Part shown: positions 1 through 63,218 of the stretch, piece by piece
Layout of the letters: the number at the start of each line of letters is the position of its first letter
Position numbering within the stretch: the first letter of the stretch is position 1
From: a virus
Direction: 5' to 3' (one strand)
Virus record (IMG/VR): IMGVR_UViG_3300010354_000088
Span: 1 to 63,218 of that record
Length of the DNA: 63,218 nucleotides
The notes under the pieces: generated by a model
What the model saw: only the letters and a program-made list of their open reading frames with translations
Told to the model about the DNA's origin: nothing
Databases searched by the model: none
Translations under genes and position numbers: made by a program

Positions 1-1188
1 ATGATATATCTTGGTTAGTTGCTGTTGTACTTGGTGCTATTGACCCTGCTCCAATGTAATATGTTGCAGCATCAGCAGGACTTAAAACAGCAGGGAAAAA
101 TGGTATAGTAAAATATACATCATCCTTTACACTAGGCTGAAGGTCTGCATAATACTGAGCAATAGTTCTATTTGTCCAAGCTCCTGCTTTTCTTTGAATA
201 ATATCATCATCTGCTGGAGTTAACCCAGCTATAGTTGTGAGATCTGAATCTAGTGGTTGATAAGTACTTGCAGCTGTAGCTGAAGTAAGGTATCCTGACA
301 ATGCCGCCGAGGTAATGAATCCAGATGGGTTAGCATTGCTATATGGGGTAAACCCAAGGGCTGTAGTTACATCGCCTGATGTTATTCCGGAGATATATCC
401 AGAAGGATTTGTCAGCGGATAATATGTAGCAGCCGCTGAAACAATAGTCAAATAAGAACTCAAGCTAGATACACTAGCTATTACTGAGGTATCTACTGAT
501 AATACGTTAGAAGTAAGCTCTTGCAATCCATATCCAGCAGATACAGCTTGAGCTACGTTATATTGAATATAAGAAATAGAAGTAACACCTATTGTTATCG
601 TTCCAGGAGTATTACAGATAAACCCAAAGCCTCCATAAAGAGTTCCGCTAAGAGTAAGAACAAAGTCTCCGTATATTATTTCCCCAGGAGGCACATTGTC
701 AGCGTCAGCAGATCTCGTTAGAATAAATGGAGTTGTAGGACTTCCTGCATCTGTAACATTATAGATGCCATTTTCAATGCCGGACGACTGTTGCCAAACA
801 AGAACTCTTTGATTAGCGGACATAGACTGGCTATCTACAACTAGAGCACCATTACTTGTAGCAGTAAGAGTAGCACCGAATCCACTTACACCATTAAAAT
901 AAGTAGCAACTAAGTTAGTTGTAGTAGCAGCATTTACTGGAGAGTGGAAGTTTATGCCAGCAGAAATATTATCTACATATTGCTTTGTAGCAGAACCTAA
1001 TGGACTTGTAGGATCTGCATTAAGAATAAGATACCCAGACATAGTATCTCCAGATCTGTCTACTTTACCTATTAATCCATTATCAGCATATGTTTTAATT
1101 GCCTTTTGAGAAGGTACAAGTAAATCACTATTTGCAGATAATAAAGGATCAATATCAATTGGTACTCCTTTGGTTGTTCCTTGTGACA
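1..1188 (-). CDS. Tail fibre protein, partial (C-terminus outside window)
   Basis: The minus-strand frame starts at the ATG ending at 1188 (MSQGTTKGVPIDID...) and stays open to the window edge, giving about 396 residues without a stop. An early segment reads NADPTSPLGSATKQYVDN, the P..ATKQYVD motif frequent in long tail fibres. Later segments such as LGFTPYSNANPSGFITS are typical shaft repeats. The protein is rich in Ser, Thr, Ala and Gly, with few charged residues. It is the most distal visible gene of the late block and follows other fibre genes with no room for a promoter, so it is probably part of the adhesin apparatus that contacts the host surface. The receptor-binding tip, if present, lies outside the window. 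The fibre role is fairly sure; its exact position in the tail is not. Confidence 0.8.
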
Positions 1189-2439
1189 TTATCTTATTTC
1201 TCTAAATTTTATAGAAGAATATACTGTTTGTGTTCCACTTAAAGATATGCACTTTAAAGTAATTGTACCTAAAGATCTTGCTACTCCAGCAGCATTAAGA
1301 GTAATTGGATACCTTGATATAACTGCTGTATTTGTAACACCTTTTGCAGAACCAGAAGATGTAACAAATCCTCCATCAATAACAATAGCCGGACTACCAC
1401 TTAAAGTTCCAAGAACATTGTATTCTGAGCTACTGTATGAAGTATTTACGTCATTATATGTAGTTGTACCTGAAATAGCTTGTCCAATACATAATTGCCA
1501 TTGAACAGGCTGATTTCCTGCATTGTAAATTTCTACATCTATAAATGCAACTCTTGTTCTATTTGTAACAGAGTTAAAATTTGTCTTTGGACGTAAACTA
1601 AGTAAGTGAGTACCTCCAGTATTTACACTTACAGCACCAGAATCTTGCTGAAATGTATATCCAAATACGTTTATATCCTCAGATCCTCCTTCAGATATGA
1701 CAGCAGAGCATACAAAGTTCATTGTTGTAGAGACTGTACCACTACAAGTCATACCACACCTTACAGGCAGATTAACTGTCTGTACATATGGTGAAGCAAA
1801 TAAGTTTGCGTGTAAAAACTCATGGCAATATACAATTTTCCCTCCTATATCAAACCCCACTCTAACTCTACCTACATAAAGAGCTTGAATATCAATTACT
1901 AGAATCTGATTTTTAGTAATATCTAAAGTGATACCTGAAGCACCTGATCCATTTAAAGGATCTATATTCCAAGAGGACTGAACTACAGTTTCGTTTCCGG
2001 CAGAAGAACCAGAATAAACAATAAACTGATTTACTGTTCCATTGTTCTGAAATTCTATGCCATTAATACCATCAGAATATCCTGCAAACTTTAATGTATC
2101 TGTTACAGCAGCTATCATGTTGAATGTAACAAATATCAGTTGCGATCTACCAGGTTGATAGGGAAGATACTCATAGCTTTGCATATAAGACTTCCCTCCT
2201 GTTGGAGTAGAACTAAATGTCATTAAAGCTTGTCTATTTGTAGAGTCATGAGTAATAGTAGCTCCAGTACCATTTGTGATTTGCTCTAAAATAATAGGAG
2301 CTAAATCATATGTAAGTTGAGCATTAAAGAGAATCAAAGGATTTGAAACTCTTAATCTGCTAAATGCATCAAGATTTGCACTGTCTTTTATAGACACATC
2401 AGAACTTAATACACTATAACCTGAATATCCCTGTGCCAT
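1189..2439 (-). CDS. Tail-associated structural protein
   Basis: A 416-residue protein, mostly beta-type in composition (Ser, Thr, Val, Ile, Gly), with a hydrophobic central part and no signal peptide. The N-terminal stretch contains DAFSRLRVSNPLILF, a sequence style I associate with structural proteins of phages and prophages, where it precedes a jelly-roll-like domain. It sits two bases downstream of another small fibre-type gene and directly upstream of the partial tail fibre, so it is translated as part of the distal tail cassette. A role as a baseplate or fibre-linked virion protein is inferred from position and composition. No enzymatic motif is visible. Confidence 0.65.
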   Translation of the reverse strand: MAQGYSGYSVLSSDVSIKDSANLDAFSRLRVSNPLILFNAQLTYDLAPIILEQITNGTGATITHDSTNRQALMTFSSTPTGGKSYMQSYEYLPYQPGRSQLIFVTFNMIAAVTDTLKFAGYSDGINGIEFQNNGTVNQFIVYSGSSAGNETVVQSSWNIDPLNGSGASGITLDITKNQILVIDIQALYVGRVRVGFDIGGKIVYCHEFLHANLFASPYVQTVNLPVRCGMTCSGTVSTTMNFVCSAVISEGGSEDINVFGYTFQQDSGAVSVNTGGTHLLSLRPKTNFNSVTNRTRVAFIDVEIYNAGNQPVQWQLCIGQAISGTTTYNDVNTSYSSSEYNVLGTLSGSPAIVIDGGFVTSSGSAKGVTNTAVISRYPITLNAAGVARSLGTITLKCISLSGTQTVYSSIKFREIR

Positions 2440-2441
2440 GA

Positions 2442-2771
2442 TTAAATTATTTCAGTTCCAAATATTTGAAAGCTAAGACTTGCATTACTTGAGTAAACTC
2501 TAACTACATCTGTAGTAGCCAATGAAATGCCTATTGTAGCAACAAAAGTGTCATTACCAGCTAATAATACATCATAATAAAGATAGTCTTTATTGGATGT
2601 TGCTCCACCACTTTGAGTTATACTAACTCTAAATGAAGCTTGAGTAGTTCCTCTATTGCAAATAGTAATAGAAGAAGACACAGTAGATGTCAATGCTGGA
2701 ACTACATAAAGATCTGTTTCTGTAGTTGCTGCTGGACTAGATTGCCCTAATATCTTATAGTAGTTTGCCAT
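2442..2771 (-). CDS. Small tail-fibre-cassette protein
   Basis: A 109-residue Ser/Thr-rich protein beginning MANYYKILGQSSPAATTETDLY. The sequence looks like a compact beta-sandwich, of the type often encoded between phage fibre genes: a YKILGQ start, a VPALTSTVSSSITICNRG central strand pair, and a hydrophobic end FQIFGTEII. It is separated by one to three bases from both neighbours, which are fibre-type proteins. I infer a structural or fibre-attachment role. No catalytic residues or membrane segments are visible. Confidence 0.6.
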   Translation of the reverse strand: MANYYKILGQSSPAATTETDLYVVPALTSTVSSSITICNRGTTQASFRVSITQSGGATSNKDYLYYDVLLAGNDTFVATIGISLATTDVVRVYSSNASLSFQIFGTEII

Positions 2772-2772
2772 T

Positions 2773-3147
2773 TTAAGCTCCCATTAATAAAAAGTTTTGT
2801 TCAAATCCTACTTGTTGTGCAGTTGCACTTAGAGTACCTCCAGAAAGACTTAATCCGGTACCTACAGATATTTCCTCCATTACACCTGTTCCTGCCGTAC
2901 TTCTTCCTATAAGCTTATTAGTAGACATTGACGTAGAAATAACTGGTGTAACACCACCTGTAGAAGTTATAGGACTTACCGCAGTAACAGAAGTAACTCC
3001 AAATGCTGGCCCTATTAATATGCCTCCAACTGTAACTCCATCACCAACATAAAATTCTAAGGTATCTGTAGTCCATATTATTTCACCATCAAGAAATGTG
3101 GTTATAGCTCTTTGTGCATCAGTTCCACGACGTATTCTTATAGCCAT
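2773..3147 (-). CDS. Tail fibre protein with Mtd-like N-terminal domain
   Basis: A 124-residue protein. Residues about 3-45 follow the pattern IRRGT..QR.....DGEIIWTTDT..FYVGDG...GG. This matches the N-terminal domain of the major tropism determinant family, a small beta-prism that trimerises fibres in many phages. The C-terminal half contains LIGRSTAGTG and EISVGTGLSLSGGTLSA, typical fibre shaft repeats. Its ATG overlaps the stop codon of the upstream fibre gene, so the two are translationally coupled. The C-terminus lacks the C-type-lectin variable domain of true Mtd, so this is a short fibre or connector and not the receptor-binding protein itself. No reverse transcriptase or template repeat was recognised in the window. 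Confidence 0.75.
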   Translation of the reverse strand: MAIRIRRGTDAQRAITTFLDGEIIWTTDTLEFYVGDGVTVGGILIGPAFGVTSVTAVSPITSTGGVTPVISTSMSTNKLIGRSTAGTGVMEEISVGTGLSLSGGTLSATAQQVGFEQNFLLMGA

Positions 3148-3656
3148 TATATTGATCCTCCATCAATTAAAACATTTTCTGTTGGCGATATTATAGTTCC
3201 TCCGTCAATAGTTACATCAGGACTTGTTCCTCCCCCTCCTGAAATAGCTACATTTACTACGTTAGTTACACGACCCTTTGAATCAATAGTAACTTGAGGA
3301 ACATGAGTGGCATCTCCATAAGTACCTGGTGTAACACCTATTAATATCAGCTCTGGGTTAGGATATGTTCCTTGTAAATCTCCTCCAGCAGGGCCAGAAG
3401 GAGGCATGCTAGTAGGAAAAACAACCCATTTCTTATCTCCCCTCCAATAATCATATATTGTTCCTGGTTCTATTAAAGGCTCTATATTGCCTATATAGTC
3501 ACCTCCAACACGAGATATTCTTCCATCTGGTTCAGTCTGATAATAAGTGTTGTATTGATCACGATAATAATAACCCTTTTTGCCTTTTTTGGCAAGATGG
3601 AGTGATTCTACCTTTAATCTCTCAAGATATATTATCTTACCTGAAGGAATGATCAT
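3147..3656 (-). CDS. Tail fibre protein with phage fibre repeats
   Basis: A 169-residue protein. The basic, Tyr-rich N-terminal region (residues 1-50) may bind the preceding tail component. Residues about 92-102 read GDLQGTYPNPE, a widespread phage tail repeat. Residues about 112-136 read TYGDATHVPQVTIDSKGR, another common fibre repeat with consensus T.G.AT.VP.ITVD.KGRI. A Gly-rich hinge (SGGGG) precedes a short C-terminal beta segment. Its start overlaps the end of the amidase gene by four bases and its stop overlaps the next fibre ATG, which indicates coupled translation of the adhesion cassette. Confidence 0.75.
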   Translation of the reverse strand: MIIPSGKIIYLERLKVESLHLAKKGKKGYYYRDQYNTYYQTEPDGRISRVGGDYIGNIEPLIEPGTIYDYWRGDKKWVVFPTSMPPSGPAGGDLQGTYPNPELILIGVTPGTYGDATHVPQVTIDSKGRVTNVVNVAISGGGGTSPDVTIDGGTIISPTENVLIDGGSI

Positions 3657-4135
3657 TTCTTGATGTAAATATTCTTTTCAGAAACTCCTATAATTCTAAG
3701 CCATGTTGGAACATCAAAACTAGGACAAGCTTTATCTGAAAATTGATTGTGACCAGCTACAAGTATTTTAGGATGTGCAGCTATAGTCTGTTTTACAAAA
3801 TTAGCCATAGAAATTTTCTGAAACTCAGTCCGAGTGTCTTTTGGAGATTTGTTTGATTTATCCATACCTCCAGCATAAACAACATGCCTAGAAATAGAAT
3901 TAATTCCCAATGCTCCATTTGTAATTTCCCAAGCCTCTACATCATCGTCTTCATCAAAAGGAGTAAGAATTTCTAAACTTCCATTAAGATGAAAAATAGC
4001 AGAATATCCTACTTTTTTCCAACCTCTACCTTTTGGAGGAGGAGATAAATGCCAGTTTCTAATATCTGAAGATGTAACTTCTCTGCCTTCTGGTGTGGCT
4101 GTGCAATGAAGCACTAAATACTTGAGTTTTGCCAT
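3653..4135 (-). CDS. N-acetylmuramoyl-L-alanine amidase (endolysin, T7-lysozyme type)
   Basis: A 160-residue single-domain Amidase_2/PGRP-fold enzyme that cuts the bond between N-acetylmuramic acid and L-alanine in peptidoglycan. The zinc ligands are visible and spaced as in T7 lysozyme: His10 (LVLHCTA), His129 (AGHNQF) and Cys137 (KACPSFD). Tyr44 and Lys135 match the T7 catalytic tyrosine and lysine. There is no cell-wall-binding domain, signal peptide or membrane anchor, so release would need a holin or other route to the periplasm. It lies inside the tail-fibre cassette, not beside an obvious holin; the three-helix membrane protein at 38798-39136 is one holin candidate. A virion-associated role during entry is possible, but lysis is the simpler reading. 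Confidence 0.92.
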   Translation of the reverse strand: MAKLKYLVLHCTATPEGREVTSSDIRNWHLSPPPKGRGWKKVGYSAIFHLNGSLEILTPFDEDDDVEAWEITNGALGINSISRHVVYAGGMDKSNKSPKDTRTEFQKISMANFVKQTIAAHPKILVAGHNQFSDKACPSFDVPTWLRIIGVSEKNIYIKK

Positions 4136-4137
4136 AA

Positions 4138-5304
4138 TTATCCGATATATACAACGTATGCTACAATAGTAAATGGAGGACGGTTTTCATGAGCAGACCC
4201 AGTTCCTGTTACTCCGGTATTTCCAGAAATAGTATGAGTATGCGTAGGTGCTGAATCTGTCACAAAATTACATGTAGAGCCAGTTTGACCGCATTCAAGG
4301 CCATTCATTGTAGATCCAGAACCACCATTCTCTGCTGCTGCATCGTATTGATGAGTAACATTATGAGTATGAGCACCTGAAGCTGAATTGACTAAAGTAC
4401 CTGCTGTATGATCATGTGCAGGAAGCTGAGGTATTGTTAATGATACTGAATCAGCACCACTAGCAGCAGCAGCATCAACATGAGATTGCAAAGCAATATA
4501 ATTACCAGGAGATTGATAACCAACAGCAAAATAACCACTCATATCAGCAACTGTTACAGGAGTTCCTGTAGAATCAAGATATGTTCCTCCATTTGCCAAT
4601 ACCCAACCCTGCCAACAAGAACCAGCAAGACCTTGATTAGAAGGAAAATATGTGTTAAACTGAGTATTGTTACCTGCAAATATTGTCATTTCAAGGATCT
4701 TGTCCTTTACAGTAAATTTCAGTTTTTCATTAGTTCCATTAGCAGCAATAGTAAGCCTGCATGTATTTCCTGATTCTACTGCATCTTCAAGATAACTAAT
4801 AGTAGGATCAAGAGCATTTACATATACTTTACCAGCACCTAATAAAGCTGTATTTAAAGAAAGAGATACGTTTTCACCCGGATTTGCTTGTGTAACTACA
4901 AGCTCAGGAGATGTAGATGTTACTGCAAGAGTATTTTTAATATAAAAGTCTTTACCAGTACCACCTGTTCTTCCGGTAGAGTTATTTGCAGAAGTAACAT
5001 CAATAGCAGTATTTGGAGACGCAGGATTTTTAAATACATTAGGAAGTTGATGTGGCTGAACTACTTTAGAAAAACCATCTGCATCTACAGTGCTATTTCT
5101 GCTAATAGCATTAGAATCAATAGCTAATTTTGTAAATCCTTGAGCAGAAGTAGTAGCAGTATCATCTTTTTCTTTGATGAATCCTACAGAATCAAATAAC
5201 TGAACAAATGTAGATTGGGTAGGTTTATCGTACTTACGAAAACGAACACCTGGATTTCCTGTTACAAGGAAAAAGAAATTACGGAGATAACGTGGGCCGA
5301 CCAT
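4138..5304 (-). CDS. Tail fibre/collar protein with His-rich tip
   Basis: A 388-residue protein. The basic N-terminus (MVGPRYLRNFFFLV) probably attaches to the tail. A beta-rich shaft follows, and the C-terminal part resembles the phage tail-collar/microcystin-dependent-protein fold: a CWQGWVLANGGTYLDSTGTP segment near residues 240-260, IPQLPAHDH, and the terminal ENRPPFTIVAYVVYIG, which resembles the common 'N.PP...YIIYI' ending of such fibres. HxH motifs lie at about residues 297-299, 312-314 and 355-357, with further histidines near 318 and 372. In the T4 long-fibre tip, similar HxH motifs bind iron along a trimer axis. It follows the 165-residue gene by two bases and precedes the amidase. 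It is probably a receptor-contacting short fibre. Confidence 0.75.
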   Translation of the reverse strand: MVGPRYLRNFFFLVTGNPGVRFRKYDKPTQSTFVQLFDSVGFIKEKDDTATTSAQGFTKLAIDSNAISRNSTVDADGFSKVVQPHQLPNVFKNPASPNTAIDVTSANNSTGRTGGTGKDFYIKNTLAVTSTSPELVVTQANPGENVSLSLNTALLGAGKVYVNALDPTISYLEDAVESGNTCRLTIAANGTNEKLKFTVKDKILEMTIFAGNNTQFNTYFPSNQGLAGSCWQGWVLANGGTYLDSTGTPVTVADMSGYFAVGYQSPGNYIALQSHVDAAAASGADSVSLTIPQLPAHDHTAGTLVNSASGAHTHNVTHQYDAAAENGGSGSTMNGLECGQTGSTCNFVTDSAPTHTHTISGNTGVTGTGSAHENRPPFTIVAYVVYIG

Positions 5305-5306
5305 GA

Positions 5307-5804
5307 TTATATTGGTTTTTCTACTATGAATAATTCATTATTAGTTGTACAAGTATCAGGATATGTATCTTCAATAGCCATAAAATTAATTCCATCAGGG
5401 CTTAATTCAGAGTACATATCAAATGCTTGCAAAAGAGATTTAATATCAACATTCTTGCATAAAAAGTATTTTTTAATGCAATTTATATTGTATTCTGTAA
5501 GGTAATAATCTAAACCTTTATCAGTGTAACATGGAGGATTAGCCTCTGAATCCCACTTTCTTTGGTAATAAATTATTACTAGATAGATATAAAAATAATG
5601 ATAATCGTTAATGCTGTTAATGGCATTTTCAGCCTTATCTGGCATTCCAAATGTTTCAGCAGTATACCACTCCTGCATTAGGGCACTCATATTACCCCAA
5701 ATACAATCATAATAATCTACAGAATTTTGCTGTAAATCTGTTAAAGTAATGCTTGTATCACAACAATACAACGAATTATCTGGTAGTAACGGATCGCAAC
5801 TCAT
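5307..5804 (-). CDS. Hypothetical tail-region protein, Cys/Tyr-rich
   Basis: A 165-residue protein that I do not recognise. It begins MSCDPLLPDNSLYCCDTSIT and has eight or more cysteines scattered over its length. The central region (about residues 60-100) is helical and aromatic-rich (NDYHYFYIYLVIIYYQRKW) but is interrupted by charges and is probably not membrane-spanning. The N-terminal MSC with a nearby Cys pair also occurs in the upstream 636-residue protein, which it abuts exactly (5804/5805). I infer a small virion or chaperone protein working with the adjacent Cys-rich tail protein. Function is open. Confidence 0.55.
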   Translation of the reverse strand: MSCDPLLPDNSLYCCDTSITLTDLQQNSVDYYDCIWGNMSALMQEWYTAETFGMPDKAENAINSINDYHYFYIYLVIIYYQRKWDSEANPPCYTDKGLDYYLTEYNINCIKKYFLCKNVDIKSLLQAFDMYSELSPDGINFMAIEDTYPDTCTTNNELFIVEKPI

Positions 5805-7715
5805 TTAGCAAGATTTACAAGGTGTTGAATTTTGAGCAGGAACAACTTTACTACTGCACTCTCCACAACGATCAGTTACAGTTTTAATCTTAGTAAAGAT
5901 GCTTTGTATTTCTTGTATATTCAACATACGACATTCATCCATAGTAAATATACCAATATAAGAAAGCCTGTCTTTTTCAATATAAGCTATTAAATAACCC
6001 ATTAAAGCAACAAGTTTATTTACTTCAGCTCTTTGAAGTTTTAACTTTTCTTTCCGTGCTTCATTACAATCTTTACAACATGGATCTGCTTCGTTACAAA
6101 ATATATCTAAAATCAATGCTTTGTAACATGCTATAATATCACAAAGATCATAGATTACAAGGGTGTAAATATCTGAAGTTAGATTGTTTGTAATAGTTAC
6201 AGTGTAAATACCATCTTGAGGAAATTCTACGTCAACAAAGTTAGTAGTCGTACAATCAATGGTAAAAGTCTGATTGTAAGAATTGTCCAGATTTGTAATA
6301 ACCAAAGTGCTAATCTTACCAGAAGAACACTGACCTTCATCACTTATTTTATATTTATGACAGCTTGTAAGTGTATATTTATATTCAAAACAAGCTTTTA
6401 AAACAGCACTACAGGTATATTGTTGGAAGCAATCTCCATAAGTAAGAGTAATTGAATAATCTCCTATTGATGGAATTGTAAAACATTCATTTAAGAATAT
6501 ATATTGACCAGTAGGAGAATACGATTCATTAATTATTTCTTCTCCAGTGACAGTATTTAATACTACAAGAGTTGCAAAAGCTTCACAATTTTCTTGAGAT
6601 GTAGATACATTTATAGTACCATCTGCTGTAGAACAAGATAAAAGATTGTCAACAAAAAGAGTTGTTGTATTTGTTACAGGATCATAAGAATAAGACTGTA
6701 TAGTATAAGGCCCGTCATTACATGTAGAATCAGTAATGGTTATTTCTATTCCATCTACCAAACCAGCCCATTCACCTAATACAGATACGCTATTAACTCC
6801 TGGAGTGTTATCTGCTGCTGTAATAGGAAAAGTACGAATAGGAAATACTAAATTTTTAACTATACATACTTCATCATTTACATTACTGCAAATAGGATCG
6901 CAACCTATATCAACACTTTCTCCATTAATTTGCAGTATGTTGCAATCGCAAGTCAAACAATTATCTGTAATATATGTAGTATAATTAAGTGTTGCGTCTT
7001 CAGTAGAATTACATCTTGAAGAACTTACTCTTAATAAACATGTTCCTGATTCAGCTCCATTACCATTATATGTAATTGAAATAGGAGAACTTGTTGCACC
7101 AGCCAATAAAGTTACAGATCCAGATGGTAAAACCATTGACCCTGTGCAACCTGAAATAATATAAGAATATGTTTCCGTTACACAAGAATCATTAGTAATA
7201 GTAAAAGATTCTGTTTGACTATAACCCTGTTCAACAGAAAACACTATTGAAGTAGGAGTTAAAGTAAAAGGACTATTATCTGTTATTGTAATATTTATAG
7301 GAATATCAACATAACAGCATGTATTTGTACTTCCCGTTGTATCGGCTGTAACAAAAAATCTTAAAAAAGTATTATATACAACACAAGTACATGCATCAGG
7401 AAATGTATAATTACCTTTTATTTCAAAAGATTGATTTGGCCCTATTGCTCCAGTATTGTAACTATCAATAAGTAAGGTTCCGCCTAAATCATCAACAAAA
7501 CAAGGAGAACTTAAAGTAAGATTTACGCAGTTTCTTACAGATCCGTCAATCCATATTTCAGTTCCTACGTTTCCATTGGTTCCTGTAATAGTAAAATTAT
7601 ATACTCCAGACTCAGAACAACAATTAGAAACTATATTAATTGAAGGCAATGTTCCTCCAAAATATGTTGTTGCCGGATTAGAGCATGAAGGGTAAGTGGT
7701 TGCAGAACAGCTCAT
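5805..7715 (-). CDS. Large Cys-rich tail protein with Ig-like repeats
   Basis: A 636-residue protein beginning MSCSATTYPSCSNPATTYFG. The first about 450 residues are beta-rich and look like several Ig/BACON-type modules: strands such as YNFTITGTNGNVG, FTLTPTSIVFSVEQGYSQ and SITLTYGDC, with paired cysteines. The C-terminal about 100 residues differ: basic and helical, with the cluster EADPCCKDCNEARKEKLKLQ, then a C..C-containing end, which would suit attachment to the virion. BACON/Ig-like domains occur in crAss-phage tail proteins and are thought to bind carbohydrate, though I cannot confirm the family here. It is the first gene after the giant polymerase gene and opens the adhesin cassette. 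I infer a tail adhesin or tail-needle-associated protein. Confidence 0.6.
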   Translation of the reverse strand: MSCSATTYPSCSNPATTYFGGTLPSINIVSNCCSESGVYNFTITGTNGNVGTEIWIDGSVRNCVNLTLSSPCFVDDLGGTLLIDSYNTGAIGPNQSFEIKGNYTFPDACTCVVYNTFLRFFVTADTTGSTNTCCYVDIPINITITDNSPFTLTPTSIVFSVEQGYSQTESFTITNDSCVTETYSYIISGCTGSMVLPSGSVTLLAGATSSPISITYNGNGAESGTCLLRVSSSRCNSTEDATLNYTTYITDNCLTCDCNILQINGESVDIGCDPICSNVNDEVCIVKNLVFPIRTFPITAADNTPGVNSVSVLGEWAGLVDGIEITITDSTCNDGPYTIQSYSYDPVTNTTTLFVDNLLSCSTADGTINVSTSQENCEAFATLVVLNTVTGEEIINESYSPTGQYIFLNECFTIPSIGDYSITLTYGDCFQQYTCSAVLKACFEYKYTLTSCHKYKISDEGQCSSGKISTLVITNLDNSYNQTFTIDCTTTNFVDVEFPQDGIYTVTITNNLTSDIYTLVIYDLCDIIACYKALILDIFCNEADPCCKDCNEARKEKLKLQRAEVNKLVALMGYLIAYIEKDRLSYIGIFTMDECRMLNIQEIQSIFTKIKTVTDRCGECSSKVVPAQNSTPCKSC

Positions 7716-7752
7716 CTTTTTAAGTTATTAATCAAAATTAATCAATTTGACA

Positions 7753-10700
7753 TTATTTTTTCGGCTTGCCAGTAGAAAGATTACCAGTAAGAACCTGACT
7801 TGTTTTATATAATCCAAACGCCTTTTCAGCCGCTTTATCCATCTGATCTACATCCAAACTACATGAAGCAGCTATAAACTCAGCATATTTACCAGCCTGA
7901 GTTATAGCAAAGAAAGGCTCTTTAGCTTTACTGTAGTATTCATTAGGAGAATATCCGCTAATAAGGTCTAACATACTGTAATTCATAGACTTACCTATTG
8001 GACTGCTCATTAATGATCTCCAGTATTGATTTTGATTTTCGTCATCATTATTAAACAAGGCCGGGAGAATAGCCAAAAACATAGATGAAATGGCAGCATC
8101 ATGCAATACTCTGGAGATATTCATTTTGCGAATATCTTTTTGCTTTTTCCACATATCAATAAGGCCATCATATTCAACTCCTTGAAATGTTTTTCTAGCC
8201 TCACGATAGATACCCATTACTGACTGAATAAGTCCTTCCATGTATTCTCCTTCAAAAACCACGTTTTTCTTAGTAACATTATCAATAGTTACATCTTTAA
8301 TAATGTAGTCTCCAATAGCAGAACTTTCATACCCTTCTTTATAAAGGTTTTGGGCTTTATCAAAAAGGTATTTACTAAACATAGTAAACATAGTTCCAAT
8401 AGAATGAGCATCCAAAGTAAGGGCTGTAGCATCGTCATAAGCACCGCCTGTAATAAACTTATCGGTAATTGTTTTTACAGAATCACGCAAACGGTTATCA
8501 AATGCCCTTGGAAGTTTAGCGTCAACAGACACGTCTCCGTCATAAACACCTTCATTTTGCATGTTTTTAAGAAGCTCTACTTTAAGAAGTTTGCCGTCTT
8601 CAGTCATTTTACCTTCTTTATAGATACGAGCATCTTTAGTCTCATCATAAACCAAATTGCCTTCTTTATCTAAACTATAAGCATCAAGAACACCTTTTTT
8701 GTTCATGTGAGCCATCATAGAAAGAGTTCTGATCAGATAATCACCTGCAAACTGACCCATATAAAGCATTCTGTCACTAAACAAATACTTCTTAGTTTTA
8801 AAGTGACGCTCATTATTAAGCAAGTTAGATCTATCCATACCAGCCATTTTATACTGGAATGCAAGTGCAATAGCAAGTTTAGGATTAGTTGAATATAATG
8901 CAATTGCCTTATTGACATCTCCTAATCCATAGAAGTTTTTAGCTCCAGCAATAGAGTTACTTACAGCAAAAGATTGTAAGGTAAGAGTGTTAGTCATTAA
9001 GTTCTTAAAGTCAGCAAGTATGTTTCCTCCAAGAACCCCTACAGAAGTAGCAGCACCAGTCATTCTGATCATATCGTCATACTTGACATCTACTACTTTA
9101 GATCCGGTATTAACTTTTAATCCTCCCTTCATTCTTTCACGCTGACCTAATACATTAAACTTAGCCATTTTACGCATGTACTCACGAAGGTTAGTTAATC
9201 TACCTTCTGTAGATTGATCGCTATGTTTTGATTCATAGTTATGCATCAATGTCTGAGCAGCATAATAAACAGCATTGGTTTTATCTACCTCTTGCTTTTG
9301 GTAATGGTTCATCATATAGTAAGCCATTACTACTTCAAGGTTTTTTTCTACCTGATTTTCATTGGCTTCAATACTTGATTTTATTTCTTGTTCAGTAGAA
9401 CCAAATACCTTAATAGCTCCATTATCAATAAACAAACCTATTTTACTCATTCGATCAACAGATCCAAGATAACTATCACCAAGCTGATTACTGAAAATAT
9501 CCATAAAATCAGTTCCACCTTGCTTAGCTGCATCATTTACATATTCAAAGAAGTTATTTGAATTTGAGTATTTAGAAGCCCACTGAGAAAGACCTTTACG
9601 CCAATCTTTACTGAATATCTTTTCTGAAGCACGACGCTGCATAATAGGAACCATTCCATCTTTCCAATTTGCATCATATTGATTTTCAGCATCTTCTCTC
9701 TTCATTCCACTATTTACCTTTTTAGTAATAATAGCTTCTTTAAGAGTTTCTACAATATAATCACCTAATGCAACTTCTTCTTTAGATATCTCATATTTTT
9801 TAAGAGCTTCTATAGTTCTAGGGTTTTTACTATTATGAATGTAATAAGTGTTTACATCATAAGTGTTACCAAGATTATCAGTAGCTTTTTGTTTGATAAA
9901 CAATCTATCAAATCTCTTATATCCAACATCTGTAAGACTTACAGTAGTACCTCCACCAATAACTCCATTTAGGCCATTAACATATTTTTTATTAATGTCA
10001 GAAATTAATGCATTCATCTTTTTCATGTGGGCCATATAGCGGTTTTTACCCGTCTCTATAGCACTCATGATATCAGTACGATACATATCAAATACCGGAT
10101 TTCCGATATTATAGTTAAGCAAACTATATTTACCTAATGAGTCAATGTCAGTTAATTTTTCTATTGATTTCTGACCTTTTGTTTTAATTTGGAACAAAGC
10201 ATCAGATAGATATTTCATTTCTTCATTGTTAACTATCTTGCCTTCGTCGTTCTTGTAATATCTCTTAATTTCATTGATACGATTAATAATTACACGTTCA
10301 ACGTCAGCAGAGAATATATCATGACCATGTGCCTTAGTCTGTATTCTTGATATTATATCTTCATATTTATCAATTAATTGACTAGGGATTTCATTATTAT
10401 CTTCTGCTTGTTTAAAATATCTTTCTTTCAAATCATGATATGCAGAAAGAAGAGATTTTACATAGTTAACTTCAGGAGCTTTAAATGATTCTGGATTATC
10501 AACAAGAGCTTTTAGTTCAGGACTCATAATGTCATAAACAACACGACTCTTGAGTAAATATTCCATCTCTTTAAGATAATCATGGAATGCAATGTCGTAA
10601 CTCTCAGAATGAAAGCCATCTGGCTTGATTACAGACATCTTTTCAAATACAATAGAAGGATCTTTTGCTTTCATTGACATAGCCAAAAGCATAAGATTAA

Positions 10701-13700
10701 ACTTCCTCATACCTTCTTGAGTCTTGAGAAGACTGAATTTATTTTCATAAATCTTAGTAGGATCTATCTTAGATATAAAATCTGCAAGATATTCTACATT
10801 GCCAGAAGGAGTAAGTCTTTGATTAAGATAAGCAGTAGTCATATCCATAAGAGATACATATTTAATACCATCTCTTTCAGAAACTACCACAAAAGGATCA
10901 AATGTTTTTGTGTCAAATAAACTTGAATTAAATCCAGAATCAGACAATAAACTAATCTTATCATTAGGATTAATAGCAAACTTACGTTTAATCCATCCTT
11001 TGTTAGATTCAATGTTTTTGTCAAATTGAGGATCAGCACCCATTAGGTAGTCTCTAAACTGACCTTTTATTTTAGATTCGTATTCACCACGCTTAGATAT
11101 AATTTCACGAGCTATGTCTTTGATTTGATCTCTATTGTTAAGATTTTCAAGTTCATATACTTTTCCATTTGATACAAATCTGTAATTACCATGGTTATTA
11201 TATGAATAAGACATACCAGTAAAAATAGCGTTAGAAAGCTGATTTACTGCATTTTCATTATTTACATCATTAGTAGCTTGACGTACATCTGTTCGTGCCA
11301 TAGCAGAAACAAGATCTACGTTGTCGTTTACTTTATCAACTTTAAATCCAACACCATAATATGCTTTTAATTGGTCTTCGTTAGGAGTACCTTTTTCTTC
11401 ATTTGCTTTAGAAAATTCAGCATCAGTGTTAAATACTCTAGCCATTTGATTCTCTAAGTATGTGTCTTTAAGAGCAATTTCAAACATTGAATCGCCTTCA
11501 AGATACACAGAGCTTACAGACATAATTTCATCAAATACACTTTCCATTTCAGGAGTTCTTTGAATATTAGCTCCCGCAGTTGAAAAGAAGAAATTTTTAA
11601 CTGCACTTACAAATTCACGCCAAACATCTTTAATACCCATCTTAGCTACTTCAGGATTCATAGCCGGAATAGTCATAAGGTGCTGTTGGAAAGATTTATG
11701 TGTAAATGCCTCAGTTACAAACTCTCTTGTGTTCTTAAATGGATATTCAAAGTCTTTGTTTGCAGATTTAGACTTAGTGTATTCATAAAGCTTAGTTATA
11801 TATTGAGCATATGTTCTTTCATCATTTGTAAGCTTTTGATTTTTTTCAAAACGCTGCAATACATCGGCTGTTATGCCATGATTCATTTCATGAAGAACAA
11901 ATCTTTCAGTTTTAACGCTATTGTCTGCTTCATCTGTATTAATAAATATATCATATTTAATAACTCTTCCTTCAGAATCTTTAACAGGTCTCCACACACC
12001 ACCCATTTTAGTTGGGCGGTCTTTCATGCTAAATAAACCAGGATTTTGAATTTCAGATAAAAACTCAATGTTGCCTATACTAAGTTTTTTACTAGAATAT
12101 GAATCAAGCATAGCTTTTGCAAGCAAAGCATGAGGCATGTAAAGACTATTTTCAGATACATGTCTTAATACATCTACCTGATCATTCATTCCTAAATAGT
12201 CAATATTAAGCTGACGATTATAGTTGCTTATATCGCTTCCATTAGCAGAATCAATAAATCTCTTTCTTTCTGCAAAATCAATTATATCGGCAGAAGAAAA
12301 CTCTGCATCAGCAGATACACCTTCAGAATGATTAGCATTAGCAGATTGAAGATTTTTAATAGAAAGACTAAATCCAGTCTTTCCTTCTCTTTGGAATTTA
12401 GTAAGCTCTACAATCTGTCCATTTTTAAGATAATAGAAACCATTATTGTATTTTCTACCTACATCAGTAAACAGATTTGTAATTTCATTAGGATTAATAC
12501 TTGTACGGCCAGTATTCATCAAGTCCTTAATCCTATTCATAGATACAATATGCAAAGACTTATGCATGTTGTCTATTCCAAATACTTCTTGAGCTACAGA
12601 GTTTTTAGTCCATCCTGAGAGCATATTAGACACTTTATTGTCTATACGCACATATCTATAAACAGGATTTTCTTTAGAAGCACCTTGCACAATTTCAGGA
12701 TCTTCAATTTTAACCTTCTTGAATGCTCCAAGATATTTCTTTGTAGAATACGCTTCAGTAAATTCTGCTGATTTTCCAGTAATATGACCTGAAATAGGTG
12801 TCCAAGCTTGAACGTAATCCGGGAAATCAGCTATATCTTTTGCATTTTGATTTACTGACGTTCTGTAAATAGGAATCAATCCTCCTTTATAAACAATTCT
12901 TCCTTCCTTGTCCTGAACTTCATTAAGTTGAAAGTCATTTTTAGTATTGGAATCTTTAGTTATACTAGGAAGATTGCCTAGCATATGAACAGCTAATCTA
13001 TCAGCATTATTACCACCATATCTCATGGCTATATTGTCTGCATAGATATTACTAGCTTTAGGATCAAGTCTTTTGTCAGTATTAAGCCATACGTTCATTT
13101 CATTTAAGAAATCATCGTATTGTACTAAATTGTCTTTATTTACAATAGACATTACAGAACCTTTTCTTACTATACCGCCGTCTGTAATAATACTATATAC
13201 AGAAAGACGTTTACCAAGATCAATGCCAGTAATATTATAAATAGCTTGTAAATCATCTTTTAACTTACCTACATAAGATTCATCAGCTCTGTTAAGATCT
13301 CTAAGATTTATGTATTCATCCTGATTTTCTTTAACCTCAACCGTAACATCTTTAAGGAAAGAATTAGTAATATTTCCTTCAGAATCAACAAGAGTTCCTG
13401 GCGTAAGCTCATATTTTCCAGGATTAGTTTGCATATCCCGGATAAGGTCATGAGTGGTAATAATAAATTCAAGTTGACCTGTAGGAGTCCCTACATTTTC
13501 AACTTCATTAGGATTAATTCTGTTTTTAAGACCTACAACATCACCATATTTCTCAAGATACATAGTAGAAATTACTTTCCATCTTGCAGACATAGCACTG
13601 CCATACTCGTCTTTATTATAGAATCGTGGTTTTCTTGCTTGATTTAAAAATGCTTTATCAAGATTTCTAAAGACTGGATTTTGAACCGTCTGAACCTTTT

Positions 13701-16700
13701 GCATTTTATTGTCAAAATCTACCCAAGCATTAATAAAAGATTTAATGTTAGGTAGTTTGTTAATGAGCTTTTCTGTATTGACAAAGCTTTTAAACAAATC
13801 ATTTTCACGTTTAGCAAGATCGTACTCAGAAGGAATATCTATTTCACGTTCTATTCCGGAAATCATAGCTTTCTGACTTCTCTTTTCATAGAATCTGATA
13901 TATTCATCAGGACGAACTAATTCATTAAGATTTTCAAGATAATCGTAGGTATCCCAATCACCGAACTTAACACCTTGATTAACAGAAAATACTTTAGCTA
14001 ACTTAGAAAGTCCTCTTCCAAGAGCCATTACATCTGCTACATGACGAGCTTTTTGAGAATAGTCATTAAGCCATTCTATTGTTCTGTTAAGATCGTATTC
14101 TATTGATTCATCAAGTTCAAGTTCTTCTTTTGCAGAAGATTCACTAGTTATTTTAATACCTCCATTTTCAGCTATTTCAGCCATTTCTTGATTTTCAGCT
14201 GCTTTATCAGCTTCACTTTTCAAGACTTTTCTTGGAATGTATCTTGATTTAGTGCCAAATACCTTAGAAATATTATCAACTTCTTCTAAGAAAGATTTAA
14301 TAATTTCATTTCTTTTCTTAACGTCAGTTGTAATTTTTAGAGTCTCATTAAGCTCAAAAATTCGTGCTTTATAAGTCTCAGCCATGTTCATCCAAGAAGT
14401 AGCTACTTTTTGAGAATTTCTTGATTTTTCATCTATATCTCGTCCGGCTTTAATATCATTAATAATATTAGAAACCTTGTAATCAGATAAAAATTCAACA
14501 ATTTCCATGTCTGATACACCAGCAAATTTCATTGCCATAGCAGCACTTGCTGTTGTTGGGTCAATTCTAAGTCTTCCCAAAAGATCAAGTTTACCATTAT
14601 CCACGGCAGCTTGAAGAAGACCAGCCAATGAATCCATAGTTAAGTGACCACTATCAACTCCAGTAACAGGATCTATATTAAAGAATCTTCTGTAATTTTT
14701 ACCAAGAAGATTAATGTTAAAATGATCTCCTTTAACCTTGCTAAATGCATGGTATATGTGCGAATAAACTTTAATACCATTAGCAAATATACCGGGAGTC
14801 TCAACACCTGCATTAAATGACTCAAACTGACGAGTATTAGTAACTACGTCATTTAAGAATTTAACAGCCTGAATTGAAGATACATTGCCTTTTTTGAGCA
14901 TGTTTTCTCTTATTTGCTCATATACGGATTCAAATTGATCTGTACTTACAGGACTTGTTACTGATGTAAGGTTATCAACATCATTATAATGGTCTATTGC
15001 ATTTTTAATAACTACGTTTACAGGATTTTTTTGATAAATACTTTCATATTCACCTTCTTCAATTTTACCAGAAGAAGATCCCATAAGAAGATTTTCTCCA
15101 TAGTTAGGTAAATCCAAATGATATACATGCAATTCGTCAATGTCATAGTCAGATCCATCTATAATGTTCTTTTTAGAAGAAACAAGAATAGTGTTTGAAA
15201 TGTCATTGTCAAATGCTACAATTTTACCTTTAAATCCAGACGAAGACTTAGAAGCAGGAACACGGTTAATAAAAGCATCTCTTGTTAAAATAAATGCTTC
15301 CATGTAATTAGCCATAGAATCTGCAAACTGATATCTGTCTTTAATTTCTCCATTTTTAGAAAGTTCAATTTTATTGTCTTTCATTAAAACGTCAGAAGCT
15401 AAAGATCCTTCAAGCTGATTCAAAAGACCAGCAAGAGCCATTCTTCTGTCTTCAGGACTAGATCCAAGATCTTCATACATTACTTCAGATCCATCTCTGA
15501 GTCTTAATGTAACAAAATCATCGGCATCAAACTTCTTGTAGTAAAATTCACTATTTGGATTATCGTCAAGACCAAACTTTCTGAAATTAGTAAATGACAT
15601 TACTACTTCATACGGTTCAATTTTACCACCTGATTGCTTTATGTCAGATACAATTTTATTTCTTTGCTCTGGAGTAATATCAGGAGTTTTAACCATTGTC
15701 ATTACACCATCTACATCTGCAAAGTTTTCAGCTATCTGTTCAGGAGTAAGAATGTCTTTTAAATAATCAAAAGACTCAACATCTACAAACTGATCTCCTG
15801 ATTTAACATAAGCCTTCATTGCACGAAGACCTTCATTGTCTTTTGTAAATGAATTAGCTGCGTCAGGATATTTCTGAATGAATTTGTCATATTGAGCAAG
15901 TGTCATTCTTTTCCCTGCTTTATAAGGCCCGATATCAGTAGTAAGAGTAAGCATCTCTACTAATTCTCCAGGATACTGTACGTTTGAACTTGCTGATTTA
16001 ATTTCAGGTTTAATACCCTTGTTAAATTCATTAGCAAAAGCAATACGAACAGGATCTGTAAGACCAGGAAGATTAGTGCCAAAACGAGGATCATTTAAGA
16101 TCTCCATTCGATTACCTACCGCTACTTTAGTTCTGTCAGCTACAAATGACTTAACATCAGTAGAAGATTCTGTAGATTTAGATATATCGTCACTTACTCT
16201 TGATACATTTTCAACCATAGCAGACATACTTTCTGCTGTACGATTGTAGTTATTTTGACCTACAAACAATGTTGTAGATGCCTGAGTAGGATTACTTGCC
16301 TTTTGATCTCTTGCTTCTTTGTTCAAGTCAAGGACATACAATCTTGTGTTGTAGTCCATATCAAAAGTTGATTCTTCTCCATATCTTTCTGCATTAATAT
16401 CAATAACTGAAGCACCATTTATTGTTTTAGCTACAGTAGTAGGCATAAGACGAGATAAATATGTATCCCGTATATCTATAATTCTTCCATCTTCAGTAGA
16501 AACTTGACGTGCAGAACCGCCTTCAAACATCCAATCAACAAGCTTTGCATCGTCCATTCCAAACTCTTCAAGCTTATTCCAAAGAGTGATAGACTGTCCG
16601 TTATCTATAAAGTTAACATGACTCATCATCTTTCTTTCTATGTCCATAATCTCCCTACTGTTCTTTCTGTAAGGCTTTAAGTTCATAGTAGAAGACTTCA

Positions 16701-19700
16701 TCAAGATACGCTGTCCTGTTACAATATCATTTTGGTTATGGATTTCTTTTTTATGACCAAAAGCATTTTTTACAATGTTCTGACCCAAAGAAAACTGCTG
16801 AATAATACCATCAATACCAACCTGAAACTCAAGACCATCTACTCTAGTTGTGCTGTCTGTTTTAGATCCACCCAATAGCTTAGCAATACGATTTATTGAT
16901 TTCATATTAGAATCGTTGTAAATAGCAGCTTTTTGAGTAGCCTTTACTCCAATACCATACGGTTTGATAGTGTAATGCAATCCAGGAGTAGTAATCTGAT
17001 AAGAACGAATTGCGTATGAAGAATAAGAAGGATATTGATTTTTATCTCCAATAGTTAAATCTGTAATATGATTTCCATGGTTAGCAAAAGCAAGAACATA
17101 ACTTTCATAGAATGGATTGTATTCTTTAAAAGTATAATTTTCTTTATCGTTATATCTTCTATTTAAATAATAATTGTCAAGATAATTTTGCTTTTCATTC
17201 TCAGACAATGCAGTCCATTCTTCTGGAGTAAATCTTTTTACAACCTTTACAAATCCAGCTTTTTCAATGTTATTTCCATCAAAATTCTCTCCTTCAAACG
17301 TAAAGAATGGCTTAGTTCTTTGATCTACTTTAACCTGATTTTTAAACAAGCTACTTACATAAGAATCTATTCGTCTAGAAAATGCATTTTTAAAGATCTT
17401 TTTAAGCTCTTTATTTACATTTTCATTATTGATCTTATTAGTACCTGTTGAATTTGATTCAAAAAGAACTGAGTCAATATCTAATCCATTATCAGCAAAT
17501 ACTTTTTGGATTGCTTTGTAATTATCCAAAAGGAAAATAGGATCCATAGTATTGCCAGTTACAGCATCTGTAGTCTTGTAGCGAATAGAGTTTCCGGCAA
17601 ATACACGCTTACCGAACTCTTTCAATACATTTCCTTGAGAATCTTTGTAATCAACAAACTTGTAATGCTTGTATTCAGAAACAGATGAAGACTTGTTTAA
17701 AAAGTCCATAAATGCTTCTTTAACAGTAGCATTACTGTTTATTACTTCGTCTATAAAATCCTGAACTTCTTGTGGATTATCTAAAAGATCAAGTTTATTA
17801 CGATTGTATTTAGATAAGAAACCTTCTTTTCCCGTTTCAAGTCTTCCGGTAAGAGCAAGAGATATAGTAGGATCAGCAAAAAATGCCTCTAAAGGAGTTC
17901 CTGCTGATTGATTTATAAATCTCTGAAATTCAGATACAAATGTATCTAGCGACTGAACCTGATCTCTTCTAAGCTTTTGAAGTTCTCGTGTAAATGAATA
18001 AGAGAAATAATCCCAGTTAGTCTGAGCTGATGCCTTTTGATTTTTAGATACATTACCATCTTTAATGATAATAGGACTGGCATTACTTTTCTTATCTACA
18101 CTATATTGAATATAGAAGATTTTAGAAGAGTCTCCGGTTACAGGATGCGGTACAGCATATTGATAATATGTACCATATCTTGATGTTCCAGATCCATCTT
18201 TTTTAGCACTTGCAAGACCTTCAATATAGTTGGCAATGTTACTATTAATAATTTCAGTAGGAGAATATTGGCTTACTCCTTTTCCTACAGAAGCTCTTTT
18301 AGCTCCATCGCCTACATACTGACCTCTTACTACATATTCTTGAGATCCTCCATTATAAAGAGGATTGTAAGCAAATTGATATGTAAGGTTATAATATGGG
18401 TTATTTTCAAAAGCAGCTTCGCCAAACTGACTTACACGATTTTGAAAATCATTTATAAATACATCAGATATCTTAGTGTTAAGGTCTGATTCAGTATAAG
18501 GAGAAGATATACGATCTACAAGGAAACTTGAATTTTGAATTGTATATTTCCTTTCTCCACTTGGCGATGTAAAATAATTACTTACAGAAGTTGATCTGTT
18601 AAATGATTCTACAATAGCAAGATCCTGACGATACTTCCATTCCATAATAGGAAGCTGCAACTCAGAAGAGCCATCTGTATTTTCATTATCTATGTTAACG
18701 GTGTCAAAATCAAGGTCTTTATTTTCAAAGCCTATTTTAAGCTTAGAAAGACCATCGTGAAGCATTCTTGCTAATGTAGATGAATCTACTTCATAAGAAA
18801 GGGGTTCACTATAAATACCATTTATTTGAGTCTTATTTGCAAGTCCATACAAATATGTATTGATAGTCTTACCGCTAATATCATATTTAGATATACCTAA
18901 AAACTCAAGAATATCAGAAACATTCTTTTTATTACCTCCAAAATCAGAAGGATCTGCAAACTCATACATAAACTCACCAGCAGTAGCTGTACGCTTAATA
19001 ATCTGTTTTTCTCCACCACCTTTATTGGTAATGTAGATTCCAGAATCATCTATGCGATAGCCATCTTGAGGAGTCTTGCTTTGCTTCAGATTTTGTATTT
19101 CACCTCTTTCCTGACGAATACGAAGATCATTAATCTCATGCTCTCTTAAAGACATAGATTTAGGCTCTCCATTTTCAACGTAATCTACAAGGTAAATATC
19201 ACTTACTCGATTTACCTTATTGCCTTTAATAGTTGCTACTCCATCAAATATGTCAAATAATGAAGTGGTCATATTCTTGGCAATTCTGTCCTTGATATCA
19301 GAAACGGTATTTCTCTTAGGACGGAACACTCGTATAGAACCATCAATAGGTATATACAAGTCATTTTGATAGCTAATTTGATTAGCTGATCCAGAAACAG
19401 CAAAGAACTCGTTAAGAGCGTAGTTTGCAAAGTTTCTCTTTATGTTAAATAACTCTTCAAGAGAAACACCTTCCGGAAGTACAACATCTCTATATTGAGC
19501 ATCAGAATTAATTCTTTCGAGAATTTTATCTGGATTTTTAATCCAGTCATAATAAGAGTATTCTCCTTGAGTGGAAGGATCATAAAATCCAAACTCACCA
19601 GGAAAGCTATCTCTAAAGAAAGCGTCGTATATAGTGCTCAATATATTATATTGGTTACTAGCCTCATTGCCTTCTTTAGGCTGAGTAGCTTCCATAGCAC

Positions 19701-22700
19701 GCTCTATAGATCTTCTAAAACTGTCAAAGTTATTCTCTCCTTTTGGAAGGAATCCTACATTTTTAGTAATAGAGTTAAATGCACTAATAACATTTTCAGG
19801 AGTAATAGGGGTTTTAGAACGTCTTGAAATGATATTACCACTTTCATCTTTAGAAAACTCACGATAGTCAAGAGAATTTAAAATAAGCCTCATTTGACTA
19901 GAATACCCTTTTACAGGGTTACGGCCTTCTCTTGTTGCAGAAGTAGATATAGATGATTGAGTAGTAAGTTCTGATACATCTAAAGTTCCAATATTTTCAT
20001 CAAGATCCGTATCTCCAAATTTATTACGAGCTTCTGCTGTAGTAAGGAGAATGTTTTGAGGAAATATCTTTTTAATGATAGGATCAAATACTTCCCTGAA
20101 ATCAGAATCTTTTCCTTTTGCCAATTGAGCGTATATATAAGCCCTTCTTACATCTTCAGATTTACTTGTAACTACGTCATTCCATGTAAGCTCATCCGGA
20201 GTTTTGTATGTAGGAATGGCTTCAGTAGCATTAGGATCAGATACGTTATAAACACTGTCTTTGATAGATTCGTACTTATTCATAAAAGCAGAATAAGACA
20301 TTTCTATAGCTTGAGGTATGTCACTTAATCCATCTTGAAAATAGAAAGGATCAAAAGACCTTGAAAGACGTGATTTAGTTACAATTTCTTTAGAAATAGT
20401 ATTTACAATGCCAGCTACGTTTTGTTCATTGCCAAATACTGTGCTAAGCTTTGAAATACCATTACTAGCTTTTTTATCTCTTGAAAGCTGCTTATTTGTA
20501 ACAAAATTCAAAGGATCTGCATCTGTTGATGGCTCAGACTCTTTTTGGTTAAACTCACTTAAATCATCAAATAGAGAATCTTCTTGTGCAGAAGAAAACT
20601 CATGAGAAGGCATATTATTAGTTCCAGGAGCTTCACCAGTCTTTTCAGTAGCAGATGGCCCTTTTACTTCATTAGATGATACTACAATTTGAGGGAAGTT
20701 TACATTCTTAACATCAGTAAACAACTGATCGTGAGAATTTACTGCAAATTTGCTTGATCCAGTAGTATTAGAAGAAGGGAAAGATCTGATTTTTACAGGA
20801 GAAGTATTTTCATCATAGTTTTTTTCAATGATGTCCTGAATACGCTGCATTCTTTCATAAGTAGCTTTAAGATCAATAGTCTTTGTGTTAGGATCAAAAA
20901 CCTGAACTTCATAGTTATTATATGACTTACCTCCAGCTACATCAGTTCTTTTATTAATTGAATAAAGGCTATTTCCTGTATTGTATTGATCAAAGAAATA
21001 TCTATTAGAAGTAATGAATCTATTTATGTCTTCATAGAATCCATTATTTCTAAAAGTATCATTGTCTTCAAGTCTCTTGGTATTACCAAAGTAATCTTTT
21101 ACAAATCCAACAGCATCTGCTTTTGACACTTGAGTGGATTTAATCTTAATCATTCCAACATTAGAGTTGTTTGAATTAGGATTAAGAGTATAATAGATAT
21201 AATATCCAGGTTCAAAAACTCTGTTACCATTCTGATCAGTGTATTTAGGTATTCTACTAGCTCCTAAACCTTGTTTACTTGGATCGTAAATTAAATAAGG
21301 ATCAGAGAAATAAACAGTTTTACCTTCCATCTCATGTGGATACCAACCATTTACTTTTTGTTTAGGTACAGATATTTGTTCTTCAACAGACTCAACCCCT
21401 TCTTTAGTAACAGTCTTTTTAGTCTTAGTAATTTCACTAATCTTCATCTCACGACCTTTTTCAGGAACGTAATTACCATTAGTGACTTTGTTAATTGCAA
21501 TGCTACCTAAATCAACAACTTGATTATCTCCTGATCCCGAAAGCTTTCTATAAGCTTCAACACGATCAACAAATCGCATTCTATTGATATTAAGCTCAGA
21601 TAACTTATCAGCATTTAATCCTTGAGAAGAATATAATCTATTAAAATAATCGGCAGGTGACTCTGTAGCAGGAACAGATGTTACATCCAATCCTCTGTAA
21701 GCTTCGTCAAATCCATATTCATGAGAGAATATAAAATAGCGACCATTTACAAGTGTAGGATTCTCAGTTCCAAAGAGCTCATTCTTAATCTTAGGATTTA
21801 CCCCTTCAAGATCTAATACATGGTAAATTCCATTTTGATATCTTTCAGAACTTCCTTCAAGAGCAAGATTATTGATATATATCTTACGCAGATAGTTGTT
21901 TATAGCTCTACCCTGACCTGAATTAGCAGCTATAGAATAAATATACTTTTGGAAGAAATTAGTCTTTTCTTTAACATATTTATCTTGAATAGCAGCATCA
22001 GAATGCATCTTTACAAACAAACTGCCTACTCGTGCATTTGCCAATGAATTTTGGTTAAATACAGCTTTTGTAAGAGTTTCATATTCTTTGCCCTGAGAAG
22101 GAGTATTTTCATCAGCAATAGACGTAATTTGAATACCACCGTCTTTAATTCCAGAAAGAATAGGATCATTCTGCTTAAAATCTTGAGGTTTAATCTCAAA
22201 AGTATTTACACCGTCCGTTACAGTTAAAAGTACATCTCCTGAGTTTTTAGCCTTTTTAATACCGCTTACAGTAAGCTGATTGCCGTCAGGCCCCATCATA
22301 GACTTACCAAAGTATTGATCAACAAATCCACCTTGACTATCTCCATCCCAATAGTCTTCATAAGAATCAATAGGAACAGGCTCAAAAACAACATTTCCAG
22401 GATTACTGCCTGAATATTGAGTTTGCTGGTTTACATTATTAGCAGCTTGACTTGCAGTAGGAACAGGAGGCTCTTGAACAGCAGGAGCTGGTTCTTTTAC
22501 TTCTCTTGTTAAATTAACCTGTTGTGTGGTATGAGATAAAATCTCATTAATAAGCTCTGGCTGTCTATTTGCATATTCAGTATAAGCTTCTTTAGACTTT
22601 TCTACATAATCACTCTTATCAGTAAATAATGTATCTACTTTTTGAGATACAACCTCAGATTCAGGTACTGTAGTAATAATATCAAGATAAGACTCAGCTC

Positions 22701-25700
22701 TTGAAGAAGCAGTAAGGAGAACCTTATGATAATCTGTAATATCAAAAATGTCTCCTTTTTTAATATTTACATATACACGTTCAAACTGAAATCCTTTGGC
22801 TGTTGTTTTATCGCCAAGCATTGTTCTTACAGAACCTTCAAGAACAGACTTGTCAATACCTGAACTAGACAATGTATTAATAAGCTCTAATCTATCAGCA
22901 TCTGTAGCTACAATAAATACAGTTTTTCCTGTAACGCCGTCTTTCTTTAAATCAGAAACAAAACTGTCAAGCTGCTCTTTTTGTGCTTTAAATTCATTTC
23001 CACGAAGTTTAACACCTTTTGTAGCATATCCACTTTCAGACTCAGAATATTGAGTAGAAGGATAAAGAATTTGAGCCTCTTTACCACCTTCAACGTAAGG
23101 CTCTCTAAATGCTTGCTGAATACGAACAATATCATAAACGCCTGAACGATGAACATCTGTAACAGGAGTTGTACGCTGAGATGTCAATCCAGGAGGAGTA
23201 AATGTTTCTCCACTTGATATTTGACTTTCATCAATAAGCTGAATAACCTTAAATCCTTTTTCTAAAGCTTGTTTATTAATAGTCTCTACTTGCTCTATTG
23301 TAAGTTCAGAAGCCTCGTCAATTACAAGAATACGGTCTTTAGTAGTATCAGTTAACTTATCTACTTTACCATTTAATACTTGTTCAAGAGATACAGATTC
23401 TTTATTTTCTGCATTTATTGATATAGACTCAATAGAGCTTTTTAGGTTTTCTACCTGACGAGAATGAGCTGCTGTAAATACAATATTAGAAAACTTAAAA
23501 GTAGTTGATTCTGCTTTTTTAACGGAATGATATATATCCATTATAGCAGGAAGCATAACTTTTGTCTTACCTACTCCGGCAAATCCAAGAACAGAAAGTG
23601 TATTTTCAAGGAAAGGAACAAGCTTAGCTGTTTTTGTTGAAACCTTAGCACCTGAAATAGAAGGATCCATTAAGAATGCAACTGATTCATAAACAGCTTT
23701 TTGCTGTTCAAAAGAAAGAGCTACATGATTAGGATTTTTAGTCTTAGAATACTCGTTCCAAGCATTGTATCTTTCCAAGAAAGATTTTGGAGATAAACGC
23801 TTGATATTGGTAATATTTTGAATAAATGTAGTATATGCATGAGCATTTAAACTAATATTATCAGATGCCAAACTAGACTCAAATTGTTGTACATCTCCGT
23901 AATACCAATATCTGTTATTTTCGTCTTTTACTTCTTTAGCTTTGGAGTTTACAGCTCCAAGAGCAAGAGGTTCAAGTTCAGTTCCTTTTTTGCCTTTAGC
24001 AAAAGTATTAGTAATATCTTTTACTAATCTTTCGTAAAGACCATTACCTTCTTTAGAATTAAAGATATCGTGTAGTTTACTTTCCGCAGATACTATATGT
24101 CCATAACTCTTATAAACAAGAGATGCAATTTCATCTTTTTTCTTATAATACTCTTCTTTTTCAGCATCAGAAGCTTCTCCACGGTTTAATTTATCATTAA
24201 GATCTTTTGCTCTATCTGCAACAGCATTTTGCTCATTTAAAGTATCAACGTATTTAATTAAATCGTCATTTGCAGACTGCAAAGCATCTTTAAAATCTTT
24301 AGAATAACCGCCAGTAATTATAGTAAGATGGTCAATAGTTCTTTGAGCTATATTATTTCTAAGATCAGCATCTCTTAATACAAAATTAGCATCAAACAAC
24401 TGTCTTGCTACAGAAGATATATTTAAAGCTTTGAATTTAAGCTTTATTGCTTTATTGAAAGACTCTACAAGTTTATTGTGTATGCTTCCTTTATTAGTAG
24501 GATCAAGATCAGATTTTAAAGGAGTAATGTTTTCATTAAGGCCGCTTACCTGATTATCAAGTTTACTATAAACAGTATCATTTATAGCAAGAATTTCAGC
24601 GTTAGATGCAATGTTATTTATAAGTTCATCAAGCATTGCAGCATCATTGGGATTAGAAAAATCGGATTGCTCCATTTTACTAAGAATATCCTCAAATGAT
24701 ACAAAACGAGGTTCTTCAGCAGTACCTCTGTTTACTGAAATATATGCATTTTCAAGAATTTGTCGTGGAGTAAGATTTCCTTTTTCAAATACCGAATTAG
24801 CATCAGCAGACATTTGTTCGTTAATAGAACCTAATTCTCTTAATGAATTAATTTTTCCTTTATATAAAGAATCAAATTCTGCTTTACTTTCACCAGGAAC
24901 GCTAAGAGCTACATCATTAATTGTAGCAGTTTCTTCATCATAATCAACTTTATATTTATCTGAAATCTCTTTCATTAATTGAGATTCCACTTCAGAATAT
25001 TTATTCTGAACTTCGTTAAGCATATTTTCAAATGCTGTCTTACCTAAAGCATCAACACCTACACGAAGATTACTATTATGAAGATTTTGTATTCTACCAA
25101 TTAATTCCGGAGTTACTCCTGCTTGCATATCAGCAAGAATAGATGTAAGCTCATTTGTATTTTCACCTCTTTGTTGTGCTATTACAGCAGGATCAATAAC
25201 CTTTTTTAAAGATTCATTTAATGCATCAACTGTATCAGAACCTACAGTAATAGCTTTATCCCCAAATTCTGTCTTAAATGAACTTACTTTAGGATTGAAA
25301 ATGTTAAATAAAGGATTTCCATCTTTATCTTTTGCTGAAAAATAATGAGCAGTAAGCATTCCGCTACGAACAGCTTTAGCTTCTACCTTGCTAATTCTTT
25401 TTTGCTTAGTAGCGTTTTCAACACGAACAGTTTCTTCAAAATCAGCTATAAGCTCAGTCTTTTTAGAAAGTTCTTTTTCAAGCTGAACACGCTCATTATC
25501 AGTAATTGTAGTGTCTTTAAGACGTTCTTGAATTTCATTTCTACGAACAATTATCTCAACAGCCTCTTTAGCAACTTGTGTAGGATCAATTACTTTATCA
25601 AGTAGTGCAGAATAAGATTTATCAAAATAATCTTTTAAATAACGTTTACCCTTGTCTTTAGCATTTTGATGCCATTGCTTAATGCCGGATTGTTCATAAA

Positions 25701-27825
25701 CACTAATGTAGCTTTCTAAAGACTTTCTTGCACTTGCGTAGTTTACATCATTTAATGATGCAGGACGCTCACCTGTAGCTGGATCTACGTCTTCAGGTTT
25801 ATATTCTTCTAAAGTAAGAGAATTGATGTTTTTATCACCAAACTCTCCAGCTTTATGCATGTTTTCAATAACATTGAAAATCTTATCTTGCTTACCAGTC
25901 ATTACATAGTCTGAAAGACTTCTGTTCTTCATAAGAAGTTCAGGATTCTTTCTTCCAGCTACATATTGATCAATACCGCCATGTAATCCCATTACAAAAC
26001 CAGTAAGGAAAGAATGACCAATACCTTCGGTAAGCTTTTCTCCTAATCCCTTTTTAGGATCATTGTATAGACCTTGACCTGTTTGAGTGTAAATTTCATC
26101 AGCATCAGGATTATCTTGTAAATACAAATAATCGCTAGTTGATGTAATAGCATTATTTACAATATGCAATGCTGCAAATTCACCCATTGAAATAATAGGA
26201 GAAGAAACAATAGGAGTTACATTTCCTGTTTTTTTAGCAAGATTGCTGATTGTCTTTAATACAGAAAACTTATTTGTACTTGCAAGTGCATTTGCACTTA
26301 ACTGAGATGCTTCTTTTCCTGTATTTTTTACAGTATTAGCTAATGTCTCTTTAAATATAGGAGCAAATGATTTTTGTACTACATTTTTAGCTTCTGCATT
26401 AGCAAATACACGTTGCCATAAAACACCTTCTCCTGGAGCAAATAATTTAGAAAATCTGCCCATTAACCCAAGTGTAGCAACCAAAGAAACTCCATATACA
26501 GCCGATGCTCTATCTTCGCTTACTCCAGCTTCTTTAGCTGCCTGGTTCATACCGTCAGCCATCATCAAACCAAAAAACACATGGTTTCCTGTTGAAGCTA
26601 TTCTTGCACCAATTTGTTGTGCAGCTATTTCAGAAGCTCCAGTAGCCTCAGCAATAGAAAGACCAGCAGGCATACTTACTCTTTTTAACAAAGCAGCTTG
26701 AGCAATAAGACCAACAAGAGATCCTGCTGTTCGCCATCCTTGCCCGTCAATACCTTGCAACTGTCTTTCAGACTCTTTAAAATAAAGCTGAGAAGACATA
26801 TTTTGCATTTGATTGCCTTTATCTTTTAACCAAGAAGGCATTACATTGGGAAGGTTAAGATTTTGAAATGCAGCATTACCTGTTGCCATTGACAACAGTG
26901 CATTAGAATTAGACATTGCTGATCCAAATGTACTCGGTACATTAAAAATCAAACTATTTAAACCTTCACCAAAAAAATCTGTAAGCCAGTTATTTCTAAT
27001 GCTTCTTGGCCCCCATAATGAACGTACAGCCGATCCTTTTAATCTATCTTCATTAGAAGCTGATTTCCAAAATGGAGTGCCAACCTCGCCTGTAATATCT
27101 CCCGTTTGATCATAATCTAATACAAGAGTTGGAACTTTAGGCATTGTTAAATAACCAGAAAATAAAGCATCTGTAAAATTTAAATCTTTAACAGCTTCTT
27201 TTTTCCATTCATCCATGGTAATCATCTTACCAAGATTAGGATCATAAACTTTACCTAAATCTTCAGCTACTTGTTCTTGAGATTTTATAGCCATAAGTTG
27301 ACCATAAGAATCAAAAGCATATCCTTTTGGTAAATAAACTTGATTTTGCTTTACAGTTTGAAATTCTTCAAATTTTCTTCCCATAGGAAGTTCTCCTTGA
27401 ATACTGTAACGCTGAGGGCGAGGATCTTCTAATTGCTTATCATTCCACGCATGATAAAGGTCTTCTTCTTTCTTTTCTTTAAAAGAATTGTAATCATTAG
27501 AAACAGTTTTCCATTGCTGTTCAAATAAATTGCGATCTCCTTTATATACATCATCTTTATAGATGTTCCAAGACTGCTCTTTATCTAAAGTAACAGTAAC
27601 AGGGCTTAATCCTTGTTTTTGACGATCATTATTTTCTTGATTTGAATATGCCCAAATATCTTCATCCTGAAGACCTCTTAACTTCAACCCAAAATAATCT
27701 TTTTTAACTACATCAGCAGCAGCAGGAGGAGCTTCGGGAGTAACAGGTATGTTAGCTACATTAGGCTGATATTTTTGATTTGTTTGATTTTGCGGATTAT
27801 TTGGATTTTGTGGAATAGGAGCCAT
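7753..27825 (-). CDS. Giant virion polyprotein: RNA polymerase, SF1 helicase, zincin peptidase
   Basis: A single 6690-codon frame. A Pro/Asn/Gln-rich N-terminus precedes hydrophobic, amphipathic segments near residues 365-480 and about 550, like membrane-active regions of ejected phage proteins. A P-loop GFAGVGKT lies at 1414-1421 and a Walker B with DEAS at 1503-1506. Motif V-like GFQFERVYV and motif VI-like LLTASSRAE follow near 1670-1700, giving a UvrD/Dda-type superfamily 1 helicase. DYDID at 4226-4230, within IIDGSDYDIDELHVY, matches the DxDxD metal-binding motif of the crAss-like phage virion RNA polymerase studied in phi14:2. HEMNHG at 5312-5317, with a downstream Glu in TREFVTEAF, is a gluzincin-type metallopeptidase motif. 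The last about 120 residues include another hydrophobic segment. Its position after two cargo-type genes fits an ejected protein that transcribes early genes. In relatives these functions are usually on separate proteins. Whether the chain is processed is unknown. Confidence 0.85.
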   Translation of the reverse strand: MAPIPQNPNNPQNQTNQKYQPNVANIPVTPEAPPAAADVVKKDYFGLKLRGLQDEDIWAYSNQENNDRQKQGLSPVTVTLDKEQSWNIYKDDVYKGDRNLFEQQWKTVSNDYNSFKEKKEEDLYHAWNDKQLEDPRPQRYSIQGELPMGRKFEEFQTVKQNQVYLPKGYAFDSYGQLMAIKSQEQVAEDLGKVYDPNLGKMITMDEWKKEAVKDLNFTDALFSGYLTMPKVPTLVLDYDQTGDITGEVGTPFWKSASNEDRLKGSAVRSLWGPRSIRNNWLTDFFGEGLNSLIFNVPSTFGSAMSNSNALLSMATGNAAFQNLNLPNVMPSWLKDKGNQMQNMSSQLYFKESERQLQGIDGQGWRTAGSLVGLIAQAALLKRVSMPAGLSIAEATGASEIAAQQIGARIASTGNHVFFGLMMADGMNQAAKEAGVSEDRASAVYGVSLVATLGLMGRFSKLFAPGEGVLWQRVFANAEAKNVVQKSFAPIFKETLANTVKNTGKEASQLSANALASTNKFSVLKTISNLAKKTGNVTPIVSSPIISMGEFAALHIVNNAITSTSDYLYLQDNPDADEIYTQTGQGLYNDPKKGLGEKLTEGIGHSFLTGFVMGLHGGIDQYVAGRKNPELLMKNRSLSDYVMTGKQDKIFNVIENMHKAGEFGDKNINSLTLEEYKPEDVDPATGERPASLNDVNYASARKSLESYISVYEQSGIKQWHQNAKDKGKRYLKDYFDKSYSALLDKVIDPTQVAKEAVEIIVRRNEIQERLKDTTITDNERVQLEKELSKKTELIADFEETVRVENATKQKRISKVEAKAVRSGMLTAHYFSAKDKDGNPLFNIFNPKVSSFKTEFGDKAITVGSDTVDALNESLKKVIDPAVIAQQRGENTNELTSILADMQAGVTPELIGRIQNLHNSNLRVGVDALGKTAFENMLNEVQNKYSEVESQLMKEISDKYKVDYDEETATINDVALSVPGESKAEFDSLYKGKINSLRELGSINEQMSADANSVFEKGNLTPRQILENAYISVNRGTAEEPRFVSFEDILSKMEQSDFSNPNDAAMLDELINNIASNAEILAINDTVYSKLDNQVSGLNENITPLKSDLDPTNKGSIHNKLVESFNKAIKLKFKALNISSVARQLFDANFVLRDADLRNNIAQRTIDHLTIITGGYSKDFKDALQSANDDLIKYVDTLNEQNAVADRAKDLNDKLNRGEASDAEKEEYYKKKDEIASLVYKSYGHIVSAESKLHDIFNSKEGNGLYERLVKDITNTFAKGKKGTELEPLALGAVNSKAKEVKDENNRYWYYGDVQQFESSLASDNISLNAHAYTTFIQNITNIKRLSPKSFLERYNAWNEYSKTKNPNHVALSFEQQKAVYESVAFLMDPSISGAKVSTKTAKLVPFLENTLSVLGFAGVGKTKVMLPAIMDIYHSVKKAESTTFKFSNIVFTAAHSRQVENLKSSIESISINAENKESVSLEQVLNGKVDKLTDTTKDRILVIDEASELTIEQVETINKQALEKGFKVIQLIDESQISSGETFTPPGLTSQRTTPVTDVHRSGVYDIVRIQQAFREPYVEGGKEAQILYPSTQYSESESGYATKGVKLRGNEFKAQKEQLDSFVSDLKKDGVTGKTVFIVATDADRLELINTLSSSGIDKSVLEGSVRTMLGDKTTAKGFQFERVYVNIKKGDIFDITDYHKVLLTASSRAESYLDIITTVPESEVVSQKVDTLFTDKSDYVEKSKEAYTEYANRQPELINEILSHTTQQVNLTREVKEPAPAVQEPPVPTASQAANNVNQQTQYSGSNPGNVVFEPVPIDSYEDYWDGDSQGGFVDQYFGKSMMGPDGNQLTVSGIKKAKNSGDVLLTVTDGVNTFEIKPQDFKQNDPILSGIKDGGIQITSIADENTPSQGKEYETLTKAVFNQNSLANARVGSLFVKMHSDAAIQDKYVKEKTNFFQKYIYSIAANSGQGRAINNYLRKIYINNLALEGSSERYQNGIYHVLDLEGVNPKIKNELFGTENPTLVNGRYFIFSHEYGFDEAYRGLDVTSVPATESPADYFNRLYSSQGLNADKLSELNINRMRFVDRVEAYRKLSGSGDNQVVDLGSIAINKVTNGNYVPEKGREMKISEITKTKKTVTKEGVESVEEQISVPKQKVNGWYPHEMEGKTVYFSDPYLIYDPSKQGLGASRIPKYTDQNGNRVFEPGYYIYYTLNPNSNNSNVGMIKIKSTQVSKADAVGFVKDYFGNTKRLEDNDTFRNNGFYEDINRFITSNRYFFDQYNTGNSLYSINKRTDVAGGKSYNNYEVQVFDPNTKTIDLKATYERMQRIQDIIEKNYDENTSPVKIRSFPSSNTTGSSKFAVNSHDQLFTDVKNVNFPQIVVSSNEVKGPSATEKTGEAPGTNNMPSHEFSSAQEDSLFDDLSEFNQKESEPSTDADPLNFVTNKQLSRDKKASNGISKLSTVFGNEQNVAGIVNTISKEIVTKSRLSRSFDPFYFQDGLSDIPQAIEMSYSAFMNKYESIKDSVYNVSDPNATEAIPTYKTPDELTWNDVVTSKSEDVRRAYIYAQLAKGKDSDFREVFDPIIKKIFPQNILLTTAEARNKFGDTDLDENIGTLDVSELTTQSSISTSATREGRNPVKGYSSQMRLILNSLDYREFSKDESGNIISRRSKTPITPENVISAFNSITKNVGFLPKGENNFDSFRRSIERAMEATQPKEGNEASNQYNILSTIYDAFFRDSFPGEFGFYDPSTQGEYSYYDWIKNPDKILERINSDAQYRDVVLPEGVSLEELFNIKRNFANYALNEFFAVSGSANQISYQNDLYIPIDGSIRVFRPKRNTVSDIKDRIAKNMTTSLFDIFDGVATIKGNKVNRVSDIYLVDYVENGEPKSMSLREHEINDLRIRQERGEIQNLKQSKTPQDGYRIDDSGIYITNKGGGEKQIIKRTATAGEFMYEFADPSDFGGNKKNVSDILEFLGISKYDISGKTINTYLYGLANKTQINGIYSEPLSYEVDSSTLARMLHDGLSKLKIGFENKDLDFDTVNIDNENTDGSSELQLPIMEWKYRQDLAIVESFNRSTSVSNYFTSPSGERKYTIQNSSFLVDRISSPYTESDLNTKISDVFINDFQNRVSQFGEAAFENNPYYNLTYQFAYNPLYNGGSQEYVVRGQYVGDGAKRASVGKGVSQYSPTEIINSNIANYIEGLASAKKDGSGTSRYGTYYQYAVPHPVTGDSSKIFYIQYSVDKKSNASPIIIKDGNVSKNQKASAQTNWDYFSYSFTRELQKLRRDQVQSLDTFVSEFQRFINQSAGTPLEAFFADPTISLALTGRLETGKEGFLSKYNRNKLDLLDNPQEVQDFIDEVINSNATVKEAFMDFLNKSSSVSEYKHYKFVDYKDSQGNVLKEFGKRVFAGNSIRYKTTDAVTGNTMDPIFLLDNYKAIQKVFADNGLDIDSVLFESNSTGTNKINNENVNKELKKIFKNAFSRRIDSYVSSLFKNQVKVDQRTKPFFTFEGENFDGNNIEKAGFVKVVKRFTPEEWTALSENEKQNYLDNYYLNRRYNDKENYTFKEYNPFYESYVLAFANHGNHITDLTIGDKNQYPSYSSYAIRSYQITTPGLHYTIKPYGIGVKATQKAAIYNDSNMKSINRIAKLLGGSKTDSTTRVDGLEFQVGIDGIIQQFSLGQNIVKNAFGHKKEIHNQNDIVTGQRILMKSSTMNLKPYRKNSREIMDIERKMMSHVNFIDNGQSITLWNKLEEFGMDDAKLVDWMFEGGSARQVSTEDGRIIDIRDTYLSRLMPTTVAKTINGASVIDINAERYGEESTFDMDYNTRLYVLDLNKEARDQKASNPTQASTTLFVGQNNYNRTAESMSAMVENVSRVSDDISKSTESSTDVKSFVADRTKVAVGNRMEILNDPRFGTNLPGLTDPVRIAFANEFNKGIKPEIKSASSNVQYPGELVEMLTLTTDIGPYKAGKRMTLAQYDKFIQKYPDAANSFTKDNEGLRAMKAYVKSGDQFVDVESFDYLKDILTPEQIAENFADVDGVMTMVKTPDITPEQRNKIVSDIKQSGGKIEPYEVVMSFTNFRKFGLDDNPNSEFYYKKFDADDFVTLRLRDGSEVMYEDLGSSPEDRRMALAGLLNQLEGSLASDVLMKDNKIELSKNGEIKDRYQFADSMANYMEAFILTRDAFINRVPASKSSSGFKGKIVAFDNDISNTILVSSKKNIIDGSDYDIDELHVYHLDLPNYGENLLMGSSSGKIEEGEYESIYQKNPVNVVIKNAIDHYNDVDNLTSVTSPVSTDQFESVYEQIRENMLKKGNVSSIQAVKFLNDVVTNTRQFESFNAGVETPGIFANGIKVYSHIYHAFSKVKGDHFNINLLGKNYRRFFNIDPVTGVDSGHLTMDSLAGLLQAAVDNGKLDLLGRLRIDPTTASAAMAMKFAGVSDMEIVEFLSDYKVSNIINDIKAGRDIDEKSRNSQKVATSWMNMAETYKARIFELNETLKITTDVKKRNEIIKSFLEEVDNISKVFGTKSRYIPRKVLKSEADKAAENQEMAEIAENGGIKITSESSAKEELELDESIEYDLNRTIEWLNDYSQKARHVADVMALGRGLSKLAKVFSVNQGVKFGDWDTYDYLENLNELVRPDEYIRFYEKRSQKAMISGIEREIDIPSEYDLAKRENDLFKSFVNTEKLINKLPNIKSFINAWVDFDNKMQKVQTVQNPVFRNLDKAFLNQARKPRFYNKDEYGSAMSARWKVISTMYLEKYGDVVGLKNRINPNEVENVGTPTGQLEFIITTHDLIRDMQTNPGKYELTPGTLVDSEGNITNSFLKDVTVEVKENQDEYINLRDLNRADESYVGKLKDDLQAIYNITGIDLGKRLSVYSIITDGGIVRKGSVMSIVNKDNLVQYDDFLNEMNVWLNTDKRLDPKASNIYADNIAMRYGGNNADRLAVHMLGNLPSITKDSNTKNDFQLNEVQDKEGRIVYKGGLIPIYRTSVNQNAKDIADFPDYVQAWTPISGHITGKSAEFTEAYSTKKYLGAFKKVKIEDPEIVQGASKENPVYRYVRIDNKVSNMLSGWTKNSVAQEVFGIDNMHKSLHIVSMNRIKDLMNTGRTSINPNEITNLFTDVGRKYNNGFYYLKNGQIVELTKFQREGKTGFSLSIKNLQSANANHSEGVSADAEFSSADIIDFAERKRFIDSANGSDISNYNRQLNIDYLGMNDQVDVLRHVSENSLYMPHALLAKAMLDSYSSKKLSIGNIEFLSEIQNPGLFSMKDRPTKMGGVWRPVKDSEGRVIKYDIFINTDEADNSVKTERFVLHEMNHGITADVLQRFEKNQKLTNDERTYAQYITKLYEYTKSKSANKDFEYPFKNTREFVTEAFTHKSFQQHLMTIPAMNPEVAKMGIKDVWREFVSAVKNFFFSTAGANIQRTPEMESVFDEIMSVSSVYLEGDSMFEIALKDTYLENQMARVFNTDAEFSKANEEKGTPNEDQLKAYYGVGFKVDKVNDNVDLVSAMARTDVRQATNDVNNENAVNQLSNAIFTGMSYSYNNHGNYRFVSNGKVYELENLNNRDQIKDIAREIISKRGEYESKIKGQFRDYLMGADPQFDKNIESNKGWIKRKFAINPNDKISLLSDSGFNSSLFDTKTFDPFVVVSERDGIKYVSLMDMTTAYLNQRLTPSGNVEYLADFISKIDPTKIYENKFSLLKTQEGMRKFNLMLLAMSMKAKDPSIVFEKMSVIKPDGFHSESYDIAFHDYLKEMEYLLKSRVVYDIMSPELKALVDNPESFKAPEVNYVKSLLSAYHDLKERYFKQAEDNNEIPSQLIDKYEDIISRIQTKAHGHDIFSADVERVIINRINEIKRYYKNDEGKIVNNEEMKYLSDALFQIKTKGQKSIEKLTDIDSLGKYSLLNYNIGNPVFDMYRTDIMSAIETGKNRYMAHMKKMNALISDINKKYVNGLNGVIGGGTTVSLTDVGYKRFDRLFIKQKATDNLGNTYDVNTYYIHNSKNPRTIEALKKYEISKEEVALGDYIVETLKEAIITKKVNSGMKREDAENQYDANWKDGMVPIMQRRASEKIFSKDWRKGLSQWASKYSNSNNFFEYVNDAAKQGGTDFMDIFSNQLGDSYLGSVDRMSKIGLFIDNGAIKVFGSTEQEIKSSIEANENQVEKNLEVVMAYYMMNHYQKQEVDKTNAVYYAAQTLMHNYESKHSDQSTEGRLTNLREYMRKMAKFNVLGQRERMKGGLKVNTGSKVVDVKYDDMIRMTGAATSVGVLGGNILADFKNLMTNTLTLQSFAVSNSIAGAKNFYGLGDVNKAIALYSTNPKLAIALAFQYKMAGMDRSNLLNNERHFKTKKYLFSDRMLYMGQFAGDYLIRTLSMMAHMNKKGVLDAYSLDKEGNLVYDETKDARIYKEGKMTEDGKLLKVELLKNMQNEGVYDGDVSVDAKLPRAFDNRLRDSVKTITDKFITGGAYDDATALTLDAHSIGTMFTMFSKYLFDKAQNLYKEGYESSAIGDYIIKDVTIDNVTKKNVVFEGEYMEGLIQSVMGIYREARKTFQGVEYDGLIDMWKKQKDIRKMNISRVLHDAAISSMFLAILPALFNNDDENQNQYWRSLMSSPIGKSMNYSMLDLISGYSPNEYYSKAKEPFFAITQAGKYAEFIAASCSLDVDQMDKAAEKAFGLYKTSQVLTGNLSTGKPKK

Positions 27826-27891
27826 AATCTAAAGAGAGATTTTAGAACCGAAAATTAATAAAATTTGATCAAACAAGACTTACTTAATAGC

Positions 27892-29823
27892 TTATTTGAT
27901 ATTTGGAGTATTTTGATAAGAACCAGCACCTTGAGATTGCTCAACCTGTTGATTTACAAAGCTATTAAATGCATCTTGTAAGACTTGTTGCTGATAATCT
28001 ACATTTCCCTGAAACTGCTTATCTGTTTTAGCTTGATATCCCATGAACGCATTTGCCGGAATACTTACTGTTCCTTTCCAATCTTCTCCACTTTCATATA
28101 TACCAGCAGCTTCTCCAGAACCAGAAGTAGAATCGTAAATTCCCAAACTATACCAAGAAGAACTTGTAATTGGCTCTTTTTCACCAGTTTCAGGATTTAC
28201 AATTTGATAATTACCAGTACGATCTTCATCTCCAAAATTTACATTAACATCCATGTAAAGTTGTGGGCCATATTTTGTAAGATTAGCTTTATCTGCTTCA
28301 GTTAATTCTTGACCTGATTGTTCTTTTGCTTTGGCAGCGTCATAAAGAGCTTGTTCAGATTTATTTATATTTCTCCATTGTCCATTTTGATCTTGAACCA
28401 TTGGTGATTTGTAAGAAAATCCAGCAATACCTTCAACCATTGGATTTACTTTATCTGTTGTATTTAATACAGTTCCATTTATCATCATTCCTGTATTACC
28501 AAAAACTTGAGTAAGAACTTTAGGAGATTGCTGTAACTGTGCATTTAAATCTCCATAAGCATCATTTACTGCTTTTCCATAAAACTGCCCTCCTGTTTCA
28601 GGTTTTAAAGTAAATGTTCCATCTCCATTATCAACATATCTATTATAACCAACACCTTCAGCCGAAGCAGATATTTGTCCATTTAAAAGTAATTGAGTAA
28701 AACCAAGTTCTTCTTGTTTTTTATCTCCATATCCAAGACCTTCTGCTGTTCCTAAAACATCATATGTTTGCTCATAAGAACTCGATGTAGCTTCAAATGG
28801 TTTGGTTCCCTGACTAACTCTGTCAATAGTATAAGCATCAATTACTTGTTGACGATATGCTGTATCAGAATCAAATTTATCGTAATCTACCGTTTCTGAT
28901 TTAAATGTAATTTTTCCATCTTTGCTTTCCACTGGCATACTAACAGAAACAGCTCTTTTGCCTTCTCTTCCATCGTAGATTTCATTCAAAATGCCATCTT
29001 TTGCATCTTGAGAAAGATTGTTATACAAAACACCAACTGCTGCATTTAACTGTTCTTTATTTGAAGAATATCCTTGCTTTACATAAGTAATATAATTGTA
29101 AGCATCATATCCTTGCATTACATCTGATCCATAATAATATTGACCAGTATTAGGATCATATTTAGGAGTAAGACCTTTATTTTCACTAGATGTAGATTTA
29201 GCTTTTTCATATAATGCAAACATTTCATTGTTTACAGTTTTGCTATCTCCACGGGTATAGTTAAAATCCATAGCAAGAAGCTCACCTGTCTGAGGATCAT
29301 AAGCTCTGTCTTTTGCCCTCATTTGAAGCATATCTTCATTTGTGGCAGATCTAATGTTTCCGTTTTTATCTTTAAAATAAATAGGCTTCCCATCTGTGCC
29401 AAGATACCTTACATTGGATTTGCCTTCTTGTGTAACAGAAGCACTTGCACCTTGAAACCTTTTTTTATTTGTTTCTCCCATTTCAAGGTTATATTGTGTA
29501 ATATTTAATCCAGCAATATCCTTTTTACCTTCTTCAGAATTAGCATAAATACCCCACAATCCACCATATTTTTCAACGCCTTTTTTAATGTCATACATAC
29601 TTTTTTTGTACATTAATTCAAGAACATCTTTTTGACCCGGAAGAGCGTCTGCTTTAAACTCAGGAAGTTCTGGCTTTGCTGTAAGTCTTTTAGCTAAATC
29701 AGCATCAGCAGCTTCTTTCTTTTTGTAGTAATACTCTAAAGGGCCTAAATCAAGGCCTCCAGATGTATCTGCTGTAAGAAAAAGGGGGCTTGATGATTCC
29801 CCCATGGTATTAAATAATGCCAT
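27892..29823 (-). CDS. Probable cargo (ejected) virion protein
   Basis: A 643-residue soluble-looking protein rich in Gly, Asp, Asn, Gln and Tyr. There is no signal peptide, cysteine cluster or recognisable enzymatic motif. The N-terminus (MALFNTMGESSSPLFLTADT) is mildly hydrophobic; the region around residues 25-95 looks helical and Lys-rich; the Gln-rich C-terminus (QQQVLQDAFNSFVNQQVEQ) looks like a flexible tail. It lies between the 783-residue protein and the giant polymerase gene. In crAss001 the equivalent place holds the cargo proteins packed in the capsid and tail barrel. I assign cargo by position only. Confidence 0.55.
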   Translation of the reverse strand: MALFNTMGESSSPLFLTADTSGGLDLGPLEYYYKKKEAADADLAKRLTAKPELPEFKADALPGQKDVLELMYKKSMYDIKKGVEKYGGLWGIYANSEEGKKDIAGLNITQYNLEMGETNKKRFQGASASVTQEGKSNVRYLGTDGKPIYFKDKNGNIRSATNEDMLQMRAKDRAYDPQTGELLAMDFNYTRGDSKTVNNEMFALYEKAKSTSSENKGLTPKYDPNTGQYYYGSDVMQGYDAYNYITYVKQGYSSNKEQLNAAVGVLYNNLSQDAKDGILNEIYDGREGKRAVSVSMPVESKDGKITFKSETVDYDKFDSDTAYRQQVIDAYTIDRVSQGTKPFEATSSSYEQTYDVLGTAEGLGYGDKKQEELGFTQLLLNGQISASAEGVGYNRYVDNGDGTFTLKPETGGQFYGKAVNDAYGDLNAQLQQSPKVLTQVFGNTGMMINGTVLNTTDKVNPMVEGIAGFSYKSPMVQDQNGQWRNINKSEQALYDAAKAKEQSGQELTEADKANLTKYGPQLYMDVNVNFGDEDRTGNYQIVNPETGEKEPITSSSWYSLGIYDSTSGSGEAAGIYESGEDWKGTVSIPANAFMGYQAKTDKQFQGNVDYQQQVLQDAFNSFVNQQVEQSQGAGSYQNTPNIK

Positions 29824-29834
29824 TTTTCTTTTTA

Positions 29835-32186
29835 TTAAATAGTTCCAGGAGTAACTCCGTTTTCTTGAATAGGTGTAACTAATTTAGAAGGATCAAAATT
29901 ACCGCCTGTAATAGCATTAATTCTTTGAACTTCTTCGGGAGTAAGCTGATCAGGAGTATTTAAAGCTTTTCGATAAAGCTGTTCGTTAATTTGACCTGCT
30001 TTATATCCTTGCTCAAGAGCCTTCATTCCAAAATCAGCATTAACATAATTTCTAAATCCTTTTAATCCAGATTCAATATTTTGACTTAATGCCTGACCTT
30101 TCATAGCTCTAAACTTAAATCTGTTTTCAGCATCCTGAAGATTAACATTTTGAATGTTCTGAAGATTAAGAAGATTAGCCTGATTAGTCAATTCTGTATT
30201 ACGATAGTTAAGCTCATTTTGCATTTGCTGCATTTTAGCTGCTCTATCTATTTGATTTTCAAGCTGATTAGCCTGAATAGCTGCATTTGTAGCAGGTATT
30301 TGATTTACATTACGAGCATTATATCGTGATGTAGCTCCTACTTTTTGAATTTGACGATTCATAAATTCATCCAAAGCACCAAAATCAGCAGTATATTTTT
30401 CAGGACGATACATCTGAGGTCTTGGCATTGGAGTATATTTTTGCATCATATTATAAAGAGCCTGACCACCTGCACCTACTGTATTAGCAATAAGAAGATT
30501 TCTATTCATTTTTTTAAAATCTTCAGGCAATCCTGTAGTTGTGCTAGTTTCAGGTGTTTCAGCAGTAGGCTGCTGATTATTTCTCATATTAATTTCTCTT
30601 TCAGAAGAATAATCGGGATCATTAAGTTGAGCTTCTTCTTCTTTACGCATAGCTTTCATTTCTGATGGACTATAATTTTCATCACGATATTGTTGACTAC
30701 GCATATTATTATACCACCAATCGGCTATCCCTCCATCTGCATGTCCTTCTTTAGCTTTTATTTTACGCTCCTGCTCAAGCATTTCTTTTGTAGGTTCTTT
30801 TCCGGAACCTTTATTTGCACGCATATTATCCCAAAGACCTCTGCGTGAATATGAGCCATCAGCACGTTTAATCATTTCTCCGCCTTGAGAATATTCATCA
30901 TTATTGGGGCCACCATTTTTAAATCTTCCCATAGCAAATAATGTAGGACTAAGCTTTTGCTTATTCATAACATTATGCTGTTCGTTTACATATTGATTAG
31001 TTCCTTGGCTATCCCATTCTGAAGATTCATTTTCAGACATGTAATCTCCTTTATAGTAACGATTATGAGGACTATTTGGACTAAGAGTTTTTTCCCAATC
31101 GTGCTCTGTCATCCCCATATCTAATTGAAGATCTTCTTTTACATCAGGAGATATATACATTTCTTTTGAAGATATACGAATAGGAGTACCTCCTTGCTTA
31201 GCACCAGGAACCATTGTTTCTAACTCTTGATATGGATCATATCCTGATTGCATAAGCATTTGTTGAGCTAAAGGAACACGGTTTGCCGGAACAATAAAAG
31301 CACCATCTTCTGCCAATAAGTTTTTATCATCAGCAGTTGGACTTCCATTTCCAGGAATAATACCATATTCATCTTCCATGTCTCCACCTTCTGCATATCC
31401 ACCCATAGAATATGGAGCTGATGAATTATTTAATATGGCATCACGTTCAATAGAATACCCTATACCACCACCGTCAGCATGTTTTAATTCAGGATACTTA
31501 GCATATACTTTAGCTTTTACATCACTACGACCATGAAGACCAGCAAGACGTAAAGCATCAACCGCATCGGCTTTAGTTGGAATAGGATAAGAACGATTTC
31601 CTCCGGCAAAATCTTTGCCTTTTACCATAGGATACGGTTTCTTTTCAGATCCATAATCTTTAGATCTTGAAAGTCCACCTTCTTTATAAGCCTCAGATTC
31701 TCCGCCACCTTGCTGATTATTATTTTCATCCATCTGAAACTGAGAAGGATCATCTCCAAGCATTTTCCAAATAGGAACTTTGCCTCCATTAGCAAAGTTA
31801 CCTTGCATGTAACCAGTTTCTGTATTATAAGGAGATGCTTGACGTTGCTGTTTTTTTACAGCTTCACCCATCATAGCATTTACATCGTAACTATTATCCA
31901 TAGCACGATTAAACTTCCATGCATCAATAGCTAGTCCAGCTACAGGAGCAATAGCAGCAGAAAGACCTCCTGTAGCACCCATAATAGCTGGATTTAATCC
32001 AATAGATGTAAGTTGTTTTGTAGTAGAAAGATCGGCTTGAGGGCCCTGCATCATAGGCATTTGCGGTTGCATCTGGTTGGGCATAACCATGCTGCCATTA
32101 GCATATTTTTTCTTAGGCAGATTTCCACCTGCCATATAATACAAATTAGCCATGTAAAATAATTTTACTTTATCTTCTGGTTTCAT
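29835..32186 (-). CDS. Probable cargo virion protein with repeated GG motifs
   Basis: A 783-residue protein. The N-terminal third has a hydrophobic Ala/Gly-rich segment (GATGGLSAAIAPVAGLAID, about residues 53-72) that could insert in a membrane. At least eight short motifs ending in Gly-Gly preceded by an acidic or Asn residue are scattered through it (for example FANGGK, YKEGGL, HADGGG, YAEGGD, FKNGGP, HADGGI). One segment reads LLAEDGAFIVPANRVPLAQQ. The C-terminal 250 residues are Gln/Asn-rich and predicted helical. Its ATG overlaps the ferritin stop by four bases. The position between muzzle/ferritin and polymerase matches crAss-like cargo proteins that pass down the tail with the DNA. The role of the GG motifs is unknown. 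Confidence 0.55.
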   Translation of the reverse strand: MKPEDKVKLFYMANLYYMAGGNLPKKKYANGSMVMPNQMQPQMPMMQGPQADLSTTKQLTSIGLNPAIMGATGGLSAAIAPVAGLAIDAWKFNRAMDNSYDVNAMMGEAVKKQQRQASPYNTETGYMQGNFANGGKVPIWKMLGDDPSQFQMDENNNQQGGGESEAYKEGGLSRSKDYGSEKKPYPMVKGKDFAGGNRSYPIPTKADAVDALRLAGLHGRSDVKAKVYAKYPELKHADGGGIGYSIERDAILNNSSAPYSMGGYAEGGDMEDEYGIIPGNGSPTADDKNLLAEDGAFIVPANRVPLAQQMLMQSGYDPYQELETMVPGAKQGGTPIRISSKEMYISPDVKEDLQLDMGMTEHDWEKTLSPNSPHNRYYKGDYMSENESSEWDSQGTNQYVNEQHNVMNKQKLSPTLFAMGRFKNGGPNNDEYSQGGEMIKRADGSYSRRGLWDNMRANKGSGKEPTKEMLEQERKIKAKEGHADGGIADWWYNNMRSQQYRDENYSPSEMKAMRKEEEAQLNDPDYSSEREINMRNNQQPTAETPETSTTTGLPEDFKKMNRNLLIANTVGAGGQALYNMMQKYTPMPRPQMYRPEKYTADFGALDEFMNRQIQKVGATSRYNARNVNQIPATNAAIQANQLENQIDRAAKMQQMQNELNYRNTELTNQANLLNLQNIQNVNLQDAENRFKFRAMKGQALSQNIESGLKGFRNYVNADFGMKALEQGYKAGQINEQLYRKALNTPDQLTPEEVQRINAITGGNFDPSKLVTPIQENGVTPGTI

Positions 32187-32746
32187 TTAAAGTCAAGATC
32201 AAGGAATCTCATAGCCATCTTATCTTCACCAAATGTTTTAAGCTTATCCATGTAATTTTGGACTTTACCCAATTCTTCTTGTTGCTCTTGCATATATTTC
32301 ATAGCAAGTTGATAAAGAAGATGATTGTTATATTTTAAAGAATGCCCAGCTAAAGCATTACATTGCTTAGTCACATTTATTTCATGTGAAAAAGTCATTT
32401 TAATTATTTCTGGAAATCCCTCAAAATTTTGAGGAGGCTCATTTAAACTTGGAATTTTAGGCTGAATGCCCATGTCCAAAAGAAAATCTTTAGCCCATTG
32501 AGCATGTTTCATTTCATCTTCAGCATCTTCTTGCCATTTTTTTGCAGCATTTAAATAACCATTGTCATTTAGCCACATAGACATAGAATGATACATACGA
32601 GAAGAATATTCTTCTTGCTCAATTCTATAATTCAACAAATCTATACATTCTTGAGAAAGAAGATTGTTGTTTTCTGTGTATTGCTCTTTTGGAGTGGCAG
32701 ATCCGCCTTTTTCTTCAAAAACAATTTTAGAGTTGTTGTCTGACAT
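32183..32746 (-). CDS. Ferritin (non-haem, FtnA type) encoded in the tail module
   Basis: A 187-residue protein. After a charged 28-residue extension it aligns by eye over its whole length with bacterial ferritin FtnA. All ferroxidase ligands are present: Glu46 (EEYSS, equivalent to FtnA Glu17), Glu78 and His81 (AEDEMKHA; Glu50, His53), Glu122 (SHEINVT; Glu94), and Gln155 and Glu158 (QEQQEEL; Gln127, Glu130). Third-site positions carry Asp77 and Glu154. Ferritins oxidise Fe2+ with oxygen or peroxide and store it in a 24-subunit shell, which also limits Fenton damage. It abuts the muzzle gene by one base and overlaps the cargo gene, so it is co-expressed late with virion proteins. It could protect phage DNA late in infection, hold iron, or be packaged; no virion-targeting signal is apparent apart from the N-terminal extension. 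Confidence 0.9.
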   Translation of the reverse strand: MSDNNSKIVFEEKGGSATPKEQYTENNNLLSQECIDLLNYRIEQEEYSSRMYHSMSMWLNDNGYLNAAKKWQEDAEDEMKHAQWAKDFLLDMGIQPKIPSLNEPPQNFEGFPEIIKMTFSHEINVTKQCNALAGHSLKYNNHLLYQLAMKYMQEQQEELGKVQNYMDKLKTFGEDKMAMRFLDLDFK

Positions 32747-32747
32747 C

Positions 32748-35700
32748 TTATTGATAGCTTATACGGAAATCCGTTTTAACTGATTTAACAAAAATAGACT
32801 TATTGGTTAAATATTCCAATGAAGATTTCATCCAAAATCCTCTCATAGGAGAATTTACACCATAGATATTGTTAGTTGTATTTGTAATAACCTGTGCCCT
32901 TGCAACAGGCCCCTTCCATCGGCTTTCACGATAATGCGGAATTAAATGCCGAGAAGCTGCTGACTGAACAAAAGGAATCTGTAAGGTATATTGAAATAAA
33001 GTCTCATATGAAACAGATTTTGGATCATCTGGGCCTGAAACAATTACAAAAGAGTCAAATATTTTAGTAAAATCAGAATATTGATTTACATACCAACCAA
33101 TCCTAAAAGGCTTTAAAACGCCATAAAATGTGGTTTTGTTATCCAAATTAGATGTTGTAACGTCAACATTTTCTAACCAGCAATCCCCTAAAATACTGTA
33201 ACTTGTTGATTGAGAAGGGAATATATTAGGATTAAATGTATGATAATCATTATTTATAGACAATACAAATGGAGATCCATTATCGTATTTATCTAAAAAT
33301 GCATCAATCCATTCGCTATATCTAACGCAACTGTTTACCCTTGGGTTTTCTACAGTTTGATCAAACATGAAATTAAATACAATCTCGTTGTATTTTTTAT
33401 CATATCCAGCACAAATACCGCCTTTACAAACTGGATTATCCGGTATAGTATGAATAATATCAGAATGAGAACCTAAAAATCCCTGATCTATAATATTAAA
33501 AAGCTCCTGCCTGTAACTTTTATTATCAGATAAAAGCTCTAAAGCTCCTCCAGCAATACGCCATATTTTACGACGAATAGCATCAATACCATAAGCAGCA
33601 TTGTCTGTTTTAACTATTGACCACTGATGTTGAGATCCGTAATTGTCAGTTATATTTTTAGCTTTTTGAGCTAAAACATCTCCATTGCCAATTAAAAGTT
33701 CTCCGGCAGAAGCTCCTTGACCAATCATAGCTCTATCATTTACATAATGATAGTTTATGCCTCTATCCTGCACTGATATTAAATATGCATTTAAATCAAG
33801 GATTTTATTAATTGGCCCCATTCTTAAATCATAATCTCTATATGATCCAATCTGGATAGTTTTATATCCATCTGTAAATGCATTTGGAGTATGAAGATCA
33901 GAATAGATTATTCTTGTTGGAAAATGAACGCTTCTGTATGGAACATTAGAATCGTATCCAAATTGACCATTTATTGATAATACTTGATTGTATCCTAAAT
34001 TAAAAGAGTCAGATTCAAATACATTGTTGTTGTAAGCAAAATCAACAAAGTTGGTTATTCCCGTTACAGGATAATAAGTATTGCTGCTTGTATCTGAACG
34101 CATAGCAGTATTGTATGCATTTTCAGTAACAAAACTTGCTATATGACCAAATGTGTAATAATTACCATAATCATCTTGTTGTGATGTTGAATACACATCT
34201 GGATTGTAAAAAGTCTTTATATAAGTTCTTTGTAAAAAACAATCTCCTTTGTAATATACAGTTCCATTGACTATTGCAGAATAATTAGCCAAATCAATAA
34301 AAGTTGATATTTTGTAATACTCCGTATTTTTTACATCGTATTGATCTGTAATAACATAACCATTTGCAGGATCTGGATCTTTTGAATATATATTTATCAA
34401 AGCCTTATCGTAACTTCCAATACCAGGAACTGCAACACTTGAATTATCAATTCCAATATATCTTGTTGTTGCAAAAGTTCTATTTTTAATAGTAAGGCTT
34501 GAAGAATTTAATGGCCCGGTATATTTAAAATAAAAAAATCCATTAGGATCTGATTCATTTACAGCTTCGTCATAAAGACTTACAAACGTAGAGTTTGGTA
34601 TAGGTTGCCATTCTTGAATGTTGTATGCTTCAGGAATTTCACGCTCTTCAAGTGCAGCATTAATACTTACAGCATTAAACAAGAAAGAACAATTATGATC
34701 TCCAGGGCTTCCAGCTACAGATGTATAGCCAATATCAGCCATCTTATACATTACATAAGATGAATCTGTAAATGACTTTCTAAAAAATAAATCAGGAGAA
34801 AAGAAACCATATTTATTATTTACAGTTCCAGTGCCTACAGGATAAACAAATTTATTAAATGGCCCTGCCAAGGGATTACATTCAGCCACCAAAGGATATA
34901 GTGTACTAAATGAAGGAAATACATTAGTAGCTCTTAAAACAGGACTTGAACTTCCAAGTGGAGCTTGTACGCAATTAACACCAGACCAAACATAAAATTC
35001 AGGTGTTTCTGGATCAAGAATTGCTGCATCATATGTAGGAACAGTAACTCCTTGATAAAGAAGATTCCTATTTCTTTCGCCTCTTGTAAAGTAAAAGCCA
35101 CATATATTATCATTCATCCATTGAGTTACAATGCAAGATGTAACATCAAACTTAACACCCATAATACTGAGTGTATTTGATAATTGCTGTAATGGAGATT
35201 GCTGTGGATTTGCTGAACAAGAAGGAAATCTAAGAATACCTTGATTGTTTAATACAGTAATGCCAGGATCAAACCATGCATCATAGCCACTTACAGGAAA
35301 AGGCTCTGTTTCTCGACCTGATTTATGAACAAATACTACAGCAAAAGGATATGCTTCAGATCTAAAATAACCTGTATTAGAATATGTTTTTTGATAATCT
35401 TTATACTGTCCGTAAGGAGGAACAGCATCAACTATACTAAATGGCTTATCTTGAACCTGAAGTGTATCATCAGGTTTAGCAATAATAGCATTAGCAAAAG
35501 ATAAAAGATCAGGATGAAACAAATTTCTTGTTCTTACGTTTCCTGCAAAAAATCTATTTTCAAGCTGAGTAATGCTTTTTACAATATCATTTGGACTTTT
35601 CTTTGATATGATTTCTTCAAATGTGAAATCAACAACCTGCTCACATCCTGTTATTTTAATTTGTAAAGTAGGAGAATTAGGATTGATGTCAAATAATTTG

Positions 35701-36611
35701 TCATATAATCCAGTTTCAAATGTTCCGTCAAAATATCTTACATATGCTATCTCAAGATAAGGATATGTAGTATCAAGATTACTTAAATCAAGAATGACTG
35801 ATTTTGATGTTTGAACTGTACTTGGATCTCCATCTATAATAATCCCAGCACCTATTGGATCTAAAAATATTTCTATTGCATTAGATTCCCCTAAGAAACT
35901 GGTAGGATTAAATGAAGTTGTATTGTAACGTATAAAATAAAACCAGTTTCCGGCTTTATGACATCCATCTTCATCCAAAGTCATTGTATCAACAATTGGA
36001 TGAGCACATGTTTCATTTAAAAGCTCAATGCCATTAGGAAAACTGCCATTATAATAAAGCTTATTATTGCAAATTCCATTTTGATCAAATCCTGAATTAA
36101 TTGAACGTATAGGATTTTTAAAATCTGTCCAATAAAGATTTACAGAATCATCATAATCTATTCTTGCAAAAACTTCTATTTGATGCTCACAATCGAAATT
36201 AAAAAGATTTGTTCTAAAATCTAATCTTGGAGCATTAGGATTTACAAGAGGATTTATTGTTCCGGTGTAATTATTTAATGGACGATATACATGATCAAAA
36301 CCACCTGAGCCGCAAGAGTTGTTTAAACCTCTTTTAGGTGATGGATAAGTTCCGATTTCACCTATATTTTGAAATGTATTATATGAAAATATGTATGCTA
36401 TTCCATTATATTCACAATACCCTAAAGGAATAAATCCCTGAGTAAGAGAAAAAGCCTGTTCGTTACCTCCAATATTAGTTGCAACAAACCCTTGCCCTTC
36501 TATGTTTAATAGTCTTATATTAAGACCATCTCTTAACCTTGTAGTGGCTATTTTTGTTGGATCAGAATCTTTATCTATCCCTTGATAAAACTCATTTATC
36601 TGATAAGCCAT
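32748..36611 (-). CDS. Muzzle/tail stabilisation protein
   Basis: A 1287-residue protein. It begins MAYQINEFYQGIDKDSDPTKI, followed by RDGLNIRLLN. This 'GID.D..P.......DGLN.R' start is characteristic of long podovirus tail-tube/stabilisation proteins (P22 gp10/T7 gp12-like), including the crAss muzzle protein. The rest is beta-rich with Tyr, Asn and Ser, as expected of beta-propeller and insertion domains, and there is no catalytic motif. It follows the ring-type proteins and precedes the cargo genes, the position of the muzzle gene in crAss001. It should form the distal tail barrel through which DNA and cargo leave. I am confident of the tail role and less so of exact equivalence. Confidence 0.78.
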   Translation of the reverse strand: MAYQINEFYQGIDKDSDPTKIATTRLRDGLNIRLLNIEGQGFVATNIGGNEQAFSLTQGFIPLGYCEYNGIAYIFSYNTFQNIGEIGTYPSPKRGLNNSCGSGGFDHVYRPLNNYTGTINPLVNPNAPRLDFRTNLFNFDCEHQIEVFARIDYDDSVNLYWTDFKNPIRSINSGFDQNGICNNKLYYNGSFPNGIELLNETCAHPIVDTMTLDEDGCHKAGNWFYFIRYNTTSFNPTSFLGESNAIEIFLDPIGAGIIIDGDPSTVQTSKSVILDLSNLDTTYPYLEIAYVRYFDGTFETGLYDKLFDINPNSPTLQIKITGCEQVVDFTFEEIISKKSPNDIVKSITQLENRFFAGNVRTRNLFHPDLLSFANAIIAKPDDTLQVQDKPFSIVDAVPPYGQYKDYQKTYSNTGYFRSEAYPFAVVFVHKSGRETEPFPVSGYDAWFDPGITVLNNQGILRFPSCSANPQQSPLQQLSNTLSIMGVKFDVTSCIVTQWMNDNICGFYFTRGERNRNLLYQGVTVPTYDAAILDPETPEFYVWSGVNCVQAPLGSSSPVLRATNVFPSFSTLYPLVAECNPLAGPFNKFVYPVGTGTVNNKYGFFSPDLFFRKSFTDSSYVMYKMADIGYTSVAGSPGDHNCSFLFNAVSINAALEEREIPEAYNIQEWQPIPNSTFVSLYDEAVNESDPNGFFYFKYTGPLNSSSLTIKNRTFATTRYIGIDNSSVAVPGIGSYDKALINIYSKDPDPANGYVITDQYDVKNTEYYKISTFIDLANYSAIVNGTVYYKGDCFLQRTYIKTFYNPDVYSTSQQDDYGNYYTFGHIASFVTENAYNTAMRSDTSSNTYYPVTGITNFVDFAYNNNVFESDSFNLGYNQVLSINGQFGYDSNVPYRSVHFPTRIIYSDLHTPNAFTDGYKTIQIGSYRDYDLRMGPINKILDLNAYLISVQDRGINYHYVNDRAMIGQGASAGELLIGNGDVLAQKAKNITDNYGSQHQWSIVKTDNAAYGIDAIRRKIWRIAGGALELLSDNKSYRQELFNIIDQGFLGSHSDIIHTIPDNPVCKGGICAGYDKKYNEIVFNFMFDQTVENPRVNSCVRYSEWIDAFLDKYDNGSPFVLSINNDYHTFNPNIFPSQSTSYSILGDCWLENVDVTTSNLDNKTTFYGVLKPFRIGWYVNQYSDFTKIFDSFVIVSGPDDPKSVSYETLFQYTLQIPFVQSAASRHLIPHYRESRWKGPVARAQVITNTTNNIYGVNSPMRGFWMKSSLEYLTNKSIFVKSVKTDFRISYQ

Positions 36612-36613
36612 AT

Positions 36614-37252
36614 TTATTTCATATTACTAGGAAAACGAAGCTTTGGAACCATGTTCATACGAATCATCATCATACGCTCCATATCATCACGAGAAACAAA
36701 TCTAAACCCTGATTTAGCTTTTTGAACGTAATGACCATATTGAACATCAATGTATTGATATCTGTTTTCTGGTATTTTCCCATTCATATAATCTTCAAAA
36801 AGAAGTTTTTTAAGACAATACCAATAACAAGCTTCTTGATGCCCGTCTTTAATTAATGGATATCCTGTTTCTTCATCAATAGGCACACCTAAATAATCAA
36901 TGAATAATTTAACAGTTCCCTCTTTAGGAAGAGATGTTGGAATTGAAGATGCATTGGTTATACTATTATCGCCAAACATCAAATAAGTTCCGTTATTCTC
37001 ATAATTAAAGACAGTACAATTATGTCCTCTTACATGAAGCAATCTGTAAATGTTACATGGAAGAAGAGCTTTCTTATCTACAACCTCTAATGGAACATTG
37101 TAATAATGTACAAATTCCTCAAAGTCACCTATATTGTTTTCGGCTTCAACGCACCATTCTACAACATCAAAAAAATCAAATTCAAGACCTTTATAGTCTC
37201 TTGCAATTTTTGCTGCTATTGATTCTATTTTAACGTATTTGCCTTTTAACAT
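36614..37252 (-). CDS. Putative ring/adaptor protein of the tail
   Basis: A 212-residue protein. The central pattern FIDYLGVPIDEETGYPLIKDGHQEACYWYCLKKLLFE resembles a segment common to phage adaptor/tail-tubular proteins, where a helical bundle ends in a 'Y.G.P.DE.GYP.IP' loop. The N-terminal about 70 residues are helical and acidic. The C-terminus (MERMMMIRMNMVPKLRFP) is basic and Met-rich, a possible interface segment. It lies two bases from the muzzle gene on one side and close to the 151-residue gene on the other, within the head-to-tail region. A ring or adaptor role between portal and muzzle is inferred. Confidence 0.6.
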   Translation of the reverse strand: MLKGKYVKIESIAAKIARDYKGLEFDFFDVVEWCVEAENNIGDFEEFVHYYNVPLEVVDKKALLPCNIYRLLHVRGHNCTVFNYENNGTYLMFGDNSITNASSIPTSLPKEGTVKLFIDYLGVPIDEETGYPLIKDGHQEACYWYCLKKLLFEDYMNGKIPENRYQYIDVQYGHYVQKAKSGFRFVSRDDMERMMMIRMNMVPKLRFPSNMK

Positions 37253-37254
37253 GA

Positions 37255-37710
37255 CTAGTAAGTATGTCCTTTAGATATTTGCTCTTTTAATTTTATCTTT
37301 TGAGTCCTTACAAATTTACCTTTATATCTCTTCTTGTTTACTTTACCAATGTCCGGACTTAAAAAAAGTCTAAGACCGTATTGTTTACCTTGAGTTTCTA
37401 TGTCAAATTTGTAATTATCATATTGAGATTTGACTTCAGATACACTCATGTATCCAAAATTTAAATAAGGAAACACTATTGCGTAATTATTATAAATCAA
37501 ATCATCGGCCATTAATTTCATCATATCTGTAAACATATCTTTGGCCTTCTTTAAAGCTTGTCTTTCAGTCTTGGTTTTAAAAACCTCTCTGTAACTATTT
37601 ATTTTACCATTTCCAATGTCTTGTCTTATTTTAACAATATCTTCTACATTGGCTATTTCAAAATAAAAATCAAGCTTATTATTCTTGCATCTGTATTTTT
37701 TGTATTTCAT
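37255..37710 (-). CDS. Hypothetical basic protein of the tail region
   Basis: A 151-residue, strongly basic protein with a Lys/Tyr-rich N-terminus (MKYKKYRCKNNKLDFYF) and a basic C-terminus (KRYKGKFVRTQKIKLKEQ). The middle contains a helical segment (QALKKAKDMFTDMMKLMADDL) followed by YAIVFPYLNFGYMSVSE, a hydrophobic beta-like element. I do not recognise the family. It shares one base with its upstream neighbour and ends in TAG two bases before the next ATG, so it is a genuine coupled gene. The charge would suit nucleic-acid contact, for example a ring-lumen or DNA-binding virion protein, but this is speculative. Confidence 0.5.
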   Translation of the reverse strand: MKYKKYRCKNNKLDFYFEIANVEDIVKIRQDIGNGKINSYREVFKTKTERQALKKAKDMFTDMMKLMADDLIYNNYAIVFPYLNFGYMSVSEVKSQYDNYKFDIETQGKQYGLRLFLSPDIGKVNKKRYKGKFVRTQKIKLKEQISKGHTY

Positions 37711-38072
37711 TACATAGGTACGTTATTAGCCGAAGCAGCTATAGCATCAGGATCTAAGTTATTTCTATATGGATTAAAATCACTTACACGATTTGTATCT
37801 CCAATATTTGCCCTTGCATTAAGAAAATCTCTATCATCGCAAGGAATAACAACATCAGACTCAACAACCCTATCTGCCGGAATATCGTATTGGATACCTC
37901 CGTCTAAAATAACTCGATAGTGAAGTATTGATTCTTTTGCTTTGCCACCACATCCGCAACCTACAAGAATATTTACTTTTTCAGTATAACAATACTGCTC
38001 TTGTGGCTTAAAAACCTTACCTTTTATATAGGTAGTCATCACAATAGTGATCATCTTTTCATCTGTTGCCAT
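37710..38072 (-). CDS. Hypothetical virion-region protein
   Basis: A 120-residue protein beginning MATDEKMITIVMTTYIKGKV. The N-terminal 85 residues look like a small beta-barrel with a CGCGG motif near residues 38-42. The C-terminal 40 residues are Asn/Asp/Ala-rich and probably disordered. The CGC could bind a metal or form a disulphide, but no second cysteine pair is close. It lies between the 219- and 151-residue genes of the connector region with an almost direct junction. I infer a small structural or assembly protein without further evidence. Confidence 0.45.
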   Translation of the reverse strand: MATDEKMITIVMTTYIKGKVFKPQEQYCYTEKVNILVGCGCGGKAKESILHYRVILDGGIQYDIPADRVVESDVVIPCDDRDFLNARANIGDTNRVSDFNPYRNNLDPDAIAASANNVPM

Positions 38073-38074
38073 AA

Positions 38075-38734
38075 TTATCTTATTATATTATCAATACGAG
38101 GATTTTCCTGAGAATTATTTTTTACATCAGGAGGAACACTTAATGTACTCATAAGTTGTTTAATAGCAATTAATTCAAGCTCATGAACAATATGATTAGG
38201 AACCGGATATGGATCATTTTCACTAACTGTATAACATTTGCCATCTAAAGGATTAGATAATATGCCTATAAGACATACATATTTTAATCCGTAAGTTGGA
38301 GGGTTCCCTATTTTAAATTCAGTGCCTACAATTGTATAATAAGGCTTATTTCCTGTCCATGCACTGTAATTACCATACAGTTTTCCCATATAATTTCTAG
38401 AAGAAAACTCAAGTTTTTTATCGGCAGAACCAAAATATATTACTTCATGTCCTGATAAATCTTCAAGAGATGGAGCATCAACATAATATTCAACTTCTCC
38501 GGAATCAATATTATTGCAAATAAGGTTTCTACACTTAACTTCAAGACAACATATTTCCTGATAAAAATTATTATCAAGTGTACGTTTTTCTTTAAGAAGA
38601 TTTTTAATAAGAGTAGCTCTTATCTGATGAACCATTTTATATATCAACTCAATGTCAATACGTTCATCATCAGAACTAAAATAACCTTTTGCCTGATTTC
38701 GTATAGAATAACCTATTTCTGCTAATGTTGGCAT
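38075..38734 (-). CDS. Ring/head-tail connector protein (crAss structural family)
   Basis: A 219-residue protein beginning MPTLAEIGYSIRNQAKGYFSSDDERI, then YKMVHQIRATLIKNLL and YQEICCLEVKC. The pattern 'TL.EI...IRN...G..SDD..I.......Q.RA.LI' is one I associate with ring or connector proteins of crAss-like and marine podoviruses. The second half is beta-rich with a loop-like 'YCLIGILSNP' segment, and the end (PRIDNIIR) is short and polar. It heads the ring-protein cluster just before the muzzle, after a 63-base gap that holds an inverted repeat. A role in building the neck between portal and tail is likely. Confidence 0.65.
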   Translation of the reverse strand: MPTLAEIGYSIRNQAKGYFSSDDERIDIELIYKMVHQIRATLIKNLLKEKRTLDNNFYQEICCLEVKCRNLICNNIDSGEVEYYVDAPSLEDLSGHEVIYFGSADKKLEFSSRNYMGKLYGNYSAWTGNKPYYTIVGTEFKIGNPPTYGLKYVCLIGILSNPLDGKCYTVSENDPYPVPNHIVHELELIAIKQLMSTLSVPPDVKNNSQENPRIDNIIR

Positions 38735-38756
38735 AATAATAAATCCCCTTAAAAGC

Positions 38757-38770
38757 TGTATAAATATACA
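38757..38770. repeat. AT-rich inverted repeat in a 63-base intergenic gap
   Basis: TGTATA and TATACA face each other with a two-base spacer upstream of the 219-residue ring protein gene, in one of the few gaps of the late block. Read on the minus strand it contains TATATTTA, one base away from the Bacteroidota -7 consensus TAnnTTTG. It is flanked by ATCCCC / GGGAT-type sequence that could close a longer stem. It may be an internal promoter/operator or an RNA hairpin; neither can be decided by eye. Confidence 0.3.
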
Positions 38771-38797
38771 TCTCCTAAAGGGATATAAATTAGATTA

Positions 38798-39136
38798 TTA
38801 GTATTTCTTTACTATTTCAAATGTGGCCCATAAAAAGCCATTTATGAAAGAAGTAATCAGGCAACATGATACCCATTGAAATATATCAAACCAATTAAAA
38901 CATCCATCAAAAAAATACCAAAGACACCAAAATATAATTGTTCCCCATATTGAAGCCATACAAGCTACGCACAATACAATAGGATCAGCTAATTTAAATG
39001 GTACTTTGTCATACTTATTAATGAAATATTCCCTTATAGGAAAGCCTATTTTATTAGTGTCCGTAATCATCCGAATGCCGAGACAAACGCTCGACATCCA
39101 GATGACAGGACTTAGGTAACTGATTATCTCAGTCAT
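38798..39136 (-). CDS. Three-helix membrane protein (holin candidate)
   Basis: A 112-residue protein with three probable transmembrane helices at about residues 5-23, 52-75 and 84-108, separated by a charged 27-residue loop. A CVACMAS motif opens the second helix, resembling a Cys-containing motif of small membrane proteins in other Bacteroidota phages. Size, helix number and late expression would suit a holin that lets the amidase (3653-4135) reach peptidoglycan. However, it lies in the connector region, and the coiled-coil membrane protein at 49974-50333 competes for a lysis role. No lipobox is present. Confidence 0.5.
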   Translation of the reverse strand: MTEIISYLSPVIWMSSVCLGIRMITDTNKIGFPIREYFINKYDKVPFKLADPIVLCVACMASIWGTIIFWCLWYFFDGCFNWFDIFQWVSCCLITSFINGFLWATFEIVKKY

Positions 39137-39148
39137 GGTTTATTACTG

Positions 39149-39964
39149 CTAATCTTGAGCACACCCAGTAAGGTAAGCAGTAAATGCAGCTTGCATTTCT
39201 GTGTACCAGTATGTAGTGTAAGCAGGATCAGTGTTTTTCACATAAAAATAAACCTCTTCTTCGTAACAGTTAAAGGCATTAGCTTGGCTAATATCCTGAA
39301 CGTCACAAGATTTACGAACTTTAAAATGATAAACACAGTATTCACCGCAGAAGCCAAGTGAAGGACGTGATCCTACAAAGCCCCACTGAATAGGGAACAA
39401 CTTAGCAATATCTTGGTTAGAAAGAACTGCATCAGCATGTGCTGTAATTGTAGTTACAGTTCCAGCATCAGTAAATGCCTGGAAACCGCATGTAAGCTGA
39501 CAGTTCTTTTCTTCCAAGAGAATGCAAGTACCCGCTGCACTTGGAGTAAATACACTAGCAACAAATGTTCCTACTGTAGCAGTAACCGTAGCGTTAGGAT
39601 CTGCATTGATGTTGCTTGCAACAGCAGTAGCAGTTTCGTTAGCAGTAGGTGTAGCTCCAGATGGATTTTGATAACCATAGTATTTGCTAGAACCAAATGT
39701 TTGCTGAACTTCATAAGAAGTCAAGCAAGGCAGACTCTTAATCAAAAGAGGCCACTCATAAGGGCATTCGCATGAATCAGGGATACTAACGCATACTACA
39801 GTTTGCTGCTTTACGCAAGCAGATGGACACTGACAGTAAGCATTAAGAATATCAGCAAGCAGGATGTCACCATATCCTTGTACGGTAACACCTCCTGCGA
39901 TAGGCACAACTGTTGAAGCACTAAGGCTATCAATCAGGATTTTTGTTGGTTGACGTAACAACAT
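39149..39964 (-). CDS. Putative virion structural protein, Cys-rich
   Basis: A 271-residue protein with at least a dozen cysteines, including the clusters YCQCPSACVKQQ and PDSCECPYEW in the first 75 residues. The middle (about residues 100-150) is Ala/Thr-rich with NADPNATVTATVG, like a beta-sandwich shaft. The C-terminal part is aromatic, ending in an amphipathic helix (MQAAFTAYLTGCAQD). It lies between the membrane protein and the ring-type protein at 40003, inside the head-tail module. The cysteine content suggests disulphides formed outside the cytoplasm or a metal site. I infer a virion component (tail hub, collar or capsid decoration) but do not recognise the family. Confidence 0.5.
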   Translation of the reverse strand: MLLRQPTKILIDSLSASTVVPIAGGVTVQGYGDILLADILNAYCQCPSACVKQQTVVCVSIPDSCECPYEWPLLIKSLPCLTSYEVQQTFGSSKYYGYQNPSGATPTANETATAVASNINADPNATVTATVGTFVASVFTPSAAGTCILLEEKNCQLTCGFQAFTDAGTVTTITAHADAVLSNQDIAKLFPIQWGFVGSRPSLGFCGEYCVYHFKVRKSCDVQDISQANAFNCYEEEVYFYVKNTDPAYTTYWYTEMQAAFTAYLTGCAQD

Positions 39965-40002
39965 TGTTATTATGAATTAAAAGTTGGACTAATTTATGAA
40001 TT

Positions 40003-40716
40003 TTAAGTAATAGCGGTTCGATTTTCAATAACATTTGTTTGATATCTACGAGATTCAATCTGTTCAAGTTTCTTCCTTACCGCTAAGTCCACAATTTCCT
40101 TTCTGCAATGCAAAGCAAGTTCACAATCAACCAAAGAATTTACAATTTCAATGCTTCTTGGATATCTAATATAATCTATATCGGCCTTAACCCCATAAGA
40201 TTGAGTGCCTGTAAATAAAATCATAGAATCTCCAGTAATTTGATAGTAAAGCCTTTCGTCTTTTGGCCTGTTAAACGGATCTCTTGTAATCTCATCTCTT
40301 CTGTCCGAGGTCATAACCTTGGCTTTTAGAGGCTGAGAAACACCAGTGTAACCACATACATTATTAACATACTGAATACTAAAAGAAGCCCTTAGCATAA
40401 ACATGTAACCATTGTTTTCACCAGAAGGATTCTTTGGCGTAACAACCGGAGCATTTGGGTTGTAAGGGAGCAGGAATATTTCCTGCCCCGCTACAGGTGC
40501 TCCCGTATTAAAAATAATCTCATCAAGAATTGTAATCTCTCTAAGATCATCTATACGTTTTTGAGTTATTTGGGCCGCTTCATATTTATTAGTAATATAC
40601 TCTATCTGACATTGATTAATTAACACCTCGAACTCTTCAGGATATACAGTACCCGTATTGTCCTTGTTCAAATTGTCAAGGAGGGCATTATACATATCTG
40701 TAGCAGTTACAATCAT
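40003..40716 (-). CDS. Head-tail connector/ring protein
   Basis: A 237-residue protein. The helical N-terminus contains MYNALLDNLNKDNTGTVYPEEF, then INQCQIEYITNKY, the type of long helix found in portal-bound adaptor proteins. Near the C-terminus VDLAVRKKLEQIESRRYQ is another amphipathic helix. The central beta part includes GDSMILFTGT and ADIDYIRYPRSIEI, and similar 'Y.RYP..I' strands occur in crAss ring proteins. It lies seven bases after the 271-residue capsid-module gene. I infer that it is the first ring under the portal. Confidence is moderate because the assignment rests on remembered family features. Confidence 0.6.
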   Translation of the reverse strand: MIVTATDMYNALLDNLNKDNTGTVYPEEFEVLINQCQIEYITNKYEAAQITQKRIDDLREITILDEIIFNTGAPVAGQEIFLLPYNPNAPVVTPKNPSGENNGYMFMLRASFSIQYVNNVCGYTGVSQPLKAKVMTSDRRDEITRDPFNRPKDERLYYQITGDSMILFTGTQSYGVKADIDYIRYPRSIEIVNSLVDCELALHCRKEIVDLAVRKKLEQIESRRYQTNVIENRTAIT

Positions 40717-40722
40717 TGATTA

Positions 40723-41538
40723 TTAATCTTCAGATGTTGATTTGCTGGATTTTTTCTCAGGAGCCGGATCTCCGTTTTTAAGCATTTTGTTCCATTGAGT
40801 AATCAAAGCATTATTTGATTGATCACGCATAAATTCAATAGCGAAATCTTCATTGGCTCCTACAAGTTCGTTACCGTTCATGTATTTACCATTAACAATG
40901 CGAAGAACACCTGCCTGAACAAGTTTACGCAGGAAGATTTTATGCTTAGCATTACGGTCTTCAGAAACACTAAGAATGTCGGCTGGCTTATTCATTGCTA
41001 AATCATACAAAGAAGCCTCAAGCTGAGCACGAGACATATCTTTAGTATAAATCTGCAATAAACGACCATAATCTTGCATTTCCTCAAGGCTCATGCTACG
41101 CAACTTTTCCATAGCAGCAAAAATTCGTTGATTCTTGCTTACTTTAGATGAAGCCTCTTTCTCTTTGTCTTCAACGTAATAACGATGAATACCAGGATTT
41201 ACAGCTTCTTTGTTTGGAGCTACCATTTCGTCTGAAAGAGCAATTTCCAAAAGGAAACGCTGCTCTTCAGACTCCATGTTAAAGCTTTGAAGGTGTGCAA
41301 AACGAAAACTTTCAAAGTCAGAAATTCTGACAGGCACGTTTTCGGCTATAACCAATTTCTCTCCGTTTTCTTCTACAACCTTACCTTTATATTGCTTTCC
41401 ATTGATATAAAAAGTTTTTGTAACCTCTTCAAACTTTGGAGTAATATAAACAGGTGAGGTATGGTACTTCTGATCAGTACCAATGAGACGCACAACACCT
41501 GTGCGTTTATCTAGAACATCTTGAATCTCTTTTGACAT
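40723..41538 (-). CDS. Capsid-module structural protein
   Basis: A 271-residue protein next after the major capsid gene. The N-terminal about 100 residues are beta-rich (VVRLIGTDQKYHTSPVYITP, KTFYINGKQYKGKVV). The middle is helical with repeated Glu/Lys/Met (KLRSMSLEEMQDYGRLLQ). The last 15 residues are Lys/Ser-rich. It has no enzyme motif. Immediate co-transcription with the capsid gene and the mixed beta/helical character suit a capsid auxiliary or head-completion protein, and crAss001 has such a gene close to its capsid gene. This equivalence is inferred only from order. Confidence 0.5.
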   Translation of the reverse strand: MSKEIQDVLDKRTGVVRLIGTDQKYHTSPVYITPKFEEVTKTFYINGKQYKGKVVEENGEKLVIAENVPVRISDFESFRFAHLQSFNMESEEQRFLLEIALSDEMVAPNKEAVNPGIHRYYVEDKEKEASSKVSKNQRIFAAMEKLRSMSLEEMQDYGRLLQIYTKDMSRAQLEASLYDLAMNKPADILSVSEDRNAKHKIFLRKLVQAGVLRIVNGKYMNGNELVGANEDFAIEFMRDQSNNALITQWNKMLKNGDPAPEKKSSKSTSED

Positions 41539-41563
41539 AAAATTATCTGTTACTGTTTAATTA

Positions 41564-42997
41564 TTAAGGAACGTAAAGCTCTGCTACCCCAAATGGGTTT
41601 TTCATACAAACACCAGTCTCAGAAAGGATCTGAACCTGATATCCGTCCATTGAGTTAGAAGCAGTTGCACGCTTGTTTCCATCAGGTGAAGACATACCGT
41701 CAATAATCTTTTTAACAAAGCGACGATCTTCATTTCCGTTACCAAGTGCAATAAGCTCAACCATTGGATCGCCACCGATAGTAGAACCAAGGTTTACGAA
41801 GATACCACGCTTCGATTCCTTAGAAACACCATAGATGTCACGATCTTGAGGACGCCATGCAGCATCAAATGCAGCGTTCCAAGCTACGATCAAACGAACA
41901 CCACCCATTTCATAAGCGTTAAATGCAACTTTAACACCTTGTTTTTGCTCTTCAGCAGATACAAACAAAGGAAGTGGATTGTATTTGAATACGTCACGCA
42001 TCAAACGCATGAAATTCCATACGAATGCCTGACCGCCCATTACAAACACTTCGTTTACACCTTCTCCGGTAGTGCTCATCAACTGAAGATTCTGCATTAC
42101 GTTCTCAAGAGTGCGAACATTAAGTGTGTTGTACTGATACTTCAGTGATCCGTCTCCTTGTGCAATGATACCATCGCCCTGTACGATTTCACGTCCGTTC
42201 AAATCACGCATGTACACGTTTTCATTAGCATCAATTGTTGCCTTACCGTAGAGAAGCTGGTTCTCACGAGCATAAGCCCAACGACGCATCATTTCAAGTT
42301 CCTGCTGTTTGAACCAAAGACGCTGACCGTTGTGTTCAACCCAAAGAACTGTATTCTGAGCAGATCCAGAAATAGAATACTGCATACGCTGAATAGTCAT
42401 ATAGTTTGTATGCCATTCAGGGAAGGTATTCTTTTCATAACCTGTTTCAGAAAGTTCAGGAAACGCAGTATAGCTGAAACCAACTTCAGATCCAGAATCC
42501 AAAAGAGACTGACTGATGAAAGATCCAGTTGAATTACTTACATGCTTAGCCTTATAAGCCCAAACACCAGAGTTAATCTCAACAGGATACTCGTTCATAA
42601 TCTGAATCAGAGTACGACGATCTTTCAATTCAAGAACGTCATTTGGAGAGAAATAGTTAGTGTTCAACTCAAGCGTAAACACCGCATTGTTCAATGTAGA
42701 AACTGGTGTGTTAGCTACAGTGGTAGTGATTGTTCCTTTACGGAAAGGATAACCACGAAGTGCCCACATAAACTTACGGTTACCAATAACCTTGAAGTTT
42801 TCGGAATTAAAATCAGGAGTAATTCCTTTTTTTGTCATTCCACGACGAGCCAAATATGATGAAAACGCAGAGAAGTTGCTCTCGAAGAGGTTTACTACGT
42901 TCATTGAAATCTCAGGACGGGTAAGCAAAGCTGCCGCCAGGGAATTTGTCATCGTGGTCTTGTTAGCATCATATGTGCCAGTACCAATGATTTTCAT
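41564..42997 (-). CDS. Major capsid protein (HK97 fold, crAss type)
   Basis: A 477-residue protein. It starts MKIIGTGTYDANKTTMTNSL and continues with MNVVNLFESNFSAFSSYLARRGMTKKGI, a helical N-terminal arm. Later segments such as WWVEHNG-like strands, FKQQELEMMRRWAYARENQLLYG (spine-helix-like) and VKVAFNAYEMGGVRLIVAWN (P-domain/A-domain transition) match the layout of crAss-like capsid proteins as I remember it. Codon use differs from neighbours: more C- and G-ending codons (AAC, GCC, CGT), as expected of the most highly expressed gene. It lies after the portal and a scaffold candidate. It should form the icosahedral shell. Confidence 0.85.
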   Translation of the reverse strand: MKIIGTGTYDANKTTMTNSLAAALLTRPEISMNVVNLFESNFSAFSSYLARRGMTKKGITPDFNSENFKVIGNRKFMWALRGYPFRKGTITTTVANTPVSTLNNAVFTLELNTNYFSPNDVLELKDRRTLIQIMNEYPVEINSGVWAYKAKHVSNSTGSFISQSLLDSGSEVGFSYTAFPELSETGYEKNTFPEWHTNYMTIQRMQYSISGSAQNTVLWVEHNGQRLWFKQQELEMMRRWAYARENQLLYGKATIDANENVYMRDLNGREIVQGDGIIAQGDGSLKYQYNTLNVRTLENVMQNLQLMSTTGEGVNEVFVMGGQAFVWNFMRLMRDVFKYNPLPLFVSAEEQKQGVKVAFNAYEMGGVRLIVAWNAAFDAAWRPQDRDIYGVSKESKRGIFVNLGSTIGGDPMVELIALGNGNEDRRFVKKIIDGMSSPDGNKRATASNSMDGYQVQILSETGVCMKNPFGVAELYVP

Positions 42998-43015
42998 TTT
43001 TTGTAATAATTAAGT

Positions 43016-44092
43016 TTAAAATTGTGAAGGAGCTGCCAATGCATCAAAATCAATTTCTGTAGAAGGAAAACCTCCTCTGCTCTGTGGAATCTTTGGCTCT
43101 GGGTCAAGCTTGTTTAAAAAGTCGTTTTTAGCAAACTCTTTAGAACGTGTTATTTGTTCTCTAATTTTTGCATCACCTTTTGATAGAAAGTATGCAACCT
43201 TTACAAGAGTCTCGTCGCTTTGCAACATCTCAAGAAGTGGTGACAGTCCTTTTTGCTCGTCCGGCGTTACAAGGTATCGAAATTGTTCAGCAAACTCAGA
43301 TTTTTCGCTTTGCGAAATCGGAAGTCCGTTGATATTTTCCAAATTGTTAAAATAACCAAGTGCACCTTTGATTGATTCATCACGAACCTTTGACATCTGC
43401 ACATATTGTTGCTGACGCTCAAAGTTTCTTTGTTTAATCATTTCATCGGCTGCCTTTAGTTTGCGATCCTGATATTCAGTGCGGATCTTTTCTGCTTCAA
43501 TGTCAAGAAGCCCTGATTGATCCATTTTTTTAATTGTGGATTCAATCTTATCATCATCCCATCCATTAGGACGGTTTTCACTTTTACCAAAATTCTGCTT
43601 TAATGAAGTTTTTACAATATCATATGATTGCATTTCTTCAATTTCAGCATAACCTTTCATTGTTTTGTAGAAATCTTCAGGCTTTATACCAGATTCAATA
43701 GCCTTTTGAAACTTTTCTACTTCAGGATGAAGATTAGCTGATGCAGTTTGCTCTTTTCTTACAGTATCATAAAGAGCATCAAGATAATCAACAGCATTAG
43801 ATTCATTAAGATTATTTGGCAGTTCATATCCAAATTCATCATAACGCTGTTTTACCTTTTCAAGATATGATAATGAAACATTTTGATTATTATTTACATT
43901 ATCTACTTGATTGGTATTATTTGTATTTGTAACTGAGGAAACTTGTTGTGTTGGGGTAGATTCATCTAAATTAGGAAGATTAGCTACCATTTGTGCAATA
44001 TCTGCTTCAGCCGATCCTTCTGGAGCAGCAAGCATGTCTAAATTAACTGCTGAATCTACAGCACTTTCTTGTGTTTCTAATTGCTCTGACAT
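43016..44092 (-). CDS. Probable scaffolding or capsid assembly protein
   Basis: A 358-residue acidic protein between the portal and major capsid genes, where scaffolds lie in many tailed phages. The first 90 residues are disordered, rich in Asn, Gln, Ser and Glu (SVTNTNNTNQVDNVNNNQ). Residues about 75-330 are predicted mainly alpha-helical with charged heptad-like stretches (EKIRTEYQDRKLKAADEM, KQRNFERQQQYVQMSKVR). The C-terminal region (FPSTEIDFDALAAPSQF) is short and could be the capsid-binding end. No protease motif is seen. Scaffold identity is an inference from position, composition and helix content. Confidence 0.55.
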   Translation of the reverse strand: MSEQLETQESAVDSAVNLDMLAAPEGSAEADIAQMVANLPNLDESTPTQQVSSVTNTNNTNQVDNVNNNQNVSLSYLEKVKQRYDEFGYELPNNLNESNAVDYLDALYDTVRKEQTASANLHPEVEKFQKAIESGIKPEDFYKTMKGYAEIEEMQSYDIVKTSLKQNFGKSENRPNGWDDDKIESTIKKMDQSGLLDIEAEKIRTEYQDRKLKAADEMIKQRNFERQQQYVQMSKVRDESIKGALGYFNNLENINGLPISQSEKSEFAEQFRYLVTPDEQKGLSPLLEMLQSDETLVKVAYFLSKGDAKIREQITRSKEFAKNDFLNKLDPEPKIPQSRGGFPSTEIDFDALAAPSQF

Positions 44093-44107
44093 ATCTGTGA
44101 TTATTGA

Positions 44108-45298
44108 TTACTTTTTATAATTAATATAAGCTTTAATTCCGTTTGAGCCTACATAGTAAGTTCCATTAGAATCTTCTTTTATATTAAAACGCTCTGGCAT
44201 TTGACTTCCTGTCTCATGAATAAAATAAGCTCCAGTTTGATCTCTCTTTACAGGAAAATTATTTCCTTTATAAAATACAGTTTTAAGATCAGGAGCCGGA
44301 GTTTTAATTTGAGTTCCAGTAACTCCAGCTTCTTGAGGAGTAGTTGTTCTATATTTTTGAAGAGGATAATTAGATTGTGTTTTATCAGATCGAACACCAG
44401 GATTATTTTGAATCTTACGAGTAACATTACCAAATGATCCTTGCATTTTACCAGTATTAGATTCTGGAGATGCAGGTGTTTCACCAGCTTTCATCTCATC
44501 CCATTTTACAGCAGCAGCACCATAAAAATTATTTGAATAATAATCATTATTAGATGATTGATCTAATAATGAAGGAGCTTTATTTGATTTATTTGCTGGA
44601 GAAGGTGTATTTGCAGCAGAAGAATTAACAAAAGAATTATTATAAGATGCAGCCGGAATATTTCCTGAAACATCTTTTCTATTTAAAAATGCTTCTACTG
44701 ATTTAACTTGCTGTTCTGCTAATGCTTTAGCTTGTGGAGATGATTCATCTGTTGTACCTGCATTAATACGAGATCTCATAGAAGCAGAAGTAAGATCTAC
44801 CGTTTGAGTTGGCTCACTTGTAGTTCCAGGTTTTTTAGAAATCATTTCCAAATAAGGATCAGATCCATACTCTTCATCTGTAGTAGTTGCTACAGGAGTA
44901 GATGGCTGATTATATTGATCGTAAAGCTTTTGAAATTCCGGATCAGATTGCCACATAGATGTGTAACTGATATCTCCTTTATTTTTTCCCTCATACACTT
45001 GATTTACATAATCTTTTGTGTATTTAGGTTCTGTAGACTCTGTTGGTTCTGTAGATTCCGTAGAATTTTCTTTCTTCCTTTTTAATGTCAAATTTAAATT
45101 AGAAGATGAACCATAATCTCTTTTAGATTTATCAGGTTGATAATTAACATCACCCGGCTTTGCAGAGCCTCCATCTTTATAAGACATTTTATATTTATCC
45201 CATTCTTTATCAGAATAGAGTCGGCCACCATAGTAATATCCATTACCATATGGTGTTTCTACACGCTCGACTTTGTTCATGTCTATAAACTTGTTCAT
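44108..45298 (-). CDS. Low-complexity virion-region protein
   Basis: A 396-residue protein that is mostly disordered by composition: Ser, Thr, Asn, Pro and Tyr dominate, with the tandem TEPTESTEP (STESTEPTESTEP) near residue 80. The N-terminal 50 residues may fold (RVETPYGNGYYYGGRLYSDKEW) and contain YKDGGS, similar to the GG motifs of the 783-residue cargo protein. The C-terminal 60 residues (KTVFYKGNNFPVKRDQTGAYFI) look like a small beta domain. It lies between portal and scaffold candidate and has its own candidate promoter just upstream (45314-45346). It may be an ejected or head-internal protein. Function is not recognised. Confidence 0.5.
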   Translation of the reverse strand: MNKFIDMNKVERVETPYGNGYYYGGRLYSDKEWDKYKMSYKDGGSAKPGDVNYQPDKSKRDYGSSSNLNLTLKRKKENSTESTEPTESTEPKYTKDYVNQVYEGKNKGDISYTSMWQSDPEFQKLYDQYNQPSTPVATTTDEEYGSDPYLEMISKKPGTTSEPTQTVDLTSASMRSRINAGTTDESSPQAKALAEQQVKSVEAFLNRKDVSGNIPAASYNNSFVNSSAANTPSPANKSNKAPSLLDQSSNNDYYSNNFYGAAAVKWDEMKAGETPASPESNTGKMQGSFGNVTRKIQNNPGVRSDKTQSNYPLQKYRTTTPQEAGVTGTQIKTPAPDLKTVFYKGNNFPVKRDQTGAYFIHETGSQMPERFNIKEDSNGTYYVGSNGIKAYINYKK

Positions 45299-45313
45299 TT
45301 CTTTGAAGGTTTA

Positions 45314-45346
45314 CAAAAATAGTCTAATATGGTAAAATTAAACAAT
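45314..45346 (-). promoter_or_regulatory. Candidate internal Bacteroidota-type promoter
   Basis: On the minus strand, TATTTTTG (45314-45321) fits the Bacteroidota -7 consensus TAnnTTTG, and ATTG (45343-45346) matches three of four bases of the -33 TTTG box at a 21-base spacing. It lies in the 59-base gap before the 396-residue gene, with a very short leader to its ATG at 45298. It could boost expression of the scaffold and capsid genes. The -33 mismatch and AT-rich background leave this uncertain. Confidence 0.35.
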
Positions 45347-45357
45347 TTTTATTAATA

Positions 45358-47895
45358 TCAATTTTTAGCCCGTTTTTTAATATTTGTACCCTTATTGCTG
45401 CTGGAAATATTTTTTGCACCTCCAGATGAATCATCACTTTCTTTGGCATTATTTTGAGCTTCCATCATCATTTTCTTCTGAACAGCATCATACTCCATTA
45501 GGGCTTGAGTGTTTTCACTATTTAAATAAGCCATTTCAACCTGATTGTCCATCTTAATGTCCATCTCTTTAAGATAAGCATTACTATTAATATCCTTATC
45601 TTTAAGAGACATTTCCTGACCCAATCTTTGAGCATCCAACTGAAATCTTTGTTTTTCAAGCTCAAGTCTAGCCCCGTCCATGTCAGTTTTCATCTTTTCT
45701 ACCATAAGCTTAAAATCCTGATCCGCCTTCTGAAGTTCAGCTTGAGCTTGTTGTTGCATTTGAAAATTGTCAGATGCTTTCTTTTCAGCTAAATCTCCAT
45801 ATTTTTCTAAAGAACGCTCCATCTCAGCTAAACTGTCAATAGTGAAAAGCTTTACAAGCTGCTGCAAAGAAACTGTTCCTCGTGCATGCTCTCCGGCAGC
45901 AATTTGCCTAAATTCATTCATCAGACGCTCTTCTTTGCCATTGTCAGACATAAATACTTCATAATCAGCACTATTGATAGTTTCTGCTGGAACATCAAGT
46001 ATTTCTTGAGCCATTTGTCCTAAAACATATTGACCTCTTTTACCTTTTTTCCATGCTATACGACACAAATTAATTAAGCGTTCTAAAACTTTACGTTTAG
46101 CTTGGTCGTGCTGATAAAAGATAATTTCTGTAATTAAAGAGCTTTGGGTAATAGACGCTTCTGTAGTTCCTTTTAAATCATTTGATGTAATAGAACCTAC
46201 ACGTTGTCTTGAAACACCCATAATCTGACCAGCCAATTCCTCTAAATGATTAAGCATCATAGTAAGATATTGAATTGCCGGAGAAACAGTATCGTCAAAG
46301 TTTTGGAACTGATTATATGAAGGTTGACGACCTAATCCTTCTCGTACTGTCTGAATCCATCCAATACCAAGCTTACGCTGATACAACCATTCCTGCATAC
46401 TCATTCCGTCAGGAAGCTGAGATTTATCCATAATAAAACCTCTTACACCAGACAATGCCATCCAAAGTTCTTTATGATAATGAATCAGGTTATAAAGAAT
46501 TTGAATGTCTTTAGCAGCCCAAATAAGAGAATATGGCTTTTTATTTAAGCTATTATGTGCAATACCTACATAAGGAAGCTCTACACGTCCATAGTCATCA
46601 ATACTTCTTAACTGATAAGGCATCTTTTGCATCCTTACAAAAATGTCCTGATCAATAAGCACACCTTCCCAAATATCATTAACATACTTAGCTTCTACTT
46701 CATCTTCAGAACGTGCCTTATCGCCATCATTCATCCAATGAGTATATTTAAGATCTTCAATGTATTTGTTTTTTGACTTCTTGAATTTAAGCTCTCTTGT
46801 AGATTTCCAAACGCAATAACATACCCTGATTTTGTTTGACAAATCTAAAGTACCAGCGTAAAGAGAGTTGTTATTGCAATTATCCGTATTGTAATCAGCA
46901 GGTACACCAAACTGATATGTATTAGGATAATAAGCAAACCTGCCAGAATCATAGAAAGCAAACTGCTTATTTCTAAGTTTCTGCAATTCTTCAGTTTTGA
47001 GTTCAACTTTAAATTCATCAATAATCTGAGGAATAGTCATCCATCGCTCTTCCATAGCCCACTCGCAATCACCTACCCACTCAGCTTCTTCATCATTAGA
47101 ATAATAAAAGTTAAGTGGATTTACACGTCTTACCAATGGATCTTTGTCGCCTGGATGATAATGAACATAATAATATTCTTTATCTACACATATTTTATCT
47201 TCAAATCCATGCTGAAACAAATCTCTGATACGATGCTTGTATATCATGTATTTAAGAGATTTTTCTGCTATAATTTCAATAAAGTCCTGAAATGTATAAT
47301 TATAATACATTTCAATTTTTTGCATCTCCTCATTAGTTATAAGAGAAGCACTATCTAATGGACTCATTGCAAGTTTAAGCTGAGATTCCGCAGCTTCTAA
47401 AGCCATTTCCTGCTCAGGAGTTAACTGTACCTGTTGTTGTGCCGCCTGTTGACGTACACCCATGATTTGTGCTTGAGCCTTTTCTAATTGACGCTTAGCA
47501 GTAGATATCATTTCAGATTTAGCAAAAATCTTTTGCTTTATGATATCTAAATATGCTTTTGTTTTAAGGTCAGCTTTTTTCTGAACATTAATTTGGTCTA
47601 CAGTAAATACTCTAAAGTTAAAAGGACGTTGTGTCTCCTGAGACTTTAAAAGATCTGCTTTTGGGCGAAGAAGAGGTATAAATCTGATTTTAGCCGGATA
47701 CTCATATTTGTCTACTTTACGCAAATAATCATAATCAGCTTCGTTAAATATACCATGGTAAATATCATAACAAAACTTATCCTTCATCTTACGCAGATAA
47801 GTGCTACCAACCATAGTGGTAATACTCCTGACGTTCAACTTACACCATTCAATATCTTTTTGGGAATCAGGAATTAATTGATTAGGTAGTGGCAT
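45358..47895 (-). CDS. Portal protein
   Basis: An 845-residue protein immediately after TerL, separated by one base. Length and order fit the large portals of P22-like and crAss-like phages. A Gln-rich coiled-coil insertion lies around residues 130-175 (AQAQIMGVRQQAAQQQ). The core contains WMALSGVRGFIMDKSQLPDG and, near residues 535-580, MMLNHLEELAGQIMGVSRQR then SNDLKGTTEASITQSS, the characteristic portal stem/clip region. Residues about 680-800 are a long Lys/Glu/Gln/Met-rich coiled coil, as in the P22 barrel. The C-terminus is Ser/Lys-rich. The dodecamer should form the DNA channel at one capsid vertex and dock TerL during packaging. Confidence 0.87.
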   Translation of the reverse strand: MPLPNQLIPDSQKDIEWCKLNVRSITTMVGSTYLRKMKDKFCYDIYHGIFNEADYDYLRKVDKYEYPAKIRFIPLLRPKADLLKSQETQRPFNFRVFTVDQINVQKKADLKTKAYLDIIKQKIFAKSEMISTAKRQLEKAQAQIMGVRQQAAQQQVQLTPEQEMALEAAESQLKLAMSPLDSASLITNEEMQKIEMYYNYTFQDFIEIIAEKSLKYMIYKHRIRDLFQHGFEDKICVDKEYYYVHYHPGDKDPLVRRVNPLNFYYSNDEEAEWVGDCEWAMEERWMTIPQIIDEFKVELKTEELQKLRNKQFAFYDSGRFAYYPNTYQFGVPADYNTDNCNNNSLYAGTLDLSNKIRVCYCVWKSTRELKFKKSKNKYIEDLKYTHWMNDGDKARSEDEVEAKYVNDIWEGVLIDQDIFVRMQKMPYQLRSIDDYGRVELPYVGIAHNSLNKKPYSLIWAAKDIQILYNLIHYHKELWMALSGVRGFIMDKSQLPDGMSMQEWLYQRKLGIGWIQTVREGLGRQPSYNQFQNFDDTVSPAIQYLTMMLNHLEELAGQIMGVSRQRVGSITSNDLKGTTEASITQSSLITEIIFYQHDQAKRKVLERLINLCRIAWKKGKRGQYVLGQMAQEILDVPAETINSADYEVFMSDNGKEERLMNEFRQIAAGEHARGTVSLQQLVKLFTIDSLAEMERSLEKYGDLAEKKASDNFQMQQQAQAELQKADQDFKLMVEKMKTDMDGARLELEKQRFQLDAQRLGQEMSLKDKDINSNAYLKEMDIKMDNQVEMAYLNSENTQALMEYDAVQKKMMMEAQNNAKESDDSSGGAKNISSSNKGTNIKKRAKN

Positions 47896-47896
47896 A

Positions 47897-49768
47897 TCAG
47901 TTAAAATTTATACTCATTGAACCATTATTACTTGTCTTGTAATGAAAGAACTCCATCTTTTTTTCTGTCTTGGCTTTAACCTGAATATTTAAATCGTCTT
48001 CTTCATGAACAATGCATAAAGCAGAAGAAATAGTTATATCGCAGTTATATCCTTTTTCATCTCTAAAGTTAATGGCTGCTATAATTTGATCTATATCATC
48101 CATCTTCTCTACGTTCTCTTTAATGTATTCTCTATACCTTACAAGCCAGTATTGTTTTGTACTTGGGTCAATACCCCATTTATTATTTACTTTAGAATCT
48201 TTTACGTTAGCATAAGCCACACGAGGTCTTTCTTTTAAAAAATGAGAAAGATTGTTTTGCTCATACCATTTGAATATACCAATATTACTCCACTCAATAA
48301 GATTCGGAGCCATATAATAATACGACAACTTCGCTGTCATTTCATAGAAGTCATCAGCTTTTTTAGGGCGATCCGTGATGCGTGCAATAAATTTTCTGGA
48401 TGTTGAGTTTACGTCCTTGAATGTTTTAAAAACCTGACAAGAACCCTTAGATGAAGAAGTGTTTGCCTCATCTTTATCATACGAATCCGTTGCCGCTTTA
48501 TAAAGGTTTAAATAAACATTACCTGATGGATCTTTTTCAGGATGCTCATATATAATGAACTTGCCAGTTACCTGATTAGCTATCCATTCTATCCCAACGA
48601 TTTTTCCCAGAGTGTCACGAATCCACTCAAGATCGCCCTTTTGTGCTTTATTTAAAAGCTCACGATTATTTCTAATTTGAGCTAGTCTTGAATTTAATCT
48701 TCCAATATCAAACATATTACCGCCTGTACGCATGAAGCATTCTTCAGGTGTAAGTGGCATTTGTGTAATTACCTGAATCCAGTTAGAAGGATCCTTACTT
48801 TGTTTTGCCTTTTCTCTGTTCTTTAAAATGTAATCAATGCTTTCTTCTTTCTTTGAATTACCATCTTCATCAATAACAGCATATTTCCATCCTGGAACAA
48901 AATAACAAACCTTTGTATCTGAAAATCCTTCACCCCATGAATTATCATATGACATCATATCATATGTTTCAGGTTTATAAAAGATCTCTTCAAACTCATC
49001 AGCACCAGAAGCCATTTCACCTCCGGTTCCAATCATAATAGCAAAGCCTGTCTTTACAAAGTTAGCCTCCATAGAAGGCTGTAAATATCTATATGTAGAT
49101 ATAATACCTGGAAATTTTCCCGATTCTTCAAATAATGCAAAGCTCGGAGACTTACCTACAGTAGCCTGTGGATTATTCTTACAAGTGATGTTATATATTT
49201 CAGACATTGTTCCTTTTTTAATGGCATGTCCGTTTTCTATAACCTTATAAGAAGCTTGAACATAGTCAAGACCATCAGGCAATCTTCTTTTGAAAAATTC
49301 AGTGTCTTTAAGAGATGTTAAACCTCTAAGAACCATTCTCATAGTAGCATTTGAATACTTTTCTTCACCAGCAAGTATTAAACTTTGTGAATGAGGAAAG
49401 AAAGTAAACTCTTTACCTACTAATGATGCGGTCTTTTCAGAAAAACCTACCTGACGACGCTTGGCAACACATAAATTCTTTCCGGCATTTCGTGCTTTCT
49501 CTACTTCATGGAAAAATTCATAGTCCATATCAAGAAAGCGTGGTGTAATAAGATCCTTTCGGCCAGTCTTTTTGTCTACACCTCTTATCTTCCAAAAATT
49601 AAGATAGAAATAATGATCACCAGTAATGCGAATACCCCCTACATCATAACCCTCAATACAACGCTTACGTTGCTCTTCCCACCATTCCTTATACTCATAG
49701 GAACGTGGATGAGCACGGCATAAGCCCTCATTAAATACGGGAGAGAAATATTGAGTATTAATAAACAT
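47897..49768 (-). CDS. terL: Terminase large subunit
   Basis: A 623-residue packaging motor: an ATPase that pumps DNA into the procapsid, plus a nuclease that cuts the concatemer. The ATPase part has a basic Walker A variant at about residues 102-113 (AKRRQVGFSEKT) and a Walker B at about 209-216 (SFALFEES), with the catalytic Glu next to it. MIGTGGEMASGADEFEE probably includes the coupling motif. The nuclease half (about residues 400-600) has acidic clusters in ATDSYDKDEA and YNCDITISSAL, consistent with an RNase-H-like fold. It is in the canonical order TerL-portal and shares one base with the 68-residue gene before it. It ends in TGA, evidence that TGA is a stop here. Confidence 0.9.
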   Translation of the reverse strand: MFINTQYFSPVFNEGLCRAHPRSYEYKEWWEEQRKRCIEGYDVGGIRITGDHYFYLNFWKIRGVDKKTGRKDLITPRFLDMDYEFFHEVEKARNAGKNLCVAKRRQVGFSEKTASLVGKEFTFFPHSQSLILAGEEKYSNATMRMVLRGLTSLKDTEFFKRRLPDGLDYVQASYKVIENGHAIKKGTMSEIYNITCKNNPQATVGKSPSFALFEESGKFPGIISTYRYLQPSMEANFVKTGFAIMIGTGGEMASGADEFEEIFYKPETYDMMSYDNSWGEGFSDTKVCYFVPGWKYAVIDEDGNSKKEESIDYILKNREKAKQSKDPSNWIQVITQMPLTPEECFMRTGGNMFDIGRLNSRLAQIRNNRELLNKAQKGDLEWIRDTLGKIVGIEWIANQVTGKFIIYEHPEKDPSGNVYLNLYKAATDSYDKDEANTSSSKGSCQVFKTFKDVNSTSRKFIARITDRPKKADDFYEMTAKLSYYYMAPNLIEWSNIGIFKWYEQNNLSHFLKERPRVAYANVKDSKVNNKWGIDPSTKQYWLVRYREYIKENVEKMDDIDQIIAAINFRDEKGYNCDITISSALCIVHEEDDLNIQVKAKTEKKMEFFHYKTSNNGSMSINFN

Positions 49769-49974
49769 TACTTGCTTTCATCAACTTTTGTAATAATACC
49801 TACATTACAATCAAATCCATTCTTTAATTTACATATTGAATTAAAAAACTGATTGAATTTTTCTTTATCTTTAACCTCTTGTCTTAATCTGGACATCTGG
49901 TACTGATCATCTTCAGAGAAAACTGCTCCGTTTTCAAACTCTATTGATCCGTCTTGTCTTTTAATGTGTTTCAT
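49768..49974 (-). CDS. Small protein upstream of TerL
   Basis: A 68-residue protein (MKHIKRQDGSIEFENGAVFS...), basic at the start and helical in the middle (DQYQMSRLRQEVKDKEKFNQFFNSICKL). Its stop overlaps the TerL start by one base, so the two are translationally coupled. Position alone makes it a candidate packaging accessory protein, but it is shorter than usual small terminase subunits and shows no clear DNA-binding motif. I do not recognise the family. Confidence 0.5.
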   Translation of the reverse strand: MKHIKRQDGSIEFENGAVFSEDDQYQMSRLRQEVKDKEKFNQFFNSICKLKNGFDCNVGIITKVDESK

Positions 49975-50333
49975 TATTTTCCTTTAATTTCTATAAGCTT
50001 TTCCAATAGTCGGGTTTCCATTTTCTGAATATCTACCCTTAGATTATTTACCTCTTGGAAATTTTTCTGTAATGAAGAATGCAGGCTTTCACGCAAGTCA
50101 TTATGGTTTTTAATCGTATCGTCAATCCTTGAATTGATAATAGTATGTTCTCTTTCCATGTCTTTTATAAGCTTTTTCTGACCGTCCTCAAGAACATCAA
50201 AATTTGCTTTTACCTTTTCAATGTTTCCCTTCATATAGAAGTAAGCACCTACTAAAGATATAAGACCCCCACATATCATAATTACATCAGTGGTTCTGAA
50301 AAGAATGTCATTTGCGTTAACTTGCAGAAACAT
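49974..50333 (-). CDS. Single-pass membrane protein with long coiled coil
   Basis: A 119-residue protein. One transmembrane helix lies at about residues 15-34 (TTDVIMICGGLISLVGAYFY), followed by about 80 residues of continuous charged heptad-like helix (MREHTI... to RLLEKLIEIKGK) with no Gly or Pro breaks. This is the architecture of phage holins or spanin-like lysis proteins with a cytoplasmic or periplasmic coiled coil, and also of small entry-exclusion-type proteins. It overlaps the 68-residue gene by one base and abuts the 74-residue gene. A lysis role together with the amidase is plausible but unproven. Confidence 0.55.
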   Translation of the reverse strand: MFLQVNANDILFRTTDVIMICGGLISLVGAYFYMKGNIEKVKANFDVLEDGQKKLIKDMEREHTIINSRIDDTIKNHNDLRESLHSSLQKNFQEVNNLRVDIQKMETRLLEKLIEIKGK

Positions 50334-50334
50334 A

Positions 50335-50559
50335 TCACTCAGCTATAATAGGTGATCCATAATTAGTGCCAACATTAGCGTTCTGTGAACGATTAAATGT
50401 TGGACTTCCGAATCCTAAAACACCTCCGCCATTAGGCTTTTGAGTTCGCAATGTTTTTTCTACACAGCAATCAGGTGTAGAAGGACTAATAACACAGCAA
50501 GTATTCCATGTTTTCCAGACAGATGCTGGATTCCAGCGTGATTTAGATACTTTGAACAT
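50335..50559 (-). CDS. Small Cys/Gly-containing hypothetical protein
   Basis: A 74-residue protein overlapping the upstream gene by 17 bases. It has two CC pairs (NTCCVIS, PDCCVEK) and a Gly/Asn/Ser-rich second half (NGGGVLGFGSPTFNRSQNAN) that looks extended. The start MFKVSKSRWNPASVWKTWNT is basic and Trp-rich. It resembles the Cys-rich virion proteins further upstream (51423-52754) more than a soluble enzyme. A virion decoration or assembly role is possible; nothing more can be supported. Confidence 0.45.
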   Translation of the reverse strand: MFKVSKSRWNPASVWKTWNTCCVISPSTPDCCVEKTLRTQKPNGGGVLGFGSPTFNRSQNANVGTNYGSPIIAE

Positions 50560-50986
50560 TTTCAGTTGTTTTTATAAGTTCCCATTTAAACAATCGAGCC
50601 ACAACTTCCGGTGTGATACCTTCTATCTCTTCTATTTCACTATCGTAAATCTCACAAACTAATACTTCAATCTCTTCATTCATTACCGACATAACTTCTT
50701 CTTCAGCTTTTTTCTTTGCTTCTTCATCCTGAAATTTGTAAACCAATGTGTTATTAACAATTTCAGTAAGTACATCTCCATTGTCATCTTTTTCAGCGTA
50801 CTTGTTAAGTACCTCACGACGAAGTTCATCATAGCTGTTCATTTGCTCCAAAAGAGCATTAATTGATTTAACAATCTTCAGAACAACCTTGCCTGGCATC
50901 TTAATAGACTTTAATTCATTAAGAGTAGGCATTAAATCTGTAAGGATTTCTATATTCTTAATCTTGATCTTTTTTATCTGTGTCAT
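50543..50986 (-). CDS. Helical protein, paralogue of the 134-residue neighbour
   Basis: A 147-residue protein. Its N-terminal half parallels the upstream gene product: IKIKNIEILTDLMPTLNELK and KMPGKVVLKIVKSINALLEQ here, against IKVKNADVISMIIPAYVQMK and LLPTRVMYKVIKTIDPLI there. Both are acidic helical proteins ending in an 'IP..V' or 'LDANT' segment followed by a short helix (LFKWELI / CLIKNELI). The pair probably arose by tandem duplication. Function is unknown; head assembly, packaging accessory or modulation of a host protein are all possible. It overlaps the 74-residue gene start and follows its paralogue by one base. Confidence 0.5.
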   Translation of the reverse strand: MTQIKKIKIKNIEILTDLMPTLNELKSIKMPGKVVLKIVKSINALLEQMNSYDELRREVLNKYAEKDDNGDVLTEIVNNTLVYKFQDEEAKKKAEEEVMSVMNEEIEVLVCEIYDSEIEEIEGITPEVVARLFKWELIKTTENVQSI

Positions 50987-50987
50987 C

Positions 50988-51392
50988 TTATTCTGTTATT
51001 AATTCATTTTTAATTAAGCATTCAAGAGTGTTAGCATCTAAAACAATATCTGCAATGTCATTAAACTGTATAGGATAAACAGTTACTTCTGCTTCTTCAT
51101 TAAGAATTTCTCCTAATACAGTATAAACATCATTTGTAATCTCTTCAGATTCAAACTTGTAATTATTGTTTTCGTCAAACACAGGGCTTCCATTTTCATC
51201 TTTTATGCACTTAGCATTAAGAATAGAAAACCTGAGCTTATCATATTCCTCTCCGGCTTTAATTAAAGGATCAATAGTTTTAATAACCTTGTACATTACT
51301 CTGGTAGGAAGTAAACTTCTTTTCATTTGTACATATGCAGGAATAATCATACTTATTACATCTGCATTTTTTACTTTAATCGTCTTGTTCAT
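50988..51392 (-). CDS. Helical protein, paralogue of the 147-residue neighbour
   Basis: A 134-residue protein beginning MNKTIKVKNADVISMIIPAY. The shared blocks with the downstream 147-residue protein are the N-terminal beta-helix unit, the R/KVMYKVIKTIDPLI helix and the C-terminal CLIKNELITE. Between them is an acidic, Asn-rich insert (DENGSPVFDENNNYKFESEE) that is shorter in the paralogue. No membrane segment, cysteine cluster or catalytic motif is visible. The tandem arrangement with single-base spacing suggests that the two proteins may form a heteromer. I do not recognise the family. Confidence 0.5.
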   Translation of the reverse strand: MNKTIKVKNADVISMIIPAYVQMKRSLLPTRVMYKVIKTIDPLIKAGEEYDKLRFSILNAKCIKDENGSPVFDENNNYKFESEEITNDVYTVLGEILNEEAEVTVYPIQFNDIADIVLDANTLECLIKNELITE

Positions 51393-51422
51393 CTATGGTC
51401 TGTTTATTATTTACTTTGAAAA

Positions 51423-51944
51423 TTATCTTTCACAAGGACTTTCAGGTGCATTACATACTCCATTAAATGTTATAGTATGCGTTCCATCATAAGTGGGGCC
51501 TTCAGAACTCATGCATGCTGAAAAAGAACCAGGAGCAATTAGTATATTAAAATTCTGTCTACTTCCAGAACAGTCATAATATGAACCAGTGCCTGTAGTT
51601 GTGTAATTTACAGTAAAACAATAACATACCTGAGAAAGGCTATCGCAATTGTTATTTGCACAAGGCCCGTTATTCACTAAACTGATAATAGGATTTGCAA
51701 CTGATCCGTTAGTAACAACAACAGAATCAGGTTGAGCACAGATACTGTATTGCACAGGATATCTTACAGAAATAGCACTTTCTGTTCCAGTGCAATCTAC
51801 ATATGCAATAGTGCTGTCAGGCTCTGCTATTACTGTATAACAATAACAAGCACCATTACAATCTTTACAAGTGCAACAGTCGGCATTGCTTTGTGATTTT
51901 TGATAAAATGTTGGCCCAGGATTTCCAGGAAAAAAATTTGACAT
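51423..51944 (-). CDS. Cys-rich protein with two tandem repeats (virion surface?)
   Basis: A 173-residue protein. The N-terminus MSNFFPGNPGPTFYQKSQ is followed by DCCTCKDCNGACYCYTV. Two copies of a roughly 65-residue module follow. The first runs from CYCYTV through AYVDCTGTES and SICAQPD to PCANNNC; the second from CYCFTV through YYDCSGSRQN and SACMSSE to GVCNAPESPC. The shared pattern is CYC[YF]TV...Y.DC.G...C...C, so the cysteines are spaced to pair within each module. There is no signal peptide. Modules of this type occur in surface proteins, and a capsid decoration or fibre role is inferred from the neighbourhood of other virion-like genes. Confidence 0.55.
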   Translation of the reverse strand: MSNFFPGNPGPTFYQKSQSNADCCTCKDCNGACYCYTVIAEPDSTIAYVDCTGTESAISVRYPVQYSICAQPDSVVVTNGSVANPIISLVNNGPCANNNCDSLSQVCYCFTVNYTTTGTGSYYDCSGSRQNFNILIAPGSFSACMSSEGPTYDGTHTITFNGVCNAPESPCER

Positions 51945-51946
51945 GA

Positions 51947-52495
51947 CTATAAAGTTTTAATAGCTTTTAATACTCGGTTGTTTACGGTGTAATTATTTCC
52001 ACCAGCATTGTAAGTTACAAGTTTAACAATATAACTACTACCTGCCGGAACAATTAATGACGCACCAATACTGCTAATGCTTAAACTCAAACTGGAAGGG
52101 ATTCTTGTTACCCTTTGGCTTCCATTAAGAATTACATCGCTTGGATCCTGGCTTACAATAAGAGGATTGGTGTTGTAAGAAATATAATAAGAAAGATCAT
52201 CCGGAGTTGCACTTCCTAATACACAGGTATCAAAAAAGATATCCCACTTACCTTCTGTTAAAACAAAATTTAAGCTGGGAATTACATCTGCCGACGTATT
52301 GTTGTTAGTGTATCCTGTAGTTTGCACAGAAGAAACACTTTGACCGAAATTCTGAACAGCTGTAGTCACTAATGCAAGAAGAGCTGCATATGTAATGCTC
52401 TTATTATCACCAAGAACCGGGCCTTGAGATATTACAAATTTGTCAGTGCTGTTTAATGTGGTAGTCGGCGTCATAGCCGAAATAGGAACTCCCAT
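51947..52495 (-). CDS. Putative head fibre/decoration protein
   Basis: A 182-residue protein beginning MGVPISAMTPTTTLNSTDKFV, followed by SQGPVLGDNKSITYAALLAL. This 'IS.MT.....ST...I....' plus 'TYAAL' start is common in phage fibre N-termini, where a helix attaches to the particle. The remaining about 120 residues (from SSVQTTGYTN) are Ser/Thr/Asn-rich beta strands without cysteine clusters, ending in VNNRVLKAIKTL. Its TAG stop lies two bases before the ATG of the Cys-rich gene, which is good evidence that TAG is a true stop in this phage. I infer a trimeric head or collar fibre. The target is unknown. Confidence 0.5.
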   Translation of the reverse strand: MGVPISAMTPTTTLNSTDKFVISQGPVLGDNKSITYAALLALVTTAVQNFGQSVSSVQTTGYTNNNTSADVIPSLNFVLTEGKWDIFFDTCVLGSATPDDLSYYISYNTNPLIVSQDPSDVILNGSQRVTRIPSSLSLSISSIGASLIVPAGSSYIVKLVTYNAGGNNYTVNNRVLKAIKTL

Positions 52496-52505
52496 TGTCT
52501 ATTGC

Positions 52506-52754
52506 TTATGTGGTTTGTACTGCTATGAAATAACTCGTAGTCAATTCATTTGTGCAGCCCTCAAGCAATATACAATCAAAATTTGAGGAAAAACCTTCAA
52601 GCAATATGGGATCATCTCCTCCTCCTTCAAGCAAAATGCAACAGTCGTCAAAACATTGATCACAGTTCTTGTTGTCGTAAAACAACCCAAGGTCATTCTC
52701 GGCACTTTCACCGAAAATCATCTTTTTACCCCTGTGGTCTTTATTCCAAAACAT
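52506..52754 (-). CDS. Small protein with repeated ILLEG motif
   Basis: An 82-residue protein. After a 30-residue start (MFWNKDHRGKKMIFGESAEN) it has a Cys-rich stretch NCDQCFDDCCILLEGGGDD, then PILLEGFSSNF and DCILLEGCTNEL. The motif ILLEG therefore occurs three times, spaced about 10-17 residues, twice preceded by Cys. Similar 'LLE.G' repeats are seen in other short phage structural proteins, where each unit may form one strand of a beta-solenoid or prism. There is no membrane segment. It sits between the head-fibre-like gene and the G/T-rich gene block. Function is unknown. Confidence 0.5.
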   Translation of the reverse strand: MFWNKDHRGKKMIFGESAENDLGLFYDNKNCDQCFDDCCILLEGGGDDPILLEGFSSNFDCILLEGCTNELTTSYFIAVQTT

Positions 52755-52757
52755 TTT

Positions 52758-53288
52758 CTATCCTTCAAAAAGCTTTGCTTTACCTCCCCCTACTTGATGA
52801 GCATCTTCAACTGATTTGAAAACCTGCTTCTCAAGATCATCCCGTAGCTTTACCAGCTTTGCTGCGTTAACTACTGACTCAGCTACAATATTATGATTTT
52901 TTTCAGTGACTTTCAAATCCTTCCAAAAATTTAAATACTCCTCAACCTTTTCGTCAACACCGTAAAACAACCTCTCCTTGGCACTATATTGAATCTTACC
53001 TATAAATTCAATACAATCACTCACTTCAACAATAGACTCAATCTTCTCCCATTCATTTGCCTTCAATTTAAGCCTGTCAACACATACCATCTGCTTCCTG
53101 TCCAAAGGCAATACATCCGAATAAACACTATTACGGTCATATACCAAATGCAAATAAGTGATGATCTTCTTAAACTCCCCCTCGTCCTTTTTATACTTCT
53201 TCCTTAAAGCAATAAAAGGCCCCGCAGCCTCAGCCTGAGAAGCTAAAAAAACATCCTCATTAAGAGTGTCAAATATTACTTTTGCCAT
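52758..53288 (-). CDS. Hypothetical protein of the G/T-rich gene block
   Basis: A 176-residue soluble protein, mainly helical, beginning MAKVIFDTLNEDVFLASQAE. It contains two charged helical regions (IALRKKYKKDEGEFKKIITY; FWKDLKVTEKNHNIVAESVV) and a C-terminus AHQVGGGKAKLFEG. No motif is recognised. It ends in TAG three bases before the next ATG. Its coding strand uses many G- and T-ending codons (AAG, TTG, AGG, GTT), unlike the downstream virion genes, and it shares this with the next three upstream genes. Its start overlaps the 88-residue gene by 13 bases. It is probably an accessory gene of the same origin as the resolvase. Confidence 0.5.
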   Translation of the reverse strand: MAKVIFDTLNEDVFLASQAEAAGPFIALRKKYKKDEGEFKKIITYLHLVYDRNSVYSDVLPLDRKQMVCVDRLKLKANEWEKIESIVEVSDCIEFIGKIQYSAKERLFYGVDEKVEEYLNFWKDLKVTEKNHNIVAESVVNAAKLVKLRDDLEKQVFKSVEDAHQVGGGKAKLFEG

Positions 53289-53542
53289 GGCTTCAATTCC
53301 ATAGTAAGAAAACGACCCTTGCTGTAATCACCATGGTTGTTAATCCAATGACAATCTACACCAATAACAAAAGTCTTCCTTTTGCCAGAAATCTCTTTAC
53401 TGGTCTTTACAACCTGATCAACATACATCTTCCTGTCAGGATAATCCCTATGGTAAACCTCAGAACCAGTCTTGATCCAACGCTTATCCTCATTAAGGCT
53501 ATTACAGAAATTCTCCTCCTGCAATGTCTTTGTGTCTTTCAT
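53276..53542 (-). CDS. Small hypothetical protein next to RusA-like gene
   Basis: An 88-residue protein with a charged, helical N-terminus (MKDTKTLQEENFCNSLNED) and a beta-rich second half: VYHRDYPDRKMYVDQVVKTS, then TFVIGVDCHWINNHGDYSKGRF. The last segment, with its His, Asp and Asn residues, looks like a small barrel binding loop, but I know no matching family. It overlaps the resolvase gene by 41 bases and the 176-residue gene by 13, so translation of the block is tightly coupled. It shares the G/T-rich codon use of the block. Confidence 0.5.
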   Translation of the reverse strand: MKDTKTLQEENFCNSLNEDKRWIKTGSEVYHRDYPDRKMYVDQVVKTSKEISGKRKTFVIGVDCHWINNHGDYSKGRFLTMELKPWQK

Positions 53543-53936
53543 AATCTATCTCTATGTTTATATAAACTCCAGGATTCTTCTTGTCATACCTGTAAGGCAA
53601 AAATACAGGAATTATCTCATCACAATTATCATCATCTATCCAACCATATCTAACCATCAAATCCTGAACCGTCTGAGCAGGATTAATATAATCAAACTTC
53701 CTATGGCTATCCCTCACAAACTCAAACTCAACAACCAAAGGCTTACCCATACCACTTATCAACCTACTGAAAAACTTGCCAGAAATAACCCAGGCAGCCT
53801 CAGTGGACTTAATGTAATTCATAGTCTGCTTAGAACTAATAACCAAAGTCCTAGATCCATGCCTTACAACCCTCTTGCTGTTCTTACTGCTAGGAACATT
53901 CCCAGGAATAAAAAAACTACGCTTATAAACCTTCAT
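53502..53936 (-). CDS. RusA-like Holliday junction resolvase
   Basis: A 144-residue protein. It starts with a beta-strand leading to PGNVPSSKNSKR, the RusA family N-terminal 'P.p..KN..' signature. The catalytic region is KFDYINPAQTVQDLMVRYGW followed by IDDDN. Asp82, Asp92 and Asp102 are the likely equivalents of the three RusA metal-binding aspartates. RusA dimers cut Holliday junctions, and in phages they resolve branched DNA so that concatemers can be packaged. Placement in the late transcription unit, upstream of TerL, fits a packaging role. Overlaps with both neighbours indicate coupled translation. Codon use is G/T-rich, unlike most of the window. Confidence 0.82.
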   Translation of the reverse strand: MKVYKRSFFIPGNVPSSKNSKRVVRHGSRTLVISSKQTMNYIKSTEAAWVISGKFFSRLISGMGKPLVVEFEFVRDSHRKFDYINPAQTVQDLMVRYGWIDDDNCDEIIPVFLPYRYDKKNPGVYINIEIDYERHKDIAGGEFL

Positions 53937-54465
53937 CCTCAGAAATTAATCCACGCAATACATCACTAGTGTTATCCAATGCCTCATCAACCTTGCCATT
54001 ACTCCAATCATTAAGCCTGTCCAACATAGCATCTACCTTCTGCTGCCTTAGCCAATCGTACCTCTCAAACCTAGAATATAAAGCCCTGCCAGAATTAGTG
54101 TAACCACCATCCACATTACTAGATATATAACCGTAAACCGTACTGAAAAAAAGATCACTCGATATCAACCTCTCCTGCAACGAAAACAACCCCCCAGAAT
54201 TATAACTATCCACCAACCCCTTCATAACATCCCCAGAATAATTACCGCAAAATACCCCCCTGTCCTTCACAACATAATAACACCCATCCCAACCAGGACT
54301 AACAAAAAAACTAATAAAATTTTCAAAGGATTCGTAAAAACCAGGAGAATCAACCTCCGGCAAATCGTAAGAAACTGGGTCTCCACCCATATCATTCCCC
54401 GATAAATAACTGTAAGTAATGTAAGGGTACACACCCCCACTCATAGATGCATTCTCTTCTTTCAT
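53923..54465 (-). CDS. First gene of the late block, unknown function
   Basis: A 180-residue acidic protein rich in Gly, Ser, Tyr and Asp (MKEENASMSGGVYPYITYSY...). Residues 1-110 have many aromatic and Gly residues and look like a beta or mixed fold (GWDGCYYVVKDRGVFCGNYSG). Residues 125-180 are helical (YDWLRQQKVDAMLDRLNDWS, then VDEALDNTSDVL). No known motif. It is the promoter-proximal gene of the leftward block, with a short leader of about 20-30 bases after the candidate promoter. Its codons are extremely G/T-biased (GGG, TTG, AGG), giving C-rich runs on the plus strand that continue into the intergenic G-quadruplex tract. Confidence 0.6.
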   Translation of the reverse strand: MKEENASMSGGVYPYITYSYLSGNDMGGDPVSYDLPEVDSPGFYESFENFISFFVSPGWDGCYYVVKDRGVFCGNYSGDVMKGLVDSYNSGGLFSLQERLISSDLFFSTVYGYISSNVDGGYTNSGRALYSRFERYDWLRQQKVDAMLDRLNDWSNGKVDEALDNTSDVLRGLISEDEGL

Positions 54466-54486
54466 AAATCTGTCCTTTAAGGTTTC

Positions 54487-54506
54487 TGTTTATACAAACA
54501 TAAACA
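54487..54506. promoter_or_regulatory. Inverted repeat over the -7 region: candidate operator
   Basis: TGTTTAT (54487-54493) and ATAAACA (54500-54506) form a perfect 7-base inverted repeat with a six-base spacer. It overlaps the -7 element and expected start site of the leftward late promoter. A repressor dimer bound here would block polymerase. No repressor gene was recognised in the window, so function is inferred from position and symmetry. Confidence 0.45.
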
Positions 54507-54526
54507 CTTATACCCATACCCCCAAA
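54495..54526 (-). promoter_or_regulatory. Bacteroidota-type promoter of the late block
   Basis: On the minus strand, TTTG (54523-54526) and TATGTTTG (54495-54502) match the Bacteroides -33 (TTTG) and -7 (TAnnTTTG) consensus exactly, with a 20-base spacer. The start site should fall near 54485-54490, leaving about 20-25 bases to the ATG at 54465. This points to transcription of the late block by host polymerase, as reported for late genes in the crAss-like phage phi14:2 system. The spacer is G-rich because it overlaps the C-rich plus strand. Confidence 0.65.
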
Positions 54527-54551
54527 TAATATCCCCACCCTTTTATTAACA

Positions 54552-54578
54552 CCCCGATACCCCCATACCCCATACCCC
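54552..54578 (-). other. G-quadruplex motif in the divergent intergenic region
   Basis: The plus strand has four C runs (54552-54555, 54560-54564, 54568-54571, 54575-54578) separated by 4, 3 and 3 bases. The minus strand therefore has four runs of at least four G with short TAT/TATC loops, a motif able to form a four-tetrad quadruplex. Further C runs lie at 54513-54537. The site is upstream of both divergent transcription blocks in an otherwise AT-rich genome. It may affect promoter activity, replication or packaging. The rest of 54466-54659 holds the leftward promoter and no other clear gene. Confidence 0.7.
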
Positions 54579-54659
54579 TAATTTCTATTCGAGGCTATAC
54601 CTTTAGGAACCATCCTACTCTACTCCCCCCTATGCCTTAACCAATAAAAACAAAACAAA

Positions 54660-54962
54660 ATGAAACTATCAAAGAATTACAGCCAGGTGACAACAGTGTC
54701 TAAATCAGTTGTAGCACAAGCGAAGGAACAATCTTTTGCAGTAGGTAATGAAAACTACAGCAAACAAGAGTGTCTAATCAAGTTAGGTGCAAACAATACT
54801 GATAGTAGTAAGGTAATGGTGTTCTTATACTTTAAAGGACAGAAGACATTTATCACATCAGTAGCTAATCTACCACAGAATCTACTGATAGAGAAGGGAG
54901 AAGGATATGAAGTAGTAGAAAAGACAGTATTGGAAATCAAGGAAGGGAAAATCCTTTCTTAA
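54660..54962 (+). CDS. Small hypothetical protein, first gene of the right block
   Basis: A 100-residue protein (MKLSKNYSQVTTVSKSVVAQ...) with a helical start and a beta-rich second part (KVMVFLYFKGQKTFITSVANLP, then EGYEVVEKTVLEIKEGKILS). The A-rich leader AAAACAAAACAAA before the ATG resembles the leaders of other plus-strand genes here. It is followed immediately by a strong terminator, so it is probably a single-gene transcript. A near match to the -7 box (TACCTTTA) lies about 60 bases upstream, but no good -33 box was found. No family is recognised. It is likely an early host-directed or regulatory protein. Confidence 0.6.
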   Translation: MKLSKNYSQVTTVSKSVVAQAKEQSFAVGNENYSKQECLIKLGANNTDSSKVMVFLYFKGQKTFITSVANLPQNLLIEKGEGYEVVEKTVLEIKEGKILS

Positions 54963-54965
54963 ATT

Positions 54966-54990
54966 AAAGGGGAGAAATCCCCTTTTTTTT
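54966..54990 (+). terminator. Rho-independent terminator
   Basis: AAAGGGG (54966-54972) pairs with CCCCTTT (54979-54985) around a six-base loop, followed by a run of eight T (54983-54990). It begins four bases after the stop of the 100-residue gene. Confidence 0.85.
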
Positions 54991-55118
54991 AAAAATCTGT
55001 TTAAATGGAAAGAATAGTACTAGGTTGTTGTATGTAAATAGTAATATATATAGCAACAGGGAATTTTGCATTTGTTCCACGAATTAAATAAGTGTTTCAC
55101 AAACTAAACTAACTAGAT

Positions 55119-55325
55119 ATGGAAAATACAATAACAGAACAAAGCCAGTTAATCGAATAGATAAAAGACTTCATGAAAGATAAAGTTAACTCTTATGACA
55201 GTAGTCATAATGAGAAAGCCTATTGGTCATGTAGAGATGCTTTGAATTTAGCTCTAAGTACAGATGATTTAAAAACTGTAAGAATAGCTAGGTCTTTATT
55301 TGAAAGATATAAATGGTATTTGTAA
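55119..55325 (+). pseudogene. Small ORF interrupted by an in-frame TAG
   Basis: From the ATG at 55119 the frame reads MENTITEQSQLIE, meets TAG at 55158-55160, and continues without interruption to TAA at 55323-55325 (IKDFMKDKVNSYDSSHNEKA..., ending in SLFERYKWYL). The whole would be a 68-residue helical protein. A second ATG at 55173 would give a 50-residue product without the amber codon, but it has no better leader. TAG is used as a normal stop in genes ending at 37255, 51947 and 52758, so this is probably a nonsense mutation or a short leader peptide plus a downstream ORF. A terminator follows directly. Suppression by the adjacent tRNA-like gene is a remote alternative. Confidence 0.45.
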
Positions 55326-55326
55326 G

Positions 55327-55346
55327 GGGGCTTAGGCTCCATTTTT
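55327..55346 (+). terminator. Rho-independent terminator
   Basis: GGGGC (55327-55331) pairs with GCTCC (55336-55340), including one G-T pair, around the loop TTAG. A run of T follows (55342-55346). It begins one base after the stop of the small interrupted ORF and separates it from the RNA-rich region downstream. Confidence 0.6.
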
Positions 55347-55348
55347 AA

Positions 55349-55439
55349 TGCACCATAACTCACTTCCCAAGGGTGAGCAGTTGTAAAGTATGGTCATGCG
55401 AACAGTGTGGCTGCCATTCCAGAAATACAACTGAGTGCA
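55349..55439 (+). ncRNA. Candidate structured RNA with a three-way junction
   Basis: Three helices fit together. P1 pairs 55349-55353 (TGCAC) with 55435-55439 (GTGCA). P2 is a hairpin of 55359-55363 (CTCAC) with 55373-55377 (GTGAG), extendable by two G-T pairs. P3 pairs the eight bases 55378-55385 (CAGTTGTA) with 55426-55433 (TACAACTG). P2 and P3 abut without spacing and P3-P1 is joined by a single A, the geometry of a compact junction. P3 encloses about 40 bases in which ATGG/CCAT can pair. No ORF, and no match to a hammerhead core or other ribozyme I know. It lies just after a terminator and just before the tRNA-like gene, possibly on the same transcript. Confidence 0.45.
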
Positions 55440-55448
55440 GAGGGGATT

Positions 55449-55552
55449 AGTCAGGTGGCGGAATGGGTTGTCCGCAATTGGGTACACAATGAGAGCGTGG
55501 GCTAAGGTACACAGGCGTAGCTCTTCAACAGGTTCGAATCCTGTCCTGACTA
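55449..55552 (+). tRNA. tRNA-like gene, long and atypical, anticodon unresolved
   Basis: The ends are clearly tRNA: a perfect 7-base acceptor stem AGTCAGG/CCTGACT (55449-55455/55545-55551), discriminator A, perfect T-arm ACAGG-TTCGAAT-CCTGT (55528-55544), T-G at positions 8-9 and a D-arm GCGG/CCGC (55458-55461/55472-55475) with a GGG-containing loop. The middle is odd. There are 52 bases between the D- and T-arms, which fold as a short hairpin ATTG/CAAT with loop GGTACA and a longer one GAGAGC/GCTCTT (55491-55496/55520-55525). Neither gives a normal seven-base anticodon loop with U33. It could be a class II tRNA with a large variable arm, a tRNA with an insertion, or a tRNA mimic. CCA is not encoded. 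Confidence 0.55.
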
Positions 55553-55606
55553 CTAAACAATTAAATATTAAAACAATATATAAACCAAAAACCAAAAACA
55601 AACAAT

Positions 55607-55918
55607 ATGAAAACCACAGTAACAGTTATTCTATATTCATCTCATGCAGAGATGATCGCACCATATGTTTGCGGAGATCGAGTGCAATTTAGGCGATATG
55701 TAGGTTACTGCGAATGCAGTGACGGAGGTAAAAATAGAAATTATGTGTTTGAAGGTTACACTAATGAGCCTTCATACACAATTAGAGACGTATTTGAACG
55801 TCTAAACGACACCATCAATGTAAGAGAACTCGTCTTTGAGGGAATAGACGAATTACCTATCTGCGGTGACGCAGACTTTCAGGTAGGAAAGGGAATTTAC
55901 TCTCTAACATGGGGGTAA
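55607..55918 (+). CDS. Small hypothetical protein
   Basis: A 103-residue protein. It begins MKTTVTVILYSSHAEMIAPY and contains cysteines in PYVCGDR, YCECSDGG and PICGDADF, spaced so that they could bind a metal or pair. The fold looks beta-rich with one helix (TIRDVFERLNDTINVRELV). The A-rich leader (AAAAACAAACA) is like that of neighbouring plus-strand genes. It lies about 55 bases after the tRNA-like gene and one base before a 27-residue membrane peptide. Function not recognised. Confidence 0.55.
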   Translation: MKTTVTVILYSSHAEMIAPYVCGDRVQFRRYVGYCECSDGGKNRNYVFEGYTNEPSYTIRDVFERLNDTINVRELVFEGIDELPICGDADFQVGKGIYSLTWG

Positions 55919-55919
55919 T

Positions 55920-56003
55920 ATGAAAACAAGATATGTGATAACTAGTATATGGATTATATATTTATTGGCCGTTGTAATGACGGCAATAGCGTATTACTGG
56001 TGA
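55920..56003 (+). CDS. 27-residue single-pass membrane peptide
   Basis: The frame starts one base after the preceding stop and encodes MKTRYVITSIWIIYLLAVVM followed by TAIAYYW and TGA. Two basic residues precede a 20-residue hydrophobic helix, the pattern of a small inner-membrane protein. A strong terminator begins two bases after its stop, which supports it as the last gene of a two-gene transcript. Function unknown; small membrane peptides of this type can affect host membrane proteins or superinfection. Confidence 0.5.
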   Translation: MKTRYVITSIWIIYLLAVVMTAIAYYW

Positions 56004-56005
56004 CA

Positions 56006-56042
56006 AAAAACCCGGATTATATTATATATTTTCCGGGTTTTT
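56006..56042. terminator. Strong rho-independent terminator, likely bidirectional
   Basis: AAAAACCCGG (56006-56015) pairs with CCGGGTTTTT (56033-56042) around a 17-base AT-rich loop that can itself pair, followed by more T on the plus strand. It ends the 55607-56003 transcript. The flanking A and T runs would let it work in both directions. Confidence 0.85.
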
Positions 56043-56074
56043 TTTACCAATTTGTTACACAAAAAAATATTAAA

Positions 56075-56251
56075 ATGGACAAGAAAATCAATAGAAAAAT
56101 TAATAAATCCATAGATAAACTCAACAATAAGTTGAGAAAAGAAGGATTTAAAAATGGTATAGTGTACCATTTTAGAATGACTGATTCTTATATCAGACGT
56201 ATCCAATTATTGTGTAGATTAAGAGATAATCTAGACAGTTATGATACATGA
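56075..56251 (+). CDS. Small basic hypothetical protein
   Basis: A 58-residue protein with an extremely Lys/Asn-rich N-terminal half (MDKKINRKINKSIDKLNNKL) and a C-terminal helix (YIRRIQLLCRLRDNLDSYDT). I chose the ATG at 56075 because the longer in-frame start at 55949 would place the terminator hairpin inside the gene. The leader AAAAAAATATTAAA is typical of plus-strand genes here. The basic helical character would suit nucleic-acid or membrane-surface binding. It overlaps the next gene by 11 bases, starting a run of small coupled genes. Confidence 0.5.
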   Translation: MDKKINRKINKSIDKLNNKLRKEGFKNGIVYHFRMTDSYIRRIQLLCRLRDNLDSYDT

Positions 56252-56435
56252 AATTAAGCAGGTTATTTGGGTAACTACTCCACATGGTGATGGTCAAGCT
56301 CTGTTCATTATAGACTATGGGCCACATGAAAACACTATATGGGTAGTTGCCTTAGAATGTGACGGCAGGGTGTTACATTACAACTCTAATCAAATAAGGT
56401 TATGTAAAAACGATACATTTAATATAAACTTATAG
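56241..56435 (+). CDS. Small hypothetical protein
   Basis: A 64-residue protein (MIHEIKQVIWVTTPHGDGQALFI...), probably a small five-stranded beta barrel: strands IKQVIWVTTP, GQALFIIDYG, NTIWVVALE and GRVLHYNSNQI are joined by short turns, similar in style to SH3-like phage proteins. It overlaps the upstream gene by 11 bases and the next gene starts four bases after its stop. Function not recognised. Confidence 0.5.
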   Translation: MIHEIKQVIWVTTPHGDGQALFIIDYGPHENTIWVVALECDGRVLHYNSNQIRLCKNDTFNINL

Positions 56436-56439
56436 TATC

Positions 56440-56718
56440 ATGAGAGTTATATGCATCAACGACAAAGACCGGCCTAATGAGATTCCTACATCTAAATGGA
56501 TAGTCAAAGACAGGATCTATACTATTGTTAAAGTATGGCATATCAGGCAAAGACCTGGTACATATGGTGTAGAGTTAGCAGAGATAGATCTGTCAGTTTG
56601 CTTTCCATATCTGTACTTCTCAGCAAATAGATTTGCTCCTGTTATGTCTAATAAGGATATAGAAGCCATCCTTGAAAAGGCTTTAGAAGAACAAGAACTA
56701 ATACAAGAAACAACATGA
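56440..56718 (+). CDS. Small hypothetical protein
   Basis: A 92-residue protein. Residues 1-65 look like a small beta barrel (MRVICINDKDRPNEIPTSKW, then VKDRIYTIVKVW and YGVELAEIDL), resembling the SH3-like small proteins of unknown function common in Bacteroidota phages. Residues 68-92 form a Glu-rich helix (NKDIEAILEKALEEQELIQE). It overlaps the next gene by four bases (ATGA). Likely a regulatory or host-binding protein, with no closer assignment. Confidence 0.5.
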   Translation: MRVICINDKDRPNEIPTSKWIVKDRIYTIVKVWHIRQRPGTYGVELAEIDLSVCFPYLYFSANRFAPVMSNKDIEAILEKALEEQELIQETT

Positions 56719-56987
56719 ACGAAGAGTATTTAGTGTTAATGGATGCATCTCAAGATGAAATTCATAAAAACAATCAAGGAAGAAAGAATGATGAAACTTC
56801 TTTGAAAATACAAGAACTAATTTCCAATATGGAAGTAGGACAGAAGTTTTATATTACATCCGAATATAAGTCTCGAACCGTCACTTATCTTACAAGGAAC
56901 TTCCATAAAGTTGAGGGTAATGAAAGATATTACAAAGTAAAACAAATATTAAAAGGACAAAAATATGCTGTCATTAGAATCCGCTAA
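56715..56987 (+). CDS. Small hypothetical protein
   Basis: A 90-residue protein, charged and helical in the first half (MNEEYLVLMDASQDEIHKNN, LKIQELISNMEVGQKFYI) and beta-like in the second (YKVKQILKGQKYAVIRIR). The middle TYLTRNFHKVEGNERYYKVK resembles a small winged-helix-like unit, but the match is too loose to call DNA binding. It is coupled by ATGA to the previous gene and overlaps a 48-residue ORF. Confidence 0.45.
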   Translation: MNEEYLVLMDASQDEIHKNNQGRKNDETSLKIQELISNMEVGQKFYITSEYKSRTVTYLTRNFHKVEGNERYYKVKQILKGQKYAVIRIR

Positions 56988-57111
56988 ATTGTATATAACA
57001 TACAAGTGTATATTAAAACGATCTATAAGAGAGTTTCAATACCTTGGAACTAAACTTAAATCACAGCCAGATAAATATGCCATATGGTGTAAGGTGGCAC
57101 AAACAATTTAA
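56965..57111 (+). CDS. Very small hypothetical protein
   Basis: A 48-residue frame (MLSLESAKLYITYKCILKRS..., ending in CKVAQTI) starting inside the end of the 90-residue gene, after AAAAGGACAAAA, one of the few purine-rich Shine-Dalgarno-like leaders in this region. It is basic and helical. It stops ten bases before the most natural start of the next gene, which supports it as a real coupled gene and not a chance frame. Function unknown. Confidence 0.4.
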   Translation: MLSLESAKLYITYKCILKRSIREFQYLGTKLKSQPDKYAIWCKVAQTI

Positions 57112-57120
57112 TCCAATATC

Positions 57121-57376
57121 TATGTACAACTCATATAAAGAAATAAATGACCTTGAATCTGAGGTCAAGAAATATACAGATACAAAGATTATGTCTCTAA
57201 TTGAAAAAGAATCAGAAACATTCCAAGTATATGTAGAGAAAATTAGAGCTGAAATATTTCAGAGAACAGGAGATATTACAGTTAGCGTGCATGGACAAAT
57301 AGCTGATGAGATACATTTAATTGTATTAAAAGAAGTATCAAGGCGATGGGTAATACTAAAAGAATGCATCGAGTAG
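57121..57376 (+). CDS. Small helical protein upstream of the radical-SAM gene
   Basis: An 84-residue, highly charged, helical protein (MYNSYKEINDLESEVKKYTD..., VSRRWVILKECIE). The region KIMSLIEKESETFQVYVEKI and the following residues look like a continuous helix able to form a coiled coil. In-frame starts also exist at 57044 and 57077, but both would overlap the preceding small gene, so I prefer 57121. It overlaps the radical-SAM gene by 31 bases, so the two are probably co-translated. It could be a partner of that enzyme; no motif proves it. Confidence 0.45.
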
Positions 57377-58221
57377 ATAGAAAGTCTGTAATTATACGTC
57401 CTAGTGGTCGCAGTACAGATTATATATCTCCCAGCTTTGGATATGGATGCGTGTTTAATTGCAGCTATTGTTATATGAAAAGACATAAACCAATAGGTCT
57501 TGACATAGCGGACAATACAGAACACATACTGTCTGAAATATATAGCCATTCTATGTTTGCTGATGTATCTAAGCCAAATCAGACACATGAGAAATATATC
57601 ACATATGATATCTCATGCAATGAAGATTTCTCAGCTCACCTTAAATACCATAACTGGAATAAGATATTCAGGTTCTTTATGGATAATGACCATATTATGG
57701 GCAGCTTTGCCACTAAATATGCCAACAAAGACCTGTTGTTCTTTAATCCTCAACGTAAGATAAGGGTAAGAATGAGTTTGATGCCTCAGATATATTCACA
57801 TGCATTAGAACCAAACACAACTAGCATAAAGGATAGAATATCATTCATCAACAGCCTTTATGAAGCTGGATATGATGTGCATATTAACTTTTCTCCTGTA
57901 ATAGTTTATGATAATTGGCTTGAACACTATGAACAACTGTTTGTGGATGTAAACAAAATAGTCAAAGACAATTACAAAGAACATGTTAAAGCAGAAGTCA
58001 TATTCCTGACTCACAACAAGAACAAACATGAATACAATCTGAATAACAATATCTCCGGCGAATATCTATTACATAATCCTGATATACAGGAAGACAAGAT
58101 ATCTCAATATGGAGGTAATAACATCAGATATAAAGCTTCTCTAAAAGCTAAATACATTAAAAGCTTTATTGATATTCATGATAAGATTATTCCTTGGAAC
58201 AAAATAAGATACATCTTTTAA
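57346..58221 (+). CDS. Radical SAM protein, spore photoproduct lyase-like (SplB/COG1533)
   Basis: A 291-residue protein. C35-x3-C39-x2-C42 in FGYGCVFNCSYCYMKRH is the radical-SAM iron-sulphur motif in the form typical of the spore photoproduct lyase group (GC...C.YCY). YDISCNED places Cys91 49 residues after the last cluster cysteine, close to the spacing of the hydrogen-donor cysteine in Bacillus SPL (Cys97 to Cys141). VHINFSPVIVYDNWLEHYEQL matches the SPL family segment with consensus 'h.DP.I.Y..W...Y..L'. Family enzymes use a 5'-deoxyadenosyl radical to reverse a thymine dimer in DNA; some relatives have other substrates. The protein lacks the longer N-terminal region of sporulation SPL. 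A role in phage DNA repair or base chemistry is inferred. Confidence 0.8.
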   Translation: MGNTKRMHRVDRKSVIIRPSGRSTDYISPSFGYGCVFNCSYCYMKRHKPIGLDIADNTEHILSEIYSHSMFADVSKPNQTHEKYITYDISCNEDFSAHLKYHNWNKIFRFFMDNDHIMGSFATKYANKDLLFFNPQRKIRVRMSLMPQIYSHALEPNTTSIKDRISFINSLYEAGYDVHINFSPVIVYDNWLEHYEQLFVDVNKIVKDNYKEHVKAEVIFLTHNKNKHEYNLNNNISGEYLLHNPDIQEDKISQYGGNNIRYKASLKAKYIKSFIDIHDKIIPWNKIRYIF

Positions 58222-58223
58222 CA

Positions 58224-58418
58224 ATGAAATACTCAATCTTTTCATTTGCAATATTCTTTTTATTGCTATTCTGTATTCTTAGATATGGATCAAGAAACAG
58301 AGATAAACCAAAAACTATTCCCATTTATTACAAATATAAAATAGACTCAGTGGATAGATATCATGTAGATTCAACAGGTAAATATTTATTGAGATACAAC
58401 GGAGACACTGTTAAATAA
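58224..58418 (+). CDS. Small membrane-anchored protein
   Basis: A 64-residue protein with an N-terminal hydrophobic helix (MKYSIFSFAIFFLLLFCILR, residues 4-20) and a polar C-terminal part of about 40 residues (YYKYKIDSVDRYHVDSTGKY). I chose the ATG at 58224, two bases after the radical-SAM stop, over an upstream in-frame ATG at 58194 that lies inside that gene. No lipobox motif is clear, so it is probably a signal-anchor protein with the C-terminal part outside the cytoplasm. Function unknown; membrane-linked exclusion or host takeover are possible. Confidence 0.5.
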   Translation: MKYSIFSFAIFFLLLFCILRYGSRNRDKPKTIPIYYKYKIDSVDRYHVDSTGKYLLRYNGDTVK

Positions 58419-58434
58419 TATAAAAAAAACAAAT

Positions 58435-59463
58435 ATGGAATTAGTTATGCAAAAAGATATAAATGATTGTTTTGAAAAAACTTTCGCTTCTTTCGGTGTT
58501 ATGATAGAAGAAATAAAATCAAGAAAGTCTAATGATGTGATGCTTAAAAATCACAGCATTACTGTTCTAGACTCTATATACAGGTCTATACAAAATATTG
58601 AAGTCTTAAATGTAAAATTTGATTTAGGAATGTATATGACTTCATTTAGAAACTATATTAACAATAAGATAGGAAATGAGATCTCAAGTCTTATTGAAGA
58701 CAGATTAGAAGAAATCATCAATAATGTGTCAAACATTTATTTTAAATATTGTTCAGACAAAACAAATGAAGTTTATGTTCTTGATTTTAATAATATCATT
58801 GATATTGCTCCTGTAATAAAAACTAATGATGGAAAATCTAACATCATTGGTATGATATTTTATAATAGTAAAATTAATAAATACAATGTCATGCCTTGTT
58901 TGGAAGAAATTCCATATATCAATGTATTTAACAAATCAAGTCTTAAATTTTATGAATCTCTTACATATGAAAATGATATTTCAGGAGATCCTGATATGTC
59001 AATATTTGAAAGAAAAATGATTTCACATTACATTTTAAGTAAAGACGCAAATGTAGATTTCATATATAATCTATATTCATCATCTTTATTTCCAAATTGG
59101 CTGTATTCTATTGTTGACAGAATAGCATTTGAAAATGCTTGTGCATCTGATTTGTATGATGGAGAAGAACATGTTGTAAGAAAAAAGGTTCGTGATGAGT
59201 ACGATTATTACAATAATCAGATTATGATGAATGTAGGCAGTTTAAATGAATCTAATAGTGATTTAATTAGAGATATTTCACAATATAAATTGCAACTGCA
59301 TCCCAAAGGAGATCCTATGTTTACAAAAGTTAATGAAATTACAACGGGATTTGCAGACAAAAACAGTGCAATGATGTATTTGTACAGCCTTAACATGAAA
59401 ATTGTAGCAGACAAATACTCAAACAAAGCATCCGGATTTATCAACGACATATTAAACTTCTAA
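58435..59463 (+). CDS. Hypothetical protein of the right-block cluster (342 aa)
   Basis: A 342-residue soluble protein that I do not recognise. The first 110 residues are helical and acidic/Lys-rich (MELVMQKDINDCFEKTFASF, SIYRSIQNIEVLNV, SLIEDRLEEIINNVS). The middle part has beta strands (EVYVLDFNNIIDIAPVIKTN, IIGMIFYNSKINKYNVMPC). The C-terminal half is again helical. There are no cysteine clusters, nuclease motifs or nucleotide-binding loops. It is the first of five closely spaced genes (58435-62433), of which the second carries a membrane anchor. These may form a complex; no family link is visible. Confidence 0.5.
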   Translation: MELVMQKDINDCFEKTFASFGVMIEEIKSRKSNDVMLKNHSITVLDSIYRSIQNIEVLNVKFDLGMYMTSFRNYINNKIGNEISSLIEDRLEEIINNVSNIYFKYCSDKTNEVYVLDFNNIIDIAPVIKTNDGKSNIIGMIFYNSKINKYNVMPCLEEIPYINVFNKSSLKFYESLTYENDISGDPDMSIFERKMISHYILSKDANVDFIYNLYSSSLFPNWLYSIVDRIAFENACASDLYDGEEHVVRKKVRDEYDYYNNQIMMNVGSLNESNSDLIRDISQYKLQLHPKGDPMFTKVNEITTGFADKNSAMMYLYSLNMKIVADKYSNKASGFINDILNF

Positions 59464-59475
59464 ATCAAAAACAAA

Positions 59476-60579
59476 ATGACAACTGTAATAATTATTCTTT
59501 TCTTCGCTTCAATTTGCATTCTTTTGGTGTCAGGCAAATTATTGTTTAATGCAAGAAAAAGCCTGCAAAATTCAAAAAACATATTGCAATCTTCTGAGTT
59601 TTCTTTAATGTCATCTATTGAAAGAAGCAAACAAGCAGCCTTACTTGTTGAAGAAGCGAAAAAAATAAATTCTGATTCAAAAAATGATAATCAGGATAAA
59701 TCAAGAGTAGAAATGATAAAGTTCTATTCTGAATATTCAAATAATCTTGAGGATGAAATAATGAGACAGATTGATAAAAAATCTAATCATATATCAAATG
59801 TAATCAATATGTTTAAAGACAAAGATGACAGTGAAATATCAAAAGAAAATGTTAATATGATAATTGATATTATAACAGATTTTCTTGAAAGTCATGTCAA
59901 TTTTGACAATCTGAAGATTTCTTTGATTACAAATCAGATGAATTTCATCAAAGCAAGAATGGAAGACAGAAAAAGTAAAAACATGGATATATCAGAAGAG
60001 TTAAAATATTATGATATGTCTAAAGAACTTATGGATTCAATGAAAAATACAACAAATGCATTGAAGTCTAAGATTGATAAAATAAATAATTATTGCAGAG
60101 AAGAAAATAATTTAGATTTATTAACTAATCTTTTAACAGATATAATTGATCTCCGTAAAAATGGAGTTTTTAACTCAAATAAATCTGAAGATAATTCTTA
60201 TTCAGTTAAAAATATAGACAAAACATTAAGATTTAAAACTCAGGAAGAATTTAAAAAAACTCTTGATAACAGTAAATCTTTTGATATTAATAATTCAGAA
60301 AGAGCTAATCTTCAAATATTCTTAACTACTATCAATAATCTTATTGAAAGCAAATGTGAAGAAAACGAAAAGTGGGTAGAAGCTTTGAATATGATTCCGG
60401 ATGTAATGAATGATGAAGATTTAAAGATCTGGAGTATTTATTACGATAGTGTTCTGTCTTCAGAAAAATACAAGAAGTTCACATCTGAAAATTACCCTAA
60501 TTTAACGAACACAGAAAAATGGGTTTTTAATAGTATTATGAAAATTGAAAATTCAATTAAATCTAAAAACAATGGCTAA
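59476..60579 (+). CDS. Membrane-anchored coiled-coil protein
   Basis: A 367-residue protein. An N-terminal transmembrane helix (VIIILFFASICILLVSGKLLF, about residues 4-24) is followed by about 100 residues of continuous helix with heptad character (KSLQNSKNILQSSEFSLMSS, ERSKQAALLVEEAKK, then MRQIDKKSNHISNVI). Further helical segments without Gly or Pro run to about residue 230, and the C-terminal 100 residues look globular (RFKTQEEFKKTLDNSK, NEKWVEALNMIPD). This is the layout of proteins that tether a complex to the inner membrane. It follows the 342-residue gene by 12 bases and overlaps the next by eight, so it is co-expressed. Function unknown. Confidence 0.55.
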   Translation: MTTVIIILFFASICILLVSGKLLFNARKSLQNSKNILQSSEFSLMSSIERSKQAALLVEEAKKINSDSKNDNQDKSRVEMIKFYSEYSNNLEDEIMRQIDKKSNHISNVINMFKDKDDSEISKENVNMIIDIITDFLESHVNFDNLKISLITNQMNFIKARMEDRKSKNMDISEELKYYDMSKELMDSMKNTTNALKSKIDKINNYCREENNLDLLTNLLTDIIDLRKNGVFNSNKSEDNSYSVKNIDKTLRFKTQEEFKKTLDNSKSFDINNSERANLQIFLTTINNLIESKCEENEKWVEALNMIPDVMNDEDLKIWSIYYDSVLSSEKYKKFTSENYPNLTNTEKWVFNSIMKIENSIKSKNNG

Positions 60580-60802
60580 TAAAATATTCAAAGCCACTTA
60601 TGTATTTGGTGGCGAATGGATTGACAAAAAGCTTGTTAATTCAAAGAAAATAGTTGTAGATTTCAATCTTCATGAAATTCAAAAATATGGAGTTACAAAT
60701 GTTATAAAATACTATGCTAAACGATATAACATTGGAGAAAACAAATACAACTGTTACATAGAAAATTTTGGTAAATCAGATAAAACAAAACCTAAATATT
60801 AA
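60572..60802 (+). CDS. Small hypothetical protein
   Basis: A 76-residue protein (MANKIFKATYVFGGEWIDKK...), predicted as a small mixed fold with strands FKATYVFGGEW and KKIVVDFNLH and a helix EIQKYGVTNVIKYYAKRY. I chose ATG 60572, which overlaps the previous stop by eight bases; an upstream ATG at 60545 lies deeper in that gene. It is the third gene of the unrecognised cluster. Basic and possibly nucleic-acid- or partner-binding, but no motif is known to me. Confidence 0.5.
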   Translation: MANKIFKATYVFGGEWIDKKLVNSKKIVVDFNLHEIQKYGVTNVIKYYAKRYNIGENKYNCYIENFGKSDKTKPKY

Positions 60803-60806
60803 AAAT

Positions 60807-61832
60807 ATGATAAACGAAAGCTATTACAATAATCCTGAATTTATTGTTGAAAAGAATAAATCTATAGGATTTGATATAAACTCAAAGCAATATAAAATGT
60901 TTAAGCTTCACACATTTATGTCTTTGACAAATGGATTTATAAAAGAATCTATAAGACAGGAAAAAGATATGATTGGTATGTGTGCTGTATTTTATATTCC
61001 TAAAGATCAGAAGGAATTTGAAATAAAAGCTATGGGCAATGTATTAAGCATCAATTTGGATAAATATGTTAATACTTTTCAAAACTATAAAATGGTTAAT
61101 GCTTTTATTCCTTTTGAAAATGACATGTTTAATGATGATGTTGTTGAGAAAGCTTCAAAGTTATTTTGCTTTGAAAACAATCCATTTGCAATAGCAATAT
61201 TAAGAAAAGCAACGAGCAATGTAGTAGTTGAAGGTACAAATATTGAAGTTGAAATTCCCAATGTTATGAATCATTACATAGAATATAGTGATGCTAGTTT
61301 TAATATGTTTTCTTTTTGCAACACTTCTTGTAACGAACTTAATTCATACAAAAAAAGATTTTATGACAAAGGTTCTTCTATTAATGACATATCAGACATG
61401 TCTAGTGATTCTATAAGTTATTTCATTGATTGTTGTAAAGACACAAAATCTGGAATAAACAACAAGTATTTACCTATTCCTGTTGGCATCTATGCTATCT
61501 TAAATAACATGTTTGATTCTGTTGATTTAGACAAGAGATTAAATCTTCAAAAAATGATGGATGGACAATATCCGGTATTCAATGGTGAATTTGCTCATGA
61601 AGTAAACAATTTAAAAGAAGATTTTACAAATCTGGACAGACTTATAGATTTAATGAATGTAATGTGCATAAAAGTTTATGGTGATTCACATGTAAAAATA
61701 AAAGACAGCAACAGCGATTTAAGCACTAATTACAATGGTTTTTATTTGTATGAAAATGCTGATAAAAAAATCGTTAACAATATATCTGATGATCTAAATA
61801 ATCTATTAACGGACTTCTTAAAAAATCTGTAA
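60807..61832 (+). CDS. Hypothetical protein of the right-block cluster (341 aa)
   Basis: A 341-residue protein (MINESYYNNPEFIVEKNKSI...). The start at 60807 lies four bases after the previous stop; an upstream in-frame ATG at 60768 would overlap that gene. The fold is mixed: a helical region around residues 30-55 (YKMFKLHTFMSLTNGFIKES), beta strands in the middle (IGMCAVFYIPKDQKEFEIKA, VVVEGTNIEVEIPNVMNHYI), a Ser/Asp-rich segment, and a C-terminal helix. It is close in length to the 342-residue protein at 58435, but I see no convincing similarity. No catalytic residues recognised. Linked by context to the membrane-anchored neighbour. Confidence 0.5.
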   Translation: MINESYYNNPEFIVEKNKSIGFDINSKQYKMFKLHTFMSLTNGFIKESIRQEKDMIGMCAVFYIPKDQKEFEIKAMGNVLSINLDKYVNTFQNYKMVNAFIPFENDMFNDDVVEKASKLFCFENNPFAIAILRKATSNVVVEGTNIEVEIPNVMNHYIEYSDASFNMFSFCNTSCNELNSYKKRFYDKGSSINDISDMSSDSISYFIDCCKDTKSGINNKYLPIPVGIYAILNNMFDSVDLDKRLNLQKMMDGQYPVFNGEFAHEVNNLKEDFTNLDRLIDLMNVMCIKVYGDSHVKIKDSNSDLSTNYNGFYLYENADKKIVNNISDDLNNLLTDFLKNL

Positions 61833-61833
61833 T

Positions 61834-62433
61834 ATGCCATACGACAAAGAAAAAAAGATGATTTACACTAAATTAGTTGGTGTAACAGGAGCCAATTACA
61901 ATCCTGCAAGTGATAATGATGTCTATTCTATTTATAACCCTGATAAATCGGAAGATCCATTACCAGTTTCATTTACATATAAAAATGATGTTTCTTTAGG
62001 ATTAAAGCCCAAAGAAATGCTTAGTGCTAATTATCAAAAAATAAATTCATTGATAATGCATGTGAATAGATGCAGTATAGACGAAGTTAAAAATGAGTCT
62101 ATTAAAAAGATGTCTTATTTGCTTAATTCATTTTTCAAAAGACAAATGGTGATTAACTACATTTATAATCATCCGGATCGTGTCATAAGATTCTATAGAA
62201 TGCATAATAAGATTTATGTAAGATTTAGTATTTATGACGACATCAATTTTAACGAAACAACTGAATGGTGTGTTAATTATCATATCGGTGAAATTGAAAT
62301 TCAAAAGTATCAGGATATTCTTGACACAAACATCACTGGTATTACAAGCTTTTCAGTTACAGGCGTTGAAAAAAGAATGAAAGACTCAAAAATAAATCTT
62401 GGTCTTAATATTGGCATTAAAATATATGAATAA
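61834..62433 (+). CDS. Hypothetical protein ending the five-gene cluster
   Basis: A 199-residue protein one base after the previous stop. It begins MPYDKEKKMIYTKLVGVTGA and has a beta-rich first half (DVYSIYNPDKSEDPLPVSFT), a central helix (KKMSYLLNSFFKRQMVINYI) and a beta C-terminus (RVIRFYRMHNKIYVRFSIYD; ITGITSFSVTGVEKRMKDSK). No motif recognised. It closes the cluster 58435-62433, after which the style changes to single small ORFs with palindromic spacers. Confidence 0.5.
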   Translation: MPYDKEKKMIYTKLVGVTGANYNPASDNDVYSIYNPDKSEDPLPVSFTYKNDVSLGLKPKEMLSANYQKINSLIMHVNRCSIDEVKNESIKKMSYLLNSFFKRQMVINYIYNHPDRVIRFYRMHNKIYVRFSIYDDINFNETTEWCVNYHIGEIEIQKYQDILDTNITGITSFSVTGVEKRMKDSKINLGLNIGIKIYE

Positions 62434-62469
62434 ATAACTTATGAGCAAACAATTTAATACTTTATCAAA

Positions 62470-62682
62470 ATGAGTGATTTTAAAACTCGCCTTATTGAAG
62501 AAAAGGCACAATTACAGGAAAAAACTGAAAAGTTAGAGGCTTTCCTAAGCAAATCAGAACCGTTAGAAATTGCAGAAGTGCAAGAAACGCTTTTGAAAAT
62601 TCAGTTAAATGCAATGAAAACTTATAATCAATGTTTGGCTGAACGCTTGCATTGGTTGGATAACGGTTTGGCTATGTGCTGA
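62470..62682 (+). CDS. Small helical phage protein
   Basis: A 70-residue, almost wholly helical protein: MSDFKTRLIEEKAQLQEKTE, then KLEAFLSKSEPLEI, then LLKIQLNAMKTYNQCLAERL. It strongly resembles a small protein seen across many unrelated phages ('MSDFK.RL..E...L.EK...L..FL...F', then 'L...Q...M..Y...L..R'). The function of that family is unknown to me. The next element downstream is a palindrome with a T run. Confidence 0.65.
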   Translation: MSDFKTRLIEEKAQLQEKTEKLEAFLSKSEPLEIAEVQETLLKIQLNAMKTYNQCLAERLHWLDNGLAMC

Positions 62683-62690
62683 ACGTAGAG

Positions 62691-62729
62691 TAACGGAGTT
62701 TTGCATATAGCTTGTGTTATATGCTTTTT
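62691..62729 (+). repeat. Palindromic spacer with terminator features
   Basis: GCATATA (62703-62709) pairs with TATATGC (62718-62724) around an eight-base loop, followed by five T (62725-62729), so it can end transcription of the small helical gene. The preceding TAACGGAGTTTTGCATATA resembles the left part of the element at 63023-63120 (TAACGTTTTGCGTATA), suggesting related repeats that flank the 88-residue ORF on both sides. Confidence 0.45.
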
Positions 62730-62753
62730 ATTAATCAAATAAATTTTATAAAA

Positions 62754-63020
62754 ATGGAATACATAACAATTTTAGAATCAGAAAATAACGAGTGTCCAAA
62801 TGTAGGTACAGTAACGCTTGAAGACGTTAACAACAAATTCAAAAAAGCGATTGAATCTCATTTTGATGCAGAATTAATTTCCTTTTCATTTGTTGATGAA
62901 CAAATAGAAACTTTAGGCGATTGCATAAACGCTTCACCAATAGATGTATTAGTGAAATTAGACGTTGATGGGGATATAAGTGAATATAAAGTTGAGTTAT
63001 CTCAAACTTGGGTGTACTAA
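62754..63020 (+). CDS. Small acidic protein between palindromic elements
   Basis: An 88-residue acidic protein (MEYITILESENNECPNVGTV...), probably with a beta-alpha-beta fold: a helix VNNKFKKAIESHFDAELI and strands SFSFVDEQIE, PIDVLVKLDV and SEYKVELSQTWVY. I chose ATG 62754 after an A-rich leader; the in-frame ATG at 62712 lies within the palindrome region. It is a lone ORF between two related palindromic elements, the arrangement of a single-gene cassette. Function not recognised. Confidence 0.55.
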   Translation: MEYITILESENNECPNVGTVTLEDVNNKFKKAIESHFDAELISFSFVDEQIETLGDCINASPIDVLVKLDVDGDISEYKVELSQTWVY

Positions 63021-63022
63021 TT

Positions 63023-63120
63023 GCATATAACGTTTTGCGTATATACGAGGTACGCCAAACGATAAATTTCAAATTATAAACAAATGCTTGTAGGTGTATC
63101 TTGTATATACGCTGTTAGCG
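63023..63120 (+). repeat. attC-like imperfect palindrome
   Basis: An inner 13-base pair of arms (63037-63049 and 63100-63112, GCGTATATACGAG against CTTGTATATACGC) matches at all positions counting one G-T pair. Outside them TAAC (63028-63031) faces GTTA (63114-63117), offset by five and one unpaired bases. This inner-arm/outer-box asymmetry and the total length of about 95 bases are the architecture of an integron attC site, although the outer boxes do not fully match the RYYYAAC/GTTRRRY consensus. It begins just after one small ORF and ends just before the next. No integrase is in the window. Confidence 0.45.
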
Positions 63121-63131
63121 GATAGTTAAAA

Positions 63132-63218
63132 ATGAAAATACACACATTAAAATCAAGAACAGTTTGCCATAACAGCGAGAAATTTCTGATAATGGTAGGA
63201 CACAGACATTGGAACTTA
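63132..63218 (+). CDS. Partial ORF at the right edge
   Basis: The frame starts at ATG 63132 after AGTTAAAA and encodes MKIHTLKSRTVCHNSEKFLI, then MVGHRHWNL, open to the window end. It directly follows the attC-like palindrome. Only 29 residues are visible; no family can be named. Confidence 0.45.
   Translation, partial: MKIHTLKSRTVCHNSEKFLIMVGHRHWNL

Follow-up and report, generated by a model that had tools for sequence, protein, structure and literature searches.

The whole IMG/VR virus record IMGVR_UViG_3300010354_000088 (63,218 bases, referred to as the window) carries one reading frame of 6690 codons. The question raised by this locus is which protein so long a frame encodes, and whether it is really one chain. 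The first-pass annotation read it as a crAss-type virion RNA polymerase (vRNAP) fused with other ejected proteins. Our analysis agreed with this reading and specified the partners: the ORF very probably encodes a single-chain crassvirus virion transcription cargo, in which gp47, gp50 and gp49 are joined and an SF1 helicase is placed inside the gp47-like part.

Integrity and conservation of the giant frame

The giant ORF starts with ATG and contains no internal stop over 6690 amino acids, so that the frame was as uninterrupted as annotated.

7753..27825, minus strand: giant ORF, very probably a fused crassvirus cargo/transcription protein; 6690 codons, 754 kDa, in the order gp47-like, gp50/RNA polymerase, gp49-like
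8053..8109, minus strand: hydrophobic helix, possibly membrane-crossing (residues 6573-6591; hydropathy scan)

Four motifs had been reported in the chain, GFAGVGKT (P-loop, 1414-1421), DEAS (Walker B, 1503-1506), DYDID (4226-4230) and HEMNH (5312-5316), and all were found at exactly these residues. The mass, previously put at about 740 kDa, was computed as 754 kDa.

Relatives of the same kind were detected in other viral contigs. The 65-kb contig IMGVR_UViG_3300021602_000008 (G001) encoded a stop-free homologue of 6603 aa (27-32% identical), and scans based on the polymerase motif and on a profile of three sequences added further single-chain giants of 6810 (G003), 6605 (G008), 6663 (G009) and 6685 aa (G010), as well as one fragment and two near-identical copies of G008. 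The three near-identical records differed by no more than 5 bases over 5529 codons. The six distinct giants (6603-6810 aa) were 17-29% identical and co-linear, and shared a layout with the SF1 P-loop near 1390-1560, GSDYDID near 4170-4680 and HExxH near 5220-5460. The hydrophobic helix was located by hydropathy scan about 100 residues before the C-terminus, at the same place in all six. Codon-position GC showed one steady pattern along the whole giant gene, and the chain aligned end to end with the 6603-aa homologue at about 29% identity; thus no frameshift or chimeric join was seen. About 2,000 residues of the chain were without an assigned homologue. A PHROG match to phrog_37402 (7e-6) was also recorded.

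At the composition of the giant chain, DxDxD is expected about 2.3 times by chance (three were present), HExxH 0.05 times and GxxxxGK[ST] 0.28 times. The DxDxD string alone therefore proves nothing, and the case rests on conservation. The P-loop, GSDYDID and the HExxH at 5312 were conserved in 6/6 distinct giants, and the remaining two DxDxD strings (2605 and 3037) had no counterparts listed at matching places in the other giants.

Genome setting

Genes for capsid, ring, muzzle, portal and terminase, present on the same strand as the giant, placed the phage in Crassvirales.

27892..29823, minus strand: 643-aa gene just upstream of the giant, in a crassvirus cargo position (by position only; order as crAss001 gp45-gp47)
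29835..32186, minus strand: 783-aa gene in a crassvirus cargo position (by position only)
32748..36611, minus strand: crassvirus muzzle protein (Pfam crAss_MUZ, E 3.4e-57)
36614..38734, minus strand: tail ring proteins 1 and 2 (36614-37252 and 38075-38734; CrAss_Ring_1 3.6e-30, CrAss_Ring_2 6.7e-18)
41564..42997, minus strand: crassvirus major capsid protein (Pfam Crass_capsid, 9.4e-38)
45358..47895, minus strand: portal protein (phrog_6547, 3.6e-78)
47897..49768, minus strand: terminase large subunit, used for the tree (phrog_6681, 2.5e-89)

The block on the minus strand was ordered as terminase, portal, capsid, rings 1 and 2, muzzle, 783-aa gene, 643-aa gene and giant, and the giant lies at the usual crassvirus cargo locus. 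No family match was obtained for the 783-aa gene. Three other genes of the window were recorded. A Ferritin/Dps-like protein (32183-32746, minus strand; Pfam Ferritin 9.9e-20) was encoded at an unusual site, the gap between muzzle and cargo genes, and a spore photoproduct lyase-like radical-SAM protein (57346-58221, plus strand; PF20903, 4.5e-21) in the divergent gene block. A tail fibre or head-decoration-like ORF (1-1189, minus strand; phrog_8745, phrog_2647) ran off the contig end, which indicated that the structural block continues past the record.

The polymerase module

13915..17112, minus strand: predicted two-barrel virion RNA polymerase module of the phi14:2 gp66/gp77 and crAss001 gp50 family (residues 3572-4637; hhalign, AF2, Foldseek)
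15136..15150, minus strand: DYDID, predicted catalytic metal-binding motif inside GSDYDIDEL (residues 4226-4230; invariant columns, 72 sequences)

The hhalign comparison of the six giants with 14 reference crAss vRNAPs gave an E-value of 3.2e-25 with a probability of 99.7% over 740 columns (residues 3576-4637). Against 68 IMG/VR vRNAPs the E-value was 2.2e-29, and with the giant chain alone it was 1.1e-9; zero matches were returned by the reversed-profile control. Overall identity to the known vRNAPs was ~15%. In the 72-sequence alignment 12 residues were invariant and all were kept in the giant chain (R3607, K3693, K3710, K3800, Q3950, R4188, P4190, G4224, D4226, D4228, D4230 and G4436).

AlphaFold2, run on an alignment including the canonical crAss polymerases, produced a model with pLDDT 73.7 and pTM 0.77, in which a two-barrel fold like that of 6VR4 was predicted, consistent with the double-psi barrels anticipated around residue 4226. 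The top match of this model in Foldseek against the PDB was 6VR4, the phi14:2 virion RNAP (E 2.9e-13), followed by QDE-1, the single-chain two-barrel RNA-interference polymerase (E 2e-3), and then weakly by cellular beta' chains. In BFVD the named top matches were mostly crAss-like giant proteins. The six giants alone yielded no usable model (pLDDT 39.8), and the alignment behind the good model included known vRNAPs, so that model and alignment are not two independent lines of evidence.

The polymerase part had no match in phmmer/hmmsearch against PDB sequences, where 6VR4 was found only by fold comparison, nor in tblastn against 50,697 phage records, and in single-protein scans the viral contigs gave no match to either the polymerase or the junction region. 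When GTDB genomes were searched with the patterns GSDYDIDELH and DGSDYDID, there was no match for the former, and none of the 22 stretches retrieved with the latter was homologous by HMM; hence no host link was obtained. The profile comparison, the conserved residues and the model supported the assignment of residues ~3572-4637 as a predicted two-barrel crAss-type virion RNA polymerase with the family-invariant residues kept. The earlier proposals that DYDID marks a crAss vRNAP and that this polymerase is fused with other predicted ejected proteins were both supported by the profile-profile matches, the GxDxDxD conserved in 72 sequences and the 6VR4-like model.

The gp49-like part and its predicted zincin

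11656..11922, minus strand: predicted zincin module with homology to the phi14:2 gp76 N-terminal part (residues 5302-5390; tblastn 1.7e-9, blastp 2e-7)
11878..11892, minus strand: HEMNH (residues 5312-5316), with H5312, E5313 and H5316 invariant in six giants
7792..10149, minus strand: C-terminal part of the gp49/gp76 family (residues 5893-6678; hhalign E 3e-19, 656 columns)

The reversed control for the gp49/gp76 comparison gave no match. In the six-way alignment the zincin of G003 was kept as HEIRH. All Pfam matches to zincin families stayed below threshold; several families were hit, each by a single giant. The invariant HExxH and the homology to phi14:2 gp76 suggest that HEMNH belongs to a putative zincin peptidase. 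Sequence comparison supported residues ~5302-6678 as the counterpart of phi14:2 gp76 and crAss001 gp49, with a predicted HExxH zincin at its front.

The gp47-like part and the SF1 helicase

25867..27006, minus strand: weakly gp47-like N-terminal region (residues 274-653; hhalign E 4.8e-5, probability 68%)
22546..23718, minus strand: predicted SF1 helicase (residues 1370-1760; Pfam AAA_30, invariant columns)
20332..20535, minus strand: region aligned to the gp47 C-terminal zincin, zincin-1 (residues 2431-2498; hhalign E 3.3e-6, all six giants)

The six giants were compared by hhalign with the crAss001/phi14:2-type gp47 family. Homology was confined to short, weak stretches (274-653 and 2431-2498), and for the zincin-1 region E-values of 2.2e-7 and 6.7e-7 were reached with four relatives carrying HE[AS]xH. 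This motif was present near 2713-2937 in these four relatives and absent from the giant chain and from G001. Since the giant chain has lost the upstream zincin, proteolysis at each of the two positions is not a requirement. A weak similarity of the N-terminal part to crAss001 gp47 may be proposed.

The helicase region was matched by Pfam AAA_30 above the Pfam cut-off (E 5.5e-9), as was found for 5/6 giants. The columns invariant in the six giants were the SF1 motif positions, with motifs I, II, III, V and VI in order: the P-loop 1414-1421, DEAS 1503-1506, D1532/Q1535 of motif III, R1560, R1574, G1678 of motif V and T1705/S1708/R1709 of motif VI. Motif II was altered in G003, with EEGS instead of DEAS. 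These data supported residues 1370-1760 as a predicted SF1 helicase, in agreement with the first-pass annotation. Since it lies between two gp47-matching stretches, the helicase appears to be embedded in a gp47-like protein, and none of the gp47 proteins examined contained one.

Comparison with crassviruses and other systems

In crAss001, gp45 and gp46 are followed by gp47, beyond which gp49 and gp50 are encoded on the opposite strand; gp45, gp46, gp47, gp49 and gp50 were all identified in its virions by mass spectrometry (PMC10172136). The functional set is the same as in the giant, with gp50 equivalent to the polymerase part, gp49 to the C-terminal part and gp47 weakly similar to the N-terminus, but three genes on two strands correspond to one gene here, and crAss001 gp47 is without the helicase carried by the gp47-like part of the giant. 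In phi14:2, proteins of 1797, about 2180 (2180-2182) and 1421 aa are consecutive on one strand, and the order gp47, polymerase, gp49 is common to phi14:2 and the two-gene crassviruses. The phi14:2 virion RNAP (6VR4; gp77 of KC821624, ‘gp66’ in the literature) resembles the giant in GxDxDxD, the invariant basic residues, the predicted two-barrel fold and the presence of the whole core in one chain. It is a separate protein, whereas the module of the giant comprises residues 3572-4637 of 6690.

The junctions of named genomes were assigned by motif order and length rather than by a profile test of every protein. On this basis, three separate proteins were found in crAss001, phi14:2, Dulem virus 41, cr106_1 and cr128_1; gp47 and polymerase were joined in cr1_1, cr50_1, cr114_1, cr52_1, cr130_1 and Fpv1, and polymerase and gp49 in Carjivirus LMMB, Rudgehvirus and cr107_1. 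The polymerase fusions in named genomes measured 4070, 4272, 4401, 4551, 4774 and 5801 aa. The expectation that the polymerase usually lies on a separate protein therefore held for some crassviruses, but fusions of 4070-5801 aa were common and not exceptional. As in the giant, adjacent cargo proteins are fused in Carjivirus LMMB (4070 aa, annotated ‘RNAP catalytic subunit/RNAP subunit fusion’), cr1_1 (4551), cr50_1 (4774), Fpv1 (4401) and cr130_1 (5801), but each of these seems to have closed a single junction, in contrast to both in the giant. Across 50 additional IMG/VR contigs, some of which read TAG as a sense codon so that the listed frame is shortened, no polymerase ORF exceeded 5339 aa. 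Among the crassviruses examined, both junctions were closed only in the six-member clade. Crassvirus polymerase genes of up to ~6000 aa have been reviewed (PMC10136315); together with the known two-way fusions, this indicated that the giant extends a known trend. The new element is the closure of both junctions within a single chain.

The 4774-aa giant of cr50_1 (8617-22941, annotated ‘DNA helicase’) was the sole other crassvirus giant, among those examined, whose polymerase chain also bears a P-loop helicase of this type (hmmsearch 6e-9), but there it follows the polymerase, at residue ~4275, instead of preceding it. Outside the crassviruses, gp96 of P23-45 (5,002 aa) is a tape measure-virion RNAP fusion (PMC10770324). 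It is a huge injected protein with a two-barrel vRNAP and a metallopeptidase domain, as the giant would be by analogy, but P23-45 is a long-tailed phage, its polymerase is N-terminal and the fusion partner is another one.

Interpretation of the fusion

Homology was established at the sequence level for the helicase, the polymerase and the gp49-like part including its predicted zincin, which follow the same order in six divergent phages, and the joined virion cargo of gp47, gp50 and gp49 is our preferred explanation of the ORF. It has to be weighed against a polyprotein, in which the one chain is cut by its own zincin or by another protease into three proteins before or after packaging, leaving a mature machine of three parts. 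The zincin at 5312 is conserved in 6/6 giants and placed after the polymerase at the gp49-like start, so that cleavage after synthesis is possible, and sister lineages make the same parts separate or partly joined. However, phi14:2 gp76, already separate, bears the same zincin, which therefore did not arise for cutting the fusion, and the polyprotein was regarded as possible but doubtful.

An assembly chimera or readthrough artefact joining three genes could be suspected in a single metagenomic contig from a virus record without a host genome. The same co-linear chain, free of stops, is encoded on five other distinct contigs (17-29% identity), one relative was assembled near-identically in three records and the codon pattern is steady along the gene; virtually no likelihood is left for such an artefact, and the chimera was rejected. 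It is also very improbable that the polymerase of the DYDID part has decayed or been repurposed, with the chain now serving chiefly as a structural protein of ejection. The E after DxDxD in place of the usual K and the identity of ~15% would fit this, but all residues invariant in 72 sequences are retained, including the R, the K and the three Asp, and the residue after DxDxD varies elsewhere too (S in Carjivirus, H in cr130_1).

For the joined cargo, a course of infection can be proposed by analogy with phi14:2 and crAss001. Synthesized late, the giant chain would wait in the cargo zone of the capsid, pass portal and tail in an at least partly unfolded state, together with the DNA or before it, and refold in the host, where it would transcribe early genes ahead of host polymerase use. 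The cargo zone of crAss001 was estimated to hold up to about 5.1 MDa, so that each polymerase-associated protein could be present in six copies (PMC10172136), and six copies of a 754-kDa chain would amount to ~4.5 MDa. The helicase probably acts on incoming DNA, making it accessible to the polymerase, stripping proteins from it or assisting its uptake. The zincin would most likely be a protease of the entry stage that cleaves envelope or host proteins or frees the modules from each other. The fusion itself would set a 1:1:1 stoichiometry and the order of delivery.

To our knowledge, crassvirus gp47 and gp49 are known only as ‘RNAP-associated’. Their natural fusion to the polymerase, kept across deep divergence, provides Rosetta-stone evidence for one 1:1:1 assembly and suggests that gp47, polymerase and gp49 work as one 1:1:1 machine, for which the fusion chain is a construct for testing. 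A helicase riding on an injected polymerase would be a new, testable element of genome entry, and the idea that crassvirus cargo unfolds at ejection would be put to a hard test by a ~750-kDa chain having to traverse portal and tail. A further reading, that the injected 750-kDa molecule is a self-contained entry machine, with helicase and vRNAP in tandem and unwinding, transcription and uptake mechanically coupled, and that it defines a deep crassvirus lineage, is considered unlikely.

Phylogenetic position

In the terminase tree, built without Crevaviridae, Darmviridae and the Zeta and Epsilon groups, the six giant-bearing phages formed their own clade with a support of 100/100. This clade fell apart from Intestiviridae, Steigviridae, Suoliviridae, Fpv1 and Azobacteroides phage, and the terminase was not placed inside the clade of any of these three families. 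The terminase ORF of G010 (1058 aa, contig positions 10869-14045) contained an in-frame, intein-like insert of ~350 residues after query residue 114.

Follow-up and report, generated by a model that had tools for sequence, protein, structure and literature searches.

Why would a giant phage protein that holds an RNA polymerase (RNAP) also hold, downstream of the polymerase, an HExxH metallopeptidase motif, and what might such a peptidase cut? The question is raised by the giant open reading frame (ORF) of a 63,218-base virus record (IMGVR_UViG_3300010354_000088), the whole of which is henceforth referred to as the window. The window gives matches to phage structural families (terminase, portal and head proteins) and its terminase shares ~30% identity with Crassvirales terminases. 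The giant ORF is a putative crAss-like virion transcription/cargo protein in which RNAP, zincin and C-terminal module form a single chain. The parts of the giant and two candidate cargo genes are as follows.

7753-27825, minus strand: giant ORF, 6,690 aa, uninterrupted and with one cysteine (ORF list, composition)
23140-23592, minus strand: SF1-like helicase/AAA_30 domain in the N-terminal part of the giant, residues 1412-1562 (PF13604, E 2.6e-9, above the cut-off)
15136-15150, minus strand: RNAP catalytic motif DYDID, residues 4226-4230, the equivalent of DFDID in phi14:2 gp66
11446-12207, minus strand: zincin (gluzincin-type) metallopeptidase domain, residues ~5207-5460 (profile, AlphaFold2 model, structural alignment)
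8011-10908, minus strand: C-terminal module, residues 5640-6605, conserved in other crAss-like giants
27892-29823, minus strand: 643-aa ORF without cysteine that adjoins the giant, a candidate cargo/ejection protein by composition and gene order (position of ΦcrAss001 gp46)
29835-32186, minus strand: 783-aa ORF without cysteine, likewise a candidate cargo/ejection protein by composition and gene order (position of ΦcrAss001 gp45)

In the giant, 1,086 residues separate the DYDID motif from HExxH, compared with 1,064 when gp66 and gp65 of Cellulophaga phage phi14:2 are joined end to end, and the distal part of the C-terminal module matches the C-terminus of gp65, and the last 200 residues of the giant match gp65 as well; because of this spacing and these matches, we regard the giant as a fused gp66+gp65-type protein with an extra N-terminal part. 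The window thereby holds the two elements by which a Crassvirales virion RNAP module is recognised, a GSDxDxD-motif RNAP and a gp65-type partner downstream, and packaging of this module in the virion is known for phi14:2 and ΦcrAss001 relatives. A sister contig of 65,216 bp encodes a giant of 6,603 aa that is 27% identical to the window giant over its full length. The AAA_30/SF1 helicase-like region upstream of the RNAP is also conserved in other crAss-like giants. Only one cysteine occurs in the 8,116 aa of the giant and the 643-aa and 783-aa ORFs combined, and N4-like virion RNAPs (vRNAPs; n = 3) have none; such a near-absence of cysteine would suit proteins that are unfolded for ejection. 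Cysteine-rich ORFs without a Pfam match are found in the same genome at 5805-7715 (minus strand, 41 of 636 residues) and 39149-39964 (minus strand, 15 of 271). Other observations in this crAss-like phage are a ferritin/Dps-like protein encoded among the virion/cargo genes (32183-32746, minus strand; PF00210, E 1e-19) and a spore photoproduct lyase-like radical SAM protein (57346-58221, plus strand; PF20903, E 4.5e-21).

An earlier note on this DNA had read LHEMNHG in the giant as an HExxH metallopeptidase motif and had looked to the downstream TREFVTEAF for the third zinc ligand. Both readings hold: LHEMNHG occupies residues 5311-5317 and contains the sole HExxH of the giant (0.05 expected from shuffling), and TREFVTEAF (residues 5366-5374) contributes a glutamate, E5368, that is invariant among relatives. 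The residues of the site are given below.

11878-11892, minus strand: HExxH, with H5312 (codon 11892-11890), E5313 (11889-11887) and H5316 (11880-11878), kept in 23 of 23 relatives
11722-11724, minus strand: E5368, assigned as third zinc ligand, in an N-x-x-E-F motif, kept in 23 of 23 relatives
11743-11745, minus strand: Y5361, seven residues before E5368, candidate transition-state tyrosine, kept in 18 of 23 relatives

When the surrounding 500 aa were compared with phage records by tblastn, eight records of three kinds only were recovered, namely the virion RNA polymerase of Acinetobacter phage Presley (E 1e-5), a 2,307-aa Rhizobium-phage protein and phi14:2 gp65; all three kinds carry HExxH and then x-x-E-F, though none had been picked for the motif. 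Tblastn of the RNAP region and of the C-terminal module against phage records gave no matches, and thus the zincin is the best detectable part of the giant beyond its nearest relatives. Only four columns are invariant in a ten-sequence alignment of the domain: H, E and H of HExxH, and the Glu of EF. A wider set of 23 sequences, taken from crAss-like and N4-like phages, podoviruses and IMG/VR contigs, leaves these four unchanged in every member, with F5369 (22), F5379 (21), T5319 (19) and Y5361 (18) the next most conserved. The second Glu of TREFVTEAF, E5372, was considered as a zinc ligand and rejected, because N4-like members do not conserve it. With a profile made from 21 relatives, from which the window and the sister giant were left out and in which the HExxH and third-ligand columns were masked, residues 5293-5423 of the giant still score 66.8 bits (single-sequence E 1e-22) and the sister giant scores 39.7 bits, whereas the highest score among 200 shuffled giants is 7.6 bits; the homology is therefore independent of the motif, and the intact site is a separate result. 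No named family in Pfam, PHROGs or NCBIfam is matched by the window domain alone; in PHROGs it matches only the unnamed phrog_37402 (E 3e-7), and other members match phrog_2206 ‘virion RNA polymerase’. Related-locus searches with the 500-aa region or the ten-member alignment returned no loci. Open frames of ~3,400 aa in IMG/VR contigs (L034, L036 and L037) carry the same zincin and may be further virion RNAPs.

A zincin fold was recovered for this region by AlphaFold2 run on a 15-sequence alignment. Over model residues 121-240 the pLDDT of ten-residue blocks is ~76-96 and mostly 85-96, and the elements of the model follow in zincin order, from a helix through three strands to the helix of HExxH and, further on, a helix that carries the third ligand; in model numbering, the predicted helix 109-133 holds HExxH at 118-122 and the helix 172-181 holds E5368. 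Structural alignment with VIA-align placed chain A of 8vb2, the ΦM1 ejection protein, at the top (Z 9.1, spanning 156 residues); the next were YbeY (6.2) and the lethal factor (LF) metalloproteinase (5.4). Foldseek alone gave no match at E <= 0.001, and so the structural support comes from Z-scores of 5-9. Compared with solved structures, the sequence profile matches 8vb2 (E 7e-12), the internal virion protein 9sfn (7e-11) and N4 vRNAP chains (7e-5 to 1e-3), in the last case over residues 2218-2341 of the full-length chains (E 6.7e-5 to 8.2e-5). A zinc-site geometry is predicted from the modelled fold and the conservation. Overall, the domain is confirmed as a true gluzincin-type zincin, part of a giant phage protein of the ejected type, with its site intact and conserved.

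We surveyed 23 crAss-like records with profiles for the RNAP motif, for the downstream zincin (Z2) and for Z1, a different HExxH domain before the RNAP that was first noticed in four related giants (residues 1580-1715 of the partial ORFs L021, L024, L025 and L026) and in ΦcrAss001 gp47 (residue 2157; L038). With TAG read as sense in some genomes and with profiles built from HExxH-bearing members, an RNAP motif was detectable in 22 of the records, and each of these 22 genomes retains one or more intact HExxH domains close to the polymerase: twelve have both Z1 and Z2, five have Z1 only (ΦcrAss001, cr85_1, cr118_1, cr50_1 and cr124_1) and five have a Z2-type domain only (phi14:2, cr116_1, Fpv1 and two contigs). 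By profile, ProJPt-Bp1 has neither RNAP nor zincin. Z1 precedes the RNAP in most crAss-like phages and is absent from phi14:2 and the window; the window and the sister giant have Z2 only, and a profile search of the window gave no zincin ahead of its RNAP. The third ligand of Z1 is less clear and its structure model from relatives was poor (mean pLDDT 50). In cr116_1 it is the Z2-type domain that precedes the RNAP, and ΦcrAss001 gp49 lacks HExxH and shows the end of the zincin domain only as a faint trace. Losses of Z1 and Z2 look complementary. RNAP and zincin lie on separate genes, with HExxH and the Glu intact, in phi14:2, cr1_1, cr10_1 and cr272_1. A match of cr124_1 to the Z2 profile, far from the RNAP and with stops nearby, is probably spurious. 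Tandem Z2-type zincins with both sites intact were observed in one 1,206-aa open frame, in cr10_1 (L017, 12013) and L066 (1588).

Beyond the homology, zincin fold, site invariance, RNAP neighbourhood and retention on separate genes that are established here, we think it probable that the domain is a competent zinc peptidase, enters the host along with the polymerase by ejection and then acts in trans, and that it is not a virion maturation protease. H5312, H5316 and E5368 would bind zinc, and E5313 would activate water for proteolysis. The zincin would be packaged in the capsid within the crAss-like transcription cargo, of which this particular protein is presumably a part, would be threaded into the host together with the polymerase and would then cut a host or co-ejected protein in the envelope or the cytoplasm; such a cleavage would help entry or early takeover. 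A point against a catalytic role is that the C-terminal half of N4 vRNAP, zincin included, inhibits and contacts the polymerase, and by analogy a purely regulatory role is possible.

The earlier note had raised the possibility that the peptidase breaks up its own chain, in the capsid or after ejection, to yield pieces with the polymerase, the helicase and the pore, or that it cuts host proteins at entry. A precedent for an in-virion maturation protease is P1 DdrB, a packaged zincin-bearing protein whose processing precedes its packaging (Iyer et al. 2017, PMC5512222), but the homologous N4 vRNAP is packaged unprocessed (PMC5512222), and the purified protein, with 3,500 residues and 383 kDa, is intact with ‘no evidence of degradation’ (PMC12633501). 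The cargo of ΦcrAss001 likewise fits near-full-length gel bands: gp47 (which carries Z1), gp49 and gp50 are virion proteins of 262.5, 154.5 and 276.9 kDa (PMC10172136), and the bands of ~150, 270 and >300 kDa in the virion gel (PMC6235969) fit the masses of intact gp49, gp47 and gp50, the match of band to protein being by mass. Furthermore, phages that encode polymerase and zincin on different genes still have an intact active site, so that the sole job of the zincin cannot be to free the polymerase from a fusion. The domain also occurs in ejection proteins in which a polymerase is not annotated. Cutting in the virion is thus very unlikely, and this part of the earlier proposal is not supported. 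Self-cleavage after ejection, in which the refolded zincin would cut the linker between RNAP and zincin/C-terminal module in the host cytoplasm and free an RNAP held inactive, fits several observations: the C-terminal domain of N4 vRNAP autoinhibits the RNAP, an invisible 23-residue linker lies just before the zincin subdomain, crAss phages have a gene boundary in this region (HExxH comes 245 residues after it in phi14:2 and 431 residues after it in cr272), and HExxH motifs flank the RNAP on both sides in some crAss-like giants. We nevertheless find it rather unlikely, given that the zincin is intact in the four phages in which this linker is already a gene boundary (phi14:2, cr1_1, cr10_1 and cr272_1) and that full-length N4 vRNAP is undegraded when purified.

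Two further readings were weighed. The zincin fold could be non-catalytic or mainly structural, and either hold RNAP and C-terminal module together as a metal-stabilised clasp or signal packaging; the N4 C1 domain does form a salt-bridge clasp with the RNAP, and the zincin region of N4 vRNAP is required for encapsidation (Iyer et al. 2017, PMC5512222), a need that may be independent of catalysis. This seems quite unlikely to us, as the general-base Glu is invariant in 23 of 23 relatives along with the zinc ligands and the domain is also found in proteins without a recognised RNAP (ΦM1 gp48 and the phiNV3 and PP16-type internal virion proteins). Alternatively, the domain could cut peptidoglycan peptides or a periplasmic protein while the ejection channel assembles, and both its presence in ejectosome proteins (the ΦM1 tetrameric ejection protein and internal virion proteins) and the lysozyme-domain fusions described by Iyer et al. 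2017 (PMC5512222) would agree with such an envelope enzyme. We consider this extremely improbable, since the N4 domain binds the RNAP, which works in the cytoplasm, and the fold is that of protein-cutting gluzincins. The known peptidoglycan endopeptidase families M15 and M23 differ in fold from protein-cutting gluzincins. Extending the reading of a trans-acting peptidase, we tentatively suggest, as a possibility about which we are still doubtful, that phages which eject giant proteins use this zincin as a general entry peptidase, which was joined to two virion RNAPs unrelated to each other (of N4 type and of crAss type) as well as to internal virion proteins, and that at least one active copy is kept before or after the crAss RNAP, with complementary losses, because a host or channel protein must be cut early in infection.

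The zincin of N4-like vRNAPs was recognised by Iyer et al. 2017 (PMC5512222), who proposed autoprocessing or host targeting; the same proposal for the N4-type zincin was repeated for Pectobacterium phages (PMC8472413), and HExxH was noted in a 2025 N4 structure paper. The crAss-like phage literature that we searched contains no relevant mention of a zincin, zinc, a protease or a peptidase; Yutin et al. 2018 and Drobysheva et al. 2021 were outside this search and may have one. The link between crAss-like and N4 zincins, the invariant site and the intact HExxH domain near the RNAP in all 22 crAss-like genomes with a detectable RNAP motif are apparently new. The human gut virome is dominated by crAss-like phages, whose very large cargo proteins act after ejection in ways that are largely unexplained. 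Should the cargo peptidase be active, conserved and common to the ejection proteins of N4-like phages and podoviruses, a single catalytic mutant of a phage that is easy to work with (N4 in E. coli K-12 or phi14:2 in Cellulophaga) would test the need of entry for proteolysis, and substrate trapping could also show the cleaved target.

Among known systems, the M34/PPEP gluzincins (lethal factor endopeptidase and Pro-Pro endopeptidases) resemble the window domain in having HExxH and a Glu third ligand, and we liken Y5361 to the Tyr that stands seven residues before the Glu ligand in zincins of this type. No M34/PPEP family model in Pfam or NCBIfam was matched, and the resemblance to LF is at the level of the fold only (Z 5.4); for the domain of phage CB1, PPEP-2 has been given as a Phyre2 match (PMC8472413). 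PPEP-like proline-proline self-cleavage sites were considered for the giant and dropped, as it has three PP and none is position-matched with the sister giant. MPTase-PolyVal (PF18818) is likewise a zincin of long multidomain proteins delivered by phages or plasmids, and its set includes the N4 MPTase (Iyer et al. 2017, PMC5512222); the PF18818 model gave one match among ten members of our domain (E 0.039) and none at its own cut-off. The tetrameric ejection protein gp48 of ΦM1 (8vb2) is the best match both in structure and in sequence among solved structures and keeps HExxH and the Glu; unlike the window giant, it has no RNAP annotated in the chain. Residues 268-528 of gp48 were published as an endolysin/exotransglycosidase-like domain; residues 380-508 of 8vb2 chain A, within this Asp268-Asp528 region, are matched by the zincin profile and retain both HExxH and the Glu, and the published assignment may be wrong.

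The window zincin is homologous to the zincin of phi14:2 gp65 and to the C1 domain of N4 vRNAP. The former, annotated as an RNA polymerase associated protein of Crassvirales, has HEIMH and NVHEF and follows the RNAP gene gp66; it is a separate gene, whereas its counterpart in the window is fused to the RNAP. The C1 domain of N4 vRNAP gp50 (residues 2124-2375; PDB 9pnq/9pnr/11gp; profile homology E 8e-5) likewise has HExxH and sits between RNAP and C-terminal domain (PMC5512222; PMC8472413). In N4 vRNAP as in the window giant, the zincin is directly C-terminal of the polymerase in a giant of the packaged, ejected kind. However, the N4 polymerase is a T7-like single-subunit enzyme, whereas that of the window is of the unrelated crAss double-psi-barrel type with DYDID, and the window giant is twice as long as N4 vRNAP and has a helicase domain.

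Follow-up and report, generated by a model that had tools for sequence, protein, structure and literature searches.

The virus record analysed here (G000, 63,218 bases, covered in full by the stretch that we call the window) carries a ferritin gene among its virion genes. The encoded protein has the fold and the complete ferroxidase ligand set of FtnA, and it belongs to a clade of ferritins that is found in the virion operons of many crAss-like phages and that, judged by sequence comparison, is under purifying selection and passes from phage to phage. We consider it probable, though by no means certain, that the protein is a catalytically complete ferritin of the 24-mer type, which would be produced late in infection by this mobile crAss-like clade and would sequester Fe(II).

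Ferritin gene and its surroundings

The gene is an ORF of 187 aa on the minus strand (32183..32746) with ATG as its start codon. Residues 35-171 of the product match the Pfam Ferritin model PF00210 (E=9.9e-20), and a sequence search of the PDB gave the V. cholerae ferritin 3qz3 as the best match (1.3e-21). The NCBIfam model for non-heme ferritin, PRK10304, was matched with 5.4e-20 and 72 bits. As this is far below the equivalog cut-off of 178 bits, the protein is regarded as an FtnA-type ferritin outside that equivalog family. A monomer was modelled by AlphaFold2 on the basis of 25 aligned phage members, with a mean pLDDT of 89.2. The model shows five predicted helices (32-61, 65-91, 111-138, 142-172 and 176-185), which form the four-helix bundle and, with the last one, the C-terminal E helix of FtnA-type ferritins. 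It superposes on 3qz3 (Z 24.9, rmsd 0.9 A, 159 residues) and on E. coli FtnA, 1eum (Z 24.3, rmsd 1.1 A, 158 residues aligned). The initial annotation had described a complete ferritin gene with an intact order of helices, and ORF, Pfam match and model bear out both points.

It had also listed all six ferroxidase ligands of FtnA as present. Given as equivalents of the FtnA residues, which we take to be E17, E50, H53, E94, Q127 and E130, these are E45 (32612..32614), E78 (32513..32515), H81 (32504..32506), E122 (32381..32383), Q155 (32282..32284) and E158 (32273..32275), all encoded on the minus strand. At the third iron site, the window protein has D at FtnA position 49, and the equivalents of E126 and E129 are kept. 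On sequence grounds, the window ferritin is catalytically complete. Bacterioferritins have E127/H130 in place of Q127/E130, and identity with this family was ruled out by Q155 and E158. Dps proteins do not have an E helix and form their ferroxidase site between subunits; the predicted E helix and the full ligand set within one subunit ruled out this identity as well. Compared with the FtnA proteins 1eum and 3qz3, the window protein thus shares the five-helix fold, the full ferroxidase set and the Q/E pattern, but it is only 28-31% identical to them in structural alignments, stays below the equivalog cut-off, has an added N-terminal tail and falls into a separate, long-branched clade.

This tail (residues 1-30; 32657..32746, minus strand) has no FtnA counterpart and a net charge of about -2. 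In the AlphaFold2 model it is a coil of low confidence (pLDDT ~50-60), and the most similar structures start only at model residues 29-30, so that the 28-residue extra N-terminus noted at the outset is real. The first 28-30 residues are probably an added and, according to the model, disordered tail.

Directly upstream of the ferritin gene lies a gene for a muzzle protein of the crAss001 gp44 type (32748..36611, minus strand; PF25731, 3.4e-57), and directly downstream, with an overlap of 4 bp, a gene for a gp45-like cargo protein 1 (29835..32186, minus strand; 58% identity over 93 aa to crAss001 gp45). In crAss001, gp44 is the muzzle, which forms the tail tip, and gp45 is cargo protein 1, which was detected in virions (PMC10172136). 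The position between muzzle and cargo genes was thus assigned correctly from the start, as were the junctions of one to four bases, which are a gap of 1 bp on the muzzle side and an overlap of 4 bp on the side of the gp45-like gene. However, 17 of the 25 junctions in this block are 12 bp or shorter. Tight junctions therefore show operon membership and nothing beyond, and we rejected them as a special feature of the ferritin gene. A scan for promoters and terminators did not find sites in larger numbers than in shuffled sequences. The GC content of the ferritin gene is 0.321, and that of the neighbouring genes is 0.319 and 0.366.

Besides PF25731, the window phage has Pfam matches to PF24228 and PF25702, and PHROG models for head, portal and terminase were matched too. 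Its crAss-type muzzle, ring proteins, MCP, portal and TerL identify it as a member of the Crassvirales. Two other genes of the window deserve mention. A 291-aa protein (57346-58221, plus strand) matches a family of radical-SAM DNA repair proteins, spore photoproduct lyase (PF20903, 4.5e-21), here in a crAss-like phage. A single ORF of 6690 aa (7753-27825, minus strand) occupies the cargo/RNA polymerase position and contains an AAA_30 ATPase match (8.3e-9) within its first 2608 residues.

A clade of ferritins in phages

Viral contigs were scanned with queries seeded from the ferritin clade itself. The window protein as query yielded 6 loci with 69-70% identity, a 7-row profile yielded 51 loci, and with a 25-row profile at least 107 relatives were confirmed among at least 600 candidate stretches, of which 80 were kept. 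The 173 loci examined contain 82 distinct ferritins, or 81 without the truncated L050; this set of 81 includes the window and is used below unless stated otherwise. At least 80 further distinct ferritins of the window's clade are thus present in viral contigs. The initial annotation had named confinement to a single assembly as a point that would speak against it, and the occurrence in dozens of other phage contigs shows that the gene is not limited to one assembly. By the same token, its description as an unusual feature of a single phage has to be revised: the gene recurs in dozens of contigs of crAss-like phages at varying sites, but the embedding in a virion operon stands.

Loss of metal ligands had likewise been named as an adverse outcome, and the alignment of the 81 members shows none: the equivalents of E17, Y24, E50, H53, E94, E126, Q127, E129 and E130 (FtnA numbering) are kept in 81/81, including all six ferroxidase ligands of the window protein. 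FtnA position 49 is occupied by E in 56 members, by G in 17 and by D in 8. In 11 of 12 ferritin pairs dN/dS was 0.04-0.16 (the twelfth pair had no usable dS), which indicates that the phage ferritins are under purifying selection. All of the 25 clade members tested match phrog_16594, a PHROG family that carries no function annotation and that is therefore probably this ferritin family or one near to it. A tblastn search of 50,697 phage records with the window ferritin gave no match at 1e-3, and searches with two other clade members gave 4 and 5 records at 24-27% identity, two of which (L187 and L188) were included in the trees described below.

A tail of at least 10 residues precedes the core in 76 of the 81 ferritins. 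Of these tails, 72 carry a net positive charge and 3 are neutral overall; the single one with a net negative charge is that of the window ferritin. The tails differ by site class, and five members beside giant proteins are almost tailless. In a ferritin cage, the N-termini point outward. A basic motif of the KRP type near the N-terminus was observed in 19/81 ferritins and in 1/1247 other ORFs of the same loci, the one exception being a 397-aa protein (L110, 19322-20512). As the motif was picked post hoc, occurs in members related to each other and is absent from the window protein, we rejected KRP as a general packaging tag and keep it as a lead.

For comparison with cellular ferritins, members with at least 85% identity were collapsed to 57 phage representatives. 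A first comparison set consisted of 15 ferritins (13 from a plasmid collection and 2 from unverified phage records), and a second one of 19, with 4 added from bacterial genomes. The phage representatives were split from the 15 and from the 19 comparison ferritins with a support of 100/100 in each case, with long branches across the split in the larger tree. Phylogeny, proposed initially as a check, places the window ferritin with the phage members. Identity of the comparison ferritins to the window is 24-32%, and to no phage representative does it exceed 38%. This suggests that the clade is phage-only; since the comparison set is small and contains no Bacteroidota chromosomes, and since the scans were self-seeded, it does not amount to proof. 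A scan of genome contigs for exact matches to peptide patterns from the window protein found only L088, a protein of a Bdellovibrionaceae MAG, and the genome of L088 gave no match to the clade profile at 1e-3. The profile matched 12 of 144 genomes of the phylum to which this MAG belongs, and the best four of the 12 fell on the cellular side when added to the tree. The ferritins of two unverified gut phage records, L187 and L188 (MT838721, MT836766), fall among cellular ones, that of L187 next to Phocaeicola; these records therefore likely contain host sequence.

Gene sites and movement between phages

To describe the sites, the neighbours of 81 distinct non-window ferritins (L050 included) were compared with a virion reference set of TerL, portal, MCP, adaptor, muzzle, ring, gp45-like and giant proteins, in which the adaptor and giant proteins are themselves ferritin neighbours. 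A virion-related protein was found at 79 of the 81 loci, the nearest one always on the strand of the ferritin and, at 69 loci, within 26 bp of it. The nearest virion gene encodes an adaptor at 45 loci, a portal at 24, TerL, a giant protein or a muzzle at 3 each, and the MCP at 1. The labels of the adaptors and of the giant protein in L054 derive from PHROG matches, and that of the giant protein in L169 only from BLAST clustering with the one in L054. At the two remaining loci, L051 and L052, no match to the reference set was found, and their upstream giant proteins cluster with that of L054. At least five kinds of ferritin site can be distinguished: portal, head-tail adaptor, muzzle, giant internal protein and upstream of TerL. 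The carriers are crAss-like where this was checked: L036, L118 and L156 have MCPs that match the crassvirus capsid of Pfam, the portals of L036 and the window match the same PHROG, and the crAss muzzle of L042 is recognised by Pfam. The ferritin of several portal-site phages is followed by a LysM/YkuD (L,D-transpeptidase) protein (e.g. L017, 8701-10575), whose length varies from ~180 to 920 aa in relatives.

The muzzle/cargo site is common only to the window and L042/L132 among the loci examined. In L042/L132, muzzle, ferritin and gp45-like gene have the same order as in the window, the muzzle is only 22% identical to the window's over 320 residues, and the ferritin branches elsewhere in the tree; when the records of L042, L054, L055 and L051 were searched with the muzzle of the window, one of the four matched. 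Four records of relatives reach past the end of the muzzle gene, and none of the four has a ferritin there. Two have a gp45-like ORF in the next position, one has an unmatched ORF of 808 aa, and one has an ORF of 333 aa with a gp45-like one behind it. Conservation at the same locus, proposed initially as a check, is thus seen in the repeated order of L042/L132 but not in these four relatives.

Comparison of whole phages shows that ferritin and core genes do not share one history. L011 has a ferritin 70% identical to that of the window, with TerL, portal and MCP at 36%, 28% and 24%. L071 has a ferritin of 52% identity, located upstream of TerL, with TerL, portal and MCP at 60%, 46% and 73%. L061 is closer still in its core genes (TerL 72%, MCP 81%), and ferritin is absent from its 65-kb record. 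The high ferritin identity to a phage with an MCP identity of 24%, together with the absence of ferritin from a phage with an MCP identity of 81%, indicates that the gene moved between phages. The window ferritin clusters with those at portal sites in the smaller tree (98/96) and in the larger one (100/97), apart from L071 and L048. We conclude from these comparisons that the ferritin lineage passes from phage to phage. Only 2 of 30 records of MCP relatives contain a ferritin, most of these records being short fragments, which suggests that the gene is dispensable in this lineage.

Possible roles of the phage ferritin

In the reading that we favour, the clade moves from phage to phage and settles in virion operons, and the ferritin would be made late, together with the particle proteins. 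During the breakdown of the host and the packaging of the phage genome, its cages would oxidise free Fe(II) and store it, so that phage DNA and virion proteins would suffer less damage from iron. The variation at FtnA position 49 of the third iron site and the low number of ferritins among records of MCP relatives count against this reading. The invariant ligands and the purifying selection argue for real iron chemistry, and the virion-operon sites argue for production alongside the particle proteins. Due to the same invariance (81/81), a retired enzyme with no function in the particle beyond a structural one is improbable, even though the gene is placed among structural genes; as several ferritin ligand residues serve metal binding only, we rejected a purely structural role. 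We give even less credence to an assembly chimera or a recent capture from a host chromosome than to any other alternative. The exact junction of the window is found in this assembly only, and the four relatives without ferritin at the muzzle end would fit such an origin. However, phage genes with coupled frames lie on both flanks, the GC content agrees with that of the neighbours, an independent contig (L042/L132) repeats the gene order, and the nearest relatives are phage ferritins, while the comparison ferritins are only 24-32% identical to the window. Independent contig, flanks and GC content together led us to discard the chimera.

It is possible, though on the unlikely side, that the ferritin is instead a component of the virion. 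The outward tail would then dock cages or subunits to the portal, adaptor, muzzle or packaged DNA, and ferroxidase or iron may travel with the particle, perhaps to be ejected like gp45. The neighbouring portal, adaptor, muzzle or giant virion genes are consistent with this, as are the tails of at least 10 residues in 76/81 members, net positive in 72. Moreover, the crAss001 cargo proteins come from the same gene block (PMC10172136), and mass spectrometry of a Vi01-like phage revealed a predicted ferritin (PMC10892097). On the other hand, the window has the single net-negative tail of the 76, tails vary between site classes and are almost missing in the five members beside giant proteins, and packaging does not follow from gene order alone. 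Size also matters: cargo room in crAss001 is given as ~0.4 MDa in the tail zone and ~5.1 MDa in the capsid zone (PMC10172136), so that a 24-mer of ~528 kDa would exceed the former and fit the latter. We are doubtful about the more general proposal that Crassvirales and their kin have a mobile virion-operon ferritin lineage of their own which is loaded by its tail into or onto the particle, with the virion carrying an active iron cage. That the iron of a virion ferritin engages iron-uptake receptors of the host at entry, as in the "Ferrojan horse" idea raised for the Vi01-like ferritin (PMC10892097), seems very improbable. The ferritin gene of the window does follow that of the muzzle, whose product is the tail tip, but most members adjoin head or neck genes rather than tail-tip genes, and hosts deficient in TonB and FeoB were reported to be infected like wild type (PMC10892097).

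Ferritins and ferritin-like proteins have been described in other viruses. In the available text of PMC10892097, gp217 of the Vi01-like phage Sajous1 is a predicted ferritin encoded beside a tail completion gene, with peptides found by mass spectrometry. It resembles the window ferritin by description, but belongs to another phage group and rests on a Phyre2 prediction with a template of 22% identity. Gratiaviridae and other gut phages of Bacteroidota encode Dps and manganese catalase, enzymes of the ferritin-like superfamily (PMC8008677). These belong to other families, whereas the window protein has the ferritin E helix and the FtnA ligands. Giant viruses encode a ferritin as the window phage does, but they infect eukaryotes, and their ferritin is considered an iron-nutrition gene and not a virion-operon gene (PMC7136201, as far as available). 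A structure search of BFVD gave five matches at E 0.001 or better with 15-22% identity. Separately, with weak E-values (0.014-0.05), ferritin-like folds appeared inside annotated prohead proteases of uncultured Caudovirales (A0A6J7WIS1, A0A6J7XDU5, A0A6J7WPK9), which may be ferritin-like domains fused to capsid proteins. In the open-licence PMC literature, which leaves subscription journals and bioRxiv outside, we found no report of a ferritin in crAss-like phages. The word "ferritin" has 0 occurrences in the available text of a crAss genome survey (PMC7886860), and the available parts of PMC9611531 and PMC11780533 name it solely in connection with a pithovirus-like transcript and within a reference.

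The phage ferritin is thus a known enzyme, one of the best-studied proteins, in a new lineage and a new setting. That a conserved, mobile clade whose active site is complete occupies virion operons suggests that iron control is a selected trait of late infection in these phages. The finding also suggests a function for phrog_16594, and the presence of iron in crAss-like virions becomes directly testable.

Follow-up and report, generated by a model that had tools for sequence, protein, structure and literature searches.

A short viral relative of spore photoproduct lyase in a crAss-like phage record: a probable DNA repair enzyme of the phage's own that needs no light

What might a phage do with a relative of spore photoproduct lyase (SPL)? 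The window analysed here (the whole stretch of DNA, a phage record of 63,218 bases, taken as a fragment) contains an open reading frame that a preliminary description had read as an SPL-like radical SAM enzyme in a phage of non-sporulating Bacteroidota, on the strength of a C-x3-C-x2-C motif, an SPVIVYDNW segment (residues 183-191) and a cysteine, Cys91, at about the spacing of the hydrogen-donor cysteine of SPL. The frame, the motif, the segment and the cysteine all proved to be as described (Table 1), and the phage setting was borne out: PHROG head/packaging families were hit by the terminase, by the portal and by the major head protein, and of 50,697 phage records 150 are related through the terminase, with crAss-like phages at the top and phages of Bacteroides, Flavobacterium and Cellulophaga further among them, which makes a host among the Bacteroidota likely. 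No named family, repair genes included, was found among the scanned neighbours of the SPL gene in this record.

Table 1. Features of the window, with SplB-like genes of cellular loci in the last row (locus handles precede their coordinates)
Feature	Position	Strand	Basis or remark
SPL-like radical SAM gene	57346..58221	+	291 aa, ATG start M1
C35-V-F-N-C39-S-Y41-C42-Y43: CX3CX2C [4Fe-4S]/SAM motif and two tyrosines (Bs Y97, Y99)	57448..57474	+	alignment to SplB; invariant in viral rows
Cys91 codon, equivalent of hydrogen-donor Bs C141 / Gt C140	57616..57618	+	alignments; Cys in all viral rows
S183-PVIVYDN-W191 segment (SplB: APIYIHDGW)	57892..57918	+	alignment to SplB
Upstream ORF, 110 aa, overlapping the SPL gene	57044..57376	+	putative co-transcribed early gene; no PHROG match
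Downstream ORF, 74 aa, overlapping the SPL gene 3' end	58194..58418	+	
Terminase large subunit, crAss-like	47897..49768	-	PHROG match; related phage records
Ferritin-like protein	32183..32746	-	within virion structural block; Pfam Ferritin 9.8e-20
Single 6690-aa ORF	7753..27825	-	among structural genes
SplB-like gene beside TIGR03886 gene	L094:3536-4612, L097:3535-4614, L105:5961-7037, L110:5859-6929, L149:3421-4524, L153:5845-6936		

To which radical SAM group does the protein belong? Its best NCBIfam profile is TIGR03886 ('spore photoproduct lyase family protein'; E 4.7e-85), followed by TIGR04070, the profile of true SPL (E 3.4e-21), and only then by those of Rv2578c and PA0069 (E 2.5e-4 and 3.4e-4), two radical SAM proteins for which the names SplB and COG1533 are also in use and to which the match is weak, local and far below the cut-offs. 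The score against Pfam PF20903 (SPL) is 75.5 bits, above the curated cut-off of 27 for the SPL superfamily, and a phmmer search of PDB sequences at E <= 10 gave five matches, all to Geobacillus SPL; PHROGs offered one family of unknown function only (E 1.3e-6). The protein is thus of the SPL type, as had been proposed, and a chance match is excluded. At the same time it scores below both NCBIfam SPL cut-offs, that of TIGR03886 (437.55 bits, against 285.8 for the phage protein and 291.7-318.8 for three viral relatives) and that of TIGR04070/SplB (400 bits, against 75.6), and we therefore file the gene, by these sequence scores, as a viral variant within the SPL superfamily that belongs to neither family.

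The match to TIGR03886 begins at profile position 63 and reaches the C-terminus, so that, in contrast to the cellular proteins of that family (to which identity is about 34-51%), positions 1-62 are absent. A frameshift truncation of this copy was ruled out by the equal shortness of all viral relatives, and on that comparison the missing stretch of about 60 positions is a trait of the viral family. These relatives begin at about residue 6-7, for which reason M7 (57364) is plausibly a likelier true start than M1.

Predicted structure led to the same place. A model from 42 phage sequences (pLDDT 77.7) had SPL as its best match at Z 21.9, against 12.2 for the runner-up, and one from 56 phage and cellular sequences (pLDDT 93.6, pTM 0.91) has the SPL fold, superposing on Geobacillus SPL 4fhf with Z 30.4 and an rmsd of 2.2 A over 281 residues; the match spans chain residues 49-341, so that the phage protein lacks about the first 48 residues of its Geobacillus counterpart. 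The next fold, pyruvate formate-lyase activase 3c8f, reaches Z 14.4. Could the protein instead modify RNA or protein, in the manner of RlmN/Cfr or of a maturase? The general radical SAM fold is common ground, but we think this very unlikely: maturases, RlmN/Cfr and viperin gave no PDB sequence match at E <= 10, where SPL alone was found, and their structural Z stays at or below 14.4 against 30.4 among the matches listed; nor was any precursor peptide or maturase named among the scanned neighbours. Closer kinship to maturases or RlmN/Cfr, which with lack of a donor cysteine had been named at the outset as the finding that would tell against SPL, was rejected on NCBIfam ranking, PDB phmmer and structural Z among the matches listed, SPL being best in profiles, PDB and fold alike.

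The catalytic residues can be followed one by one. The only cysteines of the 291-residue protein are at 35, 39, 42 and 91, and phmmer, hhalign and a MAFFT alignment that included B. velezensis SplB agree in equating C35, C39 and C42 with Bs C91, C95 and C98, Y41 and Y43 with Y97 and Y99, and C91 with C141. In hhalign, 42 phage proteins matched B. velezensis SplB with probability 99.1 (E 4e-19), residue 91 being paired with 141, while phmmer paired Cys91 with Gt C140 (Ala in the mutant chain 4fhe); what had been put as a cysteine 'at about' the donor spacing is therefore its exact alignment partner. In SplB the hydrogen very probably comes directly from C141, while Y99 belongs to the chain that carries the radical back to SAM, a chain tuned by Y97 (PMC3742179); equivalents of all three are present in the phage protein together with the CX3CX2C motif. 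The four cysteines are found in 157 of 157 virus rows, the phage copy included, and Y41, Y43, N92, E93, D94 and K124 are also invariant (158 virus rows, counting the duplicate L001). One SplB residue is not kept: Ile117 is aligned with Gt G167, and most aligned viral relatives have Ala there. The equivalent Gly168 (Bs) is described as a peripheral residue, and SplB with Arg in its place is some 80- to 90-fold slower (PMC5368176). Compared with SplB of Bacillus and Geobacillus (TIGR04070; PDB 4fhc, 4fhd, 4fhf), then, the phage protein shares the fold, CX3CX2C, both tyrosines and the donor cysteine, but is only about 22% identical, lacks an N-terminus of about 50 residues and, judging from its phage setting, would lie outside sporulation control.

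How widespread is the gene among viruses? One scan of IMG/VR confirmed 409 relatives and a second, profile-based scan at least 447, of which 80 were kept from each, with contigs partly shared between the two; the set examined comprised 156 viral loci encoding 108 distinct SPL proteins, short (about 285 aa) and 61-69% identical to the phage protein. In the 50,697 phage records the phage SPL protein found one weak match (MT835770, 21.8%) and SplB found two unannotated gut scaffolds, while searches with a TIGR03886 protein from Bacteroidota and with a second viral copy led to the same single scaffold. Among the 27 viral records of at least 40 kb, 20 have a relative of the terminase of the crAss-like record, 23-38% identical, and its major capsid protein has a recognisable counterpart in only one; from such divergence it follows that one SPL gene is common to several distant phage lineages.

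The preliminary description had called for a phylogeny of the phage proteins. Our tree (quick IQ-TREE, SH-aLRT support) has 84 rows, namely the phage copy, 27 of the 108 distinct viral proteins, 54 of 80 cellular loci and two outgroups, after nine cellular rows had been left out whose frames were broken, or far too long or too short, and 17 more had been thinned away by taking every third. The 28 viral rows form one group (SH-aLRT 95), adjoining the NCBIfam TIGR03886 proteins, and L088 joins them at 100. This last is a 5.2-kb contig filed under a Bacteroidetes MAG; its other ORFs resemble viral neighbour proteins, and it is probably a phage contig.

Pairwise dN/dS (Nei-Gojobori) has a median of 0.12 and a maximum of 0.30 over 345 viral pairs, which are not independent of one another, and the viral gene is under purifying selection. 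Gene decay was rejected on this median. That the gene should be a non-functional passenger is accordingly an extremely improbable reading, and one that would also have to accommodate catalytic residues invariant in 157 virus rows and a single monophyletic clade running through phages with widely differing terminases.

The viral genes, for their part, lie in a replication and repair neighbourhood. Their neighbours are on the same strand upstream in 100 of 105 cases and downstream in 98 of 102, and (clusters being named from one representative each) the commonest clusters within 10 kb of the SPL gene include one of SF2 helicases, at 44 of 108 loci, and one of the UDG superfamily, at 38 of 108 (30 of the 58 loci with at least 6 kb downstream), with DnaB-type helicase, ClpS and primase clusters less common at the same distance. 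Attempts to name the commonest neighbours gave two weak matches of unknown function. Neither a photolyase nor UvdE was found in the 27 long viral relatives, so that the gene has no known UV-repair companion there, an absence that is weak since the records may be fragments.

TIGR03886 proteins are borne by Deinococcus, Actinomycetota, Alphaproteobacteria, Bacteroidota and Myxococcota, and many non-sporulators, Bacteroidota included, have genes of this type. Within Bacteroidota such a gene is scattered rather than general, as in an even draw of 395 genomes there were 19 matches at E <= 0.001 but only four of at least 300 bits, three of them above the cut-off. COG1533 may lump several SPL-type families, so papers on its SOS regulation need not concern TIGR03886 itself. 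With that reservation, the preliminary description found SPL without sporulation odder than it is, because SPL-family genes are already known as SOS or UV-response genes in non-sporulators. Published work describes splB as SOS-regulated in alpha- and beta-proteobacteria (PMC3323433), SplB/COG1533 as an SOS gene in Bacteroidetes, with a UDG pair within the same regulon (PMC8565304), an SPL-family gene of Curtobacterium as induced by UVC (PMC12029717), and splB homologues in D. gobiensis and D. deserti (PMC3314630). In the open-licence literature (bioRxiv preprints excluded) we recognised no account of an SPL encoded by a phage or other virus, and found in that literature no activity data for any TIGR03886-type protein.

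A scan of 84,980 species genomes confirmed at least 583 relatives, and the statements that follow concern the best 80 of these (L088-L167). Besides L088, the nearest are short proteins of 291-294 aa (42-51% identity) from Paracaedibacteraceae (Odyssella), Rickettsiaceae, a Burkholderiales MAG, Cesiribacter and Lewinella, and then come full-length Bacteroidota proteins (42-47%; Rufibacter, Spirosoma, Mucilaginibacter, Flavobacterium sp. SUN052 and others). The short proteins of Paracaedibacteraceae/Odyssella, Rickettsiaceae, Cesiribacter and Lewinella resemble the phage protein in length and in having the donor cysteine, but differ in having CX3CX4C in place of CX3CX2C in the eight tree rows (a two-residue insertion, in the short cellular L089-L093, L099, L119 and L129). 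The SPL-like gene of Rickettsia tamurae (L128) looks decayed; its frame begins only within the Fe-S motif region, and Tyr stands in place of the donor residue.

At the position of Cys91, these 80 genome loci have Cys in 43 cases, Glu in 34, and Tyr, Thr and a gap in one each; the motif GENSD or GENGD occupies it in L082-L084 and in 34 of the 80. On the tree (71 Cys, 13 Glu) the difference requires a single change. Phages, Bacteroidota and Myxococcota keep the cysteine, whereas many cellular TIGR03886 members have Glu: a Deinococcus plasmid copy, the majority of the Actinomycetota and Alphaproteobacteria at the loci examined, and also cyanobacteria. It is therefore unsafe to take Glu-type 'SPL family' proteins for spore photoproduct lyases, and published claims of SPL identity for them may need testing. 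A Streptomyces plasmid carries its TIGR03886-type gene directly after a cryptochrome/photolyase gene.

What, then, does the phage enzyme do? It retains every catalytic residue known, and its gene is met again in many uncultured phages; on these grounds we take it for a probable DNA repair enzyme of the phage's own, working without light. In a fuller form of this proposal, which by analogy with SplB we hold with moderate confidence, an N-terminally short SPL relative would reverse UV-made thymine photodimers, without light, in incoming phage or host DNA. After infection the enzyme would scan DNA and flip out a thymine dimer; C35, C39 and C42 would hold the [4Fe-4S] cluster through which SAM is cleaved; the 5'-deoxyadenosyl radical would take H6 from the dimer, whose C-C bond would break; Cys91 would give a hydrogen back to the thymine methyl radical; and Tyr43, tuned by Tyr41, would relay the radical back, so that SAM is remade. 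With the whole SplB catalytic set kept, the first candidate and most likely substrate would be spore photoproduct (5-thyminyl-5,6-dihydrothymine) or a close relative. The predicted fold, the catalytic residues, the purifying selection and the replication and repair genes near the viral copies speak for this proposal, as do the SOS and UV-response genes of the SPL family and the cellular TIGR03886 genes that adjoin an SplB-like or a photolyase gene. Against it count the scores under both NCBIfam SPL cut-offs, the replacement of the Gly168 equivalent, the lack of a photolyase or UvdE in the 27 long relatives and that of a named repair gene among the scanned neighbours in this record.

The main rival for the substrate is another thymine dimer. 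More broadly, direct reversal of a lesion other than spore photoproduct (a different thymine dimer, say, or an oxidative thymine adduct) is a possibility of lesser but appreciable weight, suggested by differences in the donor-site motif (viruses SCNED, SplB SCTSD, Bacteroidota GCNSD) and by the cellular loci in which a separate SplB-like gene with a donor cysteine adjoins the TIGR03886 gene, as if their substrates differed (6 of the 56 with readable neighbours); against it stands the full conservation of the SplB catalytic set in the viral proteins. The two-SPL locus recurs in Bacteroidota, a cyanobacterium and Roseomonas. A tblastn search with eight class-I SPL proteins detected no second SplB-class gene in 161 viral loci and the phage record, nine rows running into the same SPL gene.

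Phages often modify thymine, and the usual 5-hydroxymethyl-dU route needs a gene of the thymidylate-synthase family. The gene might therefore have been taken, as the preliminary description suggested it could, for one acting on a modified base, as an SPL-scaffold radical SAM maker or trimmer of modified thymine or another base in phage DNA, and thymine is indeed bound by the SPL active site (PMC3742179). This we regard as unlikely: every virus row retains the donor cysteine and the Y41/Y43 pair known from dimer reversal, no recurrent modification cluster appeared among the neighbour families displayed, and the thymidylate-synthase family occurs in only two of the 27 long relatives, whose records may be fragments, a count on which the thymine hypermodification route was rejected.

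To return to dimer reversal, why should phages be exposed to such a lesion? Dry DNA and DNA in the A form favour the formation of spore photoproduct (PMC3949526). A doubtful conjecture is that packed phage DNA is spore-like, so that sunlight would produce spore photoproduct in it instead of, or besides, ordinary dimers, and that many environmental phages carry a dark-acting SPL by which these lesions would be cleared on entry. If this were true, the capsid would correspond to the core of a spore, and spore photoproduct would be a lesion of virions in general.

Direct reversal by SPL has so far been tied to spores and to a few desiccation- or UV-tolerant bacteria. If our reading is right, common uncultured phages would own a light-independent direct-reversal enzyme for thymine dimers, and the formation of spore photoproduct in packaged DNA would become a testable question. 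The short viral enzymes, with all catalytic residues in about 285 aa, would be handy minimal SPLs, and the donor position would give a rule for annotating the cellular 'SPL family', by separating a donor-Cys type from a Glu type.
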